This document shows, one piece after another, positions 1-51,701 of a stretch of 51,701 bases of DNA (position 1 is its first letter; every line of letters begins with the position of its first letter). The notes under the pieces are model-generated. The model was not told where the DNA came from, did no database searches, and was given only the letters and a program-made list of their open reading frames with translations. Made by a program: the position numbers and the translations under genes. The DNA lies in the NCBI GenBank assembly GCA_028822935.1, contig JAPKCM010000034.1:1-51701 (forward strand), in the 5' to 3' direction. Source of the stretch: Akkermansiaceae bacterium (lineage in GTDB: Bacteria; Verrucomicrobiota; Verrucomicrobiia; Verrucomicrobiales; Akkermansiaceae).

Positions 1-1209
1 CCGAATCGCTCCACCCGGAAACCCACCCTGGTTACTGTAATGCGGATAGTGCCAGTAAAGCGCCTCCCGCTCCAATTCCCCACCTTTGAGCAGCGGTAGC
101 AGATCAACTCCATCAATCTTCCCCTTCACTGTTCCTCCGGCAGCCTTCACAAACGTCGGGAAAAAATCCGTGCTCATTACTGGCACCGCACTCGTCTCCC
201 CCGGCTTCGTCACTCCAGGCCATTTCACAATAAAAGGCTCCCGAATCCCACCTTCGTAAATCCAACCTTTTCCCCCGCGCAGCGGAAGATTGGAAGTCGG
301 TGATCCCTCTGATGTCGAAAGCCCGCCATTGTCCGAGGTAAAGCAAATCACCACCTCATCCTCCAGCCCCAGCTCCTTAACCTTCTTCATCACCTTGCCC
401 ACCGCTTGATCCATCGCCTCCACCATCGCGGCATAGACGGCATGCTTTTGCAGAATGCGAACTTTGCGTGGCTTCTTCCCAAGAACCTGCTCTTCATCAC
501 TAAATTCCTGTCCGTTAATTTTGGCGGCTTTCTTTTTGTATTTCGCAACAAGGTCCGGCCGTCCGATCAGCGGCGTGTGTACGGAGTAAAACGAAAGCAT
601 CGCAAAAAACGGCTTCCCCTTATTCGCCTCCATGAACTTGCACGTGTCTGTCGCCAGACGATCCGGCAAATGCTCCCCATCCGGTCCATCGCTCAAACGA
701 GGATTCCCATACGGCGAAAAATACTTCTTCCCGCCATAAGGGCCACCCGCCTTGAAGCCCCCCGCATTCACATCATATCCCTGATTCTCCGGCCAGAACT
801 CCTCCGTCGGCCCCAAATGCCACTTCCCGGCATAAAAGGTCGCGTATCCCTGCTCCTTCAGAGCCTCTGCAATCGTCACCTCATCAAGATCCATCCGATG
901 GTGAACGCGTGCTGGAGCAAACTTTCCGCTCCGGTTTCCACCGAAAAAATTCGTCGCCTCCTTGCGCGTCGGATACCGCCCCGTCTGAATTCCAAAGCGC
1001 GTCGGTGAGCACACCGGATTGGCAGCATAGCCATCGGTAAACTTTAACCCCTGTTTCGCCAACCGATCAACATTCGGCGTCTCGTAAAAACTCCCCGGGT
1101 TGTAGGCCCCAATGTCCATATACCCCAGATCATCGACCACAATCAGGACATACGACTTCCCCTGTAACAAGGCCGTAGCTGCCAACGATAAAAAGAGCGG
1201 AATCTTCAT
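1..1209 (-). CDS. Sulfatase, exported (C-terminus beyond the window)
   Basis: Type I sulfatase that would hydrolyse sulfate esters, probably on a glycan, outside the cytoplasm. The reading frame is open from an ATG at 1209 to the left edge, giving 403 residues. It starts with a signal peptide (MKIPLFLSLAATALLQG), followed by the metal-binding strand YVLIVVDDLGYMD. The formylglycine motif C-S-P-T-R lies in NPVCSPTR, and the family segments GYATFYAGKWHLG and CFTSDNGG are present. The C-terminal part is outside the window, so a full-length gene cannot be confirmed. The next gene upstream on the same strand is an exported hydrolase 74 bp away, so the two may be co-transcribed. The family assignment is secure; the substrate is unknown. 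Confidence 0.93.
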   Translation of the reverse strand, partial: MKIPLFLSLAATALLQGKSYVLIVVDDLGYMDIGAYNPGSFYETPNVDRLAKQGLKFTDGYAANPVCSPTRFGIQTGRYPTRKEATNFFGGNRSGKFAPARVHHRMDLDEVTIAEALKEQGYATFYAGKWHLGPTEEFWPENQGYDVNAGGFKAGGPYGGKKYFSPYGNPRLSDGPDGEHLPDRLATDTCKFMEANKGKPFFAMLSFYSVHTPLIGRPDLVAKYKKKAAKINGQEFSDEEQVLGKKPRKVRILQKHAVYAAMVEAMDQAVGKVMKKVKELGLEDEVVICFTSDNGGLSTSEGSPTSNLPLRGGKGWIYEGGIREPFIVKWPGVTKPGETSAVPVMSTDFFPTFVKAAGGTVKGKIDGVDLLPLLKGGELEREALYWHYPHYSNQGGFPGGAIR

Positions 1210-1283
1210 CTGCACTTCTACCCCAGAGAGAGCTCTCTCCTTTCAGCTCCAGTCATCCAAAACCCGAAAATACAAAAATGACT

Positions 1284-2162
1284 TTATTTCAATGCTGGCT
1301 CCAGCAGTCCCATCTCCTTCATCCAGCCCGCAGCCTGAGTGGTCCATTCTCCCACGCGCTCCGGAATTTCCTTCATTCCATATCCATGCCCACCCTTGCC
1401 ATAAACGTGAAGTTCGCACTGCCGCTTCGCGCGCTGCATCGCGAGGTAGTAGAGGACAGCTCCTTCCACGAATCGTGAATCACCGTGGGCAATGACGACG
1501 AACGCCGGAGGCGTTTTCTCATCAACCGAAACCTCGTCGACAAGCTTGTTGGGATCTTCCGCGCTCTTCAAATAAGCCGGATAAATGAGCAGGCTAAAAT
1601 CAGGAATCGGTGAAGCCTGATCCACCTCTTCCTTTGAAAAAGTGACCGCGCCATCCGAAGTCACCACAGCCGCGGTGAGATGACCTCCGGCAGAAAAACC
1701 CATGAGCCCAATCCGCTTCGGATCAATCTTCCACTCGCTCGCCCGCGATCTCACCATACTCACCGCCCGCTGCGCGTCCTGCATCGGCGCGTGATGCTTC
1801 GTAAGATTCGCCCGACGTGGCACGCGATACTTTAAAAGAACCGCCGTCACCCCCAAGTCATTGAGCCATTCGCAAACATCAGTTCCTTCATGTTTCGAAG
1901 CAAGAATTCCATAACCACCACCCGGCGCCACAATAACGGCCGCCCCATTCGCCTTAGCGGCGGGAGCTGGATAAACTGTAATCGTCGGCTTGCTCACATT
2001 GGAGGTCCGAGTGATCCCATCGTTGTTCTTGTCCTCAACTTTTTCCGCCCCGACTTTCTGATCCTTCTCTCCCGGGACCTCCCCCTTCCAAAGCGGAAAC
2101 GTCAGCGGTTCGGAACGGGAAATGAGAGTGGTAATCATGAGAGTGGCAAGAAGGAGTTTCAT
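1284..2162 (-). CDS. Exported alpha/beta hydrolase (BD-FAE/acetylxylan esterase-like)
   Basis: A 292-aa serine hydrolase with a short hydrophobic leader (MKLLLATLMITTLIS), so probably periplasmic. The oxyanion-hole segment is VIVAPGGGYG (about residue 80). The nucleophile elbow is GFSAGGH (about residue 155), and the likely acid and base are in IAHGDSRF and KGGHGYGM. This arrangement is typical of the BD-FAE/xylanase-like esterases that deacetylate or deferuloylate polysaccharides. It sits just upstream of the truncated sulfatase on the same strand, which fits removal of acyl and sulfate groups from one glycan. A general carboxylesterase is the alternative. The fold is well supported; the substrate is inferred. 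Confidence 0.85.
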   Translation of the reverse strand: MKLLLATLMITTLISRSEPLTFPLWKGEVPGEKDQKVGAEKVEDKNNDGITRTSNVSKPTITVYPAPAAKANGAAVIVAPGGGYGILASKHEGTDVCEWLNDLGVTAVLLKYRVPRRANLTKHHAPMQDAQRAVSMVRSRASEWKIDPKRIGLMGFSAGGHLTAAVVTSDGAVTFSKEEVDQASPIPDFSLLIYPAYLKSAEDPNKLVDEVSVDEKTPPAFVVIAHGDSRFVEGAVLYYLAMQRAKRQCELHVYGKGGHGYGMKEIPERVGEWTTQAAGWMKEMGLLEPALK

Positions 2163-2240
2163 AACGGGCTAAAGACCATACCACCTTCCCGCGCCTCACC
2201 TTACGAGAACAATCTTCCCTCCCTTAATTCAAGAGGATTT

Positions 2241-2902
2241 ATGGATAGCTCAAGGCACCCGACCCACGTAGCCATGGGCTGTAATTCGATGGTCCTTACT
2301 ACTACTGCTCACCGGTTTGGCGTGGGCGAGAACCTCGACAGAATCAGCCCGAGCGGATCATTCACCATCGGCTCCGAAGAAAAGTCCCTCCTCTCCGGAA
2401 TTCACCCATCCGGTCTCTATTCCCACTCGCTCAGCGACAAGGATCGCGGCGTGGTCATTTCTCCCCGCATCGAACTGAAAGGCGATGAAGAACTCTGGAT
2501 GCGCGTCCGCCGAAGCGGCAATTCCATCGCGCGTTATGCGGTGCAGAACTACCCTCGAAACGGCACCGTCTTTCCATCGAGCGACCTCAAGGGCGGAAAG
2601 TGGAAGTGGATTCGCCACAATCTAGATTATTGGGAAGGCGACCGCATCCACATCGAACTCAGCACCGCTCAAGATCAAGCAATTCTCGCCAAGAACGACG
2701 AACGGTCATGGTTCGGAATCTCCGCCTCTTTTGTGGCGAAGAAAGGAAGCAGCAATCCCTCCGTTCAAGAGCTTCAAAAAATGAGGGAGTTTCTTGGATC
2801 GACCTATCGTCAAAAGGACACTCTCCCAACGTTTTTCCGTCGTCTTATCAGCGATGCTCTCGCGGCCTGGGTGAAGGACGAAATGACCGACGCCCAAACC
2901 CA
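2241..2902 (+). pseudogene. Fragment of a PSD1/DUF1549-DUF1553 planctomycete cytochrome protein
   Basis: The frame ending at 2939 contains the central part of the PSD1 family: SGIHPSGLYSHSLSDKDRG, the segment VQNYPRNGTVFPSSDLKGG, then RSWFGISASFVAKKG. No cytochrome c motif, DUF1549 part or C-terminal DUF1553 part is present, although the family usually exceeds 800 residues. The open frame upstream of about 2241 only overlaps the hydrolase gene on the other strand and shows no family similarity. The similarity stops near 2900, where the adjacent frame takes over with a DUF1501 remnant, so the 3' part of this gene and the 5' part of the next have been lost in one deletion. PSD1 and DUF1501 genes are usually neighbours in PVC bacteria. 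Remnant, not functional. Confidence 0.8.
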
Positions 2903-3421
2903 AGCTCCGCGAAATGCACGGCAAACCGATGCCGGTTAAAGTGGAACGCACCCAGTTCAATAACAACGGGAAGATTTTCGGGAGCCCTTTTGACTTCAAA
3001 AAGTGCGGCCAAAGTGGCTTAGAGATCAGCTCGATGTTTCCCGAAATTCAAAAGTGGTGCGCCGACGATCTCGCCGTCGTCTGCTCCATGACCTCCAAGG
3101 TCAACGAACACGCCCGAGGTAACTACGCCTTCCACACCGGCTTCCCCTTCATGGGGCATCCCAGTGCCGGCGCGTGAGTCAGCTACGGCCTTGGAAGCGG
3201 AAACCGCAATTTGCCTTCCTTCATCGTCTTGCAAAGCGGTAACACCGTCCCTCCTCACGGAGGAGTGGGCATTTATGGTAATGGCTTTCTACCCGGCCAT
3301 CATCGCCACCGTCCTCCATCAGCTCGGCCTCGACCACGAAAAGCTCACCTACCTCTACGCCGGCCGAAACGTCCGCCTCACCGACGTCCACGGAAACGTC
3401 TGGAAAGATCTCGTCACATAG
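2902..3421 (+). pseudogene. Decayed DUF1501 protein gene
   Basis: From about 2902 one frame reads [19 protein letters not shown], then [19 protein letters not shown] and [14 protein letters not shown], which is DUF1501 sequence. A TGA at 3175-3177 falls where the family normally has tryptophan (GAW-VSYGLG), and the same frame then continues [21 protein letters not shown] to about 3300. The DUF1501 C-terminus ([17 protein letters not shown]) appears in a different frame up to 3421, implying a frameshift and an internal deletion. The N-terminal Tat leader is missing because the gene is fused to the PSD1 fragment. Clearly non-functional. It is the partner gene of the PSD1 remnant. Confidence 0.85.
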
Positions 3422-3488
3422 CGCCCCGGTTACGCAAAAGTTCCTCCGAAGTCCCATCAATCTGCGGCCAAAAGCTCCACAACCAAAC

Positions 3489-5168
3489 CTACTTCTTCGG
3501 AGCCGTCGCCTTCTTATGCGCCTGAAGTTCAGACCACGTCAGCTTCCCATCCTTATTAGAATCGGCAGCCGGGTGTTTTTTGAAATATTTTCCCATCCAA
3601 GTCTCCGCCGTTCCCTTCGGCTCCGGGATCGACTTGGGAATCCGCTTCAGCAGTTGCTTACGATAAGAAACAAGCGTCGCTTCATGCGCTGAATCCATCG
3701 CAAGGTTGGTCCACTCATGCGCATCCTTTGCGACATGGTAGAGTTCCTCCTTACCATTCTCATAGCGAATGTAGCGCCACTCTCGATCGCGCAGCGTGTA
3801 GTTCTGCTTCGCGGGATCGTAGTAGTTTGCCCACTGATACATCGCGGTAAGAACCGCCCCGGGCCCCGCCCACTTCCCGTTTGGATCAGCAAGAAGTGGC
3901 TTCAACGAGTGACCATCAAGTGGCCGCCCCTTGGCATTCTTCGCGGTATTCGAAGGAAGCCCACAGAGATCAAGCAAGGTCGGGTAAAGATCGATTAAGC
4001 TCACCGGTTGCTCACATTTCCCCGGCTTCGTCAGACCAGGTGCCGAGATCACCAAAGGCACGCGAGTGCTCTCCTGCCATAGTGAATTTTTATAGAGGTA
4101 ATCTTTCTCCCCCATGCCCCAGCCATGATCGGACGTCAGAATGATGACGGTGTTGTCCTTCAGCGGACTCCCCTCAATCGCGTCGAGAATCTCCCCAATG
4201 AGATCATCCACTGATGCCACCGAAGCGAGGTAAGCCTGAATAAATTTCTTCAGCGCAAGCTCCCGATCACCGCCATACGATTTAATGAGCTGATCATAAA
4301 TCTTAGAGCCCCGGTCACCGCTCCGATCATCTTCACTCGAGTTGACCGTATGCTTGAAGGTGTCGTCAACATCACCCCGCTTGATCAAGGGCAGCTCAAT
4401 TGATTCAAGCGGAAAGCGATCAAAATACTTCTGCGGAACAATCAACGGAGTGTGCGGACGAATGAAGCCCACTCCCATTAGGAAGGGTTTTTCTGAATCA
4501 ACGAGACTCTTCAAATTCTCGACCGCCCACTTGCCATTCTTTTCATCCGCCGTGAGATCGCGGTCATCCTCGGAGTTGTATTTGAAGTCCTCAAGCTTCC
4601 GCCAACTTCCACTCTTCCAGCTAAAAGGAGCCTCCACTTTTCTCAATGGCCCAAAGGAGCCATCAATCGAGTCAAAGTCATCCCGGAACGGAGCCGGAAC
4701 ATCCGGGTGGGCCACATTCTTGCCATCACGATGAGCAAGCGGACTGTAGTCGGAGTCATTTCCATACTCGACCCACTCCTTGTGCTCCCCACTGTGCATG
4801 ATCTTCCCCGTCCCCAAAGTGTGATAACCATTCTCACGGAAGTGATCCATGAAGGTCCGGGAATTCTTAACGATCGCGTTATCCTGCCACTTTTCAAATC
4901 CATAGAGCTGAGAGGTATGCGGGTAGAGCCCAAAGACGAGACTCGCCCGCGAAGGATTACAGATCGGGATATTACAATGCGCCTGGGTAAACGAGACCCC
5001 ACGATCCATCAGACGCTTCATATTAGGCGTCTTCGCCTGAGGATGCCCCCCAAGTGTTTCGACATAATCGTTGAGATCATCACAAATAATGAGAACGACA
5101 TTCGGACGATTCGCACCCAGCGAAAGGAACGGCAAAAACAAAAGAGGGAAAAGGAGCTTGGGGGACAT
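3489..5168 (-). CDS. Iduronate-2-sulfatase-like sulfatase with C-terminal EF-hand-like tail
   Basis: A 559-aa exported sulfatase. I chose the ATG at 5168, because it places a clean signal peptide ([19 protein letters not shown]) first; a longer frame from 5225 adds 19 unlikely residues. The formylglycine motif is C-N-P-S-R in [10 protein letters not shown]. The metal and substrate segments include [19 protein letters not shown] and [17 protein letters not shown], which places it near the choline/iduronate-2-sulfatase group. The tail contains [12 protein letters not shown], one EF-hand-like calcium loop. The Gfo/Idh gene upstream ends 93 bp away on the same strand, so the two may form an operon. 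The sulfatase call is firm; iduronate specificity is only a similarity statement. Confidence 0.92.
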
Positions 5169-5261
5169 AAGAGGTTTCGTTGACGCAATACTACTCTTTG
5201 AGCGGAAATCTAACGATAATTCCAATTCTCAGACCAACGGGCAAAGTCCGCATTCGCATGA

Positions 5262-6506
5262 TCAAAGCGCATATTGCGGGATCTTCATCCACTCCCCCTC
5301 TTTAAGGGCCGATTGATGCGCGATCACGCCCGCAAGGGTCATGTTCAAGGCTTCACTCACATCCACAATGGGCTTTCCATCCAACAAAATGGATTCGATA
5401 AAATTGTTCGTTAGTTGCCCATGAGAGCCTCCATGACCACCGCCCTCGACGCTTGGTGGTAGTGCGGGACGGTCTCCCTTGATGCCATTGTCGTGTGGCT
5501 TTTGCCCATAGACCCGACCCTGTTCACCGTGCGCATTTTTCATATCCCAACTGACCGCCATCCGTGACATCCCTCCCTCACTGGTCTTGAACATCGCGAC
5601 TTCCGTGCCGAAGGCGTTTTTGTGAGCGTTCTTGCCATCTTTATATTCGGAATAAAGACTGGGTGTGCCCAGTCCGGAGACGTCGGTCAACCGGCCTCCG
5701 GTGACGGAAACATAGTAGGCCGTCGCATGGGTGGGATACCACATGGGCGCAAGCGCTCTTCGCCATCCAAACCCGTCAATTTTTCCGTTCCTGGGGTTGT
5801 AGCTTCCGAGTGTTCCGACATTGTCATGGTAGTATTCACCCTCGGAATAGATGATTTTTCCAAGTGCCCCTGCCTGATACTGCATTCTTTTGGCGTAAAG
5901 TTCCGCATGAAAAGACGATGTTTCGTTCATCATGTACTTCATGCCGCTCTTCTTGACGGCATTGAATAGCTCTTCCGCTTCACCTTCCGCCTCAAATCCA
6001 AAGACCGCGGGAACGGCAGAGACGACATGCTTGCCGTGATTGAGCGCCAAGATCGCTAGGCGGGCATGACTCGGCGCGTCGGTCGCAATAAAGACCGCTT
6101 CAATACTCTTGTCCTTGATCATCTCTTCACAGGACGGGTAGGTCTTCTTGGCTCCCACCGCCTTGGCCAGAGCGGCACACCGCCGGGGGTCGAGATCGGT
6201 GGCTGCCACCACTTCAACATTGGGGTGATTTTGATAAAAGAAGGCCGCGCCGAATTTGCAGAGGCCGTATCCCGCGATGCCTACCCGCACCTTACGGTCT
6301 GAAACAGGCTGCCAGTCTTTCACGGCATTCGCATCACCCTGATTCTTCTCGAAGCCTGGAATAACATTCCCGTCAGCATCCTTGGGGGTGTCATCGGCCG
6401 CAGCCATCCCAGTCATTCCCAAAAGGGCTCCGGCCCCACCCATTCCATGCAAAAATCCCCGTCGGGACAAACCGGACTGCTCGTGATCTTGTTTTTCGTT
6501 GTTCAT
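5262..6506 (-). CDS. Tat-exported Gfo/Idh/MocA oxidoreductase (copy 1)
   Basis: A 414-aa NAD(P)-dependent oxidoreductase of the Gfo/Idh/MocA family. The ATG at 6506 is preferred over the longer frame from 6704, because it puts the twin-arginine signal SRRGFLHGMGGAGALLG at residues 13-29 and matches the paralogue at 31092-32339. The Rossmann strand is RVGIAGYGLCKFG, and NHGKHVVSAVPAVFG matches the family EKP-like cofactor and active-site region with EKP replaced. The C-terminal half carries WYPTHATAYY and GGGHGGSHG. Tat export suggests it folds with bound cofactor and acts in the periplasm on a sugar or glycoside. It has two paralogous remnants and one full paralogue in this window. The conserved 45-bp element lies 115 nt upstream. 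The substrate is unknown. Confidence 0.9.
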   Translation of the reverse strand: MNNEKQDHEQSGLSRRGFLHGMGGAGALLGMTGMAAADDTPKDADGNVIPGFEKNQGDANAVKDWQPVSDRKVRVGIAGYGLCKFGAAFFYQNHPNVEVVAATDLDPRRCAALAKAVGAKKTYPSCEEMIKDKSIEAVFIATDAPSHARLAILALNHGKHVVSAVPAVFGFEAEGEAEELFNAVKKSGMKYMMNETSSFHAELYAKRMQYQAGALGKIIYSEGEYYHDNVGTLGSYNPRNGKIDGFGWRRALAPMWYPTHATAYYVSVTGGRLTDVSGLGTPSLYSEYKDGKNAHKNAFGTEVAMFKTSEGGMSRMAVSWDMKNAHGEQGRVYGQKPHDNGIKGDRPALPPSVEGGGHGGSHGQLTNNFIESILLDGKPIVDVSEALNMTLAGVIAHQSALKEGEWMKIPQYAL

Positions 6507-6620
6507 AACTCTTGCTCGCTTGATTCGATTTCCTCCCTTTATACTTCTAGTTTCGGCAAGTTCTTCCTCAATCTTTTGCGGGGAAATTCTGAGCGACTCT
6601 CGCGTAGGAGATTGGCCGAG

Positions 6621-6665
6621 GGAATGGATTGTCAGCGTAAGATTCATGCACAAATCCGACTTTCC
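6621..6665 (-). promoter_or_regulatory. Conserved 45-bp bipartite element, copy 1
   Basis: Read on the minus strand it contains GGAAAGTCGGATTTGTG, then CATG, an 18-nt spacer and CATTCC. The nearest edge is 115 nt upstream of the Gfo/Idh ATG at 6506. It shares both conserved parts and the exact spacing with seven other sites in this window. It is probably an operator or promoter of a common regulon. The binding protein is unknown. Confidence 0.75.
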
Positions 6666-6787
6666 CGCCGATACCATGGGAGCCGATTGACCACTGGTTC
6701 CCACAACACAAACTCGAGAGAAGCGGGGGAAGCTTGCCCGGCTCTTGACGCGAAACGAGATGCGGTGAATTGGGTGTAAACAGACTC

Positions 6788-6822
6788 AATCGGATATTTG
6801 CGGGTTTAATCGGATATTTGCG
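6788..6822 (+). promoter_or_regulatory. Two direct repeats upstream of the Fic gene
   Basis: AATCGGATATTTGCG occurs at 6788-6802 and again at 6808-6822, a 20-bp period of about two helical turns. The pair ends 37 nt before the Fic ATG. This fits an operator bound by a dimeric regulator on one DNA face. The regulator is not identified. Confidence 0.5.
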
Positions 6823-6859
6823 AGTGCAAATTGACCCGGTATCGGGTATTTTCGAAATT

Positions 6860-7924
6860 ATGCCCGCCGAACTGCCCATCGAAATCCCCGTGTCCGGAGA
6901 GACCCTTCGACTGATCAGCGAGGTGGATCGCTATCAGGGACACTGGAGCGCGATCCAAGGGCTCTCTCCGGAAAAACTCTCCCACTTGCGTCAAATCGCA
7001 ACCATCGAGAGCGTCGGTTCGTCCACCCGAATCGAAGGCTCGCAACTCAGCAACGCCGAAGTTGCAGAACTACTGAGTCGCCTGCAGATCGAATCCTTTC
7101 GGAGCCGGGATGAGCAGGAGGTGGCGGGCTACGCTTTTGTCATGGATCTCGTCTTCGCCAATCACGCGGAGATCCCGCTCACCGAAGGCATGCTGTTCCA
7201 ATTGCACCGAGATCTGCTGCGCCACAGCAGCAAGGATGAGCGGCATCGGGGCGTCTACAAAACACTGCCCAATCACGTCGCCGCCTTCGATCCCGAGGGG
7301 CGGGAAATCGGCATCGTCTTTGCCACCACGAGCCCCTTCGACACACCAAGTGAAATGGAGGCGCTGCTCGCGTGGCATCGTCGCGTGGAGAATGAACAAC
7401 TGCTCCACCCACTCCTCCGTATCGGGATCTTCATCGTCAAGTTCCTCGCCGTTCATCCCTTTCAAGATGGCAATGGCCGGCTCTCGCGCATCCTCACCAC
7501 TCTGCTCCTGCTGAGGGCGGGATACGGCTACGTTCCCTATGCCTCACTTGAGGCCATCATCGAGCAAAATAAGGAAGGCTACTACATGGCCCTCCGCCGC
7601 ACCCAAACCACGCTCGGAGACGAGACTCCCGACTGGGATTCGTGGCTGCACTTCTTTCTTCGCAGCCTCCAACGCCAGACGGTCCGGTTGCAGGATCGCT
7701 TGGCGAATGAGGCAAAGCTCCGTGACACCCTCAGCCCACTCGCCACACGACTCGCACGCCTTTTCGAAACCAACGAAACCCTGACGCTCTCCGAAGCGTC
7801 CGGGTTGCTCAACGCCAATTCCAACACCCTCAAAGTCAGGTTCCGCGAACTCCTCGCCCTCAAGCTCATCCAGATGAAGGGCAAGGGACGAGGAACCTAC
7901 TACACGCGGAGTGACGCAGGATAA
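6860..7924 (+). CDS. Fic family protein (AMPylase-type)
   Basis: A 354-aa Fic-domain protein that would transfer AMP, or another nucleotide part, to a hydroxyl of a target protein. The core motif HPFQDGNGRLSR (HxFxDGNGRxxR) is complete, with the catalytic histidine. Upstream, SSTRIEGSQLS matches the inhibitory (S/T)xxxE(G/N) helix, so the enzyme is probably self-inhibited by an N-terminal segment. The C-terminus (LTLSEASGLLNANSNTLKVRFREL) looks like a winged helix, as in many Fic proteins that may bind DNA. I chose the ATG at 6860 (MPAELPIEI); the frame extends 30 residues upstream, but that part overlaps the direct repeats. No separate antitoxin gene is beside it. The SMP-30 gene follows on the same strand. 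Confidence 0.92.
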   Translation: MPAELPIEIPVSGETLRLISEVDRYQGHWSAIQGLSPEKLSHLRQIATIESVGSSTRIEGSQLSNAEVAELLSRLQIESFRSRDEQEVAGYAFVMDLVFANHAEIPLTEGMLFQLHRDLLRHSSKDERHRGVYKTLPNHVAAFDPEGREIGIVFATTSPFDTPSEMEALLAWHRRVENEQLLHPLLRIGIFIVKFLAVHPFQDGNGRLSRILTTLLLLRAGYGYVPYASLEAIIEQNKEGYYMALRRTQTTLGDETPDWDSWLHFFLRSLQRQTVRLQDRLANEAKLRDTLSPLATRLARLFETNETLTLSEASGLLNANSNTLKVRFRELLALKLIQMKGKGRGTYYTRSDAG

Positions 7925-8000
7925 ATCCCTCACTCCGGTGCTCTTTTCTCTTCGGTCCCGCTGCCGTAAAGGTAGGGTCCGGGACAGCACGCCAAACCCT

Positions 8001-8858
8001 ATGCCCACTCACCCAGCGACTCAAATCATCAACGAGCATTGCCTGCTCGGGGAGAATCCTCTCTGGAACGCCAGGGAACAGTGCCTCTACTGGGCGGACA
8101 TCGACGCCGGAAAGATTCATCGCTTCAATCCGCAAAGCAAGGAACACAAAATTCTCTACCACGGCACCACGGTCGGCGGGTTCACCTTTCAGGCCGATGG
8201 CGACCTCCTCATCTTTCGCATCAACGACCTCGCCCTGCTCCATCCCGACGGGAGCGTCGATGTCTTGCTGGAGTATTCCGATCACGGCATGGCTCGCTTC
8301 AACGATGTCATCGCGGATCCCGAAGGGCGGGTCTACCTCGGCACCATCGGAAAGACGGACGAGAGCGGCGGAGTCTACCGGATCGATCTTGATGGCACAA
8401 TCACCTCCCTCTGGCGCGGCACCGGCTGTTCGAATGGCATGGGCTTCGCTCCGGATCTGAAGACCTTTTATTGGACCTGTTCGACCAGCCGGCGCATCTA
8501 CAAGTATCCCTATCACCGTGAGACCGGCGAGCTGGACTCACCCATCCTCTTCTATCAAGCATCCAAGGAGGAAGGGATCCCCGATGGATTGACGATCGAC
8601 CGCCAGGGCCACCTCTGGTCGGCGCGCTGGGATGGCCACGCCGTGGTGCATCATGATCCGTCCGGCAAAGTGCTGGAAACAATCCCCCTCCCCGTGGCCA
8701 AGGTGACGTCTCTCTGCCTCGGTGGTCCGATCCTGGATCAGTTCTACATCACGACGGCCGGCGGGCAACCAGAGTCGGACACCGCCGACGGTGCTGTCTT
8801 CCAAATACCTGCCCCCCACCCCGGCTTGCCCGAATTTGAATCACGGATCCGGCTTTAA
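8001..8858 (+). CDS. SMP-30/gluconolactonase-family lactonase
   Basis: A 285-aa six-bladed propeller enzyme of the SMP-30/Gnl/Cgr1 family, expected to open sugar lactones to aldonic acids with a divalent metal. The first conserved element, LGENPLWN, carries the metal-ligand glutamate about 15 residues from the ATG at 8001. Further on are ARFNDVIADPEGRVYLGT (asparagine ligand), GCSNGMGFAPD, and GIPDGLTIDRQGHLWSARW (aspartate ligand). The frame is open back to 7911, overlapping the Fic stop, but the inner ATG fits the family start. No signal peptide, so cytoplasmic. The product would fit the aldonate-using operon at 9.7-22.3 kb, although that operon runs on the other strand. Confidence 0.9.
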   Translation: MPTHPATQIINEHCLLGENPLWNAREQCLYWADIDAGKIHRFNPQSKEHKILYHGTTVGGFTFQADGDLLIFRINDLALLHPDGSVDVLLEYSDHGMARFNDVIADPEGRVYLGTIGKTDESGGVYRIDLDGTITSLWRGTGCSNGMGFAPDLKTFYWTCSTSRRIYKYPYHRETGELDSPILFYQASKEEGIPDGLTIDRQGHLWSARWDGHAVVHHDPSGKVLETIPLPVAKVTSLCLGGPILDQFYITTAGGQPESDTADGAVFQIPAPHPGLPEFESRIRL

Positions 8859-8864
8859 TTCAGG

Positions 8865-8901
8865 TCAGACGAGCGCGTCGCGTAGGATCCTGGCCGGGTG
8901 A
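8865..8901. repeat. 37-bp direct repeat, left copy (duplicated end of the FAD/Fe-S gene)
   Basis: It matches 9658-9694 at 36 of 37 positions. On the minus strand it encodes the last residues HPARILRDALV and stop of the 9658-12591 gene; the single difference is synonymous. The two copies bracket the toxin-antitoxin genes, so this copy is an isolated gene end left by insertion or recombination. Confidence 0.8.
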
Positions 8902-8920
8902 TCGCTCTTTGTTAGACACC

Positions 8921-9199
8921 TTAAGATGACCGCTTGAGATCACGGTAAAAGTTTTCATGCGTTCCCAACGCAAGCAGCGTGAGGATGACCGTCTCGTCCT
9001 CATACTTGTAGGCAAGGAGGGTCAGTTGCTTAACCATCTTGAATTTATAAACGGAGATACCCGCTAAGTCGCCAACCTTGGCCTCGCCAATATCCGGAGC
9101 GTCGATGATTTCCTTCACCGCGTGGTCCAGATCCATTTTCTGGTTCTTGTGCAGCTTCTTGACCGCCTTGCGAAAGGTCGTAGTCTGGAGGACTTCCAT
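8921..9199 (-). CDS. RelE/ParE-family toxin
   Basis: A 92-aa protein, the usual size for this family, with the RelE/ParE layout: TTTFRKAVKKLHKNQ near the start, then a strand-rich part (GISVYKFKMVKQLTLLAYKYEDE) and a C-terminal ALGTHENFYRDLKR. RelE-type members cut mRNA at the ribosome and ParE-type members poison gyrase; the sequence alone does not decide between them. It starts 6 nt after the ParD-like gene, in the usual antitoxin-toxin order. The pair lies between 37-bp direct repeats, which points to acquisition as a small cassette. Confidence 0.82.
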   Translation of the reverse strand: MEVLQTTTFRKAVKKLHKNQKMDLDHAVKEIIDAPDIGEAKVGDLAGISVYKFKMVKQLTLLAYKYEDETVILTLLALGTHENFYRDLKRSS

Positions 9200-9205
9200 G
9201 GCGGT

Positions 9206-9424
9206 TTACCCGAATTCGTAGGGCGAGACTTCCCTGTCCGCCAGTTCGGCCTTGGCGATTAGGATGTCCTTGATGAAATTATAGGGCAGGTCGGGGTTTT
9301 CCTCCGCGATTTTGCCAATGTTCATCCAGTATTCGATCTGCTTTGGCGTAGAACGACTGTAGACCTTGCCGTGACGGCGAGCTTCGCTGATGATATGATC
9401 TGGTAGTTTAACGGTTGTAGCCAT
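9206..9424 (-). CDS. ParD-like antitoxin
   Basis: A 72-aa protein starting MATTVKLPDHIISEARRHGK, a ribbon-helix-helix-like N-terminus expected to bind DNA and repress the pair. SRSTPKQIEYWMNIGKIAEENPDLPY is characteristic of ParD-like antitoxins (PF11903 type). The C-terminal half (FIKDILIAKAELADREVSPYEF) would cover the toxin. It comes first in the pair, with a 6-nt gap to the toxin gene. Confidence 0.85.
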   Translation of the reverse strand: MATTVKLPDHIISEARRHGKVYSRSTPKQIEYWMNIGKIAEENPDLPYNFIKDILIAKAELADREVSPYEFG

Positions 9425-9657
9425 GATGATTACTCCTTCTCTGATTCAACGCATAGCAGAGAAAGACTCAAAAAGCAACCTTTTGACGCGTTTTGCGCCC
9501 TCTTTCTCCCCCCTCCAGTCTTCGCCAAGACTACGACCGGCAGGCCGCTGCGGTCCAAATGCGGCTTCATGGCCCTACCTCCAAAAGCAAACTCCTGCAG
9601 TCATTTCTCCGGCATCCCCGGATTAGGAATCCCAAGAGGATTCTGCAACTGACAAGC

Positions 9658-9694
9658 TCAGACGAGCGCGTCACGTAGGATCCTGGCCGGGTGA
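9658..9694. repeat. 37-bp direct repeat, right copy (native end of the FAD/Fe-S gene)
   Basis: This is the in-place 3' end of the 9658-12591 gene, including its stop codon. The partner copy is at 8865-8901. The 756 bp between them hold the toxin-antitoxin pair and about 230 bp with no gene that I can recognise. Confidence 0.8.
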
Positions 9695-12591
9695 AGAGCG
9701 ACTCGATCGGCACCATCAGCAATCTGGTGGCGACAACTGGTTCCAGCGGCAGCGACAAGAATCGATGGATCAAGTTCCTTCAGATGAGGGAAAAGAACCA
9801 GCGAGCCCACCTGCATTGAGAGTTCATAATGCTCTTTCTCGTATCCGAAAGACCCAGCCATGCCACAACACCCGGAAGGAATTTCGCTCACCGAATAATT
9901 CCCGGGCAATGAAAGCATTTGCAAGGTGGGATCGATTGAAGCGAGCGCCTTCTGGTGGCAGTGGCCATGAATATGAATGGTGCGTGCCTCATCGGTAAAA
10001 CACGCACTGTCGATTCGGCCCGCATCGGCCTCGCGGGCGATGAACTCGTCGAGCAGCAGACAATGGGAGGCCAGCTTTCGGGCATTCTCGCGCAAGGCGG
10101 GATCGACCAAGGCAGGGTATTCATCGCGGAAGCCGAGGAGCGCGGACGGCTCGATGCCAATGAGCGGTTCTTCTCCTGAGACAATCGAGGATAGCCGTCG
10201 GACGTTCTCATTGGCGAAGCCCTGGGCGCGCCGAACAAGACCCTTGGAAAGCGAAGCCCGTCCGCTTTCGACGTGATCTGGAAGGTTAACCTCGTAGCCC
10301 AAAAGCTCCAGCAGCTCGACAGTTGCGATGCCGGCATCCAGGTCATTATAATTGGTGAACTCGTCGCAGAAGAGGTGGACTCGACCGAGGCGCTTGCCAC
10401 GCGTGGGGACAAGTGGAGTGCGGCTGGCAAACCAGCGACGCAGCGTGATGCGGTTGAGCCTCGGAATGCTGCGCTTAGAGTGAAAGCCGATAAGTGGGTT
10501 GGCGATACGGCGCAGAATCGGGGTCTGGAAGAACGCGTTGTAGAGCCACGGTGCGAACGAGGCGAGGCGCGCGCTGTCGGCGAAGTGCGCGATCATCCGT
10601 GAGCGCAGCGGGACGCCATTCGCATCGTGATAATGCTGGAGGAACTCGGCCTTGAGTTTGGTCATGTCCACGCTCGACGGGCACTCGGACTTGCACGCTT
10701 TACAGGACATGCAGAGGTCCATGACGTCCTTGATCTCCTCGCTGTTGAAGGGGCGCTCGGCATCAGCCGGCTCAGTGAGAATTTGGCGCAGGATATTTGC
10801 GCGGGCACGGGTGGTGTGCTTTTCCTCACGAGTGGCCATGTAGCTCGGGCACATCGTGCCGCCGGCTTGCGGCCCTTTGCGACAGTCGCCCGATCCGTTG
10901 CATTTCTCGGCAGCGCGCAGCACACCCATGGTATCGCTGAAATCGAAAACCGTTTCATACTCCGGAGTCCCCTGCCCCGGGCTGTGGCGTAGCGAGGTAT
11001 CCATCGGCGGGGTGTCGACGATCTTTCCCGGATTAAAGATATTTCCGGGATCGAAGAGCATCTTGATTTCACGCATGAGCTCATAGCAATGATCACCGAC
11101 CATGAGCGGAATAAATTCCCCGCGCAGGCGACCATCACCATGTTCCCCGCTTAACGAACCACGATACTTTTTCACGAGATGTGCGATGTCCGTGGCGACG
11201 TCACGAAACATTTTTTGTCCCTCCGGCGTCTTGAGATTAAAGAGTGGTCGGGTGTGAAGTTCACCTGAGCCCGCATGAGCATAGTAGACACAATCAATGC
11301 TGTATTTACTCGAGAGCAACTCGTCAAATTCGGCAATGTAGTTGGGTAGATCTTTCACATCGACCGCCGTATCCTCGACATTCTCGCGAGGCTTGGTGTC
11401 GCCGATGACGTTACTCATCAACCCCTGCCCGGCGCGACGAAGCTCCCAGACTTTATGACCCTCTTCACCCCATAGCACGGGATAGGCGTATCCCTGCCCG
11501 GCGTCCTGCCAATTAGCCACAAGTTCCCGCACTGCGGCCTCAGTTTCTTCCCGGCTGTCCCGGCGAATTTCAACGACAAGGATCGCGCCAGGATCACCCA
11601 CCACAAAATCCCGGTTCCGTTGCTGAGAAAGGTTCGACTTGGTGCAATCGAGGATGTGTCGGTCGATAAGCTCACAAGCACTTGGCGTGTAAGGCAGAGC
11701 GAGCAGGTTGGCCTGCAGCGATTCGCTCACACTTTCAAAATGACCACAAACGAGGGCGGCATGTGATGGAGGGAGAGGTGAACACGCGAGTTCAATCTCG
11801 GTCGCAAAAAACAGGGTTCCTTCTGAACCGGCAATGAGCTTGCAAAGATTGAACGGTTTCTCGGATGCCGGATCAAAAACTTCGGCATCCATCAAAAGGT
11901 CAAGGGCATAACCAGTGTTGCGACGCGGAATAGAGGCGAGGGGAAAATTTTCAGTAATTGCGCCCCGGTTATCCGGATCACTTAGCATCGCTCTTACTCT
12001 TTGGTAAATCTGCGTTTCCAGACTTTCGGGCCCATCACATTTTGCCAGGAACTCCTGGTTGCTGAGCGCCTCAATCGTGACCTCGCTTCCATCACTAAGG
12101 AAGCCCTTGAGAGAAACAAGGTGATCGCGGGTGCTGCCATAGACCATGGAGTTCGAACCGCACGAATTGTTGCCCACCATCCCGCCCATCATGGCCCGGT
12201 TGGCAGTGGAGGTTTCCGGGCCAAAGAGCATTTCGTGGGGCGCGAGGAATCGGTTCAATTCATCGCGAACCACGCCCGGTTGGACACGGACGCGGCGGGT
12301 CTTCTCATTCACCGAGAGGATACTGGTGAAGTGCTTCGAGATATCGACCACGAGCCCGTCGCCAACACATTGACCAGCAAGAGAGGTGCCGGCGGCACGT
12401 GGAATCAGGCCAAGCCGATTGCGGCGGGCAAAGCGGATAATTTCCCGGAGATCCTCCTCGCTTTCCGGGAACACGACACCGGCGGGTAGTTCCTGATATT
12501 CCGAGGCATCGGTAGCATAGAGCCGACGCAGCGTTTCTCCAGTGTCGAGACGACCGGAGATTCGCGAGGCTAGTTGTCCGAAGGGAATCAC
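9658..12591 (-). CDS. FAD-linked and Fe-S 2-hydroxyacid dehydrogenase (GlcD/D-lactate dehydrogenase-like fusion)
   Basis: A 977-aa fusion that oxidises a 2-hydroxyacid and passes electrons through Fe-S clusters, probably to the quinone pool. Residues about 1-250 form the PCMH-type FAD domain (PRAAGTSLAGQ, GGMVGNNSCGSNSMVYG). About 270-530 is the FAD-oxidase C domain (YYAHAGSGELHTRP, SGEHGDGRLRGEF). About 570-680 carries cysteines for two clusters (CNGSGDCRKG with MCPSY; CMSCKACKSECPS). The end has CCG-type motifs (HGHCHQKAL, SGCCGMAGSFG). It is the last gene of the ten-gene operon, and its start overlaps the 3HCDH stop by 4 bp. A product such as lactate or glycolate from the upstream hydrolase could be its substrate. 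Confidence 0.9.
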   Translation of the reverse strand: MIPFGQLASRISGRLDTGETLRRLYATDASEYQELPAGVVFPESEEDLREIIRFARRNRLGLIPRAAGTSLAGQCVGDGLVVDISKHFTSILSVNEKTRRVRVQPGVVRDELNRFLAPHEMLFGPETSTANRAMMGGMVGNNSCGSNSMVYGSTRDHLVSLKGFLSDGSEVTIEALSNQEFLAKCDGPESLETQIYQRVRAMLSDPDNRGAITENFPLASIPRRNTGYALDLLMDAEVFDPASEKPFNLCKLIAGSEGTLFFATEIELACSPLPPSHAALVCGHFESVSESLQANLLALPYTPSACELIDRHILDCTKSNLSQQRNRDFVVGDPGAILVVEIRRDSREETEAAVRELVANWQDAGQGYAYPVLWGEEGHKVWELRRAGQGLMSNVIGDTKPRENVEDTAVDVKDLPNYIAEFDELLSSKYSIDCVYYAHAGSGELHTRPLFNLKTPEGQKMFRDVATDIAHLVKKYRGSLSGEHGDGRLRGEFIPLMVGDHCYELMREIKMLFDPGNIFNPGKIVDTPPMDTSLRHSPGQGTPEYETVFDFSDTMGVLRAAEKCNGSGDCRKGPQAGGTMCPSYMATREEKHTTRARANILRQILTEPADAERPFNSEEIKDVMDLCMSCKACKSECPSSVDMTKLKAEFLQHYHDANGVPLRSRMIAHFADSARLASFAPWLYNAFFQTPILRRIANPLIGFHSKRSIPRLNRITLRRWFASRTPLVPTRGKRLGRVHLFCDEFTNYNDLDAGIATVELLELLGYEVNLPDHVESGRASLSKGLVRRAQGFANENVRRLSSIVSGEEPLIGIEPSALLGFRDEYPALVDPALRENARKLASHCLLLDEFIAREADAGRIDSACFTDEARTIHIHGHCHQKALASIDPTLQMLSLPGNYSVSEIPSGCCGMAGSFGYEKEHYELSMQVGSLVLFPHLKELDPSILVAAAGTSCRHQIADGADRVALHPARILRDALV

Positions 12592-13604
12592 GGCGTCACA
12601 ACCGGTTCGCCACTCTCCGCGGGTTCATCACACGGAATATGCTGATCTTGGTATTGCCTCGTGGCCAAAATAGCGGCGGTAAATCGTTCCGCCCACTCGG
12701 CGGCACCGGCTTCGCCGGCCGATTCGTAGTCGAAGAAGCCGATGTTGTTCTTCGGGCCTTTGGCGTCGCGATCGATGAACGACTGCAGGGTGGCGGGCAG
12801 TTCGGTCGAGTTCGCCAGGGTCGGCAGGACACCTTTGATCGACTCGGAATAAAAGGCACCACCGCCCATCACATCCATCACGCGCAGTGGCCCGCACATC
12901 GGAGCCCACAGGCCGACTGAATTTCGAAACGAAGATTCGATTGCCTCGGCATCCGCCACTCCGGATTCCAGCAAATGCACGGCCTCGCGGTACATCGCGT
13001 AGCCAATCCGGTTGCATAGGAATCCCGCGATATCCTTCTTCAAGACTGCCGGTTCCTTGCCGAGCTGCGCTGCCATTGAAGTGGCAAATTCCATCACCTG
13101 CGGGGCCGTTTGATCACCGGGAGTCAGCTCCATGAAACGCGTGACATGTCCATGACTTGACCAATGCATGCCGAAGACCCGCTCGGGACGCTCACACCCG
13201 GCCTGCAATTCGGTAATGGGAAAGGCCGAAGTGTTGCTGCCGACAGGAACGTCCGCCGAGACAATTTCCTCGATCTCACGGAGCAATTGCTTCTTCGCCG
13301 GGAGATCCTCCGCAATCGATTCAATCACCAGACAGGCCCCCTCAATGGAAGCGAGGTCTTCCGACAAGACCACACGTTCCCTCCATTCCGCGGCATCGCC
13401 GGACTCAATGACTTTAGCCTCCAGACAATGCGCAACAGCCTCGGGAAGGTAACTACGCATCAGATCCCGGTTCTTCTCCTCCCGATCAATCCCAACCACT
13501 GAAAACCCCCGAGATAAGCAGCAAGCCGCAATCCCCCGCCCCAGCGGACCAAGTCCCACCACGGCAATCACCTCGCCTCTCTGTCCCGCGCTATCGTTCA
13601 TCAT
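12588..13604 (-). CDS. 3-hydroxyacyl-CoA dehydrogenase-family NAD oxidoreductase
   Basis: A 338-aa protein with the 3HCDH N-terminal NAD domain (VVGLGPLGRGIAACCLSRGF, then SNTSAFPITELQ and RVFGMHWSSHG) and the C-terminal 3HCDH dimer domain after KKDIAGFLCNRIGYAMYREA. The usual catalytic segment GxHFFNP is altered to GMHWSSHG, which suggests a hydroxyacid other than an acyl-CoA, as in the gulonate/carnitine dehydrogenase branch. It lies in the sugar-acid operon and overlaps the next gene by 4 bp (ATGA). The family call is firm; the substrate is inferred from context only. Confidence 0.85.
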   Translation of the reverse strand: MMNDSAGQRGEVIAVVGLGPLGRGIAACCLSRGFSVVGIDREEKNRDLMRSYLPEAVAHCLEAKVIESGDAAEWRERVVLSEDLASIEGACLVIESIAEDLPAKKQLLREIEEIVSADVPVGSNTSAFPITELQAGCERPERVFGMHWSSHGHVTRFMELTPGDQTAPQVMEFATSMAAQLGKEPAVLKKDIAGFLCNRIGYAMYREAVHLLESGVADAEAIESSFRNSVGLWAPMCGPLRVMDVMGGGAFYSESIKGVLPTLANSTELPATLQSFIDRDAKGPKNNIGFFDYESAGEAGAAEWAERFTAAILATRQYQDQHIPCDEPAESGEPVVTP

Positions 13605-13664
13605 CGATCAGTCTCTGGTTGAATTTGATTTCAGTTTCTATCAGCTCGTCTGTGAATTGAAAAA

Positions 13665-14564
13665 TCATGATACTTTCTCCGCCTGCTTTGCGGCATTTGC
13701 CTTCGACCGCTCTTGCAGGTCATAGATGGAGGAAATGGAATCCCGCAGCATTGGCAAAACAGGAGCGGGGCCTCCAACGCGTGCCACACGAGGTTGTCCG
13801 CCTTGCACATGCACGGCAGTCTGTTCGTTTCGATGCGTCAACTCCCCGAAATAAATCGGAAAGGAGTCCGCAGCACGATATTCAAAAATAAGAGTTCTTC
13901 TCCCCTTCGCCGAGGTGTTCGGCAACGAGCCGTGAGGCGTCAGGGGATGCATCAAAATCACGCTCCCGGCCCGGCCTTCCAAGGGCACCTTCTCTCCCTC
14001 GAGTTCTTGCGAAATGGTCCCGGTGAAGTAACCATCCTCGTCAACATGGTCGAGATAGCGGTCATGCATGCCAGCCACGACCTCCAGGCAGCCGTTCTCC
14101 TTCGTGGCCTCGTCGAGGTAAACCAAAGTCGTCACAAGATCATCATTGGTATGTGGGAAAAACGGGAGATCCTGGTGCCACTCCACAACAGAACCCACGT
14201 GGGCAGGTTTCATGTTGAGCTTACTGTGCTGGACGTCGATGTCCGGCCCAACGAGGTCTTCGATACAGCCCAAAAGTTTTTCGTGCGTGGCGACCGAACG
14301 GAATCCTTCATGTGCAAGAATGGGATTGTAGATCCGGCGGGGCACCAGCTTCCCCTCGACCGGCTCCGGCTCCAATTCCAGCAGCCCGGACAGATTCTCC
14401 GGATCTGCGACCGCCCGGGCGGTCAATTCCGCGATCGCTTCTTCCGCCATACGAAGATCCCCGGCATCAAATAAATCGGGAACCACGACGAAGCCCTCGT
14501 CGCGATATTGCCTCAGTTGTTCCTCGTTCAGGCCGTAAGGATTCGGATTGGATTCTCTTTTCAT
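13665..14564 (-). CDS. Phytanoyl-CoA dioxygenase (PhyH)-family protein
   Basis: A 299-aa Fe(II)/2-oxoglutarate oxygenase-type protein. The start at 14564 (MKRESNPNPYGLNEEQL) is chosen because the longer frame from 14651 runs into the symporter gene. The metal site begins with VVEWHQDLPFFPH (HxD). The distal histidine is probably in LMHPLTPHGSLPN, followed by an arginine (KGRRTLIFEYRA) that would hold 2-oxoglutarate. It starts 15 nt after the symporter stop. Members of this family in sugar-acid operons are poorly characterised; it may hydroxylate or demethylate a modified sugar. Confidence 0.87.
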   Translation of the reverse strand: MKRESNPNPYGLNEEQLRQYRDEGFVVVPDLFDAGDLRMAEEAIAELTARAVADPENLSGLLELEPEPVEGKLVPRRIYNPILAHEGFRSVATHEKLLGCIEDLVGPDIDVQHSKLNMKPAHVGSVVEWHQDLPFFPHTNDDLVTTLVYLDEATKENGCLEVVAGMHDRYLDHVDEDGYFTGTISQELEGEKVPLEGRAGSVILMHPLTPHGSLPNTSAKGRRTLIFEYRAADSFPIYFGELTHRNEQTAVHVQGGQPRVARVGGPAPVLPMLRDSISSIYDLQERSKANAAKQAEKVS

Positions 14565-14578
14565 AGGGTAGATTTCAT

Positions 14579-16345
14579 TTAGCGATTGGGGAAAAAGATG
14601 CCGGTGAAATAGAGCATCAGGAGACCGATCACGATCGAGTATGCCAGCCACCAGAAGACCACGCTTTTATACCAACGGTCGCCAAGATTGCTGAAGATAT
14701 TCATCTTCTTCCAATTCATGCAAAGTTGATCGGTGACCTGTTCCGGCTTTGGTGGAGGAGTCAGGAAAGTGACCATCACACAGGTTGACATGCTGATGAG
14801 GTAGAGGATCGAGGCCTGATTGGGAAATGAGTCGAGCCAGAGAGGATGGCTCGAGCTGTTTTTCAGGAAGATCTTCAGTCCGAGGCCGGAAGCCATTCCA
14901 ACGATGACGGTGGCCAAGGCCGCCGGAGCGGTGACGCGTTTCCACAGGATGCCCAGCAGGAACACCGCCGCAAAGGGAGGGGCGAAGAGCACATAGAGTG
15001 AAATGACATACTCGAAGAGCCCTGAACCCAATTCGCCAATGAATCTCCCAATGACAATCGCCACCGCCAGGACGACAATCGAGGAAACGACCCCGACAAC
15101 GACCAACTGCCGGTCAGTCGAGTTCGGACGCCAAAAACGTCGGTAGAGGTCGAAGGTAATAATGGTCGAGGTCGAATTCAGGACGCTGTTAACGGTCGAC
15201 TGAATCGCACCGAAGAGGGCGGCGAGGAAGAGCCCGCGCAATCCGTAAGGAATGAGTTCTTGAATGAGTTGCACATAGCCCTTGTCAGCGGCCGGTTTGA
15301 CATCTCCCCACGGTTCGAGCAGCAGGAGCTCCGGCTTCATCGCAAAGAGAATCAATCCCGGGACAATCGTGATGACCGGCAGGATGACCTTGAGCCAACC
15401 CGCGAAAACGATCCCCATGCGGGCGTGGTACATGTCCTTCGCACCAAGCACGCGCTGGATCATGAATTGATTGAGCACGTTGTACCAAAGACTGACCGAG
15501 AGCAACATCGTAAACATACTGATCGTCGGGGTGAGCGGATGAGTCGCCGGTTGAATCACGGAGAGGCGGTTGTAGGTCTCGGTTCCGGCCAATTCCTGAG
15601 TATTACTATCGACCGCCTCCTTCCATTGACCGGTGGTAGCTTCGTTACGGTCGAGCATCACCTGAAAACCTTCGATGATCCCTCCGCCGTCGGGAGCCAG
15701 AGCCTGGAGACCAAGCACCGTCACCGCGATGCCCCCTACCAACATCACTGCGACGGTGAACAGGTCAGTCCAGGCCACGGACGACAAACCACCATAAATC
15801 GCCCAGATCCCGGCGACGATACCGAGTCCGATGATCGAGGGCCACAGCTCCCAGCCGAAGAGTCCCTGCAAGGCGAGCGCTCCGCCGTAGAGCACAGCTG
15901 CGAGGAAGGCAACGATGTTGCTGATGACCGTCACCACGGCGAACACCGTCCGCACTGCCGGGCTGAATCTCTTTCCGAGGTATTCCGGAGTGGTAAACAC
16001 CTTTGATCCAAGAAGGAAGGGAATGAAGAACCAGATGAGGATCGCAAAGGTCGCGACATTGGCCCATTCGAAGAGCGAGACGCACACGCCATAGACCATG
16101 GCAGCACCAACCATCCCGATGAATTGATCGCTCGAAATATTCGAGGCAATGAATGATCCCCCAACGACATACCAGGGCAGTTTTCTCCCTGCCAAAAAAT
16201 AGTCTTCCGAGCTCGTCCGCTCTCCTCGCCCCGCGACGTATCCGATCACTGAGAGAATAATAAAGAACAGCGCGATAGCGATGTAGTCCCATTGATGAAG
16301 GCCAAAGGCGACTTCGGCCAGGGAGTGTTGAAAATTGATGTTCAT
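14579..16345 (-). CDS. Sodium:solute symporter (SSS family)
   Basis: A 588-aa inner-membrane transporter with many hydrophobic segments, starting at IAIALFFIILSVIGYVAG. Family signatures include EDYFLAGRKLPWYVVGGS and ASNISSDQFIGMVGAA (sodium-site region of helix 1/2), then TPEYLGKRF. Its size suits the SGLT-like subgroup. It overlaps the ceramidase-like stop by 4 bp, so the two are translationally coupled. It is the only transporter in the operon and probably imports the sugar acid or sugar used by the neighbouring enzymes. Substrate not determinable from sequence. Confidence 0.93.
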   Translation of the reverse strand: MNINFQHSLAEVAFGLHQWDYIAIALFFIILSVIGYVAGRGERTSSEDYFLAGRKLPWYVVGGSFIASNISSDQFIGMVGAAMVYGVCVSLFEWANVATFAILIWFFIPFLLGSKVFTTPEYLGKRFSPAVRTVFAVVTVISNIVAFLAAVLYGGALALQGLFGWELWPSIIGLGIVAGIWAIYGGLSSVAWTDLFTVAVMLVGGIAVTVLGLQALAPDGGGIIEGFQVMLDRNEATTGQWKEAVDSNTQELAGTETYNRLSVIQPATHPLTPTISMFTMLLSVSLWYNVLNQFMIQRVLGAKDMYHARMGIVFAGWLKVILPVITIVPGLILFAMKPELLLLEPWGDVKPAADKGYVQLIQELIPYGLRGLFLAALFGAIQSTVNSVLNSTSTIITFDLYRRFWRPNSTDRQLVVVGVVSSIVVLAVAIVIGRFIGELGSGLFEYVISLYVLFAPPFAAVFLLGILWKRVTAPAALATVIVGMASGLGLKIFLKNSSSHPLWLDSFPNQASILYLISMSTCVMVTFLTPPPKPEQVTDQLCMNWKKMNIFSNLGDRWYKSVVFWWLAYSIVIGLLMLYFTGIFFPNR

Positions 16346-17718
16346 GATTGGATCAATGCTTGGTTCATGGCTTCCCGGGCAAGGTCGATGACGGCTTCCA
16401 GCGAGCCTTCGGCGTAGGGCGTTTGCCAGACGGTGTAGAGCGAAGGGCCGCGATAGAGCGGTGCGGGCGGAAGGTATCCGTGGTTCCCGTTGGCGAGATT
16501 GAGCACGAGAAGGTGCGGGCAGAGTTCGCGCAATTCCTGCTGCAGAATCGAGTAGGCTTCAAAAGGAACCCCGACAAGGCCTCCCCCTCCCAGTTTCCAG
16601 GACCAAATCCGCTCGGCCGAGACCGTGCCGTCGCCGACCGATTCCCGCACGCGGAGTTGACGGACGAGACGCTCGTATGCGAATCCGGCAGGCGTCTCCG
16701 CCATCTGTGCACGGATCTCAGCGAGGCTGGGAAGATCGGGTTTCAAGGGCAGAGCCACGGTAGGTGCGCTGGAGGAAACGGTTTGGGGAAGTTCTCCGCT
16801 TGCCGCACTCCACAGTGCGAGGGGCGCGCCGGATTCCAACGCGCCGTCGAATACCATGTCGCTCTTCCCCGGTGTCAGCATCTCAAGAAAACTCATTGCG
16901 GCATGGCCGAGGACACGGCCGTGACGATCTGCTGCGGCGGTGTCGCCCAGATACTGCTCAGCCGGCGCGAGCTCTCCGGAGGCACCCTGTAAATAAAGGC
17001 AGGGCGCATTGGTGGACTCTTCGACCAGCTCACGCATTGCACCCGGAAAATCCGGAGAGACGAGATCATTCTCCCACGCCAAGGTCGTCGGGTGGCAGGC
17101 GTAGTTGACCAGGCTCGCGCGGGTGCGGTTCTCATCGTCGAAAATGCGTGCGACGACCAAGGTATCATCGGCTGGTTCATCCGGATGCCAACCGGTCAGA
17201 ACGCGCTGCGGGTCACCCGGATCGGGTAAGTCCCGGTAGGTCGCAAGTCCACAGGAACCAGTGTGAAACAAGAGCGTGGATTCTTGAAGGTCGTCGAGCG
17301 AAGCCCGCGCACCTGCGATGCAAGCCTCACGCAGGGTTTCAAGATAAGCGATGGTCCCCTCGGGATTCGACTCGGGCGGCGGCTCGGAATCGAGTAAGGG
17401 TGCCGCGTGGGTGTGGGTGAGGTGAACGATCAGATTCTCTTCCGGTAGGCCAAGAGCGTCGCAGAGCGCCAGACGAAGATGATCCGCATCAGCCCGGGCC
17501 CGCCACCAGCCGAGATCAAGGCTGATCAACACCAAGGGCAGATCGGAGTTCTCCGCTATCGCGAGCGCAGTGCCGGTGAGTGGCCGATGCACCCCGCGCG
17601 CAAACCAACGATCGGTGGCACCCCAGTTTTTTACCCCAACCTCAAGCCCGGGCGTGATGTCCCAGCGGGACACCCCGAAGCGAGCTCGCAGGCCTGGAAA
17701 TCGAGTGTGGCGGATCAC
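16342..17718 (-). CDS. Neutral ceramidase-like N-terminal domain protein
   Basis: A 458-aa protein of the neutral/alkaline non-lysosomal ceramidase N-terminal family. It begins FGVSRWDITPG, the usual opening of the fold. The zinc-site segment is LIVHLTHTHAAPLL, and LQGASGELAPAEQYLGD is where ceramidases have their catalytic region. No signal peptide is evident, and the C-terminal ceramidase domain is missing. In PVC genomes such proteins often lie in carbohydrate operons, so an amidase or esterase acting on a decorated sugar is more likely here than sphingolipid hydrolysis. It sits between an SDR gene and the symporter. Confidence 0.8.
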   Translation of the reverse strand: MIRHTRFPGLRARFGVSRWDITPGLEVGVKNWGATDRWFARGVHRPLTGTALAIAENSDLPLVLISLDLGWWRARADADHLRLALCDALGLPEENLIVHLTHTHAAPLLDSEPPPESNPEGTIAYLETLREACIAGARASLDDLQESTLLFHTGSCGLATYRDLPDPGDPQRVLTGWHPDEPADDTLVVARIFDDENRTRASLVNYACHPTTLAWENDLVSPDFPGAMRELVEESTNAPCLYLQGASGELAPAEQYLGDTAAADRHGRVLGHAAMSFLEMLTPGKSDMVFDGALESGAPLALWSAASGELPQTVSSSAPTVALPLKPDLPSLAEIRAQMAETPAGFAYERLVRQLRVRESVGDGTVSAERIWSWKLGGGGLVGVPFEAYSILQQELRELCPHLLVLNLANGNHGYLPPAPLYRGPSLYTVWQTPYAEGSLEAVIDLAREAMNQALIQS

Positions 17719-17763
17719 GGGGGGTTGTTGGCGGATTTGTTTGAATTTGAAGTGCTAAAAGTG

Positions 17764-18507
17764 CTAATAAACCGCGCGACCTCCCGAGAGGTCGAAGGTG
17801 AATCCGGTATTAAAACTCGCCTCCGGAGAGACAATCCAACAGGCCATCGCAGCCAATTCATCAAGAGTCCCGCAACGCTTCATCGGGATCTTATCCGTCA
17901 TGTACTTCACCTGCTCCGGGTCCATCTTATCGACCAAAGTTGTCCGGATCACCGCAGGCGCCAAACCGTTCACCGTGATTCCAGTCTCGGCATATTCCTT
18001 GCCCGTGGCCTTCACCATGCCAATCACGCCCGCCTTGCTAGTCGAGTAACACACCATTCCGGCATTCCCTTCTTTCCCCGCGATCGACGCAATCAAGAGG
18101 ACCCGACCGTAGTCTCGCGGCAGCATCTTTCGCACCGCTTCGCGACAGGTGAGAAACGAACCACGAAGGTTCACTGCCTGAACCTGCTCGAATCCAGACA
18201 GCGAAACATCCTCGGTCTTCACGCCATTCGGACCCACGATCCCAGCACAGTTCACCATCACATCAAGACGACCGGCCGCGGCATTTACTTTTTCAAAAGC
18301 AGCGATCACGGAGGATTCATCAGCGACATCCATGGGCTCGAATTCACAGCCGATCCGCTCAGCGGCAGCCGCTCCCAATTCTTCATTCCGGTCCACGAGC
18401 CACACCCGGGCTCCCTCCTTTACCAGCCGGGTTGCAATGTGCAGGCCAAGCCCGTCGCCCCCACCGGTGATGATAGCGACCTGATCTTTGAAGCGTTCGT
18501 TTGTCAT
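17764..18507 (-). CDS. SDR-family dehydrogenase (2-keto-3-deoxy-aldonate dehydrogenase candidate)
   Basis: A 247-aa classical short-chain dehydrogenase. The cofactor glycines are in ITGGGDGLGLHIA. The acidic residue in VWLVDRNEE suggests NAD preference. The catalytic serine is in LLIASIAGKEG, and Y-x-x-x-K is in CYSTSKAGV. The C-terminal FTFDLSGGRAVY resembles SDRs that oxidise 2-keto-3-deoxy-L-rhamnonate or fuconate. The next gene downstream of the FAH hydrolase in the operon, it would supply that hydrolase with a 2,4-diketo acid. The family is certain; the step is inferred. Confidence 0.9.
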   Translation of the reverse strand: MTNERFKDQVAIITGGGDGLGLHIATRLVKEGARVWLVDRNEELGAAAAERIGCEFEPMDVADESSVIAAFEKVNAAAGRLDVMVNCAGIVGPNGVKTEDVSLSGFEQVQAVNLRGSFLTCREAVRKMLPRDYGRVLLIASIAGKEGNAGMVCYSTSKAGVIGMVKATGKEYAETGITVNGLAPAVIRTTLVDKMDPEQVKYMTDKIPMKRCGTLDELAAMACWIVSPEASFNTGFTFDLSGGRAVY

Positions 18508-18525
18508 ATGCGTTTTCTGATAGAA

Positions 18526-19392
18526 TTAAATTGAGTTGGCATCATTTGCGCGCACCTCCTGCCGCTGGGTGCCGAGACCATCGATCCCGAGTTCGACCAC
18601 ATCACCGGCATTGAGATACTGTGGCGGATTCTGCCCCATCCCGACCCCTGGAGGCGTGCCCGTGGAAATGACATCACCAGGTTGAAGCGTCATGAACTGG
18701 CTGATGTAACTCACGAGATGGGGCACCTTAAAGGCGAGGTTCGATGAAGAGCTGTCCTGCTTCTTCTCACCATTCACAGTGAGCCACATGCCCAGTTGAT
18801 TGTGGTCGGAAATTTCGTCCCGGGTGACCAACCATGGGCCGAGCGGCGCGAAGGTGTCGCAGCTTTTCCCTTTTACCCACTGGCCACTCCGCTCGAGTTG
18901 GAATGCCCGTTCGGAGTAATCGTTGTGCAAACAGAAACCCGCGACGTAATCCATCGCGTCAGCTTCATCGACGTAGCTCGCGGTGCGTCCGATCACCACA
19001 GCCAGTTCGACTTCCCAGTCCGTTTTCTCAGCGGCACGCGGCAGTAAAAGCCCATCGTTAGGCCCGCAGATCGCGGAGGTTGCTTTAAAGAAAAGCACCG
19101 GCTCCTCGGGCAGGTCCATCCCGGCTTCGGCGGCGTGATCCACGAAGTTCAGCCCGACACAAATGATCTTGCCACAGTGTGCGACGGGCGATCCAATCCG
19201 TTCCGATTGGGCCACCTCCGGCAGCGAGTCACGGTGCGAAAGAAGCCATTCGGAGAGACGGGCAATGCCGTTATTTTCGAAAAACTCCTCGGTATAATCG
19301 GGTGTGAAATCGGAGACATCGCGCCAGGTGCCATCCTCGGCGATGATTCCTGGTTTTTCCTGTTTGGCTTGTCCAAAACGAATTAATTTCAT
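18526..19392 (-). CDS. Fumarylacetoacetate hydrolase-family enzyme
   Basis: A 288-aa FAH-fold hydrolase. The N-terminal segment MKLIRFGQAKQEKPGIIAEDG matches the subgroup of ureidoglycolate lyase-like and 2,4-diketo-3-deoxy-aldonate hydrolases. Metal ligands are expected in DWEVELAVVIG (ExE) and CLHNDYSERA (aspartate); GLNFVDHAAEAG and TGTPPGVGMG are typical. In the non-phosphorylated L-rhamnose and L-fucose routes this family splits the diketo acid into pyruvate and lactate. SDR genes lie on both sides, 18 and 16 nt away, which supports that role. A different acylpyruvase substrate is possible. Confidence 0.9.
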   Translation of the reverse strand: MKLIRFGQAKQEKPGIIAEDGTWRDVSDFTPDYTEEFFENNGIARLSEWLLSHRDSLPEVAQSERIGSPVAHCGKIICVGLNFVDHAAEAGMDLPEEPVLFFKATSAICGPNDGLLLPRAAEKTDWEVELAVVIGRTASYVDEADAMDYVAGFCLHNDYSERAFQLERSGQWVKGKSCDTFAPLGPWLVTRDEISDHNQLGMWLTVNGEKKQDSSSSNLAFKVPHLVSYISQFMTLQPGDVISTGTPPGVGMGQNPPQYLNAGDVVELGIDGLGTQRQEVRANDANSI

Positions 19393-19408
19393 GGTTTTCT
19401 ACGAGTGC

Positions 19409-20158
19409 TTAAAGGTTCTGCGGGCCGTGCATGTTAGAGATCCCTCCGTCGAGAATCAGAGTGGTTCCGTTGAGGTTGGGGTTTTTCGGGTCGGTGAGAT
19501 AAACGACCCCGCGCGCCACTTCGTCCGGCATGATGAATTGGCCGGATGGCACGGCTTGTCGCGCCTTCTCGGCGAGTCCGCCGTTCTGTTCAAAAATCTT
19601 ACCACTCAGTCCGGCGTCGACGTATCCCGGGGCGATTTCGTTGACGCGTATCCCCTGCCCTGAGAGCTCGAGCGCCATCGTTTTGACCAGCGAGTGCATC
19701 CCGGCTTTCGAGGCACAGTAGGCGGCAAGATTTACCGTCGGATACTGCCCGACCCAACTGCCAACAAATGTGATACAGCCGGTTCCGTCGACTGCCAGGA
19801 GTCGGCGCGCGGCCTCCCGGGCGGTGAGCCACGCACCGGTGAGATTCACCTCGATCGTGTGGGTCCAGTCCTCCACGCTTGTTTCGATACTATTGCCATT
19901 GCTGTTGTTGCAATGCACGCCGGCATTAGCAACGACGAGGGACGGTGGGTCGCCGAACTCCTGCTCCATGGCATCGAACCACGCCTGCACCGATTCCTCG
20001 CGGCGGACGTCCGCCTGGAAATAATGCCCGGAAAACCCCTCAGGCGCGCTCTCCGCAAGATCGCAGACGGCAATGGCATGCCCCTTGGCGGCAAAGGCTT
20101 CACCGATGGCGAGGCCGATGTCTCCCAGTCCGCCGGTGATGGCTACGAGGGGTTTCAT
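19409..20158 (-). CDS. SDR-family dehydrogenase
   Basis: A 249-aa classical SDR. The ATG at 20158 gives MKPLVAITGGLGDIGLAIG with the cofactor site at the N-terminus; seven extra codons upstream overlap the previous gene. The acidic residue in IAVCDLAES favours NAD. NAGVHCNN, the catalytic serine in ITFVGSWVGQ, YCASKAG (tyrosine and lysine) and NEIAPGYVDAG are present. It overlaps the stop of the lyase gene by 4 bp, so expression is coupled. It may oxidise the free sugar or a hydroxyacid in the same route; which one cannot be read from sequence. Confidence 0.9.
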   Translation of the reverse strand: MKPLVAITGGLGDIGLAIGEAFAAKGHAIAVCDLAESAPEGFSGHYFQADVRREESVQAWFDAMEQEFGDPPSLVVANAGVHCNNSNGNSIETSVEDWTHTIEVNLTGAWLTAREAARRLLAVDGTGCITFVGSWVGQYPTVNLAAYCASKAGMHSLVKTMALELSGQGIRVNEIAPGYVDAGLSGKIFEQNGGLAEKARQAVPSGQFIMPDEVARGVVYLTDPKNPNLNGTTLILDGGISNMHGPQNL

Positions 20159-21075
20159 GCTGAAACCTCCCTTCCACAAGCCTCACAAAGAAGATCAAAC
20201 AATCGGAAGGCCTCGCGCTCCGTTTCCGGATCGAGGATGAACCCAACCGGGCCGCGGATAATGCGGTTTGGGAAAACACCCTGCCGGTTGAGCAGTGCTT
20301 TTTCCACGCTCAGGTAGCCGTCGAGTCCATGTTGCAAAGAGATTAACGGTGCGATGAGCCCCTGCAGTTCGGTGGCGCGTTGCAGATCCCCGGCTTCCAA
20401 GGCGTCCCACTCGGCACGGATCGCCCAGAGGATTTCCGTCCCCGGCATGGTGCCAAAAATTCCGCGCTGGTAAGAATCGAGAAGGGCGATACCGCCGCTG
20501 CCCTCGAACACTCTCAAGCCAGGACCACCGCCATCCCGCAGAAGACTGAGGTTCGGCCCCAAGGGCTCGGCCTCGGGCTTGAAAAGAACGCGATCACCGA
20601 AGCGCTTGAAGAGGTCAGCCTGAGCCTCGACCGGCAAGGGTTCGCCAACATACCCGCTGGCATCCTGCACGATCACCGGCAGGTGCGTGGCCGCAATGAT
20701 GGCCTCGTAGTAGCGGATTTTTTCTGAAAGCAAGGCGCGGGAAGCGGCAGGCGGGATCGCCATGAGCGCATCCACCCCGGCGTCGGTGGCAGCGCGGACA
20801 TGCCGGACGGCCTGCACGGTGCTCTCGTCGCCGACGCTCATCACCACCGGTCCGCGGTCGGCGTTAAACTGAACGAGCCGCTGCGCGAGTTCATCGCGCT
20901 CGGCATCGGTGAGCCGGAGGACCTCGGTGACCATTGCGGCCACGACGCCATGCGCGCCATTTTCATAAGCCCAGTCGACCTCACGGGAAAAAGTTTCCCA
21001 GTCGATTGATTCATCGGCGTGAAAGGGCAGTTGAAGGACCGGCAGGACGCCGGCAAGTGATTGATTCTTATCCAT
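20155..21075 (-). CDS. Dihydrodipicolinate synthase/N-acetylneuraminate lyase-family aldolase
   Basis: A 306-aa (beta/alpha)8 class I aldolase. The start at 21075 (MDKNQSLAGVLPVLQLPF) matches the family; the longer frame from 21264 runs into the dehydratase gene. The Schiff-base lysine is probably in RVLFKPEAEPLG. The segments GAHGVVAAMVTEVLRLTDAERDEL and DALMAIPP correspond to the family substrate-pocket loops. With a DgoD-like dehydratase 8 nt upstream, a 2-keto-3-deoxy-aldonate aldolase giving pyruvate and an aldehyde is likely. A dehydratase role, as in KDGDH, is also possible. Confidence 0.88.
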   Translation of the reverse strand: MDKNQSLAGVLPVLQLPFHADESIDWETFSREVDWAYENGAHGVVAAMVTEVLRLTDAERDELAQRLVQFNADRGPVVMSVGDESTVQAVRHVRAATDAGVDALMAIPPAASRALLSEKIRYYEAIIAATHLPVIVQDASGYVGEPLPVEAQADLFKRFGDRVLFKPEAEPLGPNLSLLRDGGGPGLRVFEGSGGIALLDSYQRGIFGTMPGTEILWAIRAEWDALEAGDLQRATELQGLIAPLISLQHGLDGYLSVEKALLNRQGVFPNRIIRGPVGFILDPETEREAFRLFDLLCEACGREVSA

Positions 21076-21083
21076 GATTAATT

Positions 21084-22262
21084 CTACCAGTCTCCCACCG
21101 CACCATCGGAATAGAAAACGCGCTGGAGTTGTTCTTGTTGGAAGGGGTGCTTCGCAATCTCCTCCTCGTTGAGTTCGACGCCAAGGCCAGGCAGGGAGTT
21201 GGGAGTCACCGTGCGGGTTTTGGGATCGACCTTGAATCCCTCTTGCACCACATCGTCGCGCCACGGCACATCGTTATGAACGCTTTCACAAATGACATAG
21301 GAAGGCGTGGCAAATCCCAGCTCGATCGAGGCAGCGGTACTCACCGGCCCCTGGGGATTATGAGGCGCAAGCGCAACCCGATAGGCTTCCGCCATCGCAG
21401 CAATCCGGCGTGCTTCGGAAAGTCCTCCACAGTGGGTAATGTCCGGCTGAAGAACTGAACAAGCCCGCTTTTCCAAGACCTCGCGAAAGGCATGCTGGGT
21501 GACGAGCCGCTCGCCGGTGGCGATGGGCGTTTTCACCGCGTCCTGAATGCGCGCAATATCATCGATCGATTCCGGCCAGCAGGGTTCCTCGAAAAAGTAG
21601 AGATCATATGGCTCGAGCGCCTTGGCAAATTGCAACCCCATGCGGGGTGATGGGCGCGCATGGCAATCAACCATGATATCGATATCCGGTCCCACCGCCT
21701 CACGCATCGCTTCGACACACTCGGCCGCGTAGCGGACCGGACGCGTTCCCTCGAGCGGCATGGTGGGAGGCACCGCCATCGATTTAAAGGCGGAAAAACC
21801 ATCCTCCACCGCCTCTTGAGCCAACTCTCCGAAGCGTTTGGCATCTGAGCAATCGGTCTCGTAAAAATCCTCCATGCGTCCCCCGCCAAGATGGCAATAA
21901 AGCCGGATATGATCTCGGACCGGCCCACCCCAAAGTTGATGCACGGGAACTCCGTGGACTTTCCCGAGGATGTCCCAAAGCGCCAGATCAATGCCGCTGA
22001 TGGCAGTGCCGCGCACGATTCCGTTCCCATGCCAGAAATGCTGACGAAACATCATCTGCCAGAGATGCTCGATGCGGCGCGGGTCTTCACCAACGAGAAG
22101 TTCGCTGATGTCCTCTACGGCCCCGACCACCGCGCGGGTATGCCATTCGAGGGTGGATTCACCCCAGCCATGCAATCCGGGCTGGTCGGTGATCACCTTC
22201 ACAAAGACCCAGTTACGCATCCGCGCATGGCAGACGTGGGTTTCAATTCGTTCGATTTTCAT
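21084..22262 (-). CDS. Mandelate racemase/enolase-superfamily sugar-acid dehydratase (DgoD-like)
   Basis: A 392-aa enolase-superfamily enzyme that would dehydrate an aldonic acid to a 2-keto-3-deoxy acid. The opening and the capping domain ([30 protein letters not shown]) resemble D-galactonate dehydratase. Metal ligands are likely the aspartate in [10 protein letters not shown], a glutamate in YFFEEPCWP and the glutamate in IATGERLV. The catalytic histidines are in DCH and LAPHNPQGP, as in the DgoD group. It is the first gene of the ten-gene operon, with the 45-bp element 71 nt upstream and an AraC regulator gene beyond that. The family is firm; galactonate is one candidate among several aldonates. 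Confidence 0.91.
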
Positions 22263-22332
22263 GAGAGTCGGTGAGAGGCAATTGACCTTGGGTGATTCAC
22301 GGCCCGAGTTATAGAGAGATCCGCGGTGGGTG

Positions 22333-22377
22333 GGAATGAAATGAGTCGGTGAATATCATGCACAAATCCGACATTCC
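22333..22377 (-). promoter_or_regulatory. Conserved 45-bp bipartite element, copy 2
   Basis: On the minus strand: GGAATGTCGGATTTGTG, CATG, an 18-nt spacer, CATTCC. It lies 71 nt upstream of the dehydratase ATG and 27 nt past the AraC stop. Only its right part is shared with the AraC duplication, so the CATTCC half is conserved independently. It probably controls the whole sugar-acid operon. Confidence 0.78.
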
Positions 22378-22403
22378 CGTGGATCAGCATGATTTCCCGG
22401 CCT

Positions 22404-23273
22404 TTAAGAATCCACGAACCCGCGCACCTGCCTGATCCGACGATAGCTCGCAGGCGGGAGGCCGAAGCGGCGTTTGAAACTTCGGGAAAAATGAAAGGGA
22501 CAATTGAAGCCACAGTTCTCGGCAATTCCTTCGACCGTTCCTTCGGGATAAGCCAGCATCCTGGCGGCCCGTTGAAGGCGGGCCTCGATCAACCAGGCTT
22601 TCGGGGTCGTCCCGGTGTTCGTTTTAAACAAGCGACTAAAATAATCCGCATTAAGCCCGCAAGCCTTCGCCCACGAAGTGATGGAAACATCCTCACTCAG
22701 TCGCTTCTGAATCCATTCCTGGGCCGCGAGCACATGGTGAACGGTCTTGGGATTCCCCCCGGCGACTCCGGGATCAGGAGCGAGTGCCTCTTGAAGTTCC
22801 GCCAGCCAATCAAACAAGGCCCCCGTAACATGTAAATTGCGCCAGCGGCCCCCGGATTTCAAAGCATCGAGAACCCTCTTAAAACGTCGCTCATAGCTTT
22901 TGCAATCCTGCAATCCGTAATGCCGTTCATAGCCGTGTCGTAAAAGGACATTCGAGCCATCGTCCCGACTCAACGAAAGGCAAGCCGAAAGGGAAGTCTG
23001 CGGCTTGGCCGAATCCTGGGTTGCTGAGAAGACATCTCCACCACGCCACACCACCATTTCTCCCGGCGTCAGCGGCTGAGGAACTCCATTGATCTCCACC
23101 GTGCAAGACCCTTTCTTGAGATAAAAAAAGCAGATCAAATCAGAGCCCAGACGCGACGGCTCAATCGACCAATCCGGGTCGCCGCCCCACTGCCCGAACC
23201 ACTTCACCCGCAATCCGAGGGAAGTCTCGAACTGCGGTTTCCAGTCGTGGTGATAGGGTAAATCGTCGGGCAT
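22404..23273 (-). CDS. AraC-family transcriptional regulator, copy A
   Basis: A 289-aa regulator. The ATG at 23273 (MPDDLPYHHDWKP) matches copy B; 17 extra codons upstream are not shared. Residues about 20-110 look like a cupin-type ligand domain (FFYLKKGSCTVEINGVPQ, GEMVVWRGGD). The C-terminal 100 residues hold the two helix-turn-helix units (ITSWAKACGLNADYFSRLF and VEGIAENCGFNCPFHFSRSF), ending KRRFGLPPASYRR. Such proteins usually activate sugar genes when ligand is bound. A near-palindrome lies 13 nt upstream, suggesting autoregulation. The sugar-acid operon follows directly, so that is its likely target. Confidence 0.94.
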   Translation of the reverse strand: MPDDLPYHHDWKPQFETSLGLRVKWFGQWGGDPDWSIEPSRLGSDLICFFYLKKGSCTVEINGVPQPLTPGEMVVWRGGDVFSATQDSAKPQTSLSACLSLSRDDGSNVLLRHGYERHYGLQDCKSYERRFKRVLDALKSGGRWRNLHVTGALFDWLAELQEALAPDPGVAGGNPKTVHHVLAAQEWIQKRLSEDVSITSWAKACGLNADYFSRLFKTNTGTTPKAWLIEARLQRAARMLAYPEGTVEGIAENCGFNCPFHFSRSFKRRFGLPPASYRRIRQVRGFVDS

Positions 23274-23285
23274 AAAAAAATAATC

Positions 23286-23304
23286 GAACGTGTTTAAACA
23301 GTTC
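23286..23304 (-). promoter_or_regulatory. Near-palindrome upstream of AraC copy A
   Basis: GAACGTGTTTAAACAGTTC, a palindrome with one base missing compared with the perfect 20-bp version at 33409-33428. It sits 13 nt before the AraC start and could be an operator. The single-base loss may change regulation of this copy. Confidence 0.5.
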
Positions 23305-23354
23305 AAACTCCAACTGCGAAGCAATTATCACAAGGAGGGCCTGAAAAGATACAA

Positions 23355-23612
23355 TCAATTTCCCAAGCTGCCCGAGGCAAGCGAGGTCTTGATCAAAGCC
23401 AAGCCTCCCTTGGTGGCGGCATACTTTTCTGAGACGGCTTCAAGTTTCGGAGCCTGCGTGAGATGAGTGTGTTGATGGCAGCCGACACAACCCATCCGGG
23501 AATAAAGCTCGCGCGCCTTCTTCCGCCCGGACTCGCTCAGAGGCGCACCGGCCAGTAATGATGTCGCCAGTGCCGTCGTGCCGAGGCTGAATAGCTTGCC
23601 CCTGGTTGGCAT
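23355..23612 (-). pseudogene. Truncated cytochrome c gene (N-terminus only)
   Basis: 85 residues homologous to the start of the 29484-31073 protein: a leader, then ARELYSRMGCVGCHQHTH with the heme motif CVGCH, and KTSLASGSLGN. The homologue continues with WGKQEMPPQ, but here a TGA follows immediately at the edge of the AraC-carrying duplication, so the remaining 440 residues and the distal methionine ligand region are lost. The start ATG at 23612 shares its A with the TGA of the upstream chimeric gene. Probably a remnant; a short secreted heme peptide cannot be excluded. Confidence 0.8.
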
Positions 23613-24238
23613 CACAAATCATACTGCGGGACCTTCATCCATCCCCCCCCTTTCAGAGCCGACTGATGGGCCACGACGCCGGCCAAGGTCATGTTCAGGG
23701 CATCGCCGACACCAACAATGGGCTTCTTATCGAGCAGAATCGACTCGATAAAGTTATTTGTCAGTTGTCCGTGTGAACCGCCATGACCACCGCCACTCAC
23801 TCCGGGTGGCAAGGGCGGACGATTGCCATTGATTTTATTATTGTGTGGTTTCTCTCCATAGACCCGGCCTTGTTCACCGTGGGCGTTTTTCATGTCCCAA
23901 CTACCGCCCATGCGCGAGATCCCGCCTTCGCTGGTTTTAAACATCGCGATCTCGTTACCGAAGGGATTCTTGTGCTGGTTGTCGCCACCGTTGTATTCGG
24001 GATATAGGCCGGGCGTTCCCACTGCCGAGACTTCGGTGAAACCTCCACCCGTGATGGAGACATAGTAAGCGGTCGCGTGAGTGGGATACCACATCGGAGG
24101 AACAGCCTTGCGCCCGCCTTTTTCGAAGTCCTTGACCAACTTCACCTCCGGCGTCCCAAAACTGACCGCCTCTATGGCAGAGAGTGACGCCGGCGATAGC
24201 AACAGGAAGGAAAGAACCGTTACGAATCGTTTAATCAT
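23612..24238 (-). CDS. Chimeric exported protein: foreign leader fused to Gfo/Idh C-terminal half
   Basis: A 208-aa open frame. Residues 1-22 are a Sec signal peptide (MIKRFVTVLSFLLLSPASLSA), then about 20 residues (FGTPEVKLVKDFEKGG) unlike any Gfo/Idh here and vaguely like the start of SMP-30-type proteins. From PPMWYPTHATAYYVSITGG to GGGWMKVPQYDL it matches the C-terminal half of the Tat Gfo/Idh at 31092-32339. The NAD-binding Rossmann half and the Tat signal are gone, so it cannot be a normal oxidoreductase. A GTG at 24253 is an alternative start. It lies 19 nt after the GH43-like gene. Either a decayed gene joined in frame or a new exported binding protein. Confidence 0.75.
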   Translation of the reverse strand: MIKRFVTVLSFLLLSPASLSAIEAVSFGTPEVKLVKDFEKGGRKAVPPMWYPTHATAYYVSITGGGFTEVSAVGTPGLYPEYNGGDNQHKNPFGNEIAMFKTSEGGISRMGGSWDMKNAHGEQGRVYGEKPHNNKINGNRPPLPPGVSGGGHGGSHGQLTNNFIESILLDKKPIVGVGDALNMTLAGVVAHQSALKGGGWMKVPQYDL

Positions 24239-24257
24239 GGATGGAATCTTCACCTTC

Positions 24258-25289
24258 TTAATTCAATTTAGCAGGCTTTAATGGATTCCACTTTTCACGG
24301 TATTCCATCTTCACCTTCCCGGTTTTTGGATCGAGGAGCAGCGGAAGAAAGAGATAGCGCGACTTGTTAATGTCGTTCTTATCTGGAGTCCACCACTGGT
24401 CGCAGAGGGCCATCACGGTGTCGGACTCTTTAAGATAAATGAGATCGGTGACCTGTGAGCTCCAGGTTTTCTTCTCGCTGATGTGCCCCTGATTTTTCCA
24501 GGCTCCCAAAGGCGCATCGGCCGTTGCGCACTTGGTTTCGGTCCCGGACCAGCCATGCACGCCCGAGGCGACCGCGATGTATTTGCCCTTGTGCTTGATC
24601 ATGGCCGGCGCTTCGCAGCCTTTCTCAAAAACAACGGCTCCGTCCTTGTTACTGGTCAGGTAGTCGTCGCTCAGGCTGTCGATCCGGATCGCGTAGGTTG
24701 CGCTTTGACCTTCAACCCCGTGTCCCCCGTGGTCGCAGTAGATCACGTATCCCTTGCCGTCATCGTCCTGGAAAACGTTCATGTCCGAGGCAAAGCCATT
24801 GGGCGTTCCCATTTCGCGCGGGCCCAATGGAGTGAATGGACCTTCGGGATGATCCGCGACCGCCACCATGAGAAAGGACGCGGGGACGTGCAGATACCAG
24901 CGATACCACATCACGTACTTCTTGGTCTTCTCGTTGTAGATGACGTGCGATCGGCCGGTGGATCCCAGTTTCCCCCAGCCCTTTTTCGGCCGGGGAAGAC
25001 ACACGCCTTTGTATTCCCAATTCTTCAGGTCGGTGGAGCGGTAGACCAGCACCCCGTTCCAGACCGGTCCGACCGCGATGCCGAACTTGCCCTTCGGGTT
25101 GTTGGCATAGCTGCTGCCGTACCAGTAGAAAACCCCGTTGAACCGTGAAAGTTCACCTTCATGCGCGACGATGGGATTGCCCTCGGTGTCTTTCCAATCT
25201 GTGCCGTTGGTAATGGCCGGAGAATCTGCGAAAGCGAGCTGTGTCAGGCAAACCAACGACAGGGAGAGGGACAAGAGTTTCTGAGGCAT
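24258..25289 (-). CDS. Exported GH43-like five-bladed propeller glycosidase
   Basis: A 343-aa protein with a signal peptide (MPQKLLSLSLSLVCLTQLAFA). I chose the ATG at 25289 over 25295, because GGGAG lies 6 nt before it, one of the few clear ribosome-binding sites here. GNPIVAHEGELSRFNGVFYWYG and VYRSTDLKNWEYKG are typical of the GH43/GH117-type propeller. Acidic residues in FASDMNVFQDDDG and FEKGCEAPAMIKHKGKY fit the expected catalytic positions. It probably removes a sugar from a polysaccharide side chain outside the cytoplasm. The 45-bp element is 40 nt upstream, making it the first gene of a short unit with the chimeric gene and the cytochrome remnant. Confidence 0.82.
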   Translation of the reverse strand: MPQKLLSLSLSLVCLTQLAFADSPAITNGTDWKDTEGNPIVAHEGELSRFNGVFYWYGSSYANNPKGKFGIAVGPVWNGVLVYRSTDLKNWEYKGVCLPRPKKGWGKLGSTGRSHVIYNEKTKKYVMWYRWYLHVPASFLMVAVADHPEGPFTPLGPREMGTPNGFASDMNVFQDDDGKGYVIYCDHGGHGVEGQSATYAIRIDSLSDDYLTSNKDGAVVFEKGCEAPAMIKHKGKYIAVASGVHGWSGTETKCATADAPLGAWKNQGHISEKKTWSSQVTDLIYLKESDTVMALCDQWWTPDKNDINKSRYLFLPLLLDPKTGKVKMEYREKWNPLKPAKLN

Positions 25290-25328
25290 CTGCATCTCCC
25301 GAAATCCTAAAAGATCCGTGCGTCCGAG

Positions 25329-25373
25329 GCAATGAAGCGAAGCTGCCTTTTTGATGCATAAATCCGACTTTCC
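25329..25373 (-). promoter_or_regulatory. Conserved 45-bp bipartite element, copy 3
   Basis: On the minus strand: GGAAAGTCGGATTTATG, CATC, an 18-nt spacer, CATTGC (one mismatch to CATTCC). It lies 40 nt upstream of the GH43-like ATG, the closest of all copies. The flanking sequence is unrelated to the other copies. Confidence 0.72.
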
Positions 25374-25472
25374 AAAAATTCCTGGCTCCGTCCAATTCGT
25401 ATCGAGTCCTCAGAAACTTCGTGTTTCATTCTTGCCTCCTTCGTGAATAGAAATCCGGCTGCCCCAAGGGGG

Positions 25473-26603
25473 CTATGTCCCAGAGCCCGGGCTTGTTCCG
25501 CGCAGCGGGGCTACCCCGGGATCCGGATGCCCGGTATGGAAAATCTTCGAGACCTCAACCACCCGCCCCGTGCTGATTGACTCCCAGGCCGCGGCACCGG
25601 CCGCCACCGAGTTGGCGCCATCAAGGACGCCCGGGACCGGGTCTTTGTCTTCATCAAGGCATTCTTGAAAGTGCCGCATGTAGCGGATCACGGTGGCGCC
25701 GTGACCATAGGCACTCAGATCGGTCTCCGGCTCAAAGTCGGTGACCACCGGCCGGTGATCCGGATCGCTGTCGCGCACCACCCGCAGCTCGCCGGGTTCG
25801 TTGTCGGTGAAGTCCGCCTGCAACGATCCTTTGTCGCCAAAGATCCGGAATTGCATCATCGGGATGGGCGGATGAACAACGCCATAGAGTCCGGACACCC
25901 GACCAATCACCCCCGACTCGAAGCGGACGTTGATGAAGAAGTTGTCCTCGATGGGGTAGCCCTCGGTCATGCCGCCTTTGTTGGCGAAGGCGTGCACCGA
26001 GACGATATCTCCCGCAAAGGCGCGGATAATGTCGAGACTGTGGACACAGCCGCCATACATGAAATCCTGAGGTATCTCGAGACGCCACGGGGTGAACTCA
26101 TAAACCGGACGCATGTCGTGGATGTAGTGGCTCTCGACTGCGATCAAGCGCCCCAGATCCCCATCATCATAATGCTTCTTGGCCACCAGGAACTGGCGGT
26201 CGAAGCGCATGGTTTGCCCGACGAGGAACTTGCGCCCCTTCTTTCGAGCCAGGCGAGCCAGCTCCTGCGCATCCTCGAATGAGGTCACCATGGGCTTGGT
26301 GCAAACGACGTGCCTGCCGTTCTCGAGAGCGGCCCGGCAGTGCTCGGCGTGCAGGTGGTCCGGCGAAAAGACGGCAACCACATCGACATCGTTCCGTGTG
26401 ACGATCTCCCGGTAGTCGACCGAGCCGAAGGGGATTTTGTAACGATCCAAGACCGCATCGACCGTGGCCTGCGAACCGGCGCATACCGCCGTGATCTCGT
26501 AGCGGAGATCCGGTTCGTCTTTGAGGAGTGCAAGAGTTGACGCCATGTTGTCGACCCCCATGCCGATGACGCCGAGTCGGATTGTTTCAGTCTTATTGCT
26601 CAT
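25473..26603 (-). CDS. Cytoplasmic Gfo/Idh/MocA oxidoreductase
   Basis: A 376-aa oxidoreductase with no export signal. The Rossmann motif is RLGVIGMGVDNMAS; the conserved active-site segment is NGRHVVCTKPMVTSFEDA with the usual lysine-proline. The C-terminal half includes FMYGGCVHSLDIIRAF, where the histidine-aspartate pair is the expected catalytic site. The last 20 residues are glycine- and proline-rich and probably not conserved. It starts 1 nt after the stop of the 960-aa fusion gene, so it is the fourth gene of the operon beginning with the Tat Gfo/Idh. It could reduce or oxidise the keto-sugar released by the preceding enzymes. Confidence 0.91.
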   Translation of the reverse strand: MSNKTETIRLGVIGMGVDNMASTLALLKDEPDLRYEITAVCAGSQATVDAVLDRYKIPFGSVDYREIVTRNDVDVVAVFSPDHLHAEHCRAALENGRHVVCTKPMVTSFEDAQELARLARKKGRKFLVGQTMRFDRQFLVAKKHYDDGDLGRLIAVESHYIHDMRPVYEFTPWRLEIPQDFMYGGCVHSLDIIRAFAGDIVSVHAFANKGGMTEGYPIEDNFFINVRFESGVIGRVSGLYGVVHPPIPMMQFRIFGDKGSLQADFTDNEPGELRVVRDSDPDHRPVVTDFEPETDLSAYGHGATVIRYMRHFQECLDEDKDPVPGVLDGANSVAAGAAAWESISTGRVVEVSKIFHTGHPDPGVAPLRGTSPGSGT

Positions 26604-26604
26604 G

Positions 26605-29487
26605 TCAAAGTGGCTGCACCCAGATGTTTCGGAAGCGCACCCGGCCTGCGGCGCTGTGGTTCTCGAGCACGATCGGGCCGGGCGTCGCGCCTTCCGGCTC
26701 GATCAGTGTCGGGCAGATGCTCGGGAGTTCGACGTCGTCGTGAACTTTTTTGCCGTTCAGCAACACGGTCATGCGCGCCTTCTCGGTCTTCTTGCCCGCC
26801 TTGTCGAAGCGGGCGTTGCGGAAGGTGATGTCGAGCGTCTGCCAGGTGTCGGCCGGTTTGCTGGCGTCGATGTCAGGGGGCTTCAAGCCGTAGATCGCGC
26901 CGAGCCGATACTTCCCGTCCTTTTCACCGCGGCCGCGGATCTCGTTGCAGTAACGGAAATGGGTCCAGATCCCGCTGTTCATCCCCTCTTCGTCGGGTAA
27001 CCAAACTTCAGCGTGAAACCGAAAATCATTGAAGCGTTGCTTGGTCACAAGGTGACCCGGGTCCGTGACCTCAAGCGCGCCGTCGATAATTTTGTAGTGG
27101 CAAGGAGCGGCGTTCTTAACTTCCTCGTTAGTCGGCATGCGCATCCCGCTGTGCTGCATCCAGGCCGAGGTGTCGGTGCCGTCAAAGAGAATAATGGCGT
27201 CCTCGGGAACTTGAGGACTCAACGATTTCCACTTATTCATCGACGCCGTCAGGTGCTTGCGGGCATCGCCGCCGATGCTATAGCAGAAAAGTCCCACCGG
27301 CCCGCAGTAATCGATCTCGTCGAGGATGGAGATGATCTGGCTCTGATCGAAATCCCCCTGATCGAGCGGCAGGATCTGCGCTTTGTCTTTCGAACTTCCG
27401 TGGATGTTGATGATCTTCAGCCACGGTCGCGCCTGCGTCAGGGCGGCCTTCAAAGTTCGGTCCCGATCGACGAGCATCCAGTGATAGAGGTTGAAGATCA
27501 CACCGACCTGCTTCGGGCGCTTCACCTTCGCCGCCACGCGGACCGCTTCCTCGACGGTCTGCAAATAATCGCCGGCGTGCGGGTAAATCGCGATCTCAAC
27601 CCCGTGCGGTTCGGCAAGATCGGCGAGCTGGTTGAGCACCGCGACGGCCTTGGCATCGAGGTCGGCCTTGCGGTTGCCTGACAGGACAACTCCGAGGATG
27701 GTCTTGTGCCTGGCGAGAGCGGGCATGATCTCTTTGACCTTGGCCAAATCAATCGCCTGTTTCTGTTCGAGGCGAATTTGTCCGGTGACGAGGTTCAGGC
27801 GCAGGCCTTCTTCTTCGAGGGAGGCAACCCGCTCAGGAACGGTGACGCCTTTGGGATGACCGAAGTCCGGGAAGCCGAGTTCCTGAGCGAGTTCGCCGGC
27901 ACCATCATATCCCAATTCACGATAGAGCTTGGCCTGCTCCGCCAGTGAGTGTTTGGCGCTGTCGCTGATGGATGGGACATAGGGGAAAAAGGATCGGCTC
28001 ACGCTCTTTTTCGCAAGCGGAGAGAGACCGGGTGACTTGGAGTCGAAGTTCGTTTCCGACAATTCGTTCAAGGTGTAGTAGGCCATGTGATGGCGCAGTT
28101 TCTTGCCTGCTTGATTGACGAGGCCCGACAACTTGAACTCGTAGATTTTGCGAGGAGTGAGGCCGTCGATCTTGAGATGAACGCTTCGATGGTCATCGGC
28201 GATCTTTACCGATCGAATTGCGACCGGCTTGAGATCTGTCTTGGGCGAACCGTAGGCACCTGAGTATTTGTAGTGATAGTTGACGAGTTTGTAGGCCGCG
28301 GGATTGGCGCAGACTGCCGGGTCGACCGGTTCCGTGAACTGCAGGACGAAGCCGTCGTTGACGAGCTGGATGGAATGGATCTCGAAGGGCATCTTTCCGT
28401 TGTAGACGATCTTCTGCAGTCCGTGGCCCGGCTTGCCGCGTGCCCAATCACCTTCGCCAACCCTGCCGACAATCAACTCGCCTTCGGGCGAAAACTGCAG
28501 GCGGCAAATCCCCCTCTTTAGCGTCCCTCCTTTGATGAAGGGAAAGCAGGCTCCCTGATACTGGCCCTTGATTTTCTCCAAGGCGATGCGGATGAGATGA
28601 GGCTGCACCACGTCACCAATGAACATCTGCCCGGAGAAAGGCCCGAACTTCCCGCCGGTCGTGTCACAGATCGGTGAGCCCGGGGAGTTGGCCAACTCGC
28701 CGTGAGGAAAATGCACCGCCGGCATTTTTCGCAGTTGATCAAGTTCGGCCAAGGGTGCCTTCGTCGGATCTTTACGATGAGCAAAGGTTTCATCCCAACG
28801 CAGAGCTTTGGCATTTCCATGAAAGGCCCCTTTGGTGAGATGATGGAGCATCGAGGTCGGAACCCAATCGCCCTGATTGTCGGCGGCAAACAGTTCTCCG
28901 TCCAGATTCATACCGATGCCATTGGCGGTCCGAAGTCCCGACGACCAGGGCTTAAACCCGCCATCCGGAGTCACCTTGAAGGACCACATTCGAAAGGGTT
29001 CACTGGAGAAACCGCTGGAACTGGCCGGGGTGCCGTCGGCTTTGATTAATCCGGTGCAGGACAAAACGCCGCACAGGTTTCCTTCGCGATCACGGACGAG
29101 CCCGTAGGTATACTGGTGGAAACTTTGAACCGACGAGAAGCTGTCATTGAAGGTGTTGTATTGATCAGCGACGCCATCGTTGTCGCTATCGACCAACTCG
29201 GTGATCTCGGAGCGTTGTGACACGAAGACCTGGCCCTTTTTCTCTCCCACACAGATCCCCATCGGTTCATGCAGACCCAATGCAAAGTGTTTCCACTCAC
29301 CATCTTTGATTGTCCAAACATCACCGTGGCGAGTGCAAACGAAAAGGGTCCCGTCCGGCGCATAATCGAGCCCGGAAACCTCCAGGACGACATTGGCTGG
29401 AATAGGAACTTTTTCGACGGAATACGATTCGTCGGCCATCAATTGCAGCGTAGCGCAGAGGGCGAGCAGCGTAGTAAGTATTCTCAT
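26605..29487 (-). CDS. Exported three-part protein: propeller, TIM barrel and DUF1080
   Basis: A 960-aa protein with a signal peptide (MRILTTLLALCATLQLMA). Residues about 20-360 form a propeller of the membrane-bound dehydrogenase type (LDYAPDGTLFVCTRHGDVW, GLRTANGIGMNLDGELFAADNQGDW). About 365-470 is a strand-rich linker. About 510-740 is a sugar-phosphate isomerase/AP-endonuclease-2-like barrel (VEIAIYPHAGDYL, VGVIFNLYHWML, INIHGSSKD). About 755-960 is DUF1080 (ILFDGTDTSAWMQH, MNSGIWTHFRYCNEIRGRG). DUF1080 members act on 3-keto-glycosides, so with the oxidoreductases beside it this protein probably processes an oxidised glycoside. It overlaps the cytochrome gene by 4 bp. Domain limits are approximate. 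Confidence 0.87.
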   Translation of the reverse strand: MRILTTLLALCATLQLMADESYSVEKVPIPANVVLEVSGLDYAPDGTLFVCTRHGDVWTIKDGEWKHFALGLHEPMGICVGEKKGQVFVSQRSEITELVDSDNDGVADQYNTFNDSFSSVQSFHQYTYGLVRDREGNLCGVLSCTGLIKADGTPASSSGFSSEPFRMWSFKVTPDGGFKPWSSGLRTANGIGMNLDGELFAADNQGDWVPTSMLHHLTKGAFHGNAKALRWDETFAHRKDPTKAPLAELDQLRKMPAVHFPHGELANSPGSPICDTTGGKFGPFSGQMFIGDVVQPHLIRIALEKIKGQYQGACFPFIKGGTLKRGICRLQFSPEGELIVGRVGEGDWARGKPGHGLQKIVYNGKMPFEIHSIQLVNDGFVLQFTEPVDPAVCANPAAYKLVNYHYKYSGAYGSPKTDLKPVAIRSVKIADDHRSVHLKIDGLTPRKIYEFKLSGLVNQAGKKLRHHMAYYTLNELSETNFDSKSPGLSPLAKKSVSRSFFPYVPSISDSAKHSLAEQAKLYRELGYDGAGELAQELGFPDFGHPKGVTVPERVASLEEEGLRLNLVTGQIRLEQKQAIDLAKVKEIMPALARHKTILGVVLSGNRKADLDAKAVAVLNQLADLAEPHGVEIAIYPHAGDYLQTVEEAVRVAAKVKRPKQVGVIFNLYHWMLVDRDRTLKAALTQARPWLKIINIHGSSKDKAQILPLDQGDFDQSQIISILDEIDYCGPVGLFCYSIGGDARKHLTASMNKWKSLSPQVPEDAIILFDGTDTSAWMQHSGMRMPTNEEVKNAAPCHYKIIDGALEVTDPGHLVTKQRFNDFRFHAEVWLPDEEGMNSGIWTHFRYCNEIRGRGEKDGKYRLGAIYGLKPPDIDASKPADTWQTLDITFRNARFDKAGKKTEKARMTVLLNGKKVHDDVELPSICPTLIEPEGATPGPIVLENHSAAGRVRFRNIWVQPL

Positions 29488-31073
29488 GGGCTTACTCCGG
29501 TTGAGATTGAAAACCTGGTCCGTTTATCCATGCTTACTTTCCAACGACCCTCGGTCCAATCAGCATCTTTAGACTGATGATGTTCGTCGGCGAGGAAAGA
29601 TACGGACTTGGTATTTTGCGGAAGATCAAAGTGATGATGGATCATTTTTTGATCCTCGCTGATGGTGATGCGCTGGCGCACGAGAGTGCCGTCGACGAGA
29701 TACTTAAAAACGGGGTAGCTCTCGATGAGCTCGTATCCTTTGAAGCGAACCTGCGGTTTCTTTTTTGAATCACCAAGGCGCAAGGGAAAGCCCTCAGGTG
29801 CGACATGGAATTTCTCTCCCACCAGTTTCGTATACCAGCCGCCCCAACTATGCCACGATTTAGTGACGTCAATGAATCCACCACGCCACGCATACAGCAA
29901 GCGGCAGTTCTCTGCATCAAATCCGAAAGACATATCTCCGGGGAGTCCCACTGCAATCGCCCGCGAGGGAGCCTCGGGCAGATAAGTTCGGTAGACCACC
30001 GGCTGATCCAAAACCCGGATGATATTACCCTTGCGTTGCTCGATGAACAAATCGGCGCCGGAGGGAGCGGGCGGCGCACTCCCAATGGCACCTTCCACTG
30101 GAATTCCGATGGTGAAATCGTCGACCGTCGCACTCATCGCAGCACTGCCACCAAAAGTAATTCCAACATAAGACATCGCATTCCGCATCTTCACGTCATA
30201 GCGGTCGGCCGTTGTGTAGTGGAGAACGCCATTGGCAAGGAACTCATAGTTGTCCCCTTTTCGCACGATCTCAAACTTCACCGGCACGGAGGGATCAACA
30301 GGCTCGCTTGAGTACAACTCGTAGCCTCCGCTTCCGACGTCCTTGCGCACCCGGTAGACCCAGCCCGGCCCGTTACTCTCATGACGCAACACCCATTCAT
30401 ACCGGAGCTGGGAATCGAGCAGTTGCGGTTGGGGCACGGTGGAAATCATCAGCCCAACCTGCCCCCATGGCTTCCCCGCTGCCTCAATTCCCTTAACAGT
30501 GAGCGTTACGCGATCGGCCGGTCCACGACCGAACCCCGTCCGATAAAACCCGGCGACCGCCGCACCGTTTCCTTTCTTCAAACGAAGGTCCTCCGCTTTC
30601 TTGTTCCATCCGATCGTCACGAGACGTGGGCCAAAGTACTCATACTGCGTCCACTGCCCAACATTGAAACCCGCCGTCCTGGCAAATTTCTCAAGTGTCC
30701 CGGTGCTCCCCGGAGGCTTCTCCCCGGACGCATGTAGGCCGAGCAACCAGCGTGCCAGCAAGTCCCGCTCACTTTCCTGCAAATGGGCCTGCGGCGGCAT
30801 TTCCTGCTTTCCCCATTTACCAAGACTGCCGGACACGAGGGACACCCTGATCACCTCGATCCCCCCGTCGATCGCCGCATACTTCTCCGACACCGTATCG
30901 AGGCCGGGGGCTTCGGTCAGATGCGGATATTGATGACACCCGACACAACCCCGGCTGGAGTAGAGTTCCCGCGCCTTTTTCAATTCCGGCTCACTGAGAG
31001 GCTTGCCGCTTACAGCAGGCTTAGCCAACATCAGCATGGCGAGACACAAGATTCTGCGATTAAATGGCATCAT
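29484..31073 (-). CDS. Exported cytochrome c protein with C-terminal beta-rich domains
   Basis: A 529-aa exported protein. After the leader comes a mono-heme c domain: ARELYSSRGCVGCHQYPH gives the heme motif CVGCH, and WGKQEMPPQAHL supplies the likely distal methionine. Residues about 150-290 look like a LamG/DUF1080-type jelly roll (LRYEWVLRHESNGPGW, NYEFLANGVLHYTT). The last 220 residues (GDMSFGFDAENCRLLYAWRGG) resemble a conserved PVC domain that I cannot name with certainty. It starts 18 nt after the Tat Gfo/Idh gene, so it is the natural electron acceptor or partner of that enzyme. A truncated copy is at 23355-23612. Confidence 0.85.
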   Translation of the reverse strand: MMPFNRRILCLAMLMLAKPAVSGKPLSEPELKKARELYSSRGCVGCHQYPHLTEAPGLDTVSEKYAAIDGGIEVIRVSLVSGSLGKWGKQEMPPQAHLQESERDLLARWLLGLHASGEKPPGSTGTLEKFARTAGFNVGQWTQYEYFGPRLVTIGWNKKAEDLRLKKGNGAAVAGFYRTGFGRGPADRVTLTVKGIEAAGKPWGQVGLMISTVPQPQLLDSQLRYEWVLRHESNGPGWVYRVRKDVGSGGYELYSSEPVDPSVPVKFEIVRKGDNYEFLANGVLHYTTADRYDVKMRNAMSYVGITFGGSAAMSATVDDFTIGIPVEGAIGSAPPAPSGADLFIEQRKGNIIRVLDQPVVYRTYLPEAPSRAIAVGLPGDMSFGFDAENCRLLYAWRGGFIDVTKSWHSWGGWYTKLVGEKFHVAPEGFPLRLGDSKKKPQVRFKGYELIESYPVFKYLVDGTLVRQRITISEDQKMIHHHFDLPQNTKSVSFLADEHHQSKDADWTEGRWKVSMDKRTRFSISTGVSP

Positions 31074-31091
31074 CCCTCGCTACCTTTGCGA

Positions 31092-32339
31092 TCATAGATC
31101 ATACTGCGGAATCTTCATCCATTCGCCACCTTTGAGTGCCGACTTGTGAGCAATCACTCCGCCCAAGGTCATGTTCAAGGCATCGCCGACATGCACGATG
31201 GGCTGCTTGTCGAGCAGAATGGATTCGATGAAATTATTCGTCAATTGTCCGTGAGATCCGCCATGACCGCCGCCTCCGACGCTGGGTGGCAGGGGTGGGC
31301 GATTGCCATTGATTTTATTGTTGTGTGGTTTTTGTCCGTAGACCCGACCCTGTTCCCCGTGGGCATTCTTCATGTCCCAACTCCCGCCGATCCGCGAGAT
31401 ACCACCTTCGCTTGTCTTAAACATCGCGATCTCCGTGCCAAAGGGATTCTTATGCTGATTATCGCCCCCATTGTATTCCGGGTAAAGACCGGGCGTCCCT
31501 ACCGCAGAGACTTCCGTGAAACGACCTCCCGTGATCGAGACATAATAAGCTGCTGCGTGAGTGGGATACCACATCGGCGGGAGCGCATGGCGCCAGCCGT
31601 TGGCATCAATCTTGCCGTTCTTGGGATTGTAGCCGGGAATCCCATTCGCCCCGAAGTCATGCCAATACTCCCCCTCGGAGTAGATGATCTTACCCAAGGC
31701 GCCAGCCTGGCATTGCATTCTCTTGGCGTAGAGGTCCGCATGGAACGCGGAGGTCTCGTTCATCTGGTACTTCATCCCGCTTTTCTTGACGGCATTGAAC
31801 AATTCTTCGGCCTGCCCCTCGGCCTCAAAACCAAAGACGGCGGGAACGGCTGAAACGACATGTTTGCCATGATTGAGCGCCATGATTGCCAGACGCGCAT
31901 GACTAGGGGCATCGGTCGCGATAAAGATCGCTTCGATGCTCTTGTCCTTGATCATCTCTTCACAGGACGGATAGGTCTTCTTCGCGCCCACCGCTCTGGC
32001 CAGTCCGGCACAGCGTCCGGGATCGAGATCGGTGGCCGCCACCACTTCGACGTTGGGGTGGGATTGATAGAAAAATGCCGCCCCGAATTTGCAGAGGCCG
32101 TAACCTGCGATTCCCACCTTGATCTTGCGATCCGAAACCGGTTGCCAGCCCTTGGCCGCATTCGGGTCTTTCTTGGTTTTTTCAAATCCCGGAATGACTT
32201 TGCCATTAGCATCCTTCGGGGCGTCATCGGCCGCAGCCATACCGGTCATTCCCAAGAGGGCCCCGGCGCCACCCATTCCATGCAGGAATCCCCGTCGGGA
32301 CAAACCGGACTGCTCGTGATTTTGTTCTTCGTTGTTCAT
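31092..32339 (-). CDS. Tat-exported Gfo/Idh/MocA oxidoreductase (copy 2)
   Basis: A 415-aa enzyme very close to the 5262-6506 protein. It starts MNNEEQNHEQSGLSRRGFLHGMGG with the twin-arginine signal. The Rossmann motif is KVGIAGYGLCKFGAAFF, and the active-site region includes NHGKHVVSAVPAVFG and MWYPTHAAAYYVSITGG. Tat export with folded cofactor, and a cytochrome c gene 18 nt downstream, suggest oxidation of a glycoside in the periplasm with electrons leaving via the cytochrome. The 45-bp element is 120 nt upstream. Its N-terminal region and leader are repeated at 33525-33901. Confidence 0.92.
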   Translation of the reverse strand: MNNEEQNHEQSGLSRRGFLHGMGGAGALLGMTGMAAADDAPKDANGKVIPGFEKTKKDPNAAKGWQPVSDRKIKVGIAGYGLCKFGAAFFYQSHPNVEVVAATDLDPGRCAGLARAVGAKKTYPSCEEMIKDKSIEAIFIATDAPSHARLAIMALNHGKHVVSAVPAVFGFEAEGQAEELFNAVKKSGMKYQMNETSAFHADLYAKRMQCQAGALGKIIYSEGEYWHDFGANGIPGYNPKNGKIDANGWRHALPPMWYPTHAAAYYVSITGGRFTEVSAVGTPGLYPEYNGGDNQHKNPFGTEIAMFKTSEGGISRIGGSWDMKNAHGEQGRVYGQKPHNNKINGNRPPLPPSVGGGGHGGSHGQLTNNFIESILLDKQPIVHVGDALNMTLGGVIAHKSALKGGEWMKIPQYDL

Positions 32340-32505
32340 AATTCTTGCTCGCTTGATTCGATTTTCTGCTTTTAGTGAATACTGCCTTTTTCGGTTGGTT
32401 CTTCCTCAATCTTCTGCGGGGAAGTTCTGAGCGACTCTAGCGCGGGAGATTGGCCGAGGGAATGGATTGTCAGCGTAAGATTCATGCACAAATCCGACTT
32501 TCCCG
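32129..32505. repeat. 377-bp direct repeat, copy 1 (Gfo/Idh N-terminus and leader)
   Basis: Matches 33525-33901 with constant offset 1396 and few differences. It covers the Gfo/Idh codons for the Tat signal, the leader and the 45-bp element. The AraC copy B gene lies between the two repeats. Confidence 0.88.
32459..32503 (-). promoter_or_regulatory. Conserved 45-bp bipartite element, copy 4
   Basis: On the minus strand: GGAAAGTCGGATTTGTG, CATG, an 18-nt spacer, CATTCC. It lies 120 nt upstream of the Gfo/Idh copy 2 start and 27 nt past the AraC copy B stop. Identical to copy 1 over all 45 positions. Confidence 0.78.
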
Positions 32506-32529
32506 TGGATCAGCATGATTTGCCGGCCT

Positions 32530-33399
32530 TTAAGAATCCACAAACCCGCGCACCTGCCTGATCCGACGATAACTCGCAGGCGGGAGGCCGAAGCGGCGTT
32601 TGAAACTTCGGGAAAAATGAAAGGGACAATTGAAGCCACAGTTCTCGGCAATTCCTTCGACCGTTCCTTCGGGATAAGCCAGCATCCTGGCGGCCCGTTG
32701 AAGGCGGGCCTCGATCAACCAGGCTTTCGGGGTCGTCCCGGTGTTCGTTTTAAACAAGCGACTAAAATAATCCGCATTAAGCCCGCAAGCCTTCGCCCAC
32801 GAAGTGATGGAAACATCCTCACTCAGTCGCTTCTGAATCCATTCCTGGGCCGCGAGCACATGGTGAACGGTCTTGGGATTCCCCCCGGCGACTCCGGGAT
32901 CAGGAGCGAGTGCCTCTTGAAGTTCCGCCAGCCAATCAAACAAGGCCCCCGTAACATGTAAATTGCGCCAGCGGCCCCCGGATTTCAAAGCATCGAGAAC
33001 CCTCTTAAAACGTCGCTCATAGCTTTTGCAATCCTGCAATCCGTAATGCCGTTCATAGCCGTGTCGTAAAAGGACATTCGAGCCATCGTCCCGACTCAAC
33101 GAAAGGCAAGCCGAAAGGGAAGTCTGCGGCTTGGCCGAATCCTGGGTTGCTGAGAAGACATCTCCACCACGCCACACCACCATTTCTCCCGGAATCAACT
33201 GCTGGGGCACCCCATTAATCTCCACCGTGCAAGACCCTTTCTTGAGATAAAAAAAGCAGATCAAATCAGACCCAAGACGCGACGGTTCAATCGACCAATC
33301 CGGGTCCCCGCCCCATTGCCCGAACCACTTCACCCGCAGCCCGAGGGAGGTCTCAAACTGCGGTTTCCAGTCGTGGTGATAGGGTAAATCGTCGGGCAT
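32530..33399 (-). CDS. AraC-family transcriptional regulator, copy B
   Basis: A 289-aa protein identical to copy A except at two positions in the ligand domain (GVPQQLIPGE here, GVPQPLTPGE there). The two helix-turn-helix units are unchanged, so both copies should bind the same DNA; the changed loop could alter ligand response, or be neutral. The gene lies directly upstream of the Gfo/Idh-cytochrome operon. The perfect 20-bp palindrome 10 nt before its ATG suggests autoregulation. It is the best candidate regulator of the 45-bp elements. Confidence 0.94.
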   Translation of the reverse strand: MPDDLPYHHDWKPQFETSLGLRVKWFGQWGGDPDWSIEPSRLGSDLICFFYLKKGSCTVEINGVPQQLIPGEMVVWRGGDVFSATQDSAKPQTSLSACLSLSRDDGSNVLLRHGYERHYGLQDCKSYERRFKRVLDALKSGGRWRNLHVTGALFDWLAELQEALAPDPGVAGGNPKTVHHVLAAQEWIQKRLSEDVSITSWAKACGLNADYFSRLFKTNTGTTPKAWLIEARLQRAARMLAYPEGTVEGIAENCGFNCPFHFSRSFKRRFGLPPASYRRIRQVRGFVDS

Positions 33400-33408
33400 A
33401 AAAAAATC

Positions 33409-33428
33409 GAACGTGTTTAAACACGTTC
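33409..33428 (-). promoter_or_regulatory. Perfect 20-bp palindrome upstream of AraC copy B
   Basis: GAACGTGTTT followed by its exact reverse complement, 10 nt before the AraC start codon. A bound protein here would block ribosome access or transcription of the gene. It has no resemblance to the 45-bp element, so a second regulator or a different binding mode is implied. Confidence 0.6.
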
Positions 33429-33537
33429 AAACCCCAACGGCGAAGCAATTATCACAAGGAGGGCCTGAAAAGAAAAATCCGCCCCTCAACCCTGAAGTCT
33501 CCACACAACGGACAGATCATCGAAGATTCGAAACAGG

Positions 33538-33735
33538 CTACCAGCCCTTGGCGGCATTCGGGTCTTTCTTGGTTTTTTCAAATCCCGGAATGACTTTGCC
33601 ATCAGCATCCTCCGGGGCGTCATCGGCCGCAGCCATACCGGTCATTCCCAAGAGGGCCCCGGCGCCACCCATTCCATGCAGGAATCCCCGTCGGGACAAA
33701 CCGGACTGCTCGTGATTTTGTTCTTCGTTGTTCAT
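33538..33735 (-). pseudogene. Gfo/Idh N-terminal fragment
   Basis: 65 codons nearly identical to the start of the 31092-32339 gene, including SRRGFLHGMGGAGALLG. A TAG replaces the CAA codon that follows AAKGW in the intact gene, and homology ends about 10 bp later. The fragment retains leader and 45-bp element, so it may be transcribed, but it encodes only the Tat signal and a short tail. Confidence 0.88.
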
Positions 33736-33854
33736 AATTCTTGCTCGCTTGATTCGATTTTCTGCTTTTAGTGAATACTGCCTTTTTCGGTTGGTTCTTC
33801 CTCAATCTTCTGCGGGGAAGTTCTGAGCGACTCTAGCGCGGGTGATTGCCCGAG

Positions 33855-33899
33855 GGAATGGATTGTCGGCGTCTAACTCATGCACAAATCCGACTTTCC
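33855..33899 (-). promoter_or_regulatory. Conserved 45-bp bipartite element, copy 5
   Basis: On the minus strand: GGAAAGTCGGATTTGTG, CATG, an 18-nt spacer, CATTCC. It lies 120 nt upstream of the Gfo/Idh fragment. The spacer differs from copy 4 at several positions while both conserved parts are unchanged, which supports selection on those parts. Confidence 0.75.
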
Positions 33900-33997
33900 C
33901 GCAAGAGATGTGGAAACAATGAAACAGCAGCTTCCCGATGAAAGCCGCCGTCTCAGTTGGATTTCCTGGGAAAATCATCGCTCCCCAAGGGAGGCCG

Positions 33998-36292
33998 TTA
34001 CAACTCGATCCGGAAGAAAAGGCGTTCCTCATTCTGGAATTCGAAAGGCAGCGGAAAGGTTACCGTGAGGTGGTCGACGTCATCAGGATTTTCATCGCGC
34101 ATCGCAGTGATATTGTCATCGATATCTGTTTCCCAATCAATCATGTCAGTCGAGATCTTGGCGATGTAAGTCGCAGTCCCAATCTTGCGCCAGGTTAGGG
34201 TCACCGTGCCGGCATCTTTGTCGTAGTCGATCCCGGTGATGCTAAGACCTCCTCCCGAGACTTCCCGTAGCACGACGGCAGCGAGAACTGCGTTGCCGTC
34301 TTCGATCACATCCGGGTTGTCGTCCAGCGCCACCCGGAAGGAACTGTCGGTGGCCGTGAAGGTATAGGTATACACCACCCCAAAGTCATCCTCGGCTTGG
34401 TTTGCGCCATTCGTTTCCAGTCCTTGGGCGAAGTCGTCGAGGACCAGAGTCAAGGGCTCAGCCGCAGTCCCCACCGAGACGTCGAAATTGCGGTCCGGTA
34501 ATCCCTGAAAAGGGAAGAAGCTTTCTTGAAAGACCAGCTGAAGCTGATACTCCTTGCCGGGCACGACGTCCAAGTCGAACGCCCAGTTCGAGTTGTACCA
34601 AACGGTATTCACAATGCTTTCCAAGGCGTCATCGTCAGCAGAGGAACCGTAGTCGGCACCATTGACACCACCCGGATTTGCGGTCGCATAATCGAATTCC
34701 AAGGTCTCCGCAGGGGTGGTGATGCCGACAGGTGGGTCGAACACGCTCGCAGCGGTGAACTCAACCCCTTGAACGGTCTGAGTTGGGCCTGGGCCCAGGT
34801 TGAAGGCGTAGACGATGTTGCCGCTCAGGTCGAGCCCCTCGCCAGCATCGCCGCCGGTGAACGGAGTAACTGAGGTTGGCACGATGTCCACCGTGGTGAA
34901 ACTCCATGTTCCGGAGCCGCTGATGCCCGCGAAGCTGTTGTCGGCGAGATCCTGAAAAGCGCCGGCCTCGATCTCGACATACAGGCCGGTCAGGGCAGGG
35001 AGAATGACGTTAGGCACGATCACGATTTGCGCCCCGCTCACCGTCACGTTTCCGGTGCTCACGTCGATGGTGTCCACCACTGTGTTATCATCGGCCCGCC
35101 GTATCACGATGTTTCCGGCCGCCTTTTGAACCTCCTCGTCGAAGGTAAACTCGAGACCGGAATCCACCGGCACGTCGGTGGCGCCGTTGGCCGGATCGTC
35201 TACAGTGCCGATGGTCGGTGCCGTCACATCGGTCGCGGCAGTTATAAAGCTCCAGATTGCGGCATCGGTGATTCCCATGAAACTGTTCTCGGCAAGATCC
35301 TCGATGGCCTCGGGGTCGATCTCCACATAGTAACCGGTGGAACCCGCCAGGGTGCTGCTGGGGTTAATCGTGACGCTCGCGCCGTTCAAGAGAAGATTCG
35401 TTGAAGTCGTGACGTCGAATGCCTCCACCACCGCCCCACCCGCGCTTTCCTTGATGGTAATATTTCCGGTGCCGAAGGCGACTTGCTCATCGAAGGTCAC
35501 CACCAGATCCGAAAAAATCGGCACCTCGGTGGCCCCGTTTGTCGGATCCAGGGTCGCGATGTTCGGAGGGGTCGTGTCGTCATCCAATGCTTCCAGAGTC
35601 ACGGCAGCGAGAACGGCGTTTCCGTCACCTATTTCCAGCAGGTTGTCGTCCAGCGCCACCCGGAATGAACTGTCGGTGGCCGTGAAGGTGTAGGTGTAAA
35701 CAAGCCCGGAGTCATCTCCGGCCTCATTCGCGCCGTTCGTCTCCGCGCCGAGAACCAAATCGTCGATGGCTAGGCTCAGCGTATCAGGCGATGCGGTCTC
35801 CACCGAGACGTCAAAATTGCGATCCTCCGTAATCTGTAAGGGGAAGAAACTCTCCTGGAGAATGAGCTGGAGCTGGTACCGGGTGCCGGGCGTGACCGCC
35901 AGGTCGAAGGTCCAGTTCGTATTATACCAAACGGAATTCACCACGATCTCCAGAGCGTCATCGTCAGCAGAGGAACCGTAGTCGGCACCATTGACACCAC
36001 CCGGATTTGCGGTCGCATAATCGAATTCCAAGGTCTCCGCAGGGGTGGTGATGCCGACAGGTGGGTCGAACACGCTCGCAGCGGTGAACTCAACCCCTTG
36101 AACGGTCTGAGTTGGGCCTGGGCCCAGGTTGAAGGCGTAGATAATGTTTCCGCTCAGGTCGAGACCCTCGCCAGCGTCGCCTCCGGTGAACGGAGTGAGT
36201 GTGCCAAAATTGACGGTGGAAGCGAATGTACCTTGGGTGGACGCCAGCATCGCAGCTGCGGCGAGGGAATAGCTTGTCTTGGATAATCTCAT
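33998..36292 (-). CDS. Exported protein with two malectin-like and two Ig-like domains
   Basis: A 764-aa protein. The ATG at 36292 gives a signal peptide (MRLSKTSYSLAAAAMLAS); the longer frame from 36427 would cross the 45-bp element. Domain order: malectin-like (TPFTGGDAGEGLDLSGN, DRNFDVSVET) at about 30-235; two Big_5/SbsA-type Ig domains (PPNIATLDPTNGATEVP and PTIGTVDDPANGATDVP) at about 240-460; a second malectin-like domain to about 690; and a C-terminal module ending LFFRIEL. Malectin-like folds bind sugars, so a cell-surface or secreted glycan-binding role is likely. There is no catalytic motif and no PEP-CTERM tail. The first and last domains share a 187-bp identical stretch. Confidence 0.82.
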   Translation of the reverse strand: MRLSKTSYSLAAAAMLASTQGTFASTVNFGTLTPFTGGDAGEGLDLSGNIIYAFNLGPGPTQTVQGVEFTAASVFDPPVGITTPAETLEFDYATANPGGVNGADYGSSADDDALEIVVNSVWYNTNWTFDLAVTPGTRYQLQLILQESFFPLQITEDRNFDVSVETASPDTLSLAIDDLVLGAETNGANEAGDDSGLVYTYTFTATDSSFRVALDDNLLEIGDGNAVLAAVTLEALDDDTTPPNIATLDPTNGATEVPIFSDLVVTFDEQVAFGTGNITIKESAGGAVVEAFDVTTSTNLLLNGASVTINPSSTLAGSTGYYVEIDPEAIEDLAENSFMGITDAAIWSFITAATDVTAPTIGTVDDPANGATDVPVDSGLEFTFDEEVQKAAGNIVIRRADDNTVVDTIDVSTGNVTVSGAQIVIVPNVILPALTGLYVEIEAGAFQDLADNSFAGISGSGTWSFTTVDIVPTSVTPFTGGDAGEGLDLSGNIVYAFNLGPGPTQTVQGVEFTAASVFDPPVGITTPAETLEFDYATANPGGVNGADYGSSADDDALESIVNTVWYNSNWAFDLDVVPGKEYQLQLVFQESFFPFQGLPDRNFDVSVGTAAEPLTLVLDDFAQGLETNGANQAEDDFGVVYTYTFTATDSSFRVALDDNPDVIEDGNAVLAAVVLREVSGGGLSITGIDYDKDAGTVTLTWRKIGTATYIAKISTDMIDWETDIDDNITAMRDENPDDVDHLTVTFPLPFEFQNEERLFFRIEL
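34626..34812. repeat. 187-bp identical internal repeat, copy 1
   Basis: Identical base for base to 35955-36141 (offset 1329), within the second malectin-like domain. The flanks diverge at once, including at synonymous sites, which points to recent gene conversion between the two domains. Confidence 0.9.
35955..36141. repeat. 187-bp identical internal repeat, copy 2
   Basis: Partner of 34626-34812, within the first malectin-like domain of the same gene. Confidence 0.9.
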
Positions 36293-36394
36293 GGTCGTGG
36301 TTTGTTGATACGTCAGGTTTGATCGAGTAAAACCAATCGAGGGACACGGGTTCATACGATACGCTAAGAACGCTAGCGCTGGATTCCGTCGGAG

Positions 36395-36439
36395 GGAATG
36401 AATTGCCGGGCCGTTTTTTATGAACAAATCCGACTTTTA
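36395..36439 (-). promoter_or_regulatory. Conserved 45-bp bipartite element, copy 6
   Basis: On the minus strand: AAAAGTCGGATTTGTTC, ATA, an 18-nt spacer, CATTCC. It lies 103 nt upstream of the malectin-like/Ig protein start and downstream of the terminator at 36502-36538, so this gene has its own promoter here. Confidence 0.75.
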
Positions 36440-36501
36440 CGGCTGCTCCGGATCGGGAATTCCCTTGGGGTTGAAGTCGGTGAGCGGTGCTGGACCCTGA
36501 A

Positions 36502-36538
36502 TAAAAAGGCCCGGCCCGCGCATTGGCGGACCGGGCCT
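36502..36538 (-). terminator. Rho-independent terminator after the PEP-CTERM gene
   Basis: On the minus strand AGGCCCGG pairs with CCGGGCCT around an interrupted inner stem (CCGC with GCGG), followed by TTTTTAT. It starts 20 nt past the PEP-CTERM stop and separates that gene from the next. Confidence 0.8.
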
Positions 36539-36557
36539 GAAATTCATCAACCTGTCT

Positions 36558-37325
36558 TCAGCGACGGCGACGCAGAATCGAACCAAGGAAGCCGAGTCCA
36601 AACAACACAATGGTGGACGGCTCGGGGATTTGCTCGGTGAGAACCACGCCAGCGAGAACGGCGTTTCCGTCACCGGTTTCCAATGGATTGTCGTCCAGCG
36701 CCACCTGAAAGGAGCTACCGGTGGCAGTAAAGTTGTAGGTGTAGACCAAGCCCTGATCGGCTCCAGCTTCATTCGCGCCGTTTGTCTCGAGCCCCAGTGC
36801 CAGATCGTCGACGGCAAGACCGCCATCCACGGAAATATCGAAATTGCGGCCCGCTGTTATTTGTAAAGGAAAGAAGGCCTCCTGGAGAATGAGCTGAAGC
36901 TTATATTGAATGCCGGGAGTGACAGCCAGGTCGAGCGTCCAGTTCGCGTCGTACCAAACCGTATTTACAATGGTTCCCAAGGCGCTGTCGTTCGCTGTCG
37001 CACCATAGTTGGCACCGTTGGCACCACCGGGATTTGCAGTGGAATAGTCGAAATGTGTAGGCGCGCTGGTGGTGAGCCCCGTGGGCGGAGCCCCAAAGGG
37101 CGCAGCAGCGAAGTCCACTCCCTGAACCGTCTGGGTTGGTCCTGGACCCAAGTTGAAGGCATAAATAATGTTCCCGCTCAGGTCGAGGCCCTCGCCGGAA
37201 TCGCCTCCAGTAAACGGAGTGAGTGTGCCCACAGAGACCGTCGAAGCGAACGAAGTAAGCGTGGCGGCCAAAAGGGTTGATCCTGCAAGGCACAGGGTGG
37301 TTTTTGTCAGATTTCTAGTTCTCAT
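36558..37325 (-). CDS. PEP-CTERM-anchored malectin-like protein
   Basis: A 255-aa exported protein. It has a signal peptide (TKTTLCLAGSTLLAATLTSFA), one malectin-like domain of the same type as in the 33998-36292 protein (TPFTGGDSGEGLDLSGN, LILQEAFFPLQ, RNFDISVDGG), and the sorting tail IPEPSTIVLFGLGFLGSILRRRR. The tail has all parts of a PEP-CTERM signal: PEP, a hydrophobic span and an arginine cluster. An exosortase elsewhere in the genome would process it and release it to the surface or matrix. The 45-bp element is 72 nt upstream. The sugar-binding role is inferred from the fold. Confidence 0.88.
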   Translation of the reverse strand: MRTRNLTKTTLCLAGSTLLAATLTSFASTVSVGTLTPFTGGDSGEGLDLSGNIIYAFNLGPGPTQTVQGVDFAAAPFGAPPTGLTTSAPTHFDYSTANPGGANGANYGATANDSALGTIVNTVWYDANWTLDLAVTPGIQYKLQLILQEAFFPLQITAGRNFDISVDGGLAVDDLALGLETNGANEAGADQGLVYTYNFTATGSSFQVALDDNPLETGDGNAVLAGVVLTEQIPEPSTIVLFGLGFLGSILRRRR

Positions 37326-37396
37326 TGTTTTTAGTGTTTTTTTGTTATTTCTAGTGCGTGAGCCAAGACCGATTGTAGGGAAGTATCCCGCCGGGT

Positions 37397-37441
37397 GGAA
37401 TGTACTGGCTTGGTGTATTTTATGAACAAATCCGACTTTTA
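37397..37441 (-). promoter_or_regulatory. Conserved 45-bp bipartite element, copy 7
   Basis: On the minus strand: AAAAGTCGGATTTGTTC, ATA, an 18-nt spacer, CATTCC. It lies 72 nt upstream of the PEP-CTERM protein start and 25 nt past the stop of the CotH/lamin-tail gene. Confidence 0.75.
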
Positions 37442-37466
37442 AATCGGCATCCGGATTCGCGCCTCC

Positions 37467-40400
37467 TCACTGCTGCTCAACACGAAGTCTGAGGAAATGC
37501 CGCACTCCGTCGCCTATCGGCGAAGTGAAGCGCACCGTGACCATGGCCCGGCCGTCACCAAAATTGACCTGGCTGACCGGTTCCATGTTGGGCGCAGCAT
37601 CAGTCCAGATGTTTAGATCAGCCGAAGCATCAATGCCGATGCTGGTGCCCTCGGCGCCGAGGCTGATCGGATAACTCAAGGTCAGGAGCGACTGCATGCT
37701 GCCGCCGATGTCGTAAGTCTCGAAGCTCATCTCTGGCGCGAGTGCCGGCAGACCGAGGTCGGAGCCGATCGCGTAATCGACGAGGTCGGCGGTGCCATTT
37801 CCATCGTCGTCCCTGAGCGGATTGGCCGGGAAGGGCACGAGGTCGGTTGCGCCGGGGTTTCCACCTAGGAGCGTGCTTGAGCGCCAGTTGGCGGCGATGT
37901 CCGGATCGGGGTTGGAGCCCGGATCGATCAATACGAGACTGTAACCCTCATCGGCGGCGGTCGGCCACGGAGCTGCGTCGTTGTAAGTGAACTCTTTGAT
38001 GGTGCTGTTAAGCGCATCCTCAAGCTTGATGGTCTCGCCATCATTGCTGAGGCGGGTGGAGTCGGCAAACACCCCGGCAACCGGGTTGTCGCCGCCGTGG
38101 GCCGTGGTGAAGGCGACCAGATCGCGAACCACGAGCACGCGCGCTCCGGGTGCGAGGCTTGTGACTGCGGAGCCAGTGAAGTCAAAGTCGATGCCGTTGA
38201 CGAATTTTACGCCGGTGAGGTCCAGCGTCACTGATGTGCTGATGTTGGTGAGCTCGATAAACTCCGCCAGAGCGTCGTTCGGATGATACATGATCTCGCT
38301 GACGACGAGAGACAACTGCGCTTCGGACGGCTCGGATGGCGTGAGAACAGTCGCCACAATCTCCGCGTCCGGCGCGACTAATTCGATGAGTTCGCCGACA
38401 TTGGAAATGTGGCCGTCGTAGTTCCCTTGCGAGAATAATTCCTGACCGCCGCTTGGTCCCGTGGCGCGGTCGAGAAATGTCAGGACATCAGGCGAAACGT
38501 AGAGCGATCCATTGGCCGGAATCACCGTGCCCGGCCGGAAGGTATGCTCGACGCCGCCGGTCAGTTCCCAAGCGGAAATATCAACCGCCGCACCATTGGG
38601 ATTGTCGAGGCGGATGTATTCCTCATCCTGATTGCCCGAGACGGGATTGAATTCAATCGAGCCGAAGTCGACCTGAGGATTACCGGATTGAGCATGCGGA
38701 ATGCCGGCCGCGTGGGCGTAATTCCCGACGTTGTCGATACTGTGCGTCACGTAGAGATGATTGCGCCGTGAGGCGACCTTGCTCTTGATGGAACGCGCGC
38801 TGGATGCGAGGCCGGAATCGTCCGGCTGAAGGAGCGCCGATAACTCGTCGAGCCGGGTCTCCAGCTTCCGCTCGGCAAGAGGTGTGCCCGGCGGTTGGAG
38901 CAACTCGTCCATCAGCGTGCGCAAACGCCGGAGGTACATTTCCCGGGTAACCGGATTGTCGCGGATCGCGTCGGTCAGGCGACTCCATTGTTCGTTGGAC
39001 TTCCCTTCCAGGTTGGCCCAGCTCGGATGGACATACTCACTGCTCCCAAGAAACGGGTGGGCTGTCGGGTCGCTTGAAGTCGAGATGAAGGCGAGGTTAC
39101 GGTCCCACGGGATCGGTTGCCAGCGGCCGGTCCCGTCGTTGTCGCGATACAGGAAAAAGTTGTGCGTTTCATGATCGTAATCGGAACTGATCACCGTGGC
39201 CGCCAGGTAGTTGATGACGGCTGCTACGTCGACGTTGTCCATCACATACTGGTTGCGATTCGGGTTGTTCTCATCCACGCCGGCGACGAGGGCATCGAGA
39301 TCCCACGTAGCGTCCCACTCGCGGGTGCGTTTGTTGTTGTTGTGGCGATAGAAGGAATACGAACGGTTCACCGGATGCGTGAGCGAGTTGAACATCTTGA
39401 ACATTGCGCCGTCGTCGTCCAGGCCGGTGCGCTTGAGCAAGACCCCGTCGACCTGATCGTAGAAGGTATCGACCCCGACAAAACTGCCGTTGCGGTGAAA
39501 CCGCATCGGGAACGACTGAGGCGCCGGGGACAGCGCGTCGTTGTAGAGTTCGTAGGCGATCATCTCGGCGATCTCACCACCGTTTGACCGTGTATTGAAT
39601 TTGCGCAGACGGGGCGCGTCGTCCGAATGGCGAAACTCAAAGCCGCGATTCATTTCAAACTTCAAGCCCGCGTTCGAACCACTGGCGCCACGCCCGTGGA
39701 CCCAGACGTTGTCGTAAAATTCGCCATCGAAAAAGAGCGAGGCCCGCGTTCCGGTGGTCGTCCCCACCGCCGAGGTGTTGGCCGTGAAATAATGGAGCAC
39801 AGGCAGCGAGGTAGGAACCGCGATATCGACCATCGTGCCAAGATACTCCGGCGTATTGAGTGGGTCGGCGAAAGGGGGCCACTTCGAGGTGTTGGCTTCG
39901 CTATCCGAAGCCGTGACGCGGTAACGCAGCATTTGTCCCGCCGAGGCGACTCCGCCCGGAATGGTCGCGCCGTATGCTCCATCGCCTGCCGCGCCATCTC
40001 CATGGGCTCCGTCGTCGAACATCGTGACACTCTCCTCGGCACCAAACATCGTGCGGTAGTGAAGTTGGACTTCATCGATGGCGTCAAAGGTTGGCGTGAC
40101 CCTTGCGGTGACCAATATGGGAGAGCTTGGTGCGAGAGCTGCGGTTTGCTCCGAGACGTGCGTGATGATGGGTCCGACGTCTGCAGTGACGGCGCCGTTT
40201 TGTGCCTCAGGTGTTGGGTCGGAAAAGTAGCGTTGCAAACCGGGAAGGAATCCATCTCCTCGATCGATCAATCGTGGCTGGATGAAAAAGTCGTCGTCGG
40301 AGGCCGAGGCATTGAGTCCCTGGATCGCGAGAACGTTTGTTCCGGTCAGCAACAAGGGAAGGTGCTGTGAAACGTCGATGATTTGAATCTCCTCAGCGTC

Positions 40401-41888
40401 TTCATTCGGGCGAACCCCATCAGCCGAACTGTTCCAGCTCGCGGCGCCGGTGACATTTCCGCGCGCGATCTCCTGTCCATTGAGGTAGGCGATAAATCCG
40501 TCGTCGTATGTCATCTCCAGAATGAGTTGAACGAGGGAAGCGGGATCGCTCACTTCGAATTCATAACGCAGGTAGGCCGAGGCATTGACTCCATGCATTT
40601 CAGCTTCCACGTCGAGGCCGATGCTGCTCGATCCCGAGGGAAGAGAACCACCGGAGAGGGTGGATATTTCGGCGGGAGTCAGAGCACTGTCCCAAAGCGA
40701 AAGATCATCGATTCTTCCTGCGAAGTGATTGCCGTAGGTGTTGAGGAAAGGCGCCCCGACGAGCAAGTCCGGACCACTGAATTCGAAGGGTGAGTTCACC
40801 GTGTTCTGCGCCACGCCATCAAGGTAAAGAGTGATTTGCCCGGCATCGGCAACGAGCGCGATGTGCTGCCATTGATTTGCCTGCAGAGCCCCATTGGCGC
40901 AGAGTCGCTGCCACCCGCCGCCACTCCAAACCCACATCGAGCCATCACCCGAGCTTCCATTGGGATCGATACCGACAGCGCCGCCTTGGGCGACTGGTCC
41001 GCTCGCCGGTGACAACAATCGACGGTCTCCCCCGCCCGCGCCGACGTCGGTGGGGTAGATCCACATCGCAATCGATCCGCCCGAGAGGCCGATGTTTCCA
41101 AGGTTCGCGGAGTCGTTGATGCCGTCGAATTCCAGGGAAGTTCCCGATCCAATTTCGCTTGGCACATTCGCATGAAATGTCGTGCCGCTGAGCACTGCGT
41201 CGGAGCCATTGCCCGTGACTTCGGTGGCGGCATTGTCGAGCGGCCAATAGCTCACGAGATTTTCAGGAAACTGCATGCCGCCTCCGACATCGAAACCAAC
41301 CCCTGCTGATCCCGTCGTCCATGAGGAATCGTCGAAAGGCTCCGCTCCGCCCGTCCAGGAAGTTCCCAGGGTGCCACCGGAAGGAATCAGGACGCTGGTG
41401 TCGGCATCGACATCGACCAAGACCGTTTCACTATTGTTCGCGACCAAGCCGTATGTGGTATTGGCGAACTGGGTGGGATAAGAAGCGAACTCGCTCGCAA
41501 CGCTCAAGTCCGGCTTCACGAGGGCGAGGTATTCGCCTCCGGTGCTCAGTTCGAAATCGGTATGAAGTTCCGAGCCGGTCAAGGCGCGATCCTTTTTAGA
41601 AGCGAAGACAGCGAGGAATCCGCCGGGCGCAATTTCGACTGAGGGAAAGGTCCACTTGTCGGGATTGCCGGCCTTGTCGGTGAGGTGCCAGCCCTGGAGA
41701 TTGAGCGTGGCGGCACCGGGGTTGTGAATTTCGATCCAGTCCGAGGAATGGCCGTCTTCATCGAGAAGTCCGCCGCGATTCGAAGCGAGGAATTCGGAAA
41801 TGACAGCCTGCCCGAAGCCTAGTCCAACACCGGCAACGAGGGCCGTGAAAAATATCAAGAGAGAGAATTGAATTCGGGAAAGGTGCAT
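37467..41888 (-). CDS. Giant exported CotH/lamin-tail protein
   Basis: A 1473-aa exported protein with a signal peptide (IQFSLLIFFTALVAGVGLG). Order: lamin-tail domain (VISEFLASNRGG, SDWIEIHNPGAATLNL) at about 28-130; LamG/concanavalin-like fold (VSYWPLDNAATEVTGNGSD) at about 210-400; a strand-rich part to about 550; CotH-type kinase fold at about 700-1000 (FKMFNSLTHPVNRSYSFYR, HETHNFFLYRDNDGTGRW, PIPWDRNLAFIS); a second lamin-tail domain (LVVSEIMYHPNDALAEFIE) near 1220; and an end module (FLRLRVEQQ). CotH proteins phosphorylate surface proteins, but the usual WDxD reads WDRN here. The 45-bp element is 46 nt upstream. Confidence 0.87.
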   Translation of the reverse strand: MHLSRIQFSLLIFFTALVAGVGLGFGQAVISEFLASNRGGLLDEDGHSSDWIEIHNPGAATLNLQGWHLTDKAGNPDKWTFPSVEIAPGGFLAVFASKKDRALTGSELHTDFELSTGGEYLALVKPDLSVASEFASYPTQFANTTYGLVANNSETVLVDVDADTSVLIPSGGTLGTSWTGGAEPFDDSSWTTGSAGVGFDVGGGMQFPENLVSYWPLDNAATEVTGNGSDAVLSGTTFHANVPSEIGSGTSLEFDGINDSANLGNIGLSGGSIAMWIYPTDVGAGGGDRRLLSPASGPVAQGGAVGIDPNGSSGDGSMWVWSGGGWQRLCANGALQANQWQHIALVADAGQITLYLDGVAQNTVNSPFEFSGPDLLVGAPFLNTYGNHFAGRIDDLSLWDSALTPAEISTLSGGSLPSGSSSIGLDVEAEMHGVNASAYLRYEFEVSDPASLVQLILEMTYDDGFIAYLNGQEIARGNVTGAASWNSSADGVRPNEDAEEIQIIDVSQHLPLLLTGTNVLAIQGLNASASDDDFFIQPRLIDRGDGFLPGLQRYFSDPTPEAQNGAVTADVGPIITHVSEQTAALAPSSPILVTARVTPTFDAIDEVQLHYRTMFGAEESVTMFDDGAHGDGAAGDGAYGATIPGGVASAGQMLRYRVTASDSEANTSKWPPFADPLNTPEYLGTMVDIAVPTSLPVLHYFTANTSAVGTTTGTRASLFFDGEFYDNVWVHGRGASGSNAGLKFEMNRGFEFRHSDDAPRLRKFNTRSNGGEIAEMIAYELYNDALSPAPQSFPMRFHRNGSFVGVDTFYDQVDGVLLKRTGLDDDGAMFKMFNSLTHPVNRSYSFYRHNNNKRTREWDATWDLDALVAGVDENNPNRNQYVMDNVDVAAVINYLAATVISSDYDHETHNFFLYRDNDGTGRWQPIPWDRNLAFISTSSDPTAHPFLGSSEYVHPSWANLEGKSNEQWSRLTDAIRDNPVTREMYLRRLRTLMDELLQPPGTPLAERKLETRLDELSALLQPDDSGLASSARSIKSKVASRRNHLYVTHSIDNVGNYAHAAGIPHAQSGNPQVDFGSIEFNPVSGNQDEEYIRLDNPNGAAVDISAWELTGGVEHTFRPGTVIPANGSLYVSPDVLTFLDRATGPSGGQELFSQGNYDGHISNVGELIELVAPDAEIVATVLTPSEPSEAQLSLVVSEIMYHPNDALAEFIELTNISTSVTLDLTGVKFVNGIDFDFTGSAVTSLAPGARVLVVRDLVAFTTAHGGDNPVAGVFADSTRLSNDGETIKLEDALNSTIKEFTYNDAAPWPTAADEGYSLVLIDPGSNPDPDIAANWRSSTLLGGNPGATDLVPFPANPLRDDDGNGTADLVDYAIGSDLGLPALAPEMSFETYDIGGSMQSLLTLSYPISLGAEGTSIGIDASADLNIWTDAAPNMEPVSQVNFGDGRAMVTVRFTSPIGDGVRHFLRLRVEQQ

Positions 41889-41933
41889 TGAATGTGATCT
41901 AAAAAACCACAGTACCTACTGATTCAGGATGAA

Positions 41934-41978
41934 GGAATGAATTAGCAAGGACCTATTCATGAATAAATCCGACATTCC
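41934..41978 (-). promoter_or_regulatory. Conserved 45-bp bipartite element, copy 8
   Basis: On the minus strand: GGAATGTCGGATTTATTC, ATG, an 18-nt spacer, CATTCC. It lies 46 nt upstream of the CotH/lamin-tail start and downstream of the DUF1552 stop. Confidence 0.75.
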
Positions 41979-42032
41979 ACAGGATCCTGCACCGCTCCAA
42001 GGGCGAGGATCGGCGCCGCTCCCCTCCAGGCA

Positions 42033-43265
42033 TCATCCGCCCAACAAGCCCAAACTCTCTGTGCTGCTCCCAAATCCACGAGCATCAATATTGTGCTTAT
42101 GCAGGAGCTCGAGGTAGAGGTTGCACAAGGGTGTCGGTTTCTCGAGGACGGTGTGCATCTGGTGCCGGTAACCTCCGCCCGCCACGATGGTGGGGAGGTT
42201 GTTGCAGGTGTGATTCGACGAGTCTCCGAAATTGCTACCAATGACCACCGTGGTGTGGTCCAGCAAGGACCCCTCACCCTCCTCAATCCCATCGAGCTCG
42301 GAGAGAAACTGGTTTAGGTGCTTCACGATGTCGACCTCGATCCGGTTGAGTTTGGCGAGGGTGTCGGCTTTGCCGCCATGATGGGAGAGCGTGTGCCAAC
42401 CGCCGGTGGCGCCCGGCACCTTGATCGCTCCGTAAATCCAATCCAGCGAAAGAGTGATCACTCGTGTGGAATCGCTTTGGAAGGCGAGTTTCGACAACTC
42501 GAACAGATTTCCGATCTTGGTGGAAAAGGCGAACTCCTGGTCGGTGCTCAGGGTGTTGGGCACTTCCGGTTTCTTGGTCTTGAGCCAGAACTCCTCGTGC
42601 TTGAGTTGCTCTTCCAGCTCCGCAATGACGGTCCGGTAGGAGTCAATTTTGGAAGCGTCGCCACCCTGCTGTTTCAGCTGTTCCATGTCCCGGTAGAGGC
42701 ATTGGACGACGTGCTGGTCATTCTCGATCTGGCGGCGCTTGGCGGTCAGATCATCCTCGCCGAAAAGCCGGTCGAATATCTGACGTTCATCGTACATCGG
42801 GGGAATCGCCACGCCCCGGTTGTTCCACGAACACCCCCAACCACGGTCGTAGATACTGAACGAAAGAAAGGGGAAGCGCGTCTCGCCCCCCATCTCCCGA
42901 GCGAGGATCTGGTCGAGCGAGATCGTGTTGACAAAGTTCGCCGCCTCGGGACTCGACGCGCCGGTCAGGAAGGATTTTTCCGAATCATGATTACTGGTCT
43001 CCATGCCGGGGTGGAAGAAGTTCTCGAAGACCGTCATCTTCTCCCGGGTCGCCATCTCCTTGAGATAGGGCGAAGTGGAAATGTCGCCCCGCTTGGTGGG
43101 GAAGAAGCTGGGTTCGTAGAAGCCCAGCGAGTTGCAAATGAAAATAATCCTCTTCGGCGGGACCTTGGTCGCAGGAGCAGTGGCAGCCCGCAGATCGAGC
43201 GCCTGGAGGGCCAGAGGCAGGGCCGCTCCGAATTTCAGGAAGTTTCTTCGACTACAATGCTTCAT
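42033..43265 (-). CDS. DUF1552 protein with Tat signal
   Basis: A 410-aa protein of the DUF1552 family, related to alkaline-phosphatase-like folds and found almost only in PVC bacteria and myxobacteria. The start at 43265 gives MKHCSRRNFLKFGAALPLAL, a twin-arginine signal. Family segments include IFICNSLGFYEPSFFP, SEKSFLTGASSPEAANF and GGWHTLSHHGGK. Its ATG overlaps the TGA of the DUF1592 gene, so the two are co-translated, and the pair is conserved across PVC genomes. The function is unknown; export with a multi-domain cytochrome suggests redox chemistry in the periplasm. Confidence 0.92.
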   Translation of the reverse strand: MKHCSRRNFLKFGAALPLALQALDLRAATAPATKVPPKRIIFICNSLGFYEPSFFPTKRGDISTSPYLKEMATREKMTVFENFFHPGMETSNHDSEKSFLTGASSPEAANFVNTISLDQILAREMGGETRFPFLSFSIYDRGWGCSWNNRGVAIPPMYDERQIFDRLFGEDDLTAKRRQIENDQHVVQCLYRDMEQLKQQGGDASKIDSYRTVIAELEEQLKHEEFWLKTKKPEVPNTLSTDQEFAFSTKIGNLFELSKLAFQSDSTRVITLSLDWIYGAIKVPGATGGWHTLSHHGGKADTLAKLNRIEVDIVKHLNQFLSELDGIEEGEGSLLDHTTVVIGSNFGDSSNHTCNNLPTIVAGGGYRHQMHTVLEKPTPLCNLYLELLHKHNIDARGFGSSTESLGLLGG

Positions 43266-46072
43266 TTTTCGTCGGTGGTGAGTGAATAAGCGAGGACCTC
43301 CGTTACCAGGTCCCTCATTTGAACATTCCCGGGGCTCCTTGCAATGAAATCCCAAAGGTGGAGGCGTTGTTCGAGGTTCGGTTTGGAGCCCTTGGCATAC
43401 TCGAAATACTTCTTCGCGAAATTATAAGCGACCTTGTGTTCACCCGCGAGGAGGAGTTTCTTGAGACCAAAGATGTCCTCGAACTTGTCCTCGCCCATCT
43501 CGCCGGAAGCATCCACCGGTCCGCCCCACTTGTAGTAGCCCGCTTGGCGGTAGAGGAATGTCCCGGGATGGGCTTGCTTGATCTTGTATTTTCCACGCCA
43601 TTCTCCGGTGGCATCAAAGCTCTCCAGCGCGAAGCCATAGGGGTCGATGCTCTTGTGGCAGGCGTAGCAGGTCTTGCTGTTCTTGTGCTGATCGATCTGC
43701 TCCCTGAGCGTCATAACTTCGCCGTGATCGGGTTCGAGTGCGGGGACGCTCTCGGGCGGTGGCGACAGCGGAGTGCCCACGATGTTTTTGGAGATCCAGG
43801 CTCCACGCAAAATGGGTGAGGTGTCGAAGCCATCCGTGGTGACCTTGAGCACGCTTCCCATCGTCAGAAGTCCTCCTCGCGGGATCTCGGGAGGGAAACT
43901 CACCCTGCGCATCTCCTGCCCAATGACGCCCTCAATTCCATAGTGCTGGGCCAGACGCTGGTTCAGGAAGGAGAAGTCGGAATCGATCAAGTTTCCGGCA
44001 GGCAGGTTTTCCTGAATCAAGTGATGGAGGTAAGCCCGGGTTTCGATCGGCAGGTAATGATTCAGCAGATCGTCATACTCAGGATAGAGCTTGAGCGATG
44101 GCGTGACCTTGTTGAGCGACCGCAGGTTTAGCCATTGGTCGCTGAAGGAACGAATCATGCGCCGGCTCCGGGGATCTGCAATCATCCGGTCAATCTGCTC
44201 CCGTAAAACGACGCCCTTAAGCTGATCGGATCTCGCGAGGGCAAGGAGTTCCTCGTCGGGAACCGAAAGCCAAAGCGTCCGCGCCAAATCAGCGGCCTTC
44301 GTATAGGAGGGATTGGCATGTTCGCCGGGTGCCAAGAGGAAACGGGGCGAGCAAATGATCGCCTTCAGCCCAAGCTTGGTCGCTTGCACGAAATCACCGT
44401 GTTCGGCAAGCCCCTCAAGACCGACCCGGAAGTAAGGAGCCATCTCCTCCTCGCTGAGCTTCGAAGAGAAGGCCCCTCCCGCAAAGCGCCTGATGACCCG
44501 CTTGAGGTCCTCGGGCGCGGTCGAGGCGACCGTGATGGTGGACGTCTCAAGCAGATTACTGAGTGGCGTGAGCACGTCGAGCTTGCCTACGGAGGCGATT
44601 GACTTTCCATCCAGGGAAAGGGCGGCCGTCACGAGAAACTTGAGATACCGACTGGTGGTTTTTTTCGGGAATCGGATGGGCTGTTCATTCGCGAGACGGA
44701 TTTCTAACGAGCCCTCGACGATGGGCTCCCCCCAAGACTTGCCGTCATCGGAGAGATAGATCGCGTATCCCTTCACCTGTCCGTTACCGTTGCCTCCTGA
44801 CCAGGTCGCGTAGGACAGGCCTTCGATCTCCGCTCCGTGCGGGTTTTTTAGGATCACGTAGTGAGGTGGCTTGGCGACGGTCGGCTGGAACCGCGTGTGC
44901 CAGAAGGTTCGGTTCGAACCGTCCTGCATCTTCTCCTTCTCCATCCCCTTCTGGAAGCTGCTGACCGTGACGGCCCCGCCGATCTTCTGGAGGTTCGTCT
45001 GGAAGTCCGGGTTCTCGACGACTTCCCTTGGCTCAACCTCCATCGTCAGATCGCCAAAGACCCTTTCGTAGGACGACGGTGGCCATTGGTCGGTTACTAG
45101 ACCGCGCGCTGTCAGCTGTTTGATGTAGGCTCCTTCCTTCGGGTTCTTCTTACGGAAGGTGTGCCGGGAATAGCTGTGGACCGAAACGTTCTCGCCCGGC
45201 TTGAGAAAGGCGCGGATGGTATGCGATTTTAGCTCCCGGTTCCCCAGCGAAATCACGCCAACCAGACGCTGGGGCTGTGGGCGGTCATCGGCATAGTAAT
45301 ACTTTCCCACATAAACCTGCAGGCTCACATCTTCCTCGAACTCCGCAACTTTCATGGCGTCAAACGTCAGCTCATACCAGCCCGCGACGGGTGGATCAAA
45401 GTTGTCGTAGAAGAATGAGTAGCTGTTTCCGTTGTTAGCCCGTGTCCAAGAGAACAGGATGCCTTCCTGGTAGGGACGATGGTAGATGTTGTAGCTCTCG
45501 TGGCTGTCCTTGACCTTGTTCGTCACCCAGGTTTTCTCCGCCGGAAAGCCCTCGGCCGGAAAAGCGTGATCCAGGATCTCATCCACCACCGAGAAATAGG
45601 AACCGAGCATCTCCCGACTCAGTTTGATTCTCCGATCCGAATCGAAATCATTCGTACCCCGATCTTCCGGGATCTTGCCGACCAGATCCAAATTTGTCCC
45701 AAGCAAGTCGTTGATGGAATGAACAAACTCATGCCGGCTGATTCTACGAAATGAATCCGGGATACTCTCCTTCTGTCCTTTGACCAACCAATCCAGAACG
45801 ACCCTCTTCTCTTCAGATGTTGGCTGATCTTTGTGAGCCGGAGGCATTTTCCCCGTGACGAGATTCTCAAACATCAACGCTCCATCAATGTCATGCTTCT
45901 TCAAGAGTTCACTCAGATTGAATCCACCTTTTTCAGTCCCGTCGTCATGACATTCGAAGCAATAAAACTCGAGAATCTCGAGAGCCTTCTCTTCATTCGC
46001 ACCGGCCCACAATGGCACGCTCAAAAAAATCGAAGCTATTCCAATGAGAATGGAAAATGGTTTTTGATTCAT
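43262..46072 (-). CDS. Planctomycete-type cytochrome c protein (DUF1592/1588/1587/1585 family)
   Basis: A 936-aa exported protein (signal peptide IGIASIFLSVPLWAGA). The N-terminal cytochrome part has FYCFECHDDGTEKGG with the heme motif CFECH and KMPPAHKDQ as likely distal region. A DUF1587-like part follows (ISRHEFVHSINDLLG). After a strand-rich insert, residues about 530-760 fit DUF1595/1592 (AGGAFSSKLSEEE, SDQWLNLRSLN). Then come DUF1588 (PRGGLLTMGSVLKVTT, with the second heme-like CYACHKSIDPYGFALESFD) and DUF1585 at the end. It is first in the pair with DUF1552. The role in PVC bacteria is unknown. Confidence 0.92.
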   Translation of the reverse strand: MNQKPFSILIGIASIFLSVPLWAGANEEKALEILEFYCFECHDDGTEKGGFNLSELLKKHDIDGALMFENLVTGKMPPAHKDQPTSEEKRVVLDWLVKGQKESIPDSFRRISRHEFVHSINDLLGTNLDLVGKIPEDRGTNDFDSDRRIKLSREMLGSYFSVVDEILDHAFPAEGFPAEKTWVTNKVKDSHESYNIYHRPYQEGILFSWTRANNGNSYSFFYDNFDPPVAGWYELTFDAMKVAEFEEDVSLQVYVGKYYYADDRPQPQRLVGVISLGNRELKSHTIRAFLKPGENVSVHSYSRHTFRKKNPKEGAYIKQLTARGLVTDQWPPSSYERVFGDLTMEVEPREVVENPDFQTNLQKIGGAVTVSSFQKGMEKEKMQDGSNRTFWHTRFQPTVAKPPHYVILKNPHGAEIEGLSYATWSGGNGNGQVKGYAIYLSDDGKSWGEPIVEGSLEIRLANEQPIRFPKKTTSRYLKFLVTAALSLDGKSIASVGKLDVLTPLSNLLETSTITVASTAPEDLKRVIRRFAGGAFSSKLSEEEMAPYFRVGLEGLAEHGDFVQATKLGLKAIICSPRFLLAPGEHANPSYTKAADLARTLWLSVPDEELLALARSDQLKGVVLREQIDRMIADPRSRRMIRSFSDQWLNLRSLNKVTPSLKLYPEYDDLLNHYLPIETRAYLHHLIQENLPAGNLIDSDFSFLNQRLAQHYGIEGVIGQEMRRVSFPPEIPRGGLLTMGSVLKVTTDGFDTSPILRGAWISKNIVGTPLSPPPESVPALEPDHGEVMTLREQIDQHKNSKTCYACHKSIDPYGFALESFDATGEWRGKYKIKQAHPGTFLYRQAGYYKWGGPVDASGEMGEDKFEDIFGLKKLLLAGEHKVAYNFAKKYFEYAKGSKPNLEQRLHLWDFIARSPGNVQMRDLVTEVLAYSLTTDEK

Positions 46073-46365
46073 CTGCTATTTCGCGTTCGCGATTAAGCGC
46101 GATACTTTTGATCTGCGCGAGCACCTCCTCGCGCTGCTTAACAAGAAGAGGCGACTAACAATGCCAATACACTACGATTTCACCAGTAGAACCCTTTCTA
46201 TAATAGAATTTTATTCAAGGAGCGCCCCGGAATCACAAGAATTCCTCGACCTCCTCCTCAGATAAACCCTATCGTTAGGGTTCCGACCAGATGTCCCTTT
46301 CCTCTTTCACAAAACTCGTCCTTAGATTGAAAATGTGGCGGACATCTTTAATCACTATCCGAAAA
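46073..46365. other. Divergent promoter region between DUF1592 and sulfatase genes
   Basis: This 293-bp gap separates two divergent units. It contains an inverted repeat at 46115-46134 (GCGCGAG, 6-nt loop, CTCGCGC) and another at 46265-46282. No 45-bp element is present, so these genes do not appear to belong to that regulon. No gene seen. Confidence 0.6.
46265..46282. promoter_or_regulatory. Inverted repeat upstream of the sulfatase gene
   Basis: AACCCTA, four bases, TAGGGTT: a perfect 7-bp dyad ending 83 nt before the sulfatase ATG. It lacks a T-run, so an operator is more likely than a terminator. Confidence 0.4.
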
Positions 46366-47889
46366 ATGATCCAATTCTCACGCCTAATCTTTCTGGGGCT
46401 CTTCCTCTCTCTTGCCCCGTCCCAAACCGCAGCCAAGCCCAACGTCATCCTCATCTTCGCCGACGACCTCGGCATCGGCATGATCGGCCCCTACGGCCAG
46501 AAACTCGTCAAGACACCCCACATCGATCGCCTCGCTAACGAAGGCATGAAATTTACCAACTACTACGGCCCCGTCTTCTGTGCCCCCTCCCGCTGGTCCC
46601 TCCTCACCGGCATGCACGACGGCCGCCAAGGCGGCTGGAGCCAAACCCGCGGTGGCCTTCCCATCCAACGCGACTCTGGAAAGATCACCGAAACCGAATA
46701 CCAAACCCAACTTGCAAAACTTAAAGCCAAGTCCCTCCCCATCCCCGATCACGAAGTCTTCCTCGCTCAAGTGGCTCAAAAATCCGGCTACAAAACCGCC
46801 CAGTTCGGTAAGCTCGACAACGGCTTCCTCACCTGGAACGAAAAAGTCCGCCGTTACGGCTGGGACTTCCACGAGGGCTACTATGATCACGTCCGCTGCC
46901 ACGGATTCTACCCGCCCTATCTCTGGCGTAATGGCGAGCGCTTCGATCTCCCAGGAAACCCGAACGCCAACTGCGGGCGCACCTCCGAACTGGGAAACGA
47001 GCCCCCTTCCTTCGGTGGCAAAACCTACTCTCAAAACGTCTTCATTCAAGGCATCCTCAAGTTCATCCGCGATCATAAGGACGAGCCCTTCTTCCTCTAC
47101 CACCCCACCCAACTCCCCCACGGTCCCGTCGCCATTCCTAAAATTCATCCCGACTACGCCGACCATCCCACGCTCAGCAACGCCGAGAAGAAATATGCCT
47201 CCATGATCAAGATGCTCGATGACCACGTCGGCCTCATCATGAAGGAACTCAAAACCCAGGGCCTCGACCAAAACACCATCGTCGCCTTCACCTCCGACAA
47301 CGGCCACGAGCTCTACTACGGCCCCAAACCCACTTACAAAAAACAAGTCCTCGCCAACGGCCAAAAAGCCAACCTCACCGACAAAAAATGGCGCACTTCC
47401 GAGCAAGGCGACGTCTTCGATGGCGGCGGCGGCCGCGCCGGACTCAAGCGCTCCGGTTACCAAGGCGGCATGCAGTGCCCCCTCATCGTCCGCTGGCCCG
47501 GCAAGATCGCTCCTGGCACCGAAACCCACCATCTTAGCGCCCACTTCGACTTCATGGCCACCCTCGCCGATCTCGGAAAGGTGCCCCTTCCCAGAGGAAA
47601 AGACTCCCTCTCCTACCTCCCCACCCTCCTCGGTAAACCGCAGAAACAGACCCACGACTACGTCGTCATCAACAACAACTTCCGCCACATGGGCCGCAGC
47701 GCCCTCATCTCAAGCGACGGCTGGAAACTCATCGACCTCGGTAATGAGAAGTATCAGCTCTACCAAATTTCCGGGGACAACGAAGAGCGCCAAAATCTCG
47801 CCGCCCAACATCCCGATCGCCTCAAAAAAATGATCGCCGTCCACAAGAGCGAACTCGGATCCGCACGCCCCGATCTCAAAAAAAAGTAG
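46366..47889 (+). CDS. Exported sulfatase
   Basis: A 507-aa type I sulfatase. The ATG at 46366 (MIQFSRLIFLGLFLSLAPSQTAA) gives a signal peptide; the frame is open from 46291, but the added residues are not leader-like. Metal-site aspartates are in NVILIFADDLGIGMIG. The formylglycine motif is C-A-P-S-R in PVFCAPSRWSLL. TAQFGKLDNG replaces the usual GKWHLG, and VAFTSDNGHELYYG completes the site. Codons end mostly in C, unlike the 9-33 kb genes. It is followed by a terminator, so it is a single-gene unit. Substrate unknown. Confidence 0.93.
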   Translation: MIQFSRLIFLGLFLSLAPSQTAAKPNVILIFADDLGIGMIGPYGQKLVKTPHIDRLANEGMKFTNYYGPVFCAPSRWSLLTGMHDGRQGGWSQTRGGLPIQRDSGKITETEYQTQLAKLKAKSLPIPDHEVFLAQVAQKSGYKTAQFGKLDNGFLTWNEKVRRYGWDFHEGYYDHVRCHGFYPPYLWRNGERFDLPGNPNANCGRTSELGNEPPSFGGKTYSQNVFIQGILKFIRDHKDEPFFLYHPTQLPHGPVAIPKIHPDYADHPTLSNAEKKYASMIKMLDDHVGLIMKELKTQGLDQNTIVAFTSDNGHELYYGPKPTYKKQVLANGQKANLTDKKWRTSEQGDVFDGGGGRAGLKRSGYQGGMQCPLIVRWPGKIAPGTETHHLSAHFDFMATLADLGKVPLPRGKDSLSYLPTLLGKPQKQTHDYVVINNNFRHMGRSALISSDGWKLIDLGNEKYQLYQISGDNEERQNLAAQHPDRLKKMIAVHKSELGSARPDLKKK

Positions 47890-48001
47890 AATAGGCGTCC
47901 CGCCTGTCGCCCCCAGCCACTTATCCACCGTCGTTCGTGGAGCCTAGAAGAAAGCACTCCGATTCCCCTATTAGTTTCCCGCCAAAAGGCAATTTAAGAT
48001 C

Positions 48002-48032
48002 AAAGCACCTCGATTTTCCGAGGTGCTTTTTT
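48002..48032 (+). terminator. Rho-independent terminator after the sulfatase gene
   Basis: AAAGCACCTCG pairs perfectly with CGAGGTGCTTT around a 6-nt loop, followed by more T residues. It lies 112 nt past the sulfatase stop and isolates it from the YHYH-sulfatase gene. Confidence 0.9.
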
Positions 48033-48139
48033 CATCTCTTCACACGAACTTAATACATTAAATTACAACTTTTTTCTACGCAGGCAGTTTATCCATTAAG
48101 CCGCTTCTCCCCCCTTTAAATTCCTCCACCACACGCCCC

Positions 48140-51100
48140 ATGAAATTCCTTCCCCTCCTTTTCCTCACCAGCCTCTCTCTTCAGGCCACCCCTCTCATCT
48201 CTTCATGGTTCACCGATCTCTCCGGCCGCTACGCCCGCATCTACCCGGACAACGACGCCATGGCCGCGCAGGCATCCGTCACCACTTGGAACCGTGGCGC
48301 CGGAATTCAAGCTGACCCCGCCTACGCTGGAATCACCGAGATTTCCTCCACCGCCACTGACGTTTACATCCGCACCTCCAACCTTGGCCTCCACGTCATG
48401 GGCCCCTGGTATGGTCGAAATGGCAACCTCTTCCCCAACTACCCCGCCAACCAAGCCGACATCTACCGCTTCTCCCGAACTCCCGCTATCCCCACCACCA
48501 AAACCGGCACCGGACTCGGCGTCATCGGCTACATGGTCGATGGCATCGCCCTCTTCGACTCCCGTGACGCCTTTTCCTACGACACCTCCCAAGCAGTCGA
48601 TGACGGCCCCGGCGCTGGCGGAGCAGTCAATGGCGATGACATCTGGAACCGCGACGCCTACATCAACGAAAGCGACACCTTCGACAACGCCTTCGCCCAC
48701 CAAGCCGGCGCGAACCAACACTACCATGCCAACTCTCCCGCCATCCGTCACTTCCTCGACGACTCCGTCGATTACGACCCCGCCACCAACATTTACACCG
48801 AAAACCCCAACGGTGCCCACTCCCCCATCATCGGCTGGTTCCGCGATGGCCTCCCACTCTACGGCCCCTACGGCTACTCTGATTCAAACGATGCCACCTC
48901 AACCGTCCGCCGCATGATTTCCGGCTATCAAAAACGCGATGGCTCAAATGGCTCCACCGACCTCGCCGCCACCGGTCGCACCACCCACCCCCAGTGGATC
49001 GTCCGGAATGATGGAACCTCAGCCACCATCGCGGCCGCCTTCCACGGGCCCAACGTCTCTGCTGCCATCCCCATCGGTCACTACCTCGAGGACTACGCCT
49101 ATAAAGGTGACCTTGGACTCACCCCCGGCGTCGATTTCGACCTCAACGAATACAACGTCCGCTTCTGCGTCACTCCCGAATTCCCTGCCGGCACCTGGGC
49201 CTACTTCACCAACATCGAACCCGATGGCACCCCCGCCTACCCCTACAACATCGCCCGCTACTACTACGGCACTCCTTCAGGAACCTCCCCAAACACCGTC
49301 CCCGCCGAAGCAATCATCCACTTTGAAGGAGGACCCAAAAAAGCCACCGTCATCCACACCATTTCCGAAACCAATACCGATGAAGTCACCCTCGTCTGGT
49401 CCGCCATCGAAGGAGGCCAATATACCATCGACTCCTCTACCACGCTCGAAGTCGGCTCCTGGACGCGCGAGGCCAACGATGCCGGGCCCATTCAAGAAAA
49501 ACTGACCCTCGCGAACAACGCCGCCGCTGACCCCAAAAAATTCTACCGCACCAAACTCAACAGCCTCGAGCCCTTCGATCAAAACGGCATCCAAAACTTC
49601 TCCTTCAATCCCGGAGTCGTCCACCTCTTCCACTTCGCCACCTCCCCGGCACTCCCCACCGAGATCACCACTATCACTGTCGGAGGAATTAACGGCACCG
49701 TCGTCGCCTACGATCCCATCAACGGACTTCTCGAAGTCTCCTTCGATGACGCCACTCTCAACATAGGCGAATACCCCGCCATCATCAACAGCTCGATCGC
49801 CTCGACCGACGACTACTCCGTCTCCGGCCCCAACAACGTCCTCCTTCTCATCGTTGATGACTGGGGCATCGACGCCTCCGAGCTCTACAACACGGAAACC
49901 GGCCCTGGCATCCAGCTCGCCAACATGCCCACCCTGAAGAACCTTGCCGACAACGGCCTCCTCTTCACCCGTGGCTACGCCCAACCCATCTGCTCGCCCA
50001 CCCGTGCCACCATGCTCACCGGTCGGCAGCCCTACCAACACGGCGTTGGAAATCCGCAAGCCAACTCCACCCTCCTCGCTTCAGAGCAAACCTTTCCCGA
50101 ACTCATTTCCACCAATGCCCCCACCTACGGACTCGCATCCTTCGGAAAATGGCACCTCGGTTCCGGTGACACCGGCCCCCTCGACACCGGCGGCTGGCCG
50201 AATTTCACCGGAACCCTTACCGGCGGCGTCCCCGATTACAGCGCCTGGACCCGCGTCAAAATCGAAAACAGCATCCTCACTGATAGCGGCACCGCCATTG
50301 CCGATCTCGTGACCAGCGGAGACTACACTTCTCCCTACGCCACCAGCGTCCAGGTCGACGAAGCCGCTTCCTTCATCACCGACCAAGGTGCCGAACCCTG
50401 GGTTGTCTGGATGGGCTTCAATGCGCCCCACACTCCCTTCCACGACCCTCCCGCCAACCTCGCTCCCACAGGCGGATACTCCACCACTGGCACTGCCAAT
50501 AAAGACCTCTACGTCCGCATGCTCGAAGCTCTCGATACCGAAATCGGCCGCCTTTTAGCTTCCGTCGACATGAGCAAGACAAACATCATCATCATCGGCG
50601 ACAACGGCACTCCCGGACAAGTTGACCAAGCTCCCGCAGGTGGCATCGCTGAGGCCAAAGGCTCCCTCAACGAGGGCGGAATTCACGTTCCCTTCTTTGC
50701 CCACGGCCCCGACATCACCCAGACCGGAACGAGCGATAAGCTTGTCCACGTCGCCGACCTCTTCTCCACCGTCCTCGACCTCACTGGAGTAGAAATCCCG
50801 ACCAACCTCGACCTCAACTCCACCTCGATTGCGCCCATCTTCAACGGAACGGACACCGCTGATCGCTGCATCATCGCCGAGAAGTTCGGTCTCGATCCCA
50901 CCGATGATGGCCGCTCACTCATCATCGACACCTGGCCCAACTACAAGCTCATCTCCATCCAAGACGTGAGCGACCCCACCGACACGCCCACTTACCAAAT
51001 GTATCTCCTTGGAGCCAACGGCGTCGAAGCCTCCACCCTCACCACCCCACCGAATCTCGGCGACCCACATGAAGCCGCCTATAACGCCCTCGTCACCAAA

Positions 51101-51457
51101 GATCAGCGGTTAGAGCTAGACAACACCGTCCCATCCGAGACCGTCTATATCGATCTCCCTACCAATTGCCCACCTCTCATCAACAACAGGAACGGTAACA
51201 TCGTCCGCCCCAATGGCATTACCATCGGCAGAGTTGCCGCCACTTATGACACGGGCGCCATCACCGCCAGAGGTATTACCACCTCCGCCGCCCGAGTCGA
51301 TGAAAGCGGAGCCCCCGATCAATTCTCCGTCGTCGCCAACTTCGATGTCTCTACCTCCGGTCTCACCAGCGGTCAGTCCTACGACATCATCGTCTCCTTC
51401 CCCGGCGCCGGCGGCAACCGCACCTTCACCGCCACCAACCAGTACTTAGTCCCCTAA
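48140..51457 (+). CDS. Exported YHYH-domain and sulfatase fusion protein
   Basis: A 1105-aa exported protein (MKFLPLLFLTSLSLQA leader). Residues about 30-420 form a YHYH domain: GVIGYMVDGIALFDSRDA, GANQHYHANSPAIRHFL with the His-Tyr-His signature, and GWFRDGLPLYGPYGY. About 430-475 is a short module ending KKFYRTKLN, similar to tail modules of other exported proteins here. About 480-560 is a TIG-like strand-rich part. A sulfatase domain follows from 570 (VLLLIVDDWGIDASELYN), with formylglycine motif C-S-P-T-R in PICSPTRATML, FGKWHLGSGD and IIIIGDNGTPGQ. The last 100 residues are strand-rich. No anchor is seen, so it is probably secreted. Fusion of these two families is unusual. Confidence 0.9.
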   Translation: MKFLPLLFLTSLSLQATPLISSWFTDLSGRYARIYPDNDAMAAQASVTTWNRGAGIQADPAYAGITEISSTATDVYIRTSNLGLHVMGPWYGRNGNLFPNYPANQADIYRFSRTPAIPTTKTGTGLGVIGYMVDGIALFDSRDAFSYDTSQAVDDGPGAGGAVNGDDIWNRDAYINESDTFDNAFAHQAGANQHYHANSPAIRHFLDDSVDYDPATNIYTENPNGAHSPIIGWFRDGLPLYGPYGYSDSNDATSTVRRMISGYQKRDGSNGSTDLAATGRTTHPQWIVRNDGTSATIAAAFHGPNVSAAIPIGHYLEDYAYKGDLGLTPGVDFDLNEYNVRFCVTPEFPAGTWAYFTNIEPDGTPAYPYNIARYYYGTPSGTSPNTVPAEAIIHFEGGPKKATVIHTISETNTDEVTLVWSAIEGGQYTIDSSTTLEVGSWTREANDAGPIQEKLTLANNAAADPKKFYRTKLNSLEPFDQNGIQNFSFNPGVVHLFHFATSPALPTEITTITVGGINGTVVAYDPINGLLEVSFDDATLNIGEYPAIINSSIASTDDYSVSGPNNVLLLIVDDWGIDASELYNTETGPGIQLANMPTLKNLADNGLLFTRGYAQPICSPTRATMLTGRQPYQHGVGNPQANSTLLASEQTFPELISTNAPTYGLASFGKWHLGSGDTGPLDTGGWPNFTGTLTGGVPDYSAWTRVKIENSILTDSGTAIADLVTSGDYTSPYATSVQVDEAASFITDQGAEPWVVWMGFNAPHTPFHDPPANLAPTGGYSTTGTANKDLYVRMLEALDTEIGRLLASVDMSKTNIIIIGDNGTPGQVDQAPAGGIAEAKGSLNEGGIHVPFFAHGPDITQTGTSDKLVHVADLFSTVLDLTGVEIPTNLDLNSTSIAPIFNGTDTADRCIIAEKFGLDPTDDGRSLIIDTWPNYKLISIQDVSDPTDTPTYQMYLLGANGVEASTLTTPPNLGDPHEAAYNALVTKDQRLELDNTVPSETVYIDLPTNCPPLINNRNGNIVRPNGITIGRVAATYDTGAITARGITTSAARVDESGAPDQFSVVANFDVSTSGLTSGQSYDIIVSFPGAGGNRTFTATNQYLVP

Positions 51458-51468
51458 AGAAAGGAGAA

Positions 51469-51701
51469 AGATAGGGGTAGGGATGACGCATTACTTTACG
51501 CCACCCCTCCCTCCAAACCGTGCATGCGGATCTCCCGCCCCGAACACGGCTTTCCCGTCAGCACTTTTCTCGCTTTCGGAGACTCAGCTCTTCCACTTTA
51601 GCTTGTTCCATTCCCGGAAAGGCTCCACCCCCACTTTAGTTCGGATTCTACACGACCACACTGCTCCCAAAGCTTGCAGAGGCGGGCCGTGGAGAGTCCA
51701 A
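51469..51701 (-). mobile_element. 3' end of a group II intron (domains V-VI), running off the right edge
   Basis: On the minus strand 51515-51553 reads as a domain V-like hairpin: AAGCCGTG pairs with CACGGTTT, with the catalytic AGC at its base and a GNRA-type GAGA loop. A domain VI-like hairpin follows (GGGGTGGCG to CGTCATCCC), and the sequence ends CCCTACCCCTAT, typical of intron 3' ends. The 5' arm of domain V seems to have about five extra bases (TCGGG) compared with the usual 34-nt form, so the intron may be inactive. The remaining 140 bp would be domain IV; no reverse transcriptase can be confirmed. The 3' exon starts about 12 bp past the YHYH-sulfatase stop. Confidence 0.6.

Follow-up and report, generated by a model that had tools for sequence, protein, structure and literature searches.

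A conserved four-gene operon of an Akkermansiaceae bacterium that looks built for oxidative breakage of a sugar polymer outside the cell, and a cytochrome that appears to belong to a widespread propeller protein pair

The window analyzed here, a 51,701-nt stretch of DNA from an Akkermansiaceae bacterium, contains four closely packed, open minus-strand genes, Gfo1, Cyt1, Fus and Gfo2 (Table 1). The coordinates of the genes and the gaps between them (18, -4 and 1 nt) were confirmed from an initial annotation, as were its domain assignments; Pfam supports both Gfo/Idh proteins (PF01408 in Gfo1 and in Gfo2), Cytochrom_C, AP_endonuc_2 and PF06439, and the propeller is supported by a predicted model. 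The same gene order was found in genome G026, with identities of 92, 77, 86 and 93%, and a genome of another genus (G045) carries the same four genes with two genes inserted before Gfo2 (64, 76, 84 and 93%). Among 191 other genomes searched, only these two encode full-length Cyt1 orthologs, and Gfo2 is 92.7% identical in both. The four-gene operon is real and is conserved beyond chance. It looks built for oxidative breakage of a sugar polymer outside the cell, and its initial description as an exported glycan-processing operon stands, with export predicted from the N-termini.

Table 1. Genes, remnants and cis elements in the window.
Feature	Coordinates	Strand	Details
Gfo1	31092..32339	(-)	415 aa; SRRGFL Tat-like motif; PF01408
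Cyt1	29484..31073	(-)	529 aa; signal-like N-terminus, class-I cytochrome c domain (one CVGCH, Met92), middle domain, DUF6797
Fus	26605..29487	(-)	960 aa; signal-like N-terminus, propeller (~20-365), further beta region, AP_endonuc_2 TIM barrel (551-733), DUF1080/PF06439 (764-957)
Gfo2	25473..26603	(-)	376 aa; PF01408 + PF02894; TKP lysine motif; without signal (by eye)
AraC1, probable regulator	32530..33399	(-)	HTH_18
AraC2, second copy	22404..23324	(-)	99.3% aa identity to AraC1
GH43-family protein	24258..25295	(-)	PF04616
Remnant, C-terminal part of Gfo1 copy	23612..24253	(-)	90%
Remnant, N-terminal cytochrome part of Cyt1 relative	23355..23615	(-)	56%
Remnant, Gfo1 leader and N-terminus, broken	33525..33901	(-)	96% nt
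GfoP, full Gfo1 paralog	5262..6704	(-)	83%; then sulfatase (3489-5225)
Dehydratase cluster	17764..22262	(-)	cis element in front
Galactonate-dehydratase-like enolase	21084-22262	(-)	dehydratase cluster
DHDPS-family gene	20155-21264	(-)	dehydratase cluster
Two SDR genes	inside 17764..22262	(-)	dehydratase cluster
FAH hydrolase	18526-19392	(-)	dehydratase cluster; nearest 2,4-didehydro-3-deoxy-L-rhamnonate hydrolase
Cis element, AAGTCGGATTTGTGCAT	32484..32500	(-)	145 nt before Gfo1 start
Cis element	33880..33896	(-)	before Gfo1 N-terminal remnant and AraC1
Cis element	25354..25370	(-)	59 nt before GH43
Cis element, 1 mismatch	22358..22374	(-)	96 nt before dehydratase operon
Cis element	6646..6662	(-)	140 nt before likely start (6506) of Gfo1 paralog
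Cis element	36420..36436	(-)	before Big_5/malectin-like protein (likely start 36292)
Cis element	37422..37438	(-)	before PEP-CTERM protein
Cis element, 1 mismatch	41959..41975	(-)	before CotH/LTD/LamG protein

Beyond the features annotated earlier, the window holds partial copies of the head of the operon, a nearly identical pair of AraC genes, one complete Gfo1 paralog and a shared 17-nt cis element. The AraC genes differ by 16 synonymous and two non-synonymous codon changes, and relatives of AraC1 were found directly upstream of Gfo1 in G091 (70%) and two genes upstream in G106 (74%). The GH43 protein has a 77% identical counterpart in G080, where it separates the Gfo1 gene from that of the cytochrome. 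Eight of the nine sites of the cis element in the genome fall inside the window. The element also occurs upstream of Gfo1 in G045, G026 and G020; a like site precedes a partial GH43 match in G045 (aa 2-55, 60%), and another (G026:C331:1592) precedes, on the same strand, an orthologous cluster that presumably includes the dehydratase. A repeat scar was considered as its origin and rejected, since the same genes are preceded by the element in other genomes as well. The shared element links the operon to GH43, sulfatase and 6-deoxyhexonate-type genes, which suggests a sulfated fucose- or rhamnose-containing glycan.

Gfo1 matched PF01408 with 52.7 bits (cut-off 24), lacks the usual EKP lysine and has DgpA as its best profile match. 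It resembles the GH109 enzymes 2ixa and 6t2b in fold, in a GGHGG loop and in aligned Glu, Tyr and His residues. When profile A3, built from the Gfo1 alignment, was compared with these structures, E-values of 9e-16 (2ixa) and 2e-12 (6t2b) were obtained. Residues E195, Y225, H227, R250, Y258, H261 and H359-G-G are each conserved in 26/26 sequences of that alignment, and the remaining loop residues, G357 and G358, in 25/26 and 24/26, respectively. The loop pairs with the GHGG of 2ixa in the profile alignment, and the catalytic acid-base histidine of GH109 reportedly sits in this loop. E195, Y225 and H227 match E149, Y179 and H181 of 2ixa (printed chain index), and the invariant R250, Y258 and H261 can be paired with its Y225 and H228 from motif order only; we take E149, Y179, H181, R213, Y225 and H228 to be the sugar-binding residues of 2ixa. 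Against this likeness, identity in the structural alignments is just 18-19%, and the VIA Z scores for GH109 (30.7/30.6) tie with that for levoglucosan dehydrogenase (30.5). A PDB search with residues 180-305 of Gfo1, for the YPTH motif versus GH109, returned nothing relevant and no GH109 entry. With the NCBIfam equivalog NF058561 (BT_2158 glycoside 3-dehydrogenase; cut-off 750), Gfo1 scored 20.9 and Gfo2 39.7 bits, and Pfam detected no flavin protein among the four operon proteins. Judged by its residues, Gfo1 may finish its redox cycle internally; with GH109-like features it would be redox-neutral, and we propose for it the role of an NAD-dependent glycosidase.

In Cyt1, Pfam gave 22.0 bits for Cytochrom_C (cut-off 21.3); the DUF6797 match, with 21.5 bits, fell below its cut-off of 24.9. 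With CVGCH at position 43 and a distal Met in MPP at position 92, the cytochrome domain is of class I by its CxxCH and distal Met, and its profile matches cytochromes c551/c552 to 5.8e-12. This domain forms the N-terminal part of a DUF6797 protein. Examination of 80 loci showed that the DUF6797 gene adjoins a propeller gene in 69, from at least five phyla and mostly without a detected Gfo/Idh, and lies within 3 kb of it or is fused to it in 74 (fused in one). The four-base overlap seen in the window recurs in 30 of the 69 adjacent loci. Heme was detected in 24/80 pairs, and pairs without Gfo1 show varied heme forms: five CxxCH motifs, heme fused to the propeller or encoded by its own gene, or, at 5 loci, a single N-terminal CxxCH. 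DUF1080 occurs within 6 kb in 8/80 loci. One scan with one genome per species yielded at least 539 relatives, and a text search of our paper collection returned no match for DUF6797, DUF7133 or "PVC-type heme-binding". The cytochrome appears to belong to a widespread, unstudied propeller protein pair and not simply to the exported sugar oxidoreductase.

The propeller of Fus was recognized in Pfam only as DUF7133, below the cut-off. Its predicted model (pLDDT 91.5) matched six PQQ-type or putative sugar dehydrogenases with VIA Z scores of 28.5-30.9 (289-301 residues aligned, rmsd 2.7-3.5); among the best 50 matches listed, AA12 followed with 25.5 and other propellers with at most 24.8, and the A. 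calcoaceticus PQQ glucose dehydrogenase reached only 23.9, amid unrelated propellers. Comparison with the GSDH profile by hhalign gave 97.3%. On the predicted model, Fus has the propeller fold of the PQQ aldose sugar dehydrogenases (GSDH; 3a9g, 3das, 2g8s) and shares with them the arginine of the RN-P motif, present in 57/57 propellers. It differs from them in that the asparagine occurs in 0/57 (Ser 39, Thr 11, others 7), in giving no PF07995 match in Pfam at E 0.001 and in having a DUF6797 partner in most loci. We take the PQQ-contacting Arg-Asn pair to be R228/N229 of sGDH. Of the PQQ-contact residues, hhalign placed only R186; H124 (57/57) lies near the GSDH His column and outside it. When the propeller profile was searched against PDB sequences, mainly designed propellers were returned; PQQ enzymes had E-values of 0.45 and 0.76. 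PqqE, the only PQQ gene searched, scored 63.7 bits in this genome (cut-off 381), and none of 14 control genomes passed; PQQ uptake from outside is possible. On the strength of the model, we favor the propeller over Gfo1 as redox partner of the cytochrome.

In the remainder of Fus, Pfam found AP_endonuc_2 and PF06439 (111.5 bits, cut-off 26.8, 6.6e-32). Eliminases of the AtOGE type carry Mn ligands on strands 5-8 and a catalytic His. In the TIM barrel of Fus the metal positions seem altered relative to IolI, with Y in place of E, N in place of D and a His two positions past the Y. A fusion of propeller, TIM barrel and DUF1080 was found in three genomes; a TIM-propeller fusion occurs in G086 and also in a paralog within this genome, downstream of which come a Gfo/Idh and a protein that weakly matches IolE. 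The earlier assignment of the DUF1080 and TIM domains to the kind that acts on 3-keto-glycosides was borne out, and such activity is predicted by homology. The domains fit elimination and hydration of a 3-keto-glycoside, while Gfo2 fits keto-sugar reduction and is proposed as a 3-keto-sugar reductase. PF06439 is also carried by an endo-xanthanase/lichenase described in PMC9007349.

Taken as a whole, these features are best explained, tentatively and with somewhat less than even confidence, by a GH109-like Gfo1, oxidation by the propeller with Cyt1, cleavage by the TIM and DUF1080 domains and reduction by Gfo2. The operon would be one transcription unit of a ~36-kb, probably AraC-regulated locus whose substrate would be a sulfated glycan, possibly one with fucose or rhamnose. 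Exported Gfo1 would take off terminal sugars in a GH109-like cycle requiring no outside acceptor, in which C3 is oxidized by bound NAD+ and elimination, water addition and re-reduction follow. The GSDH-like propeller would oxidize a sugar or glycoside and pass the electrons to its DUF6797 partner, Cyt1, whose cytochrome c domain would hand them to the respiratory chain. On the same chain as the propeller, the TIM barrel and DUF1080 could eliminate and hydrate the keto-glycoside, and the free keto-sugar would be imported and then reduced by Gfo2.

Several known systems resemble this arrangement. The BT2156-BT2160 set of B. thetaiotaomicron, which we take to consist of a Gfo/Idh, a DUF1080 protein, a TIM protein and another Gfo/Idh, is similar to the operon; we know of no cytochrome-propeller part there, and where Gfo1 and Gfo2 match the BT_2158 and BT_2159 families at all, their scores are far under the cut-offs. 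In Caulobacter, LacB is presumably a cytochrome c, and an oxidoreductase domain of what we take to be the LacA type was not seen by Pfam in the four operon proteins. As described in PMC9007349, Caulobacter LacABC, like the present operon, places periplasmic 3-oxidation beside a DUF1080 protein (CCNA_01705). The functions of BT2158 and BT2157 are described in PMC11300592 and PMC9007349. The A. tumefaciens GlycDH/AtOGE/AtHYD/Gfo route follows the steps proposed here, namely C3 oxidation with a non-NAD dehydrogenase, elimination by a TIM-barrel enzyme, hydration (described as preliminary) through a protein resembling sugar-phosphate isomerases, and reduction of 3-keto-glucose by a Gfo protein (PMC10628242); its oxidase is a flavoprotein, whereas here we propose a propeller partnered by a cytochrome, and in Fus the propeller, TIM and DUF1080 domains share one chain. 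The levoglucosan pathway LgdA/B1/B2/C also proceeds by oxidation, elimination, hydration and reduction, and its abstract mentions no cytochrome, propeller or export (PMC7676230).

A redox-neutral 3-keto pathway in the style of levoglucosan or BT2156-BT2160 would have one Gfo/Idh oxidize, the DUF1080 and TIM domains cleave and hydrate, and the other Gfo/Idh reduce, leaving the cytochrome-propeller pair to another reaction or to binding. The parts match both the Lgd (PMC7676230) and the A. tumefaciens (PMC10628242) sets, and the conservation of Gfo2 in both relatives is consistent with such a pathway. However, of the two Gfo/Idh proteins only Gfo1 looks exported, so that they could have no common cofactor pool, and the triple fusion in three genomes makes the propeller hard to call unrelated; we consider this pathway unlikely.

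In the initial annotation, Gfo1 was a glycoside 3-dehydrogenase passing electrons to Cyt1, a cytochrome dedicated to it, and the DUF1080/TIM fusion cleaved the resulting 3-keto-glycoside. A dedicated cytochrome is not supported, since DUF6797 pairs with the propeller in most of the 80 loci, of which only 6 have a Gfo1 match above 400 bits within 6 kb (9 with any Gfo1-profile match; a single Gfo/Idh profile gave same-strand matches within 6 kb in 11, five of them in the operon clade). A co-occurrence check, suggested with that annotation, did reveal linkage: Gfo1 accompanies a heme-DUF6797 protein and propeller in 8/32 rows of the Gfo1 tree. This linkage corresponds to four label changes on the tree, and two Gfo1 lineages fill the operon slot, making direct Gfo1-cytochrome coupling conceivable. 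Moreover, among seven loci with a c551-like N-terminal cytochrome, Gfo1 adjoins the DUF6797 protein or is one gene off in six, the seventh (L132) being cut by the contig end, and BT2158 is termed a periplasmic glycoside 3-dehydrogenase in PMC11300592. On the other side, a single N-terminal heme on DUF6797 was found at 12 loci, with Gfo1 nearby in six, cut by the contig end in one and absent in five (L174, L191, L193, L196 and L203, without a Gfo1 match within 6 kb), and such a heme was rejected as a mark of Gfo1 operons. Gfo1 also scores far below the BT_2158 cut-off and keeps GH109 features, and its bound nicotinamide would give hydride, with no flavin domain detected by Pfam to relay electrons to a one-electron heme. 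We therefore regard Gfo1-to-Cyt1 transfer as rather improbable.

Two broader associations were also rejected. A same-strand CxxCH neighbor within 400 nt was found for 7/29 Gfo1 genes and for 16/141 background genes drawn from the same loci, and at p = 0.07 no general linkage of Gfo1 to heme genes, which would have favored Gfo1-to-Cyt1 transfer, is claimed. Nor does Gfo/Idh generally accompany DUF6797-propeller pairs; it is not among the 25 commonest families of 118 close neighbors (at most 2), and it occurs in 3/118 distant ones. The close neighbors were taken from 152 after omission of 13 longer than 800 aa, 14 from loci L124-L131 and seven more long proteins, and the distant ones were picked at random out of 299 of 354.

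The propeller, DUF6797 and cytochrome might instead act as an aldose 1-dehydrogenase delivering an aldonolactone to the neighboring lactonase and aldonate dehydratase, with the other Fus domains accessory. The cis element at the dehydratase cluster, here and in G026, agrees with this, as do same-strand enolase-superfamily genes within 6 kb in 10/80 DUF6797-propeller loci (all Bacteroidota by title), a DHDPS-like gene in 7/80, and MR_MLE_C in 8/118 close versus at most 2/118 distant neighbors (among the 25 families listed). However, the SDR genes of the cluster could perform this step, the PQQ residues are changed, and the DUF1080 fusion suggests 3-keto chemistry, and we judge an aldose 1-dehydrogenase improbable. 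Least probable is a non-catalytic, binding or scaffolding pair within an operon of ordinary glycan-binding and hydrolytic proteins, to which the 56/80 pairs without detected heme (some cut by contig ends) and a fold common to many non-enzymatic propellers would point, but which is opposed by eleven polar residues invariant in 57/57 propellers, including H124, R186, D203, N204, Q205, R300 and R329.

Our preferred reading, oxidation by the propeller with Cyt1, can be extended to a doubtful but broader proposal. DUF6797 and the propeller may form an unrecognized class of periplasmic sugar dehydrogenases in at least five phyla, with their own cytochrome partners and no PQQ use of the known style; here the propeller would be fused to an eliminase barrel and DUF1080, giving one chain that oxidizes, cleaves and hydrates glycosides and sends the electrons to respiration. 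Oxidation-driven glycoside cleavage is already known from gut and soil bacteria, and its extracellular electron path is less clear; the propeller-DUF6797-cytochrome module is a candidate for that path. Given the number of relatives, hundreds of proteins would gain an annotation from one tested function, which could also inform how sulfated deoxy-sugar polymers are degraded.

The four genes of the operon are real, with the coordinates and spacings assigned in the initial annotation correct and the named domains present. Their contig, C24 (51,701 bases), belongs to a 4.59-Mb genome that is 96% complete in 156 contigs and carries 47 PF06439 matches, and the closest relatives among named records are Verrucomicrobiota. 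Among 192 genomes searched, our own included, full-length Cyt1 orthologues were otherwise found in G026, of the same genus, and in G045, from another genus of the family, while the cytochrome protein of G080 is shorter and lacks the middle domain. The order Gfo1-Cyt-Fus-Gfo2 is identical in G026 and is kept in G045, with PSD1/PSCyt2 and DUF1501 genes inserted upstream of Gfo2; in G080 it reads Gfo1, GH43, cytochrome-DUF6797 and a propeller that lacks both TIM and DUF1080. Cyt, Fus and Gfo2 share 76-93% identity among the window, G026 and G045. The window's Gfo1 is 92% identical to that of G026 and 64% identical to that of G045, which is of another lineage. Two Gfo1 lineages in one operon slot favor the view that Gfo1 has a genuine function there.

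Features discussed in the text, with window positions unless another contig is named
Feature	Position	Strand	Description
Gfo1	31092-32339	minus	Tat-type Gfo/Idh, predicted to be exported
Cyt1	29484-31073	minus	class-I cytochrome c, middle domain, DUF6797
Fus	26605-29487	minus	propeller, AP_endonuc_2 TIM, DUF1080 (PF06439)
Gfo2	25473-26603	minus	Gfo/Idh without signal
FAD-oxidase/4Fe-4S protein	9658-12591		93-94% identity in relatives
AraC1	32530-33399		within repeat copy 32482-33479
AraC2	22404-23324		within repeat copy 22356-23356
Big_5/malectin-like protein	34269-37250		internally repeated
YHYH-sulfatase protein	48140-51457		1105 aa, YHYH domain fused to sulfatase
L037	G026:C34, 5876-8938		LamG, Cyt1 middle domain and DUF7133 propeller in one chain; cis element at start
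L204	G000:C134:44000-62000		paralogue operon in own genome

A scan with the Fus alignment yielded at least 539 loci, the best 80 of which were used for counts and came, by record title, from Verrucomicrobiota, Planctomycetota, Bacteroidota, Acidobacteria and Gammaproteobacteria. Among these best 80, the DUF6797 gene directly adjoined the propeller gene on the same strand in 69 (30 of them with a four-base overlap, as in the window), was fused to it in one, and was either fused or no more than 3 kb away in 74; TIM was fused to the propeller in 7 and DUF1080 lay within 6 kb in 8. CxxCH motifs accompanied the pair in 24/80, as a cytochrome at the N-terminus of DUF6797, versions with two or five motifs, a cytochrome-propeller fusion or a small separate gene. 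A single N-terminal CxxCH on DUF6797 occurred in 12 loci; the heme domain matched the window's class-I cytochrome in seven of these, with Gfo1 adjoining or one gene off in six and the seventh (L132) starting at a contig end. No Gfo1 match was found within 6 kb in 5 of the 12. The frequent pairing of DUF6797 with the propeller and these five loci speak against the proposal that the cytochrome is dedicated to the Gfo/Idh; from such gene arrangements, the cytochrome would belong to the propeller module. The L037 chain, which joins the middle domain of Cyt1 to a DUF7133 propeller, suggests that this domain belongs there as well. No mention of DUF6797, DUF7133 or "PVC-type heme-binding" was found in the literature searched. 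The L204 operon comprises a sulfatase-like gene, a two-CxxCH DUF6797 protein, a 1223-aa propeller+TIM protein, a Gfo/Idh and a protein that weakly matches IolE. L155, from a record titled Klebsiella pneumoniae MAG, encodes a 1203-aa TIM/propeller protein of a kind mostly from Verrucomicrobiota and Planctomycetota; the record may be mislabeled as to organism.

Close relatives of Gfo1 (E no higher than 1e-60) occurred in 29/192 genomes in varied contexts: next to an FAD/Fe-S oxidase in five (G008, G017, G025, G014, G180), next to GH43 in G020, G091 and G080, and with heme or propeller proteins as neighbors in further genomes. The FAD-oxidase/4Fe-4S protein directly adjoins Gfo1 in five relatives (L069, L072, L074, L076, L077) and may oxidize lactate derived from deoxy-sugar breakdown. 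In a tree built quickly from 32 Gfo1 proteins (L124/L125/L128 taken as G026:C331/G045:C236/G080:C140 because of equal lengths of 24298, 27150 and 13341, each counted once), the co-occurrence check bore out a link of Gfo1 to heme-DUF6797 plus propeller in 8 rows, requiring 4 changes, 3 of them forced by starred branches, counts that do not separate gain from loss. A general pull of Gfo1 on heme neighbors was not significant (7/29 vs. 16/141 background, p = 0.07).

The propeller model, built from 57 sequences, had a pLDDT of 91.5. Its six top VIA-align entries (3a9g, Z 30.9; 2ism, 29.9; 7cgz, 29.4; 3das, 29.0; 7cdy, 29.0; 2g8s, 28.5) are all PQQ-type or putative glucose/aldose dehydrogenases, followed by fungal AA12 (25.5) and, among the matches listed, unrelated propellers at up to 24.8; the A. 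calcoaceticus PQQ enzyme reached only 23.9. Comparison with 19 GSDH proteins of relatives by hhalign gave 97.3%. Pfam GSDH had no match in Fus, and a PqqE search of our own genome stayed below cut-off. Of the GSDH RN-P motif, the Arg is present in 57/57 propellers and the Asn in 0/57, and eleven polar residues are invariant in all 57. We read the propeller as a probable enzyme of the GSDH fold whose cofactor site may be changed.

Gfo1 carries AVPA at the position of the EKP motif common to many Gfo/Idh family members. The profile of A3, an alignment of 26 Gfo1-type proteins, matched DgpA first (5.1e-18), with GH109 entries 2ixa (9.1e-16) and 6t2b (1.6e-12); by VIA Z, GH109 and levoglucosan dehydrogenase were tied. 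E195, Y225 and H227 of Gfo1 align to E149, Y179 and H181 of 2ixa, and R250, Y258, H261 and the HGG of a GGHGG-type loop are present in 26/26. GH109 enzymes couple elimination to transient oxidation, according to PMC10628242, and hence would need no electron sink.

The propeller, in one chain with the cleaving domains, would be the oxidase, with a DUF6797-cytochrome as its partner. By analogy, this oxidase together with the eliminase barrel, the DUF1080 domain and a Gfo reductase would work like known keto-glycoside pathways. One such pathway, BT2156-BT2160, is reportedly the subject of a Nature 2024 paper. The pathways of PMC10628242 and PMC7676230 resemble the operon in their oxidase, eliminase, hydration (preliminary in PMC10628242) and reductase set, and the LacABC-DUF1080 pairing (PMC9007349) is similar, but the operon differs from all three in its proposed oxidase, a propeller that is joined to cleaving domains and has a DUF6797-cytochrome partner.

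The cis element AAGTCGGATTTRTNCAT has nine genome sites with 1 mismatch allowed (reversed control, 0), eight of them in the window and all eight on the minus strand; seven lie 59-145 nt upstream of assigned start codons and the eighth upstream of a broken Gfo1 head. The units so preceded are the Gfo1 operon, AraC1 with the broken Gfo1 head, GH43, the dehydratase cluster, a Gfo1 paralogue with a sulfatase, the Big_5/malectin-like protein, a PEP-CTERM protein and a CotH/LTD protein. The element also occurs upstream of Gfo1 in G045, G020 and G026, and in G026 before the dehydratase cluster. Matches were found in 15/97 genomes (own included), several being lone one-mismatch sites and possibly chance; the reversed control gave 1. 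The AraC gene and its flank occur twice (97% DNA identity over 1002 columns), the gene copies differing by 16 synonymous vs. 2 nonsynonymous codons, and a different broken Gfo1/cytochrome gene piece precedes each. Copies and pieces appear to record repeated local duplication and deletion, with an assembly effect possible. Blocks of the Big_5/malectin-like gene are 74-84% DNA-identical to one another and to the region of the next gene, that for the PEP-CTERM protein.

The dehydratase of the cluster scored 336.6, above the cut-off of 311 for galactonate dehydratase, and the hydrolase was nearest to 2,4-didehydro-3-deoxy-L-rhamnonate hydrolase (371.9, below the cut-off of 500). The window also contains at least three sulfatases, which together with this dehydratase and rhamnonate-type hydrolase point to a sulfated 6-deoxyhexose glycan as the predicted substrate. 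Verrucomicrobiota are described as consumers of sulfated deoxy-sugar-type polymers, with alternative fucose pathways mentioned, in PMC8857213.
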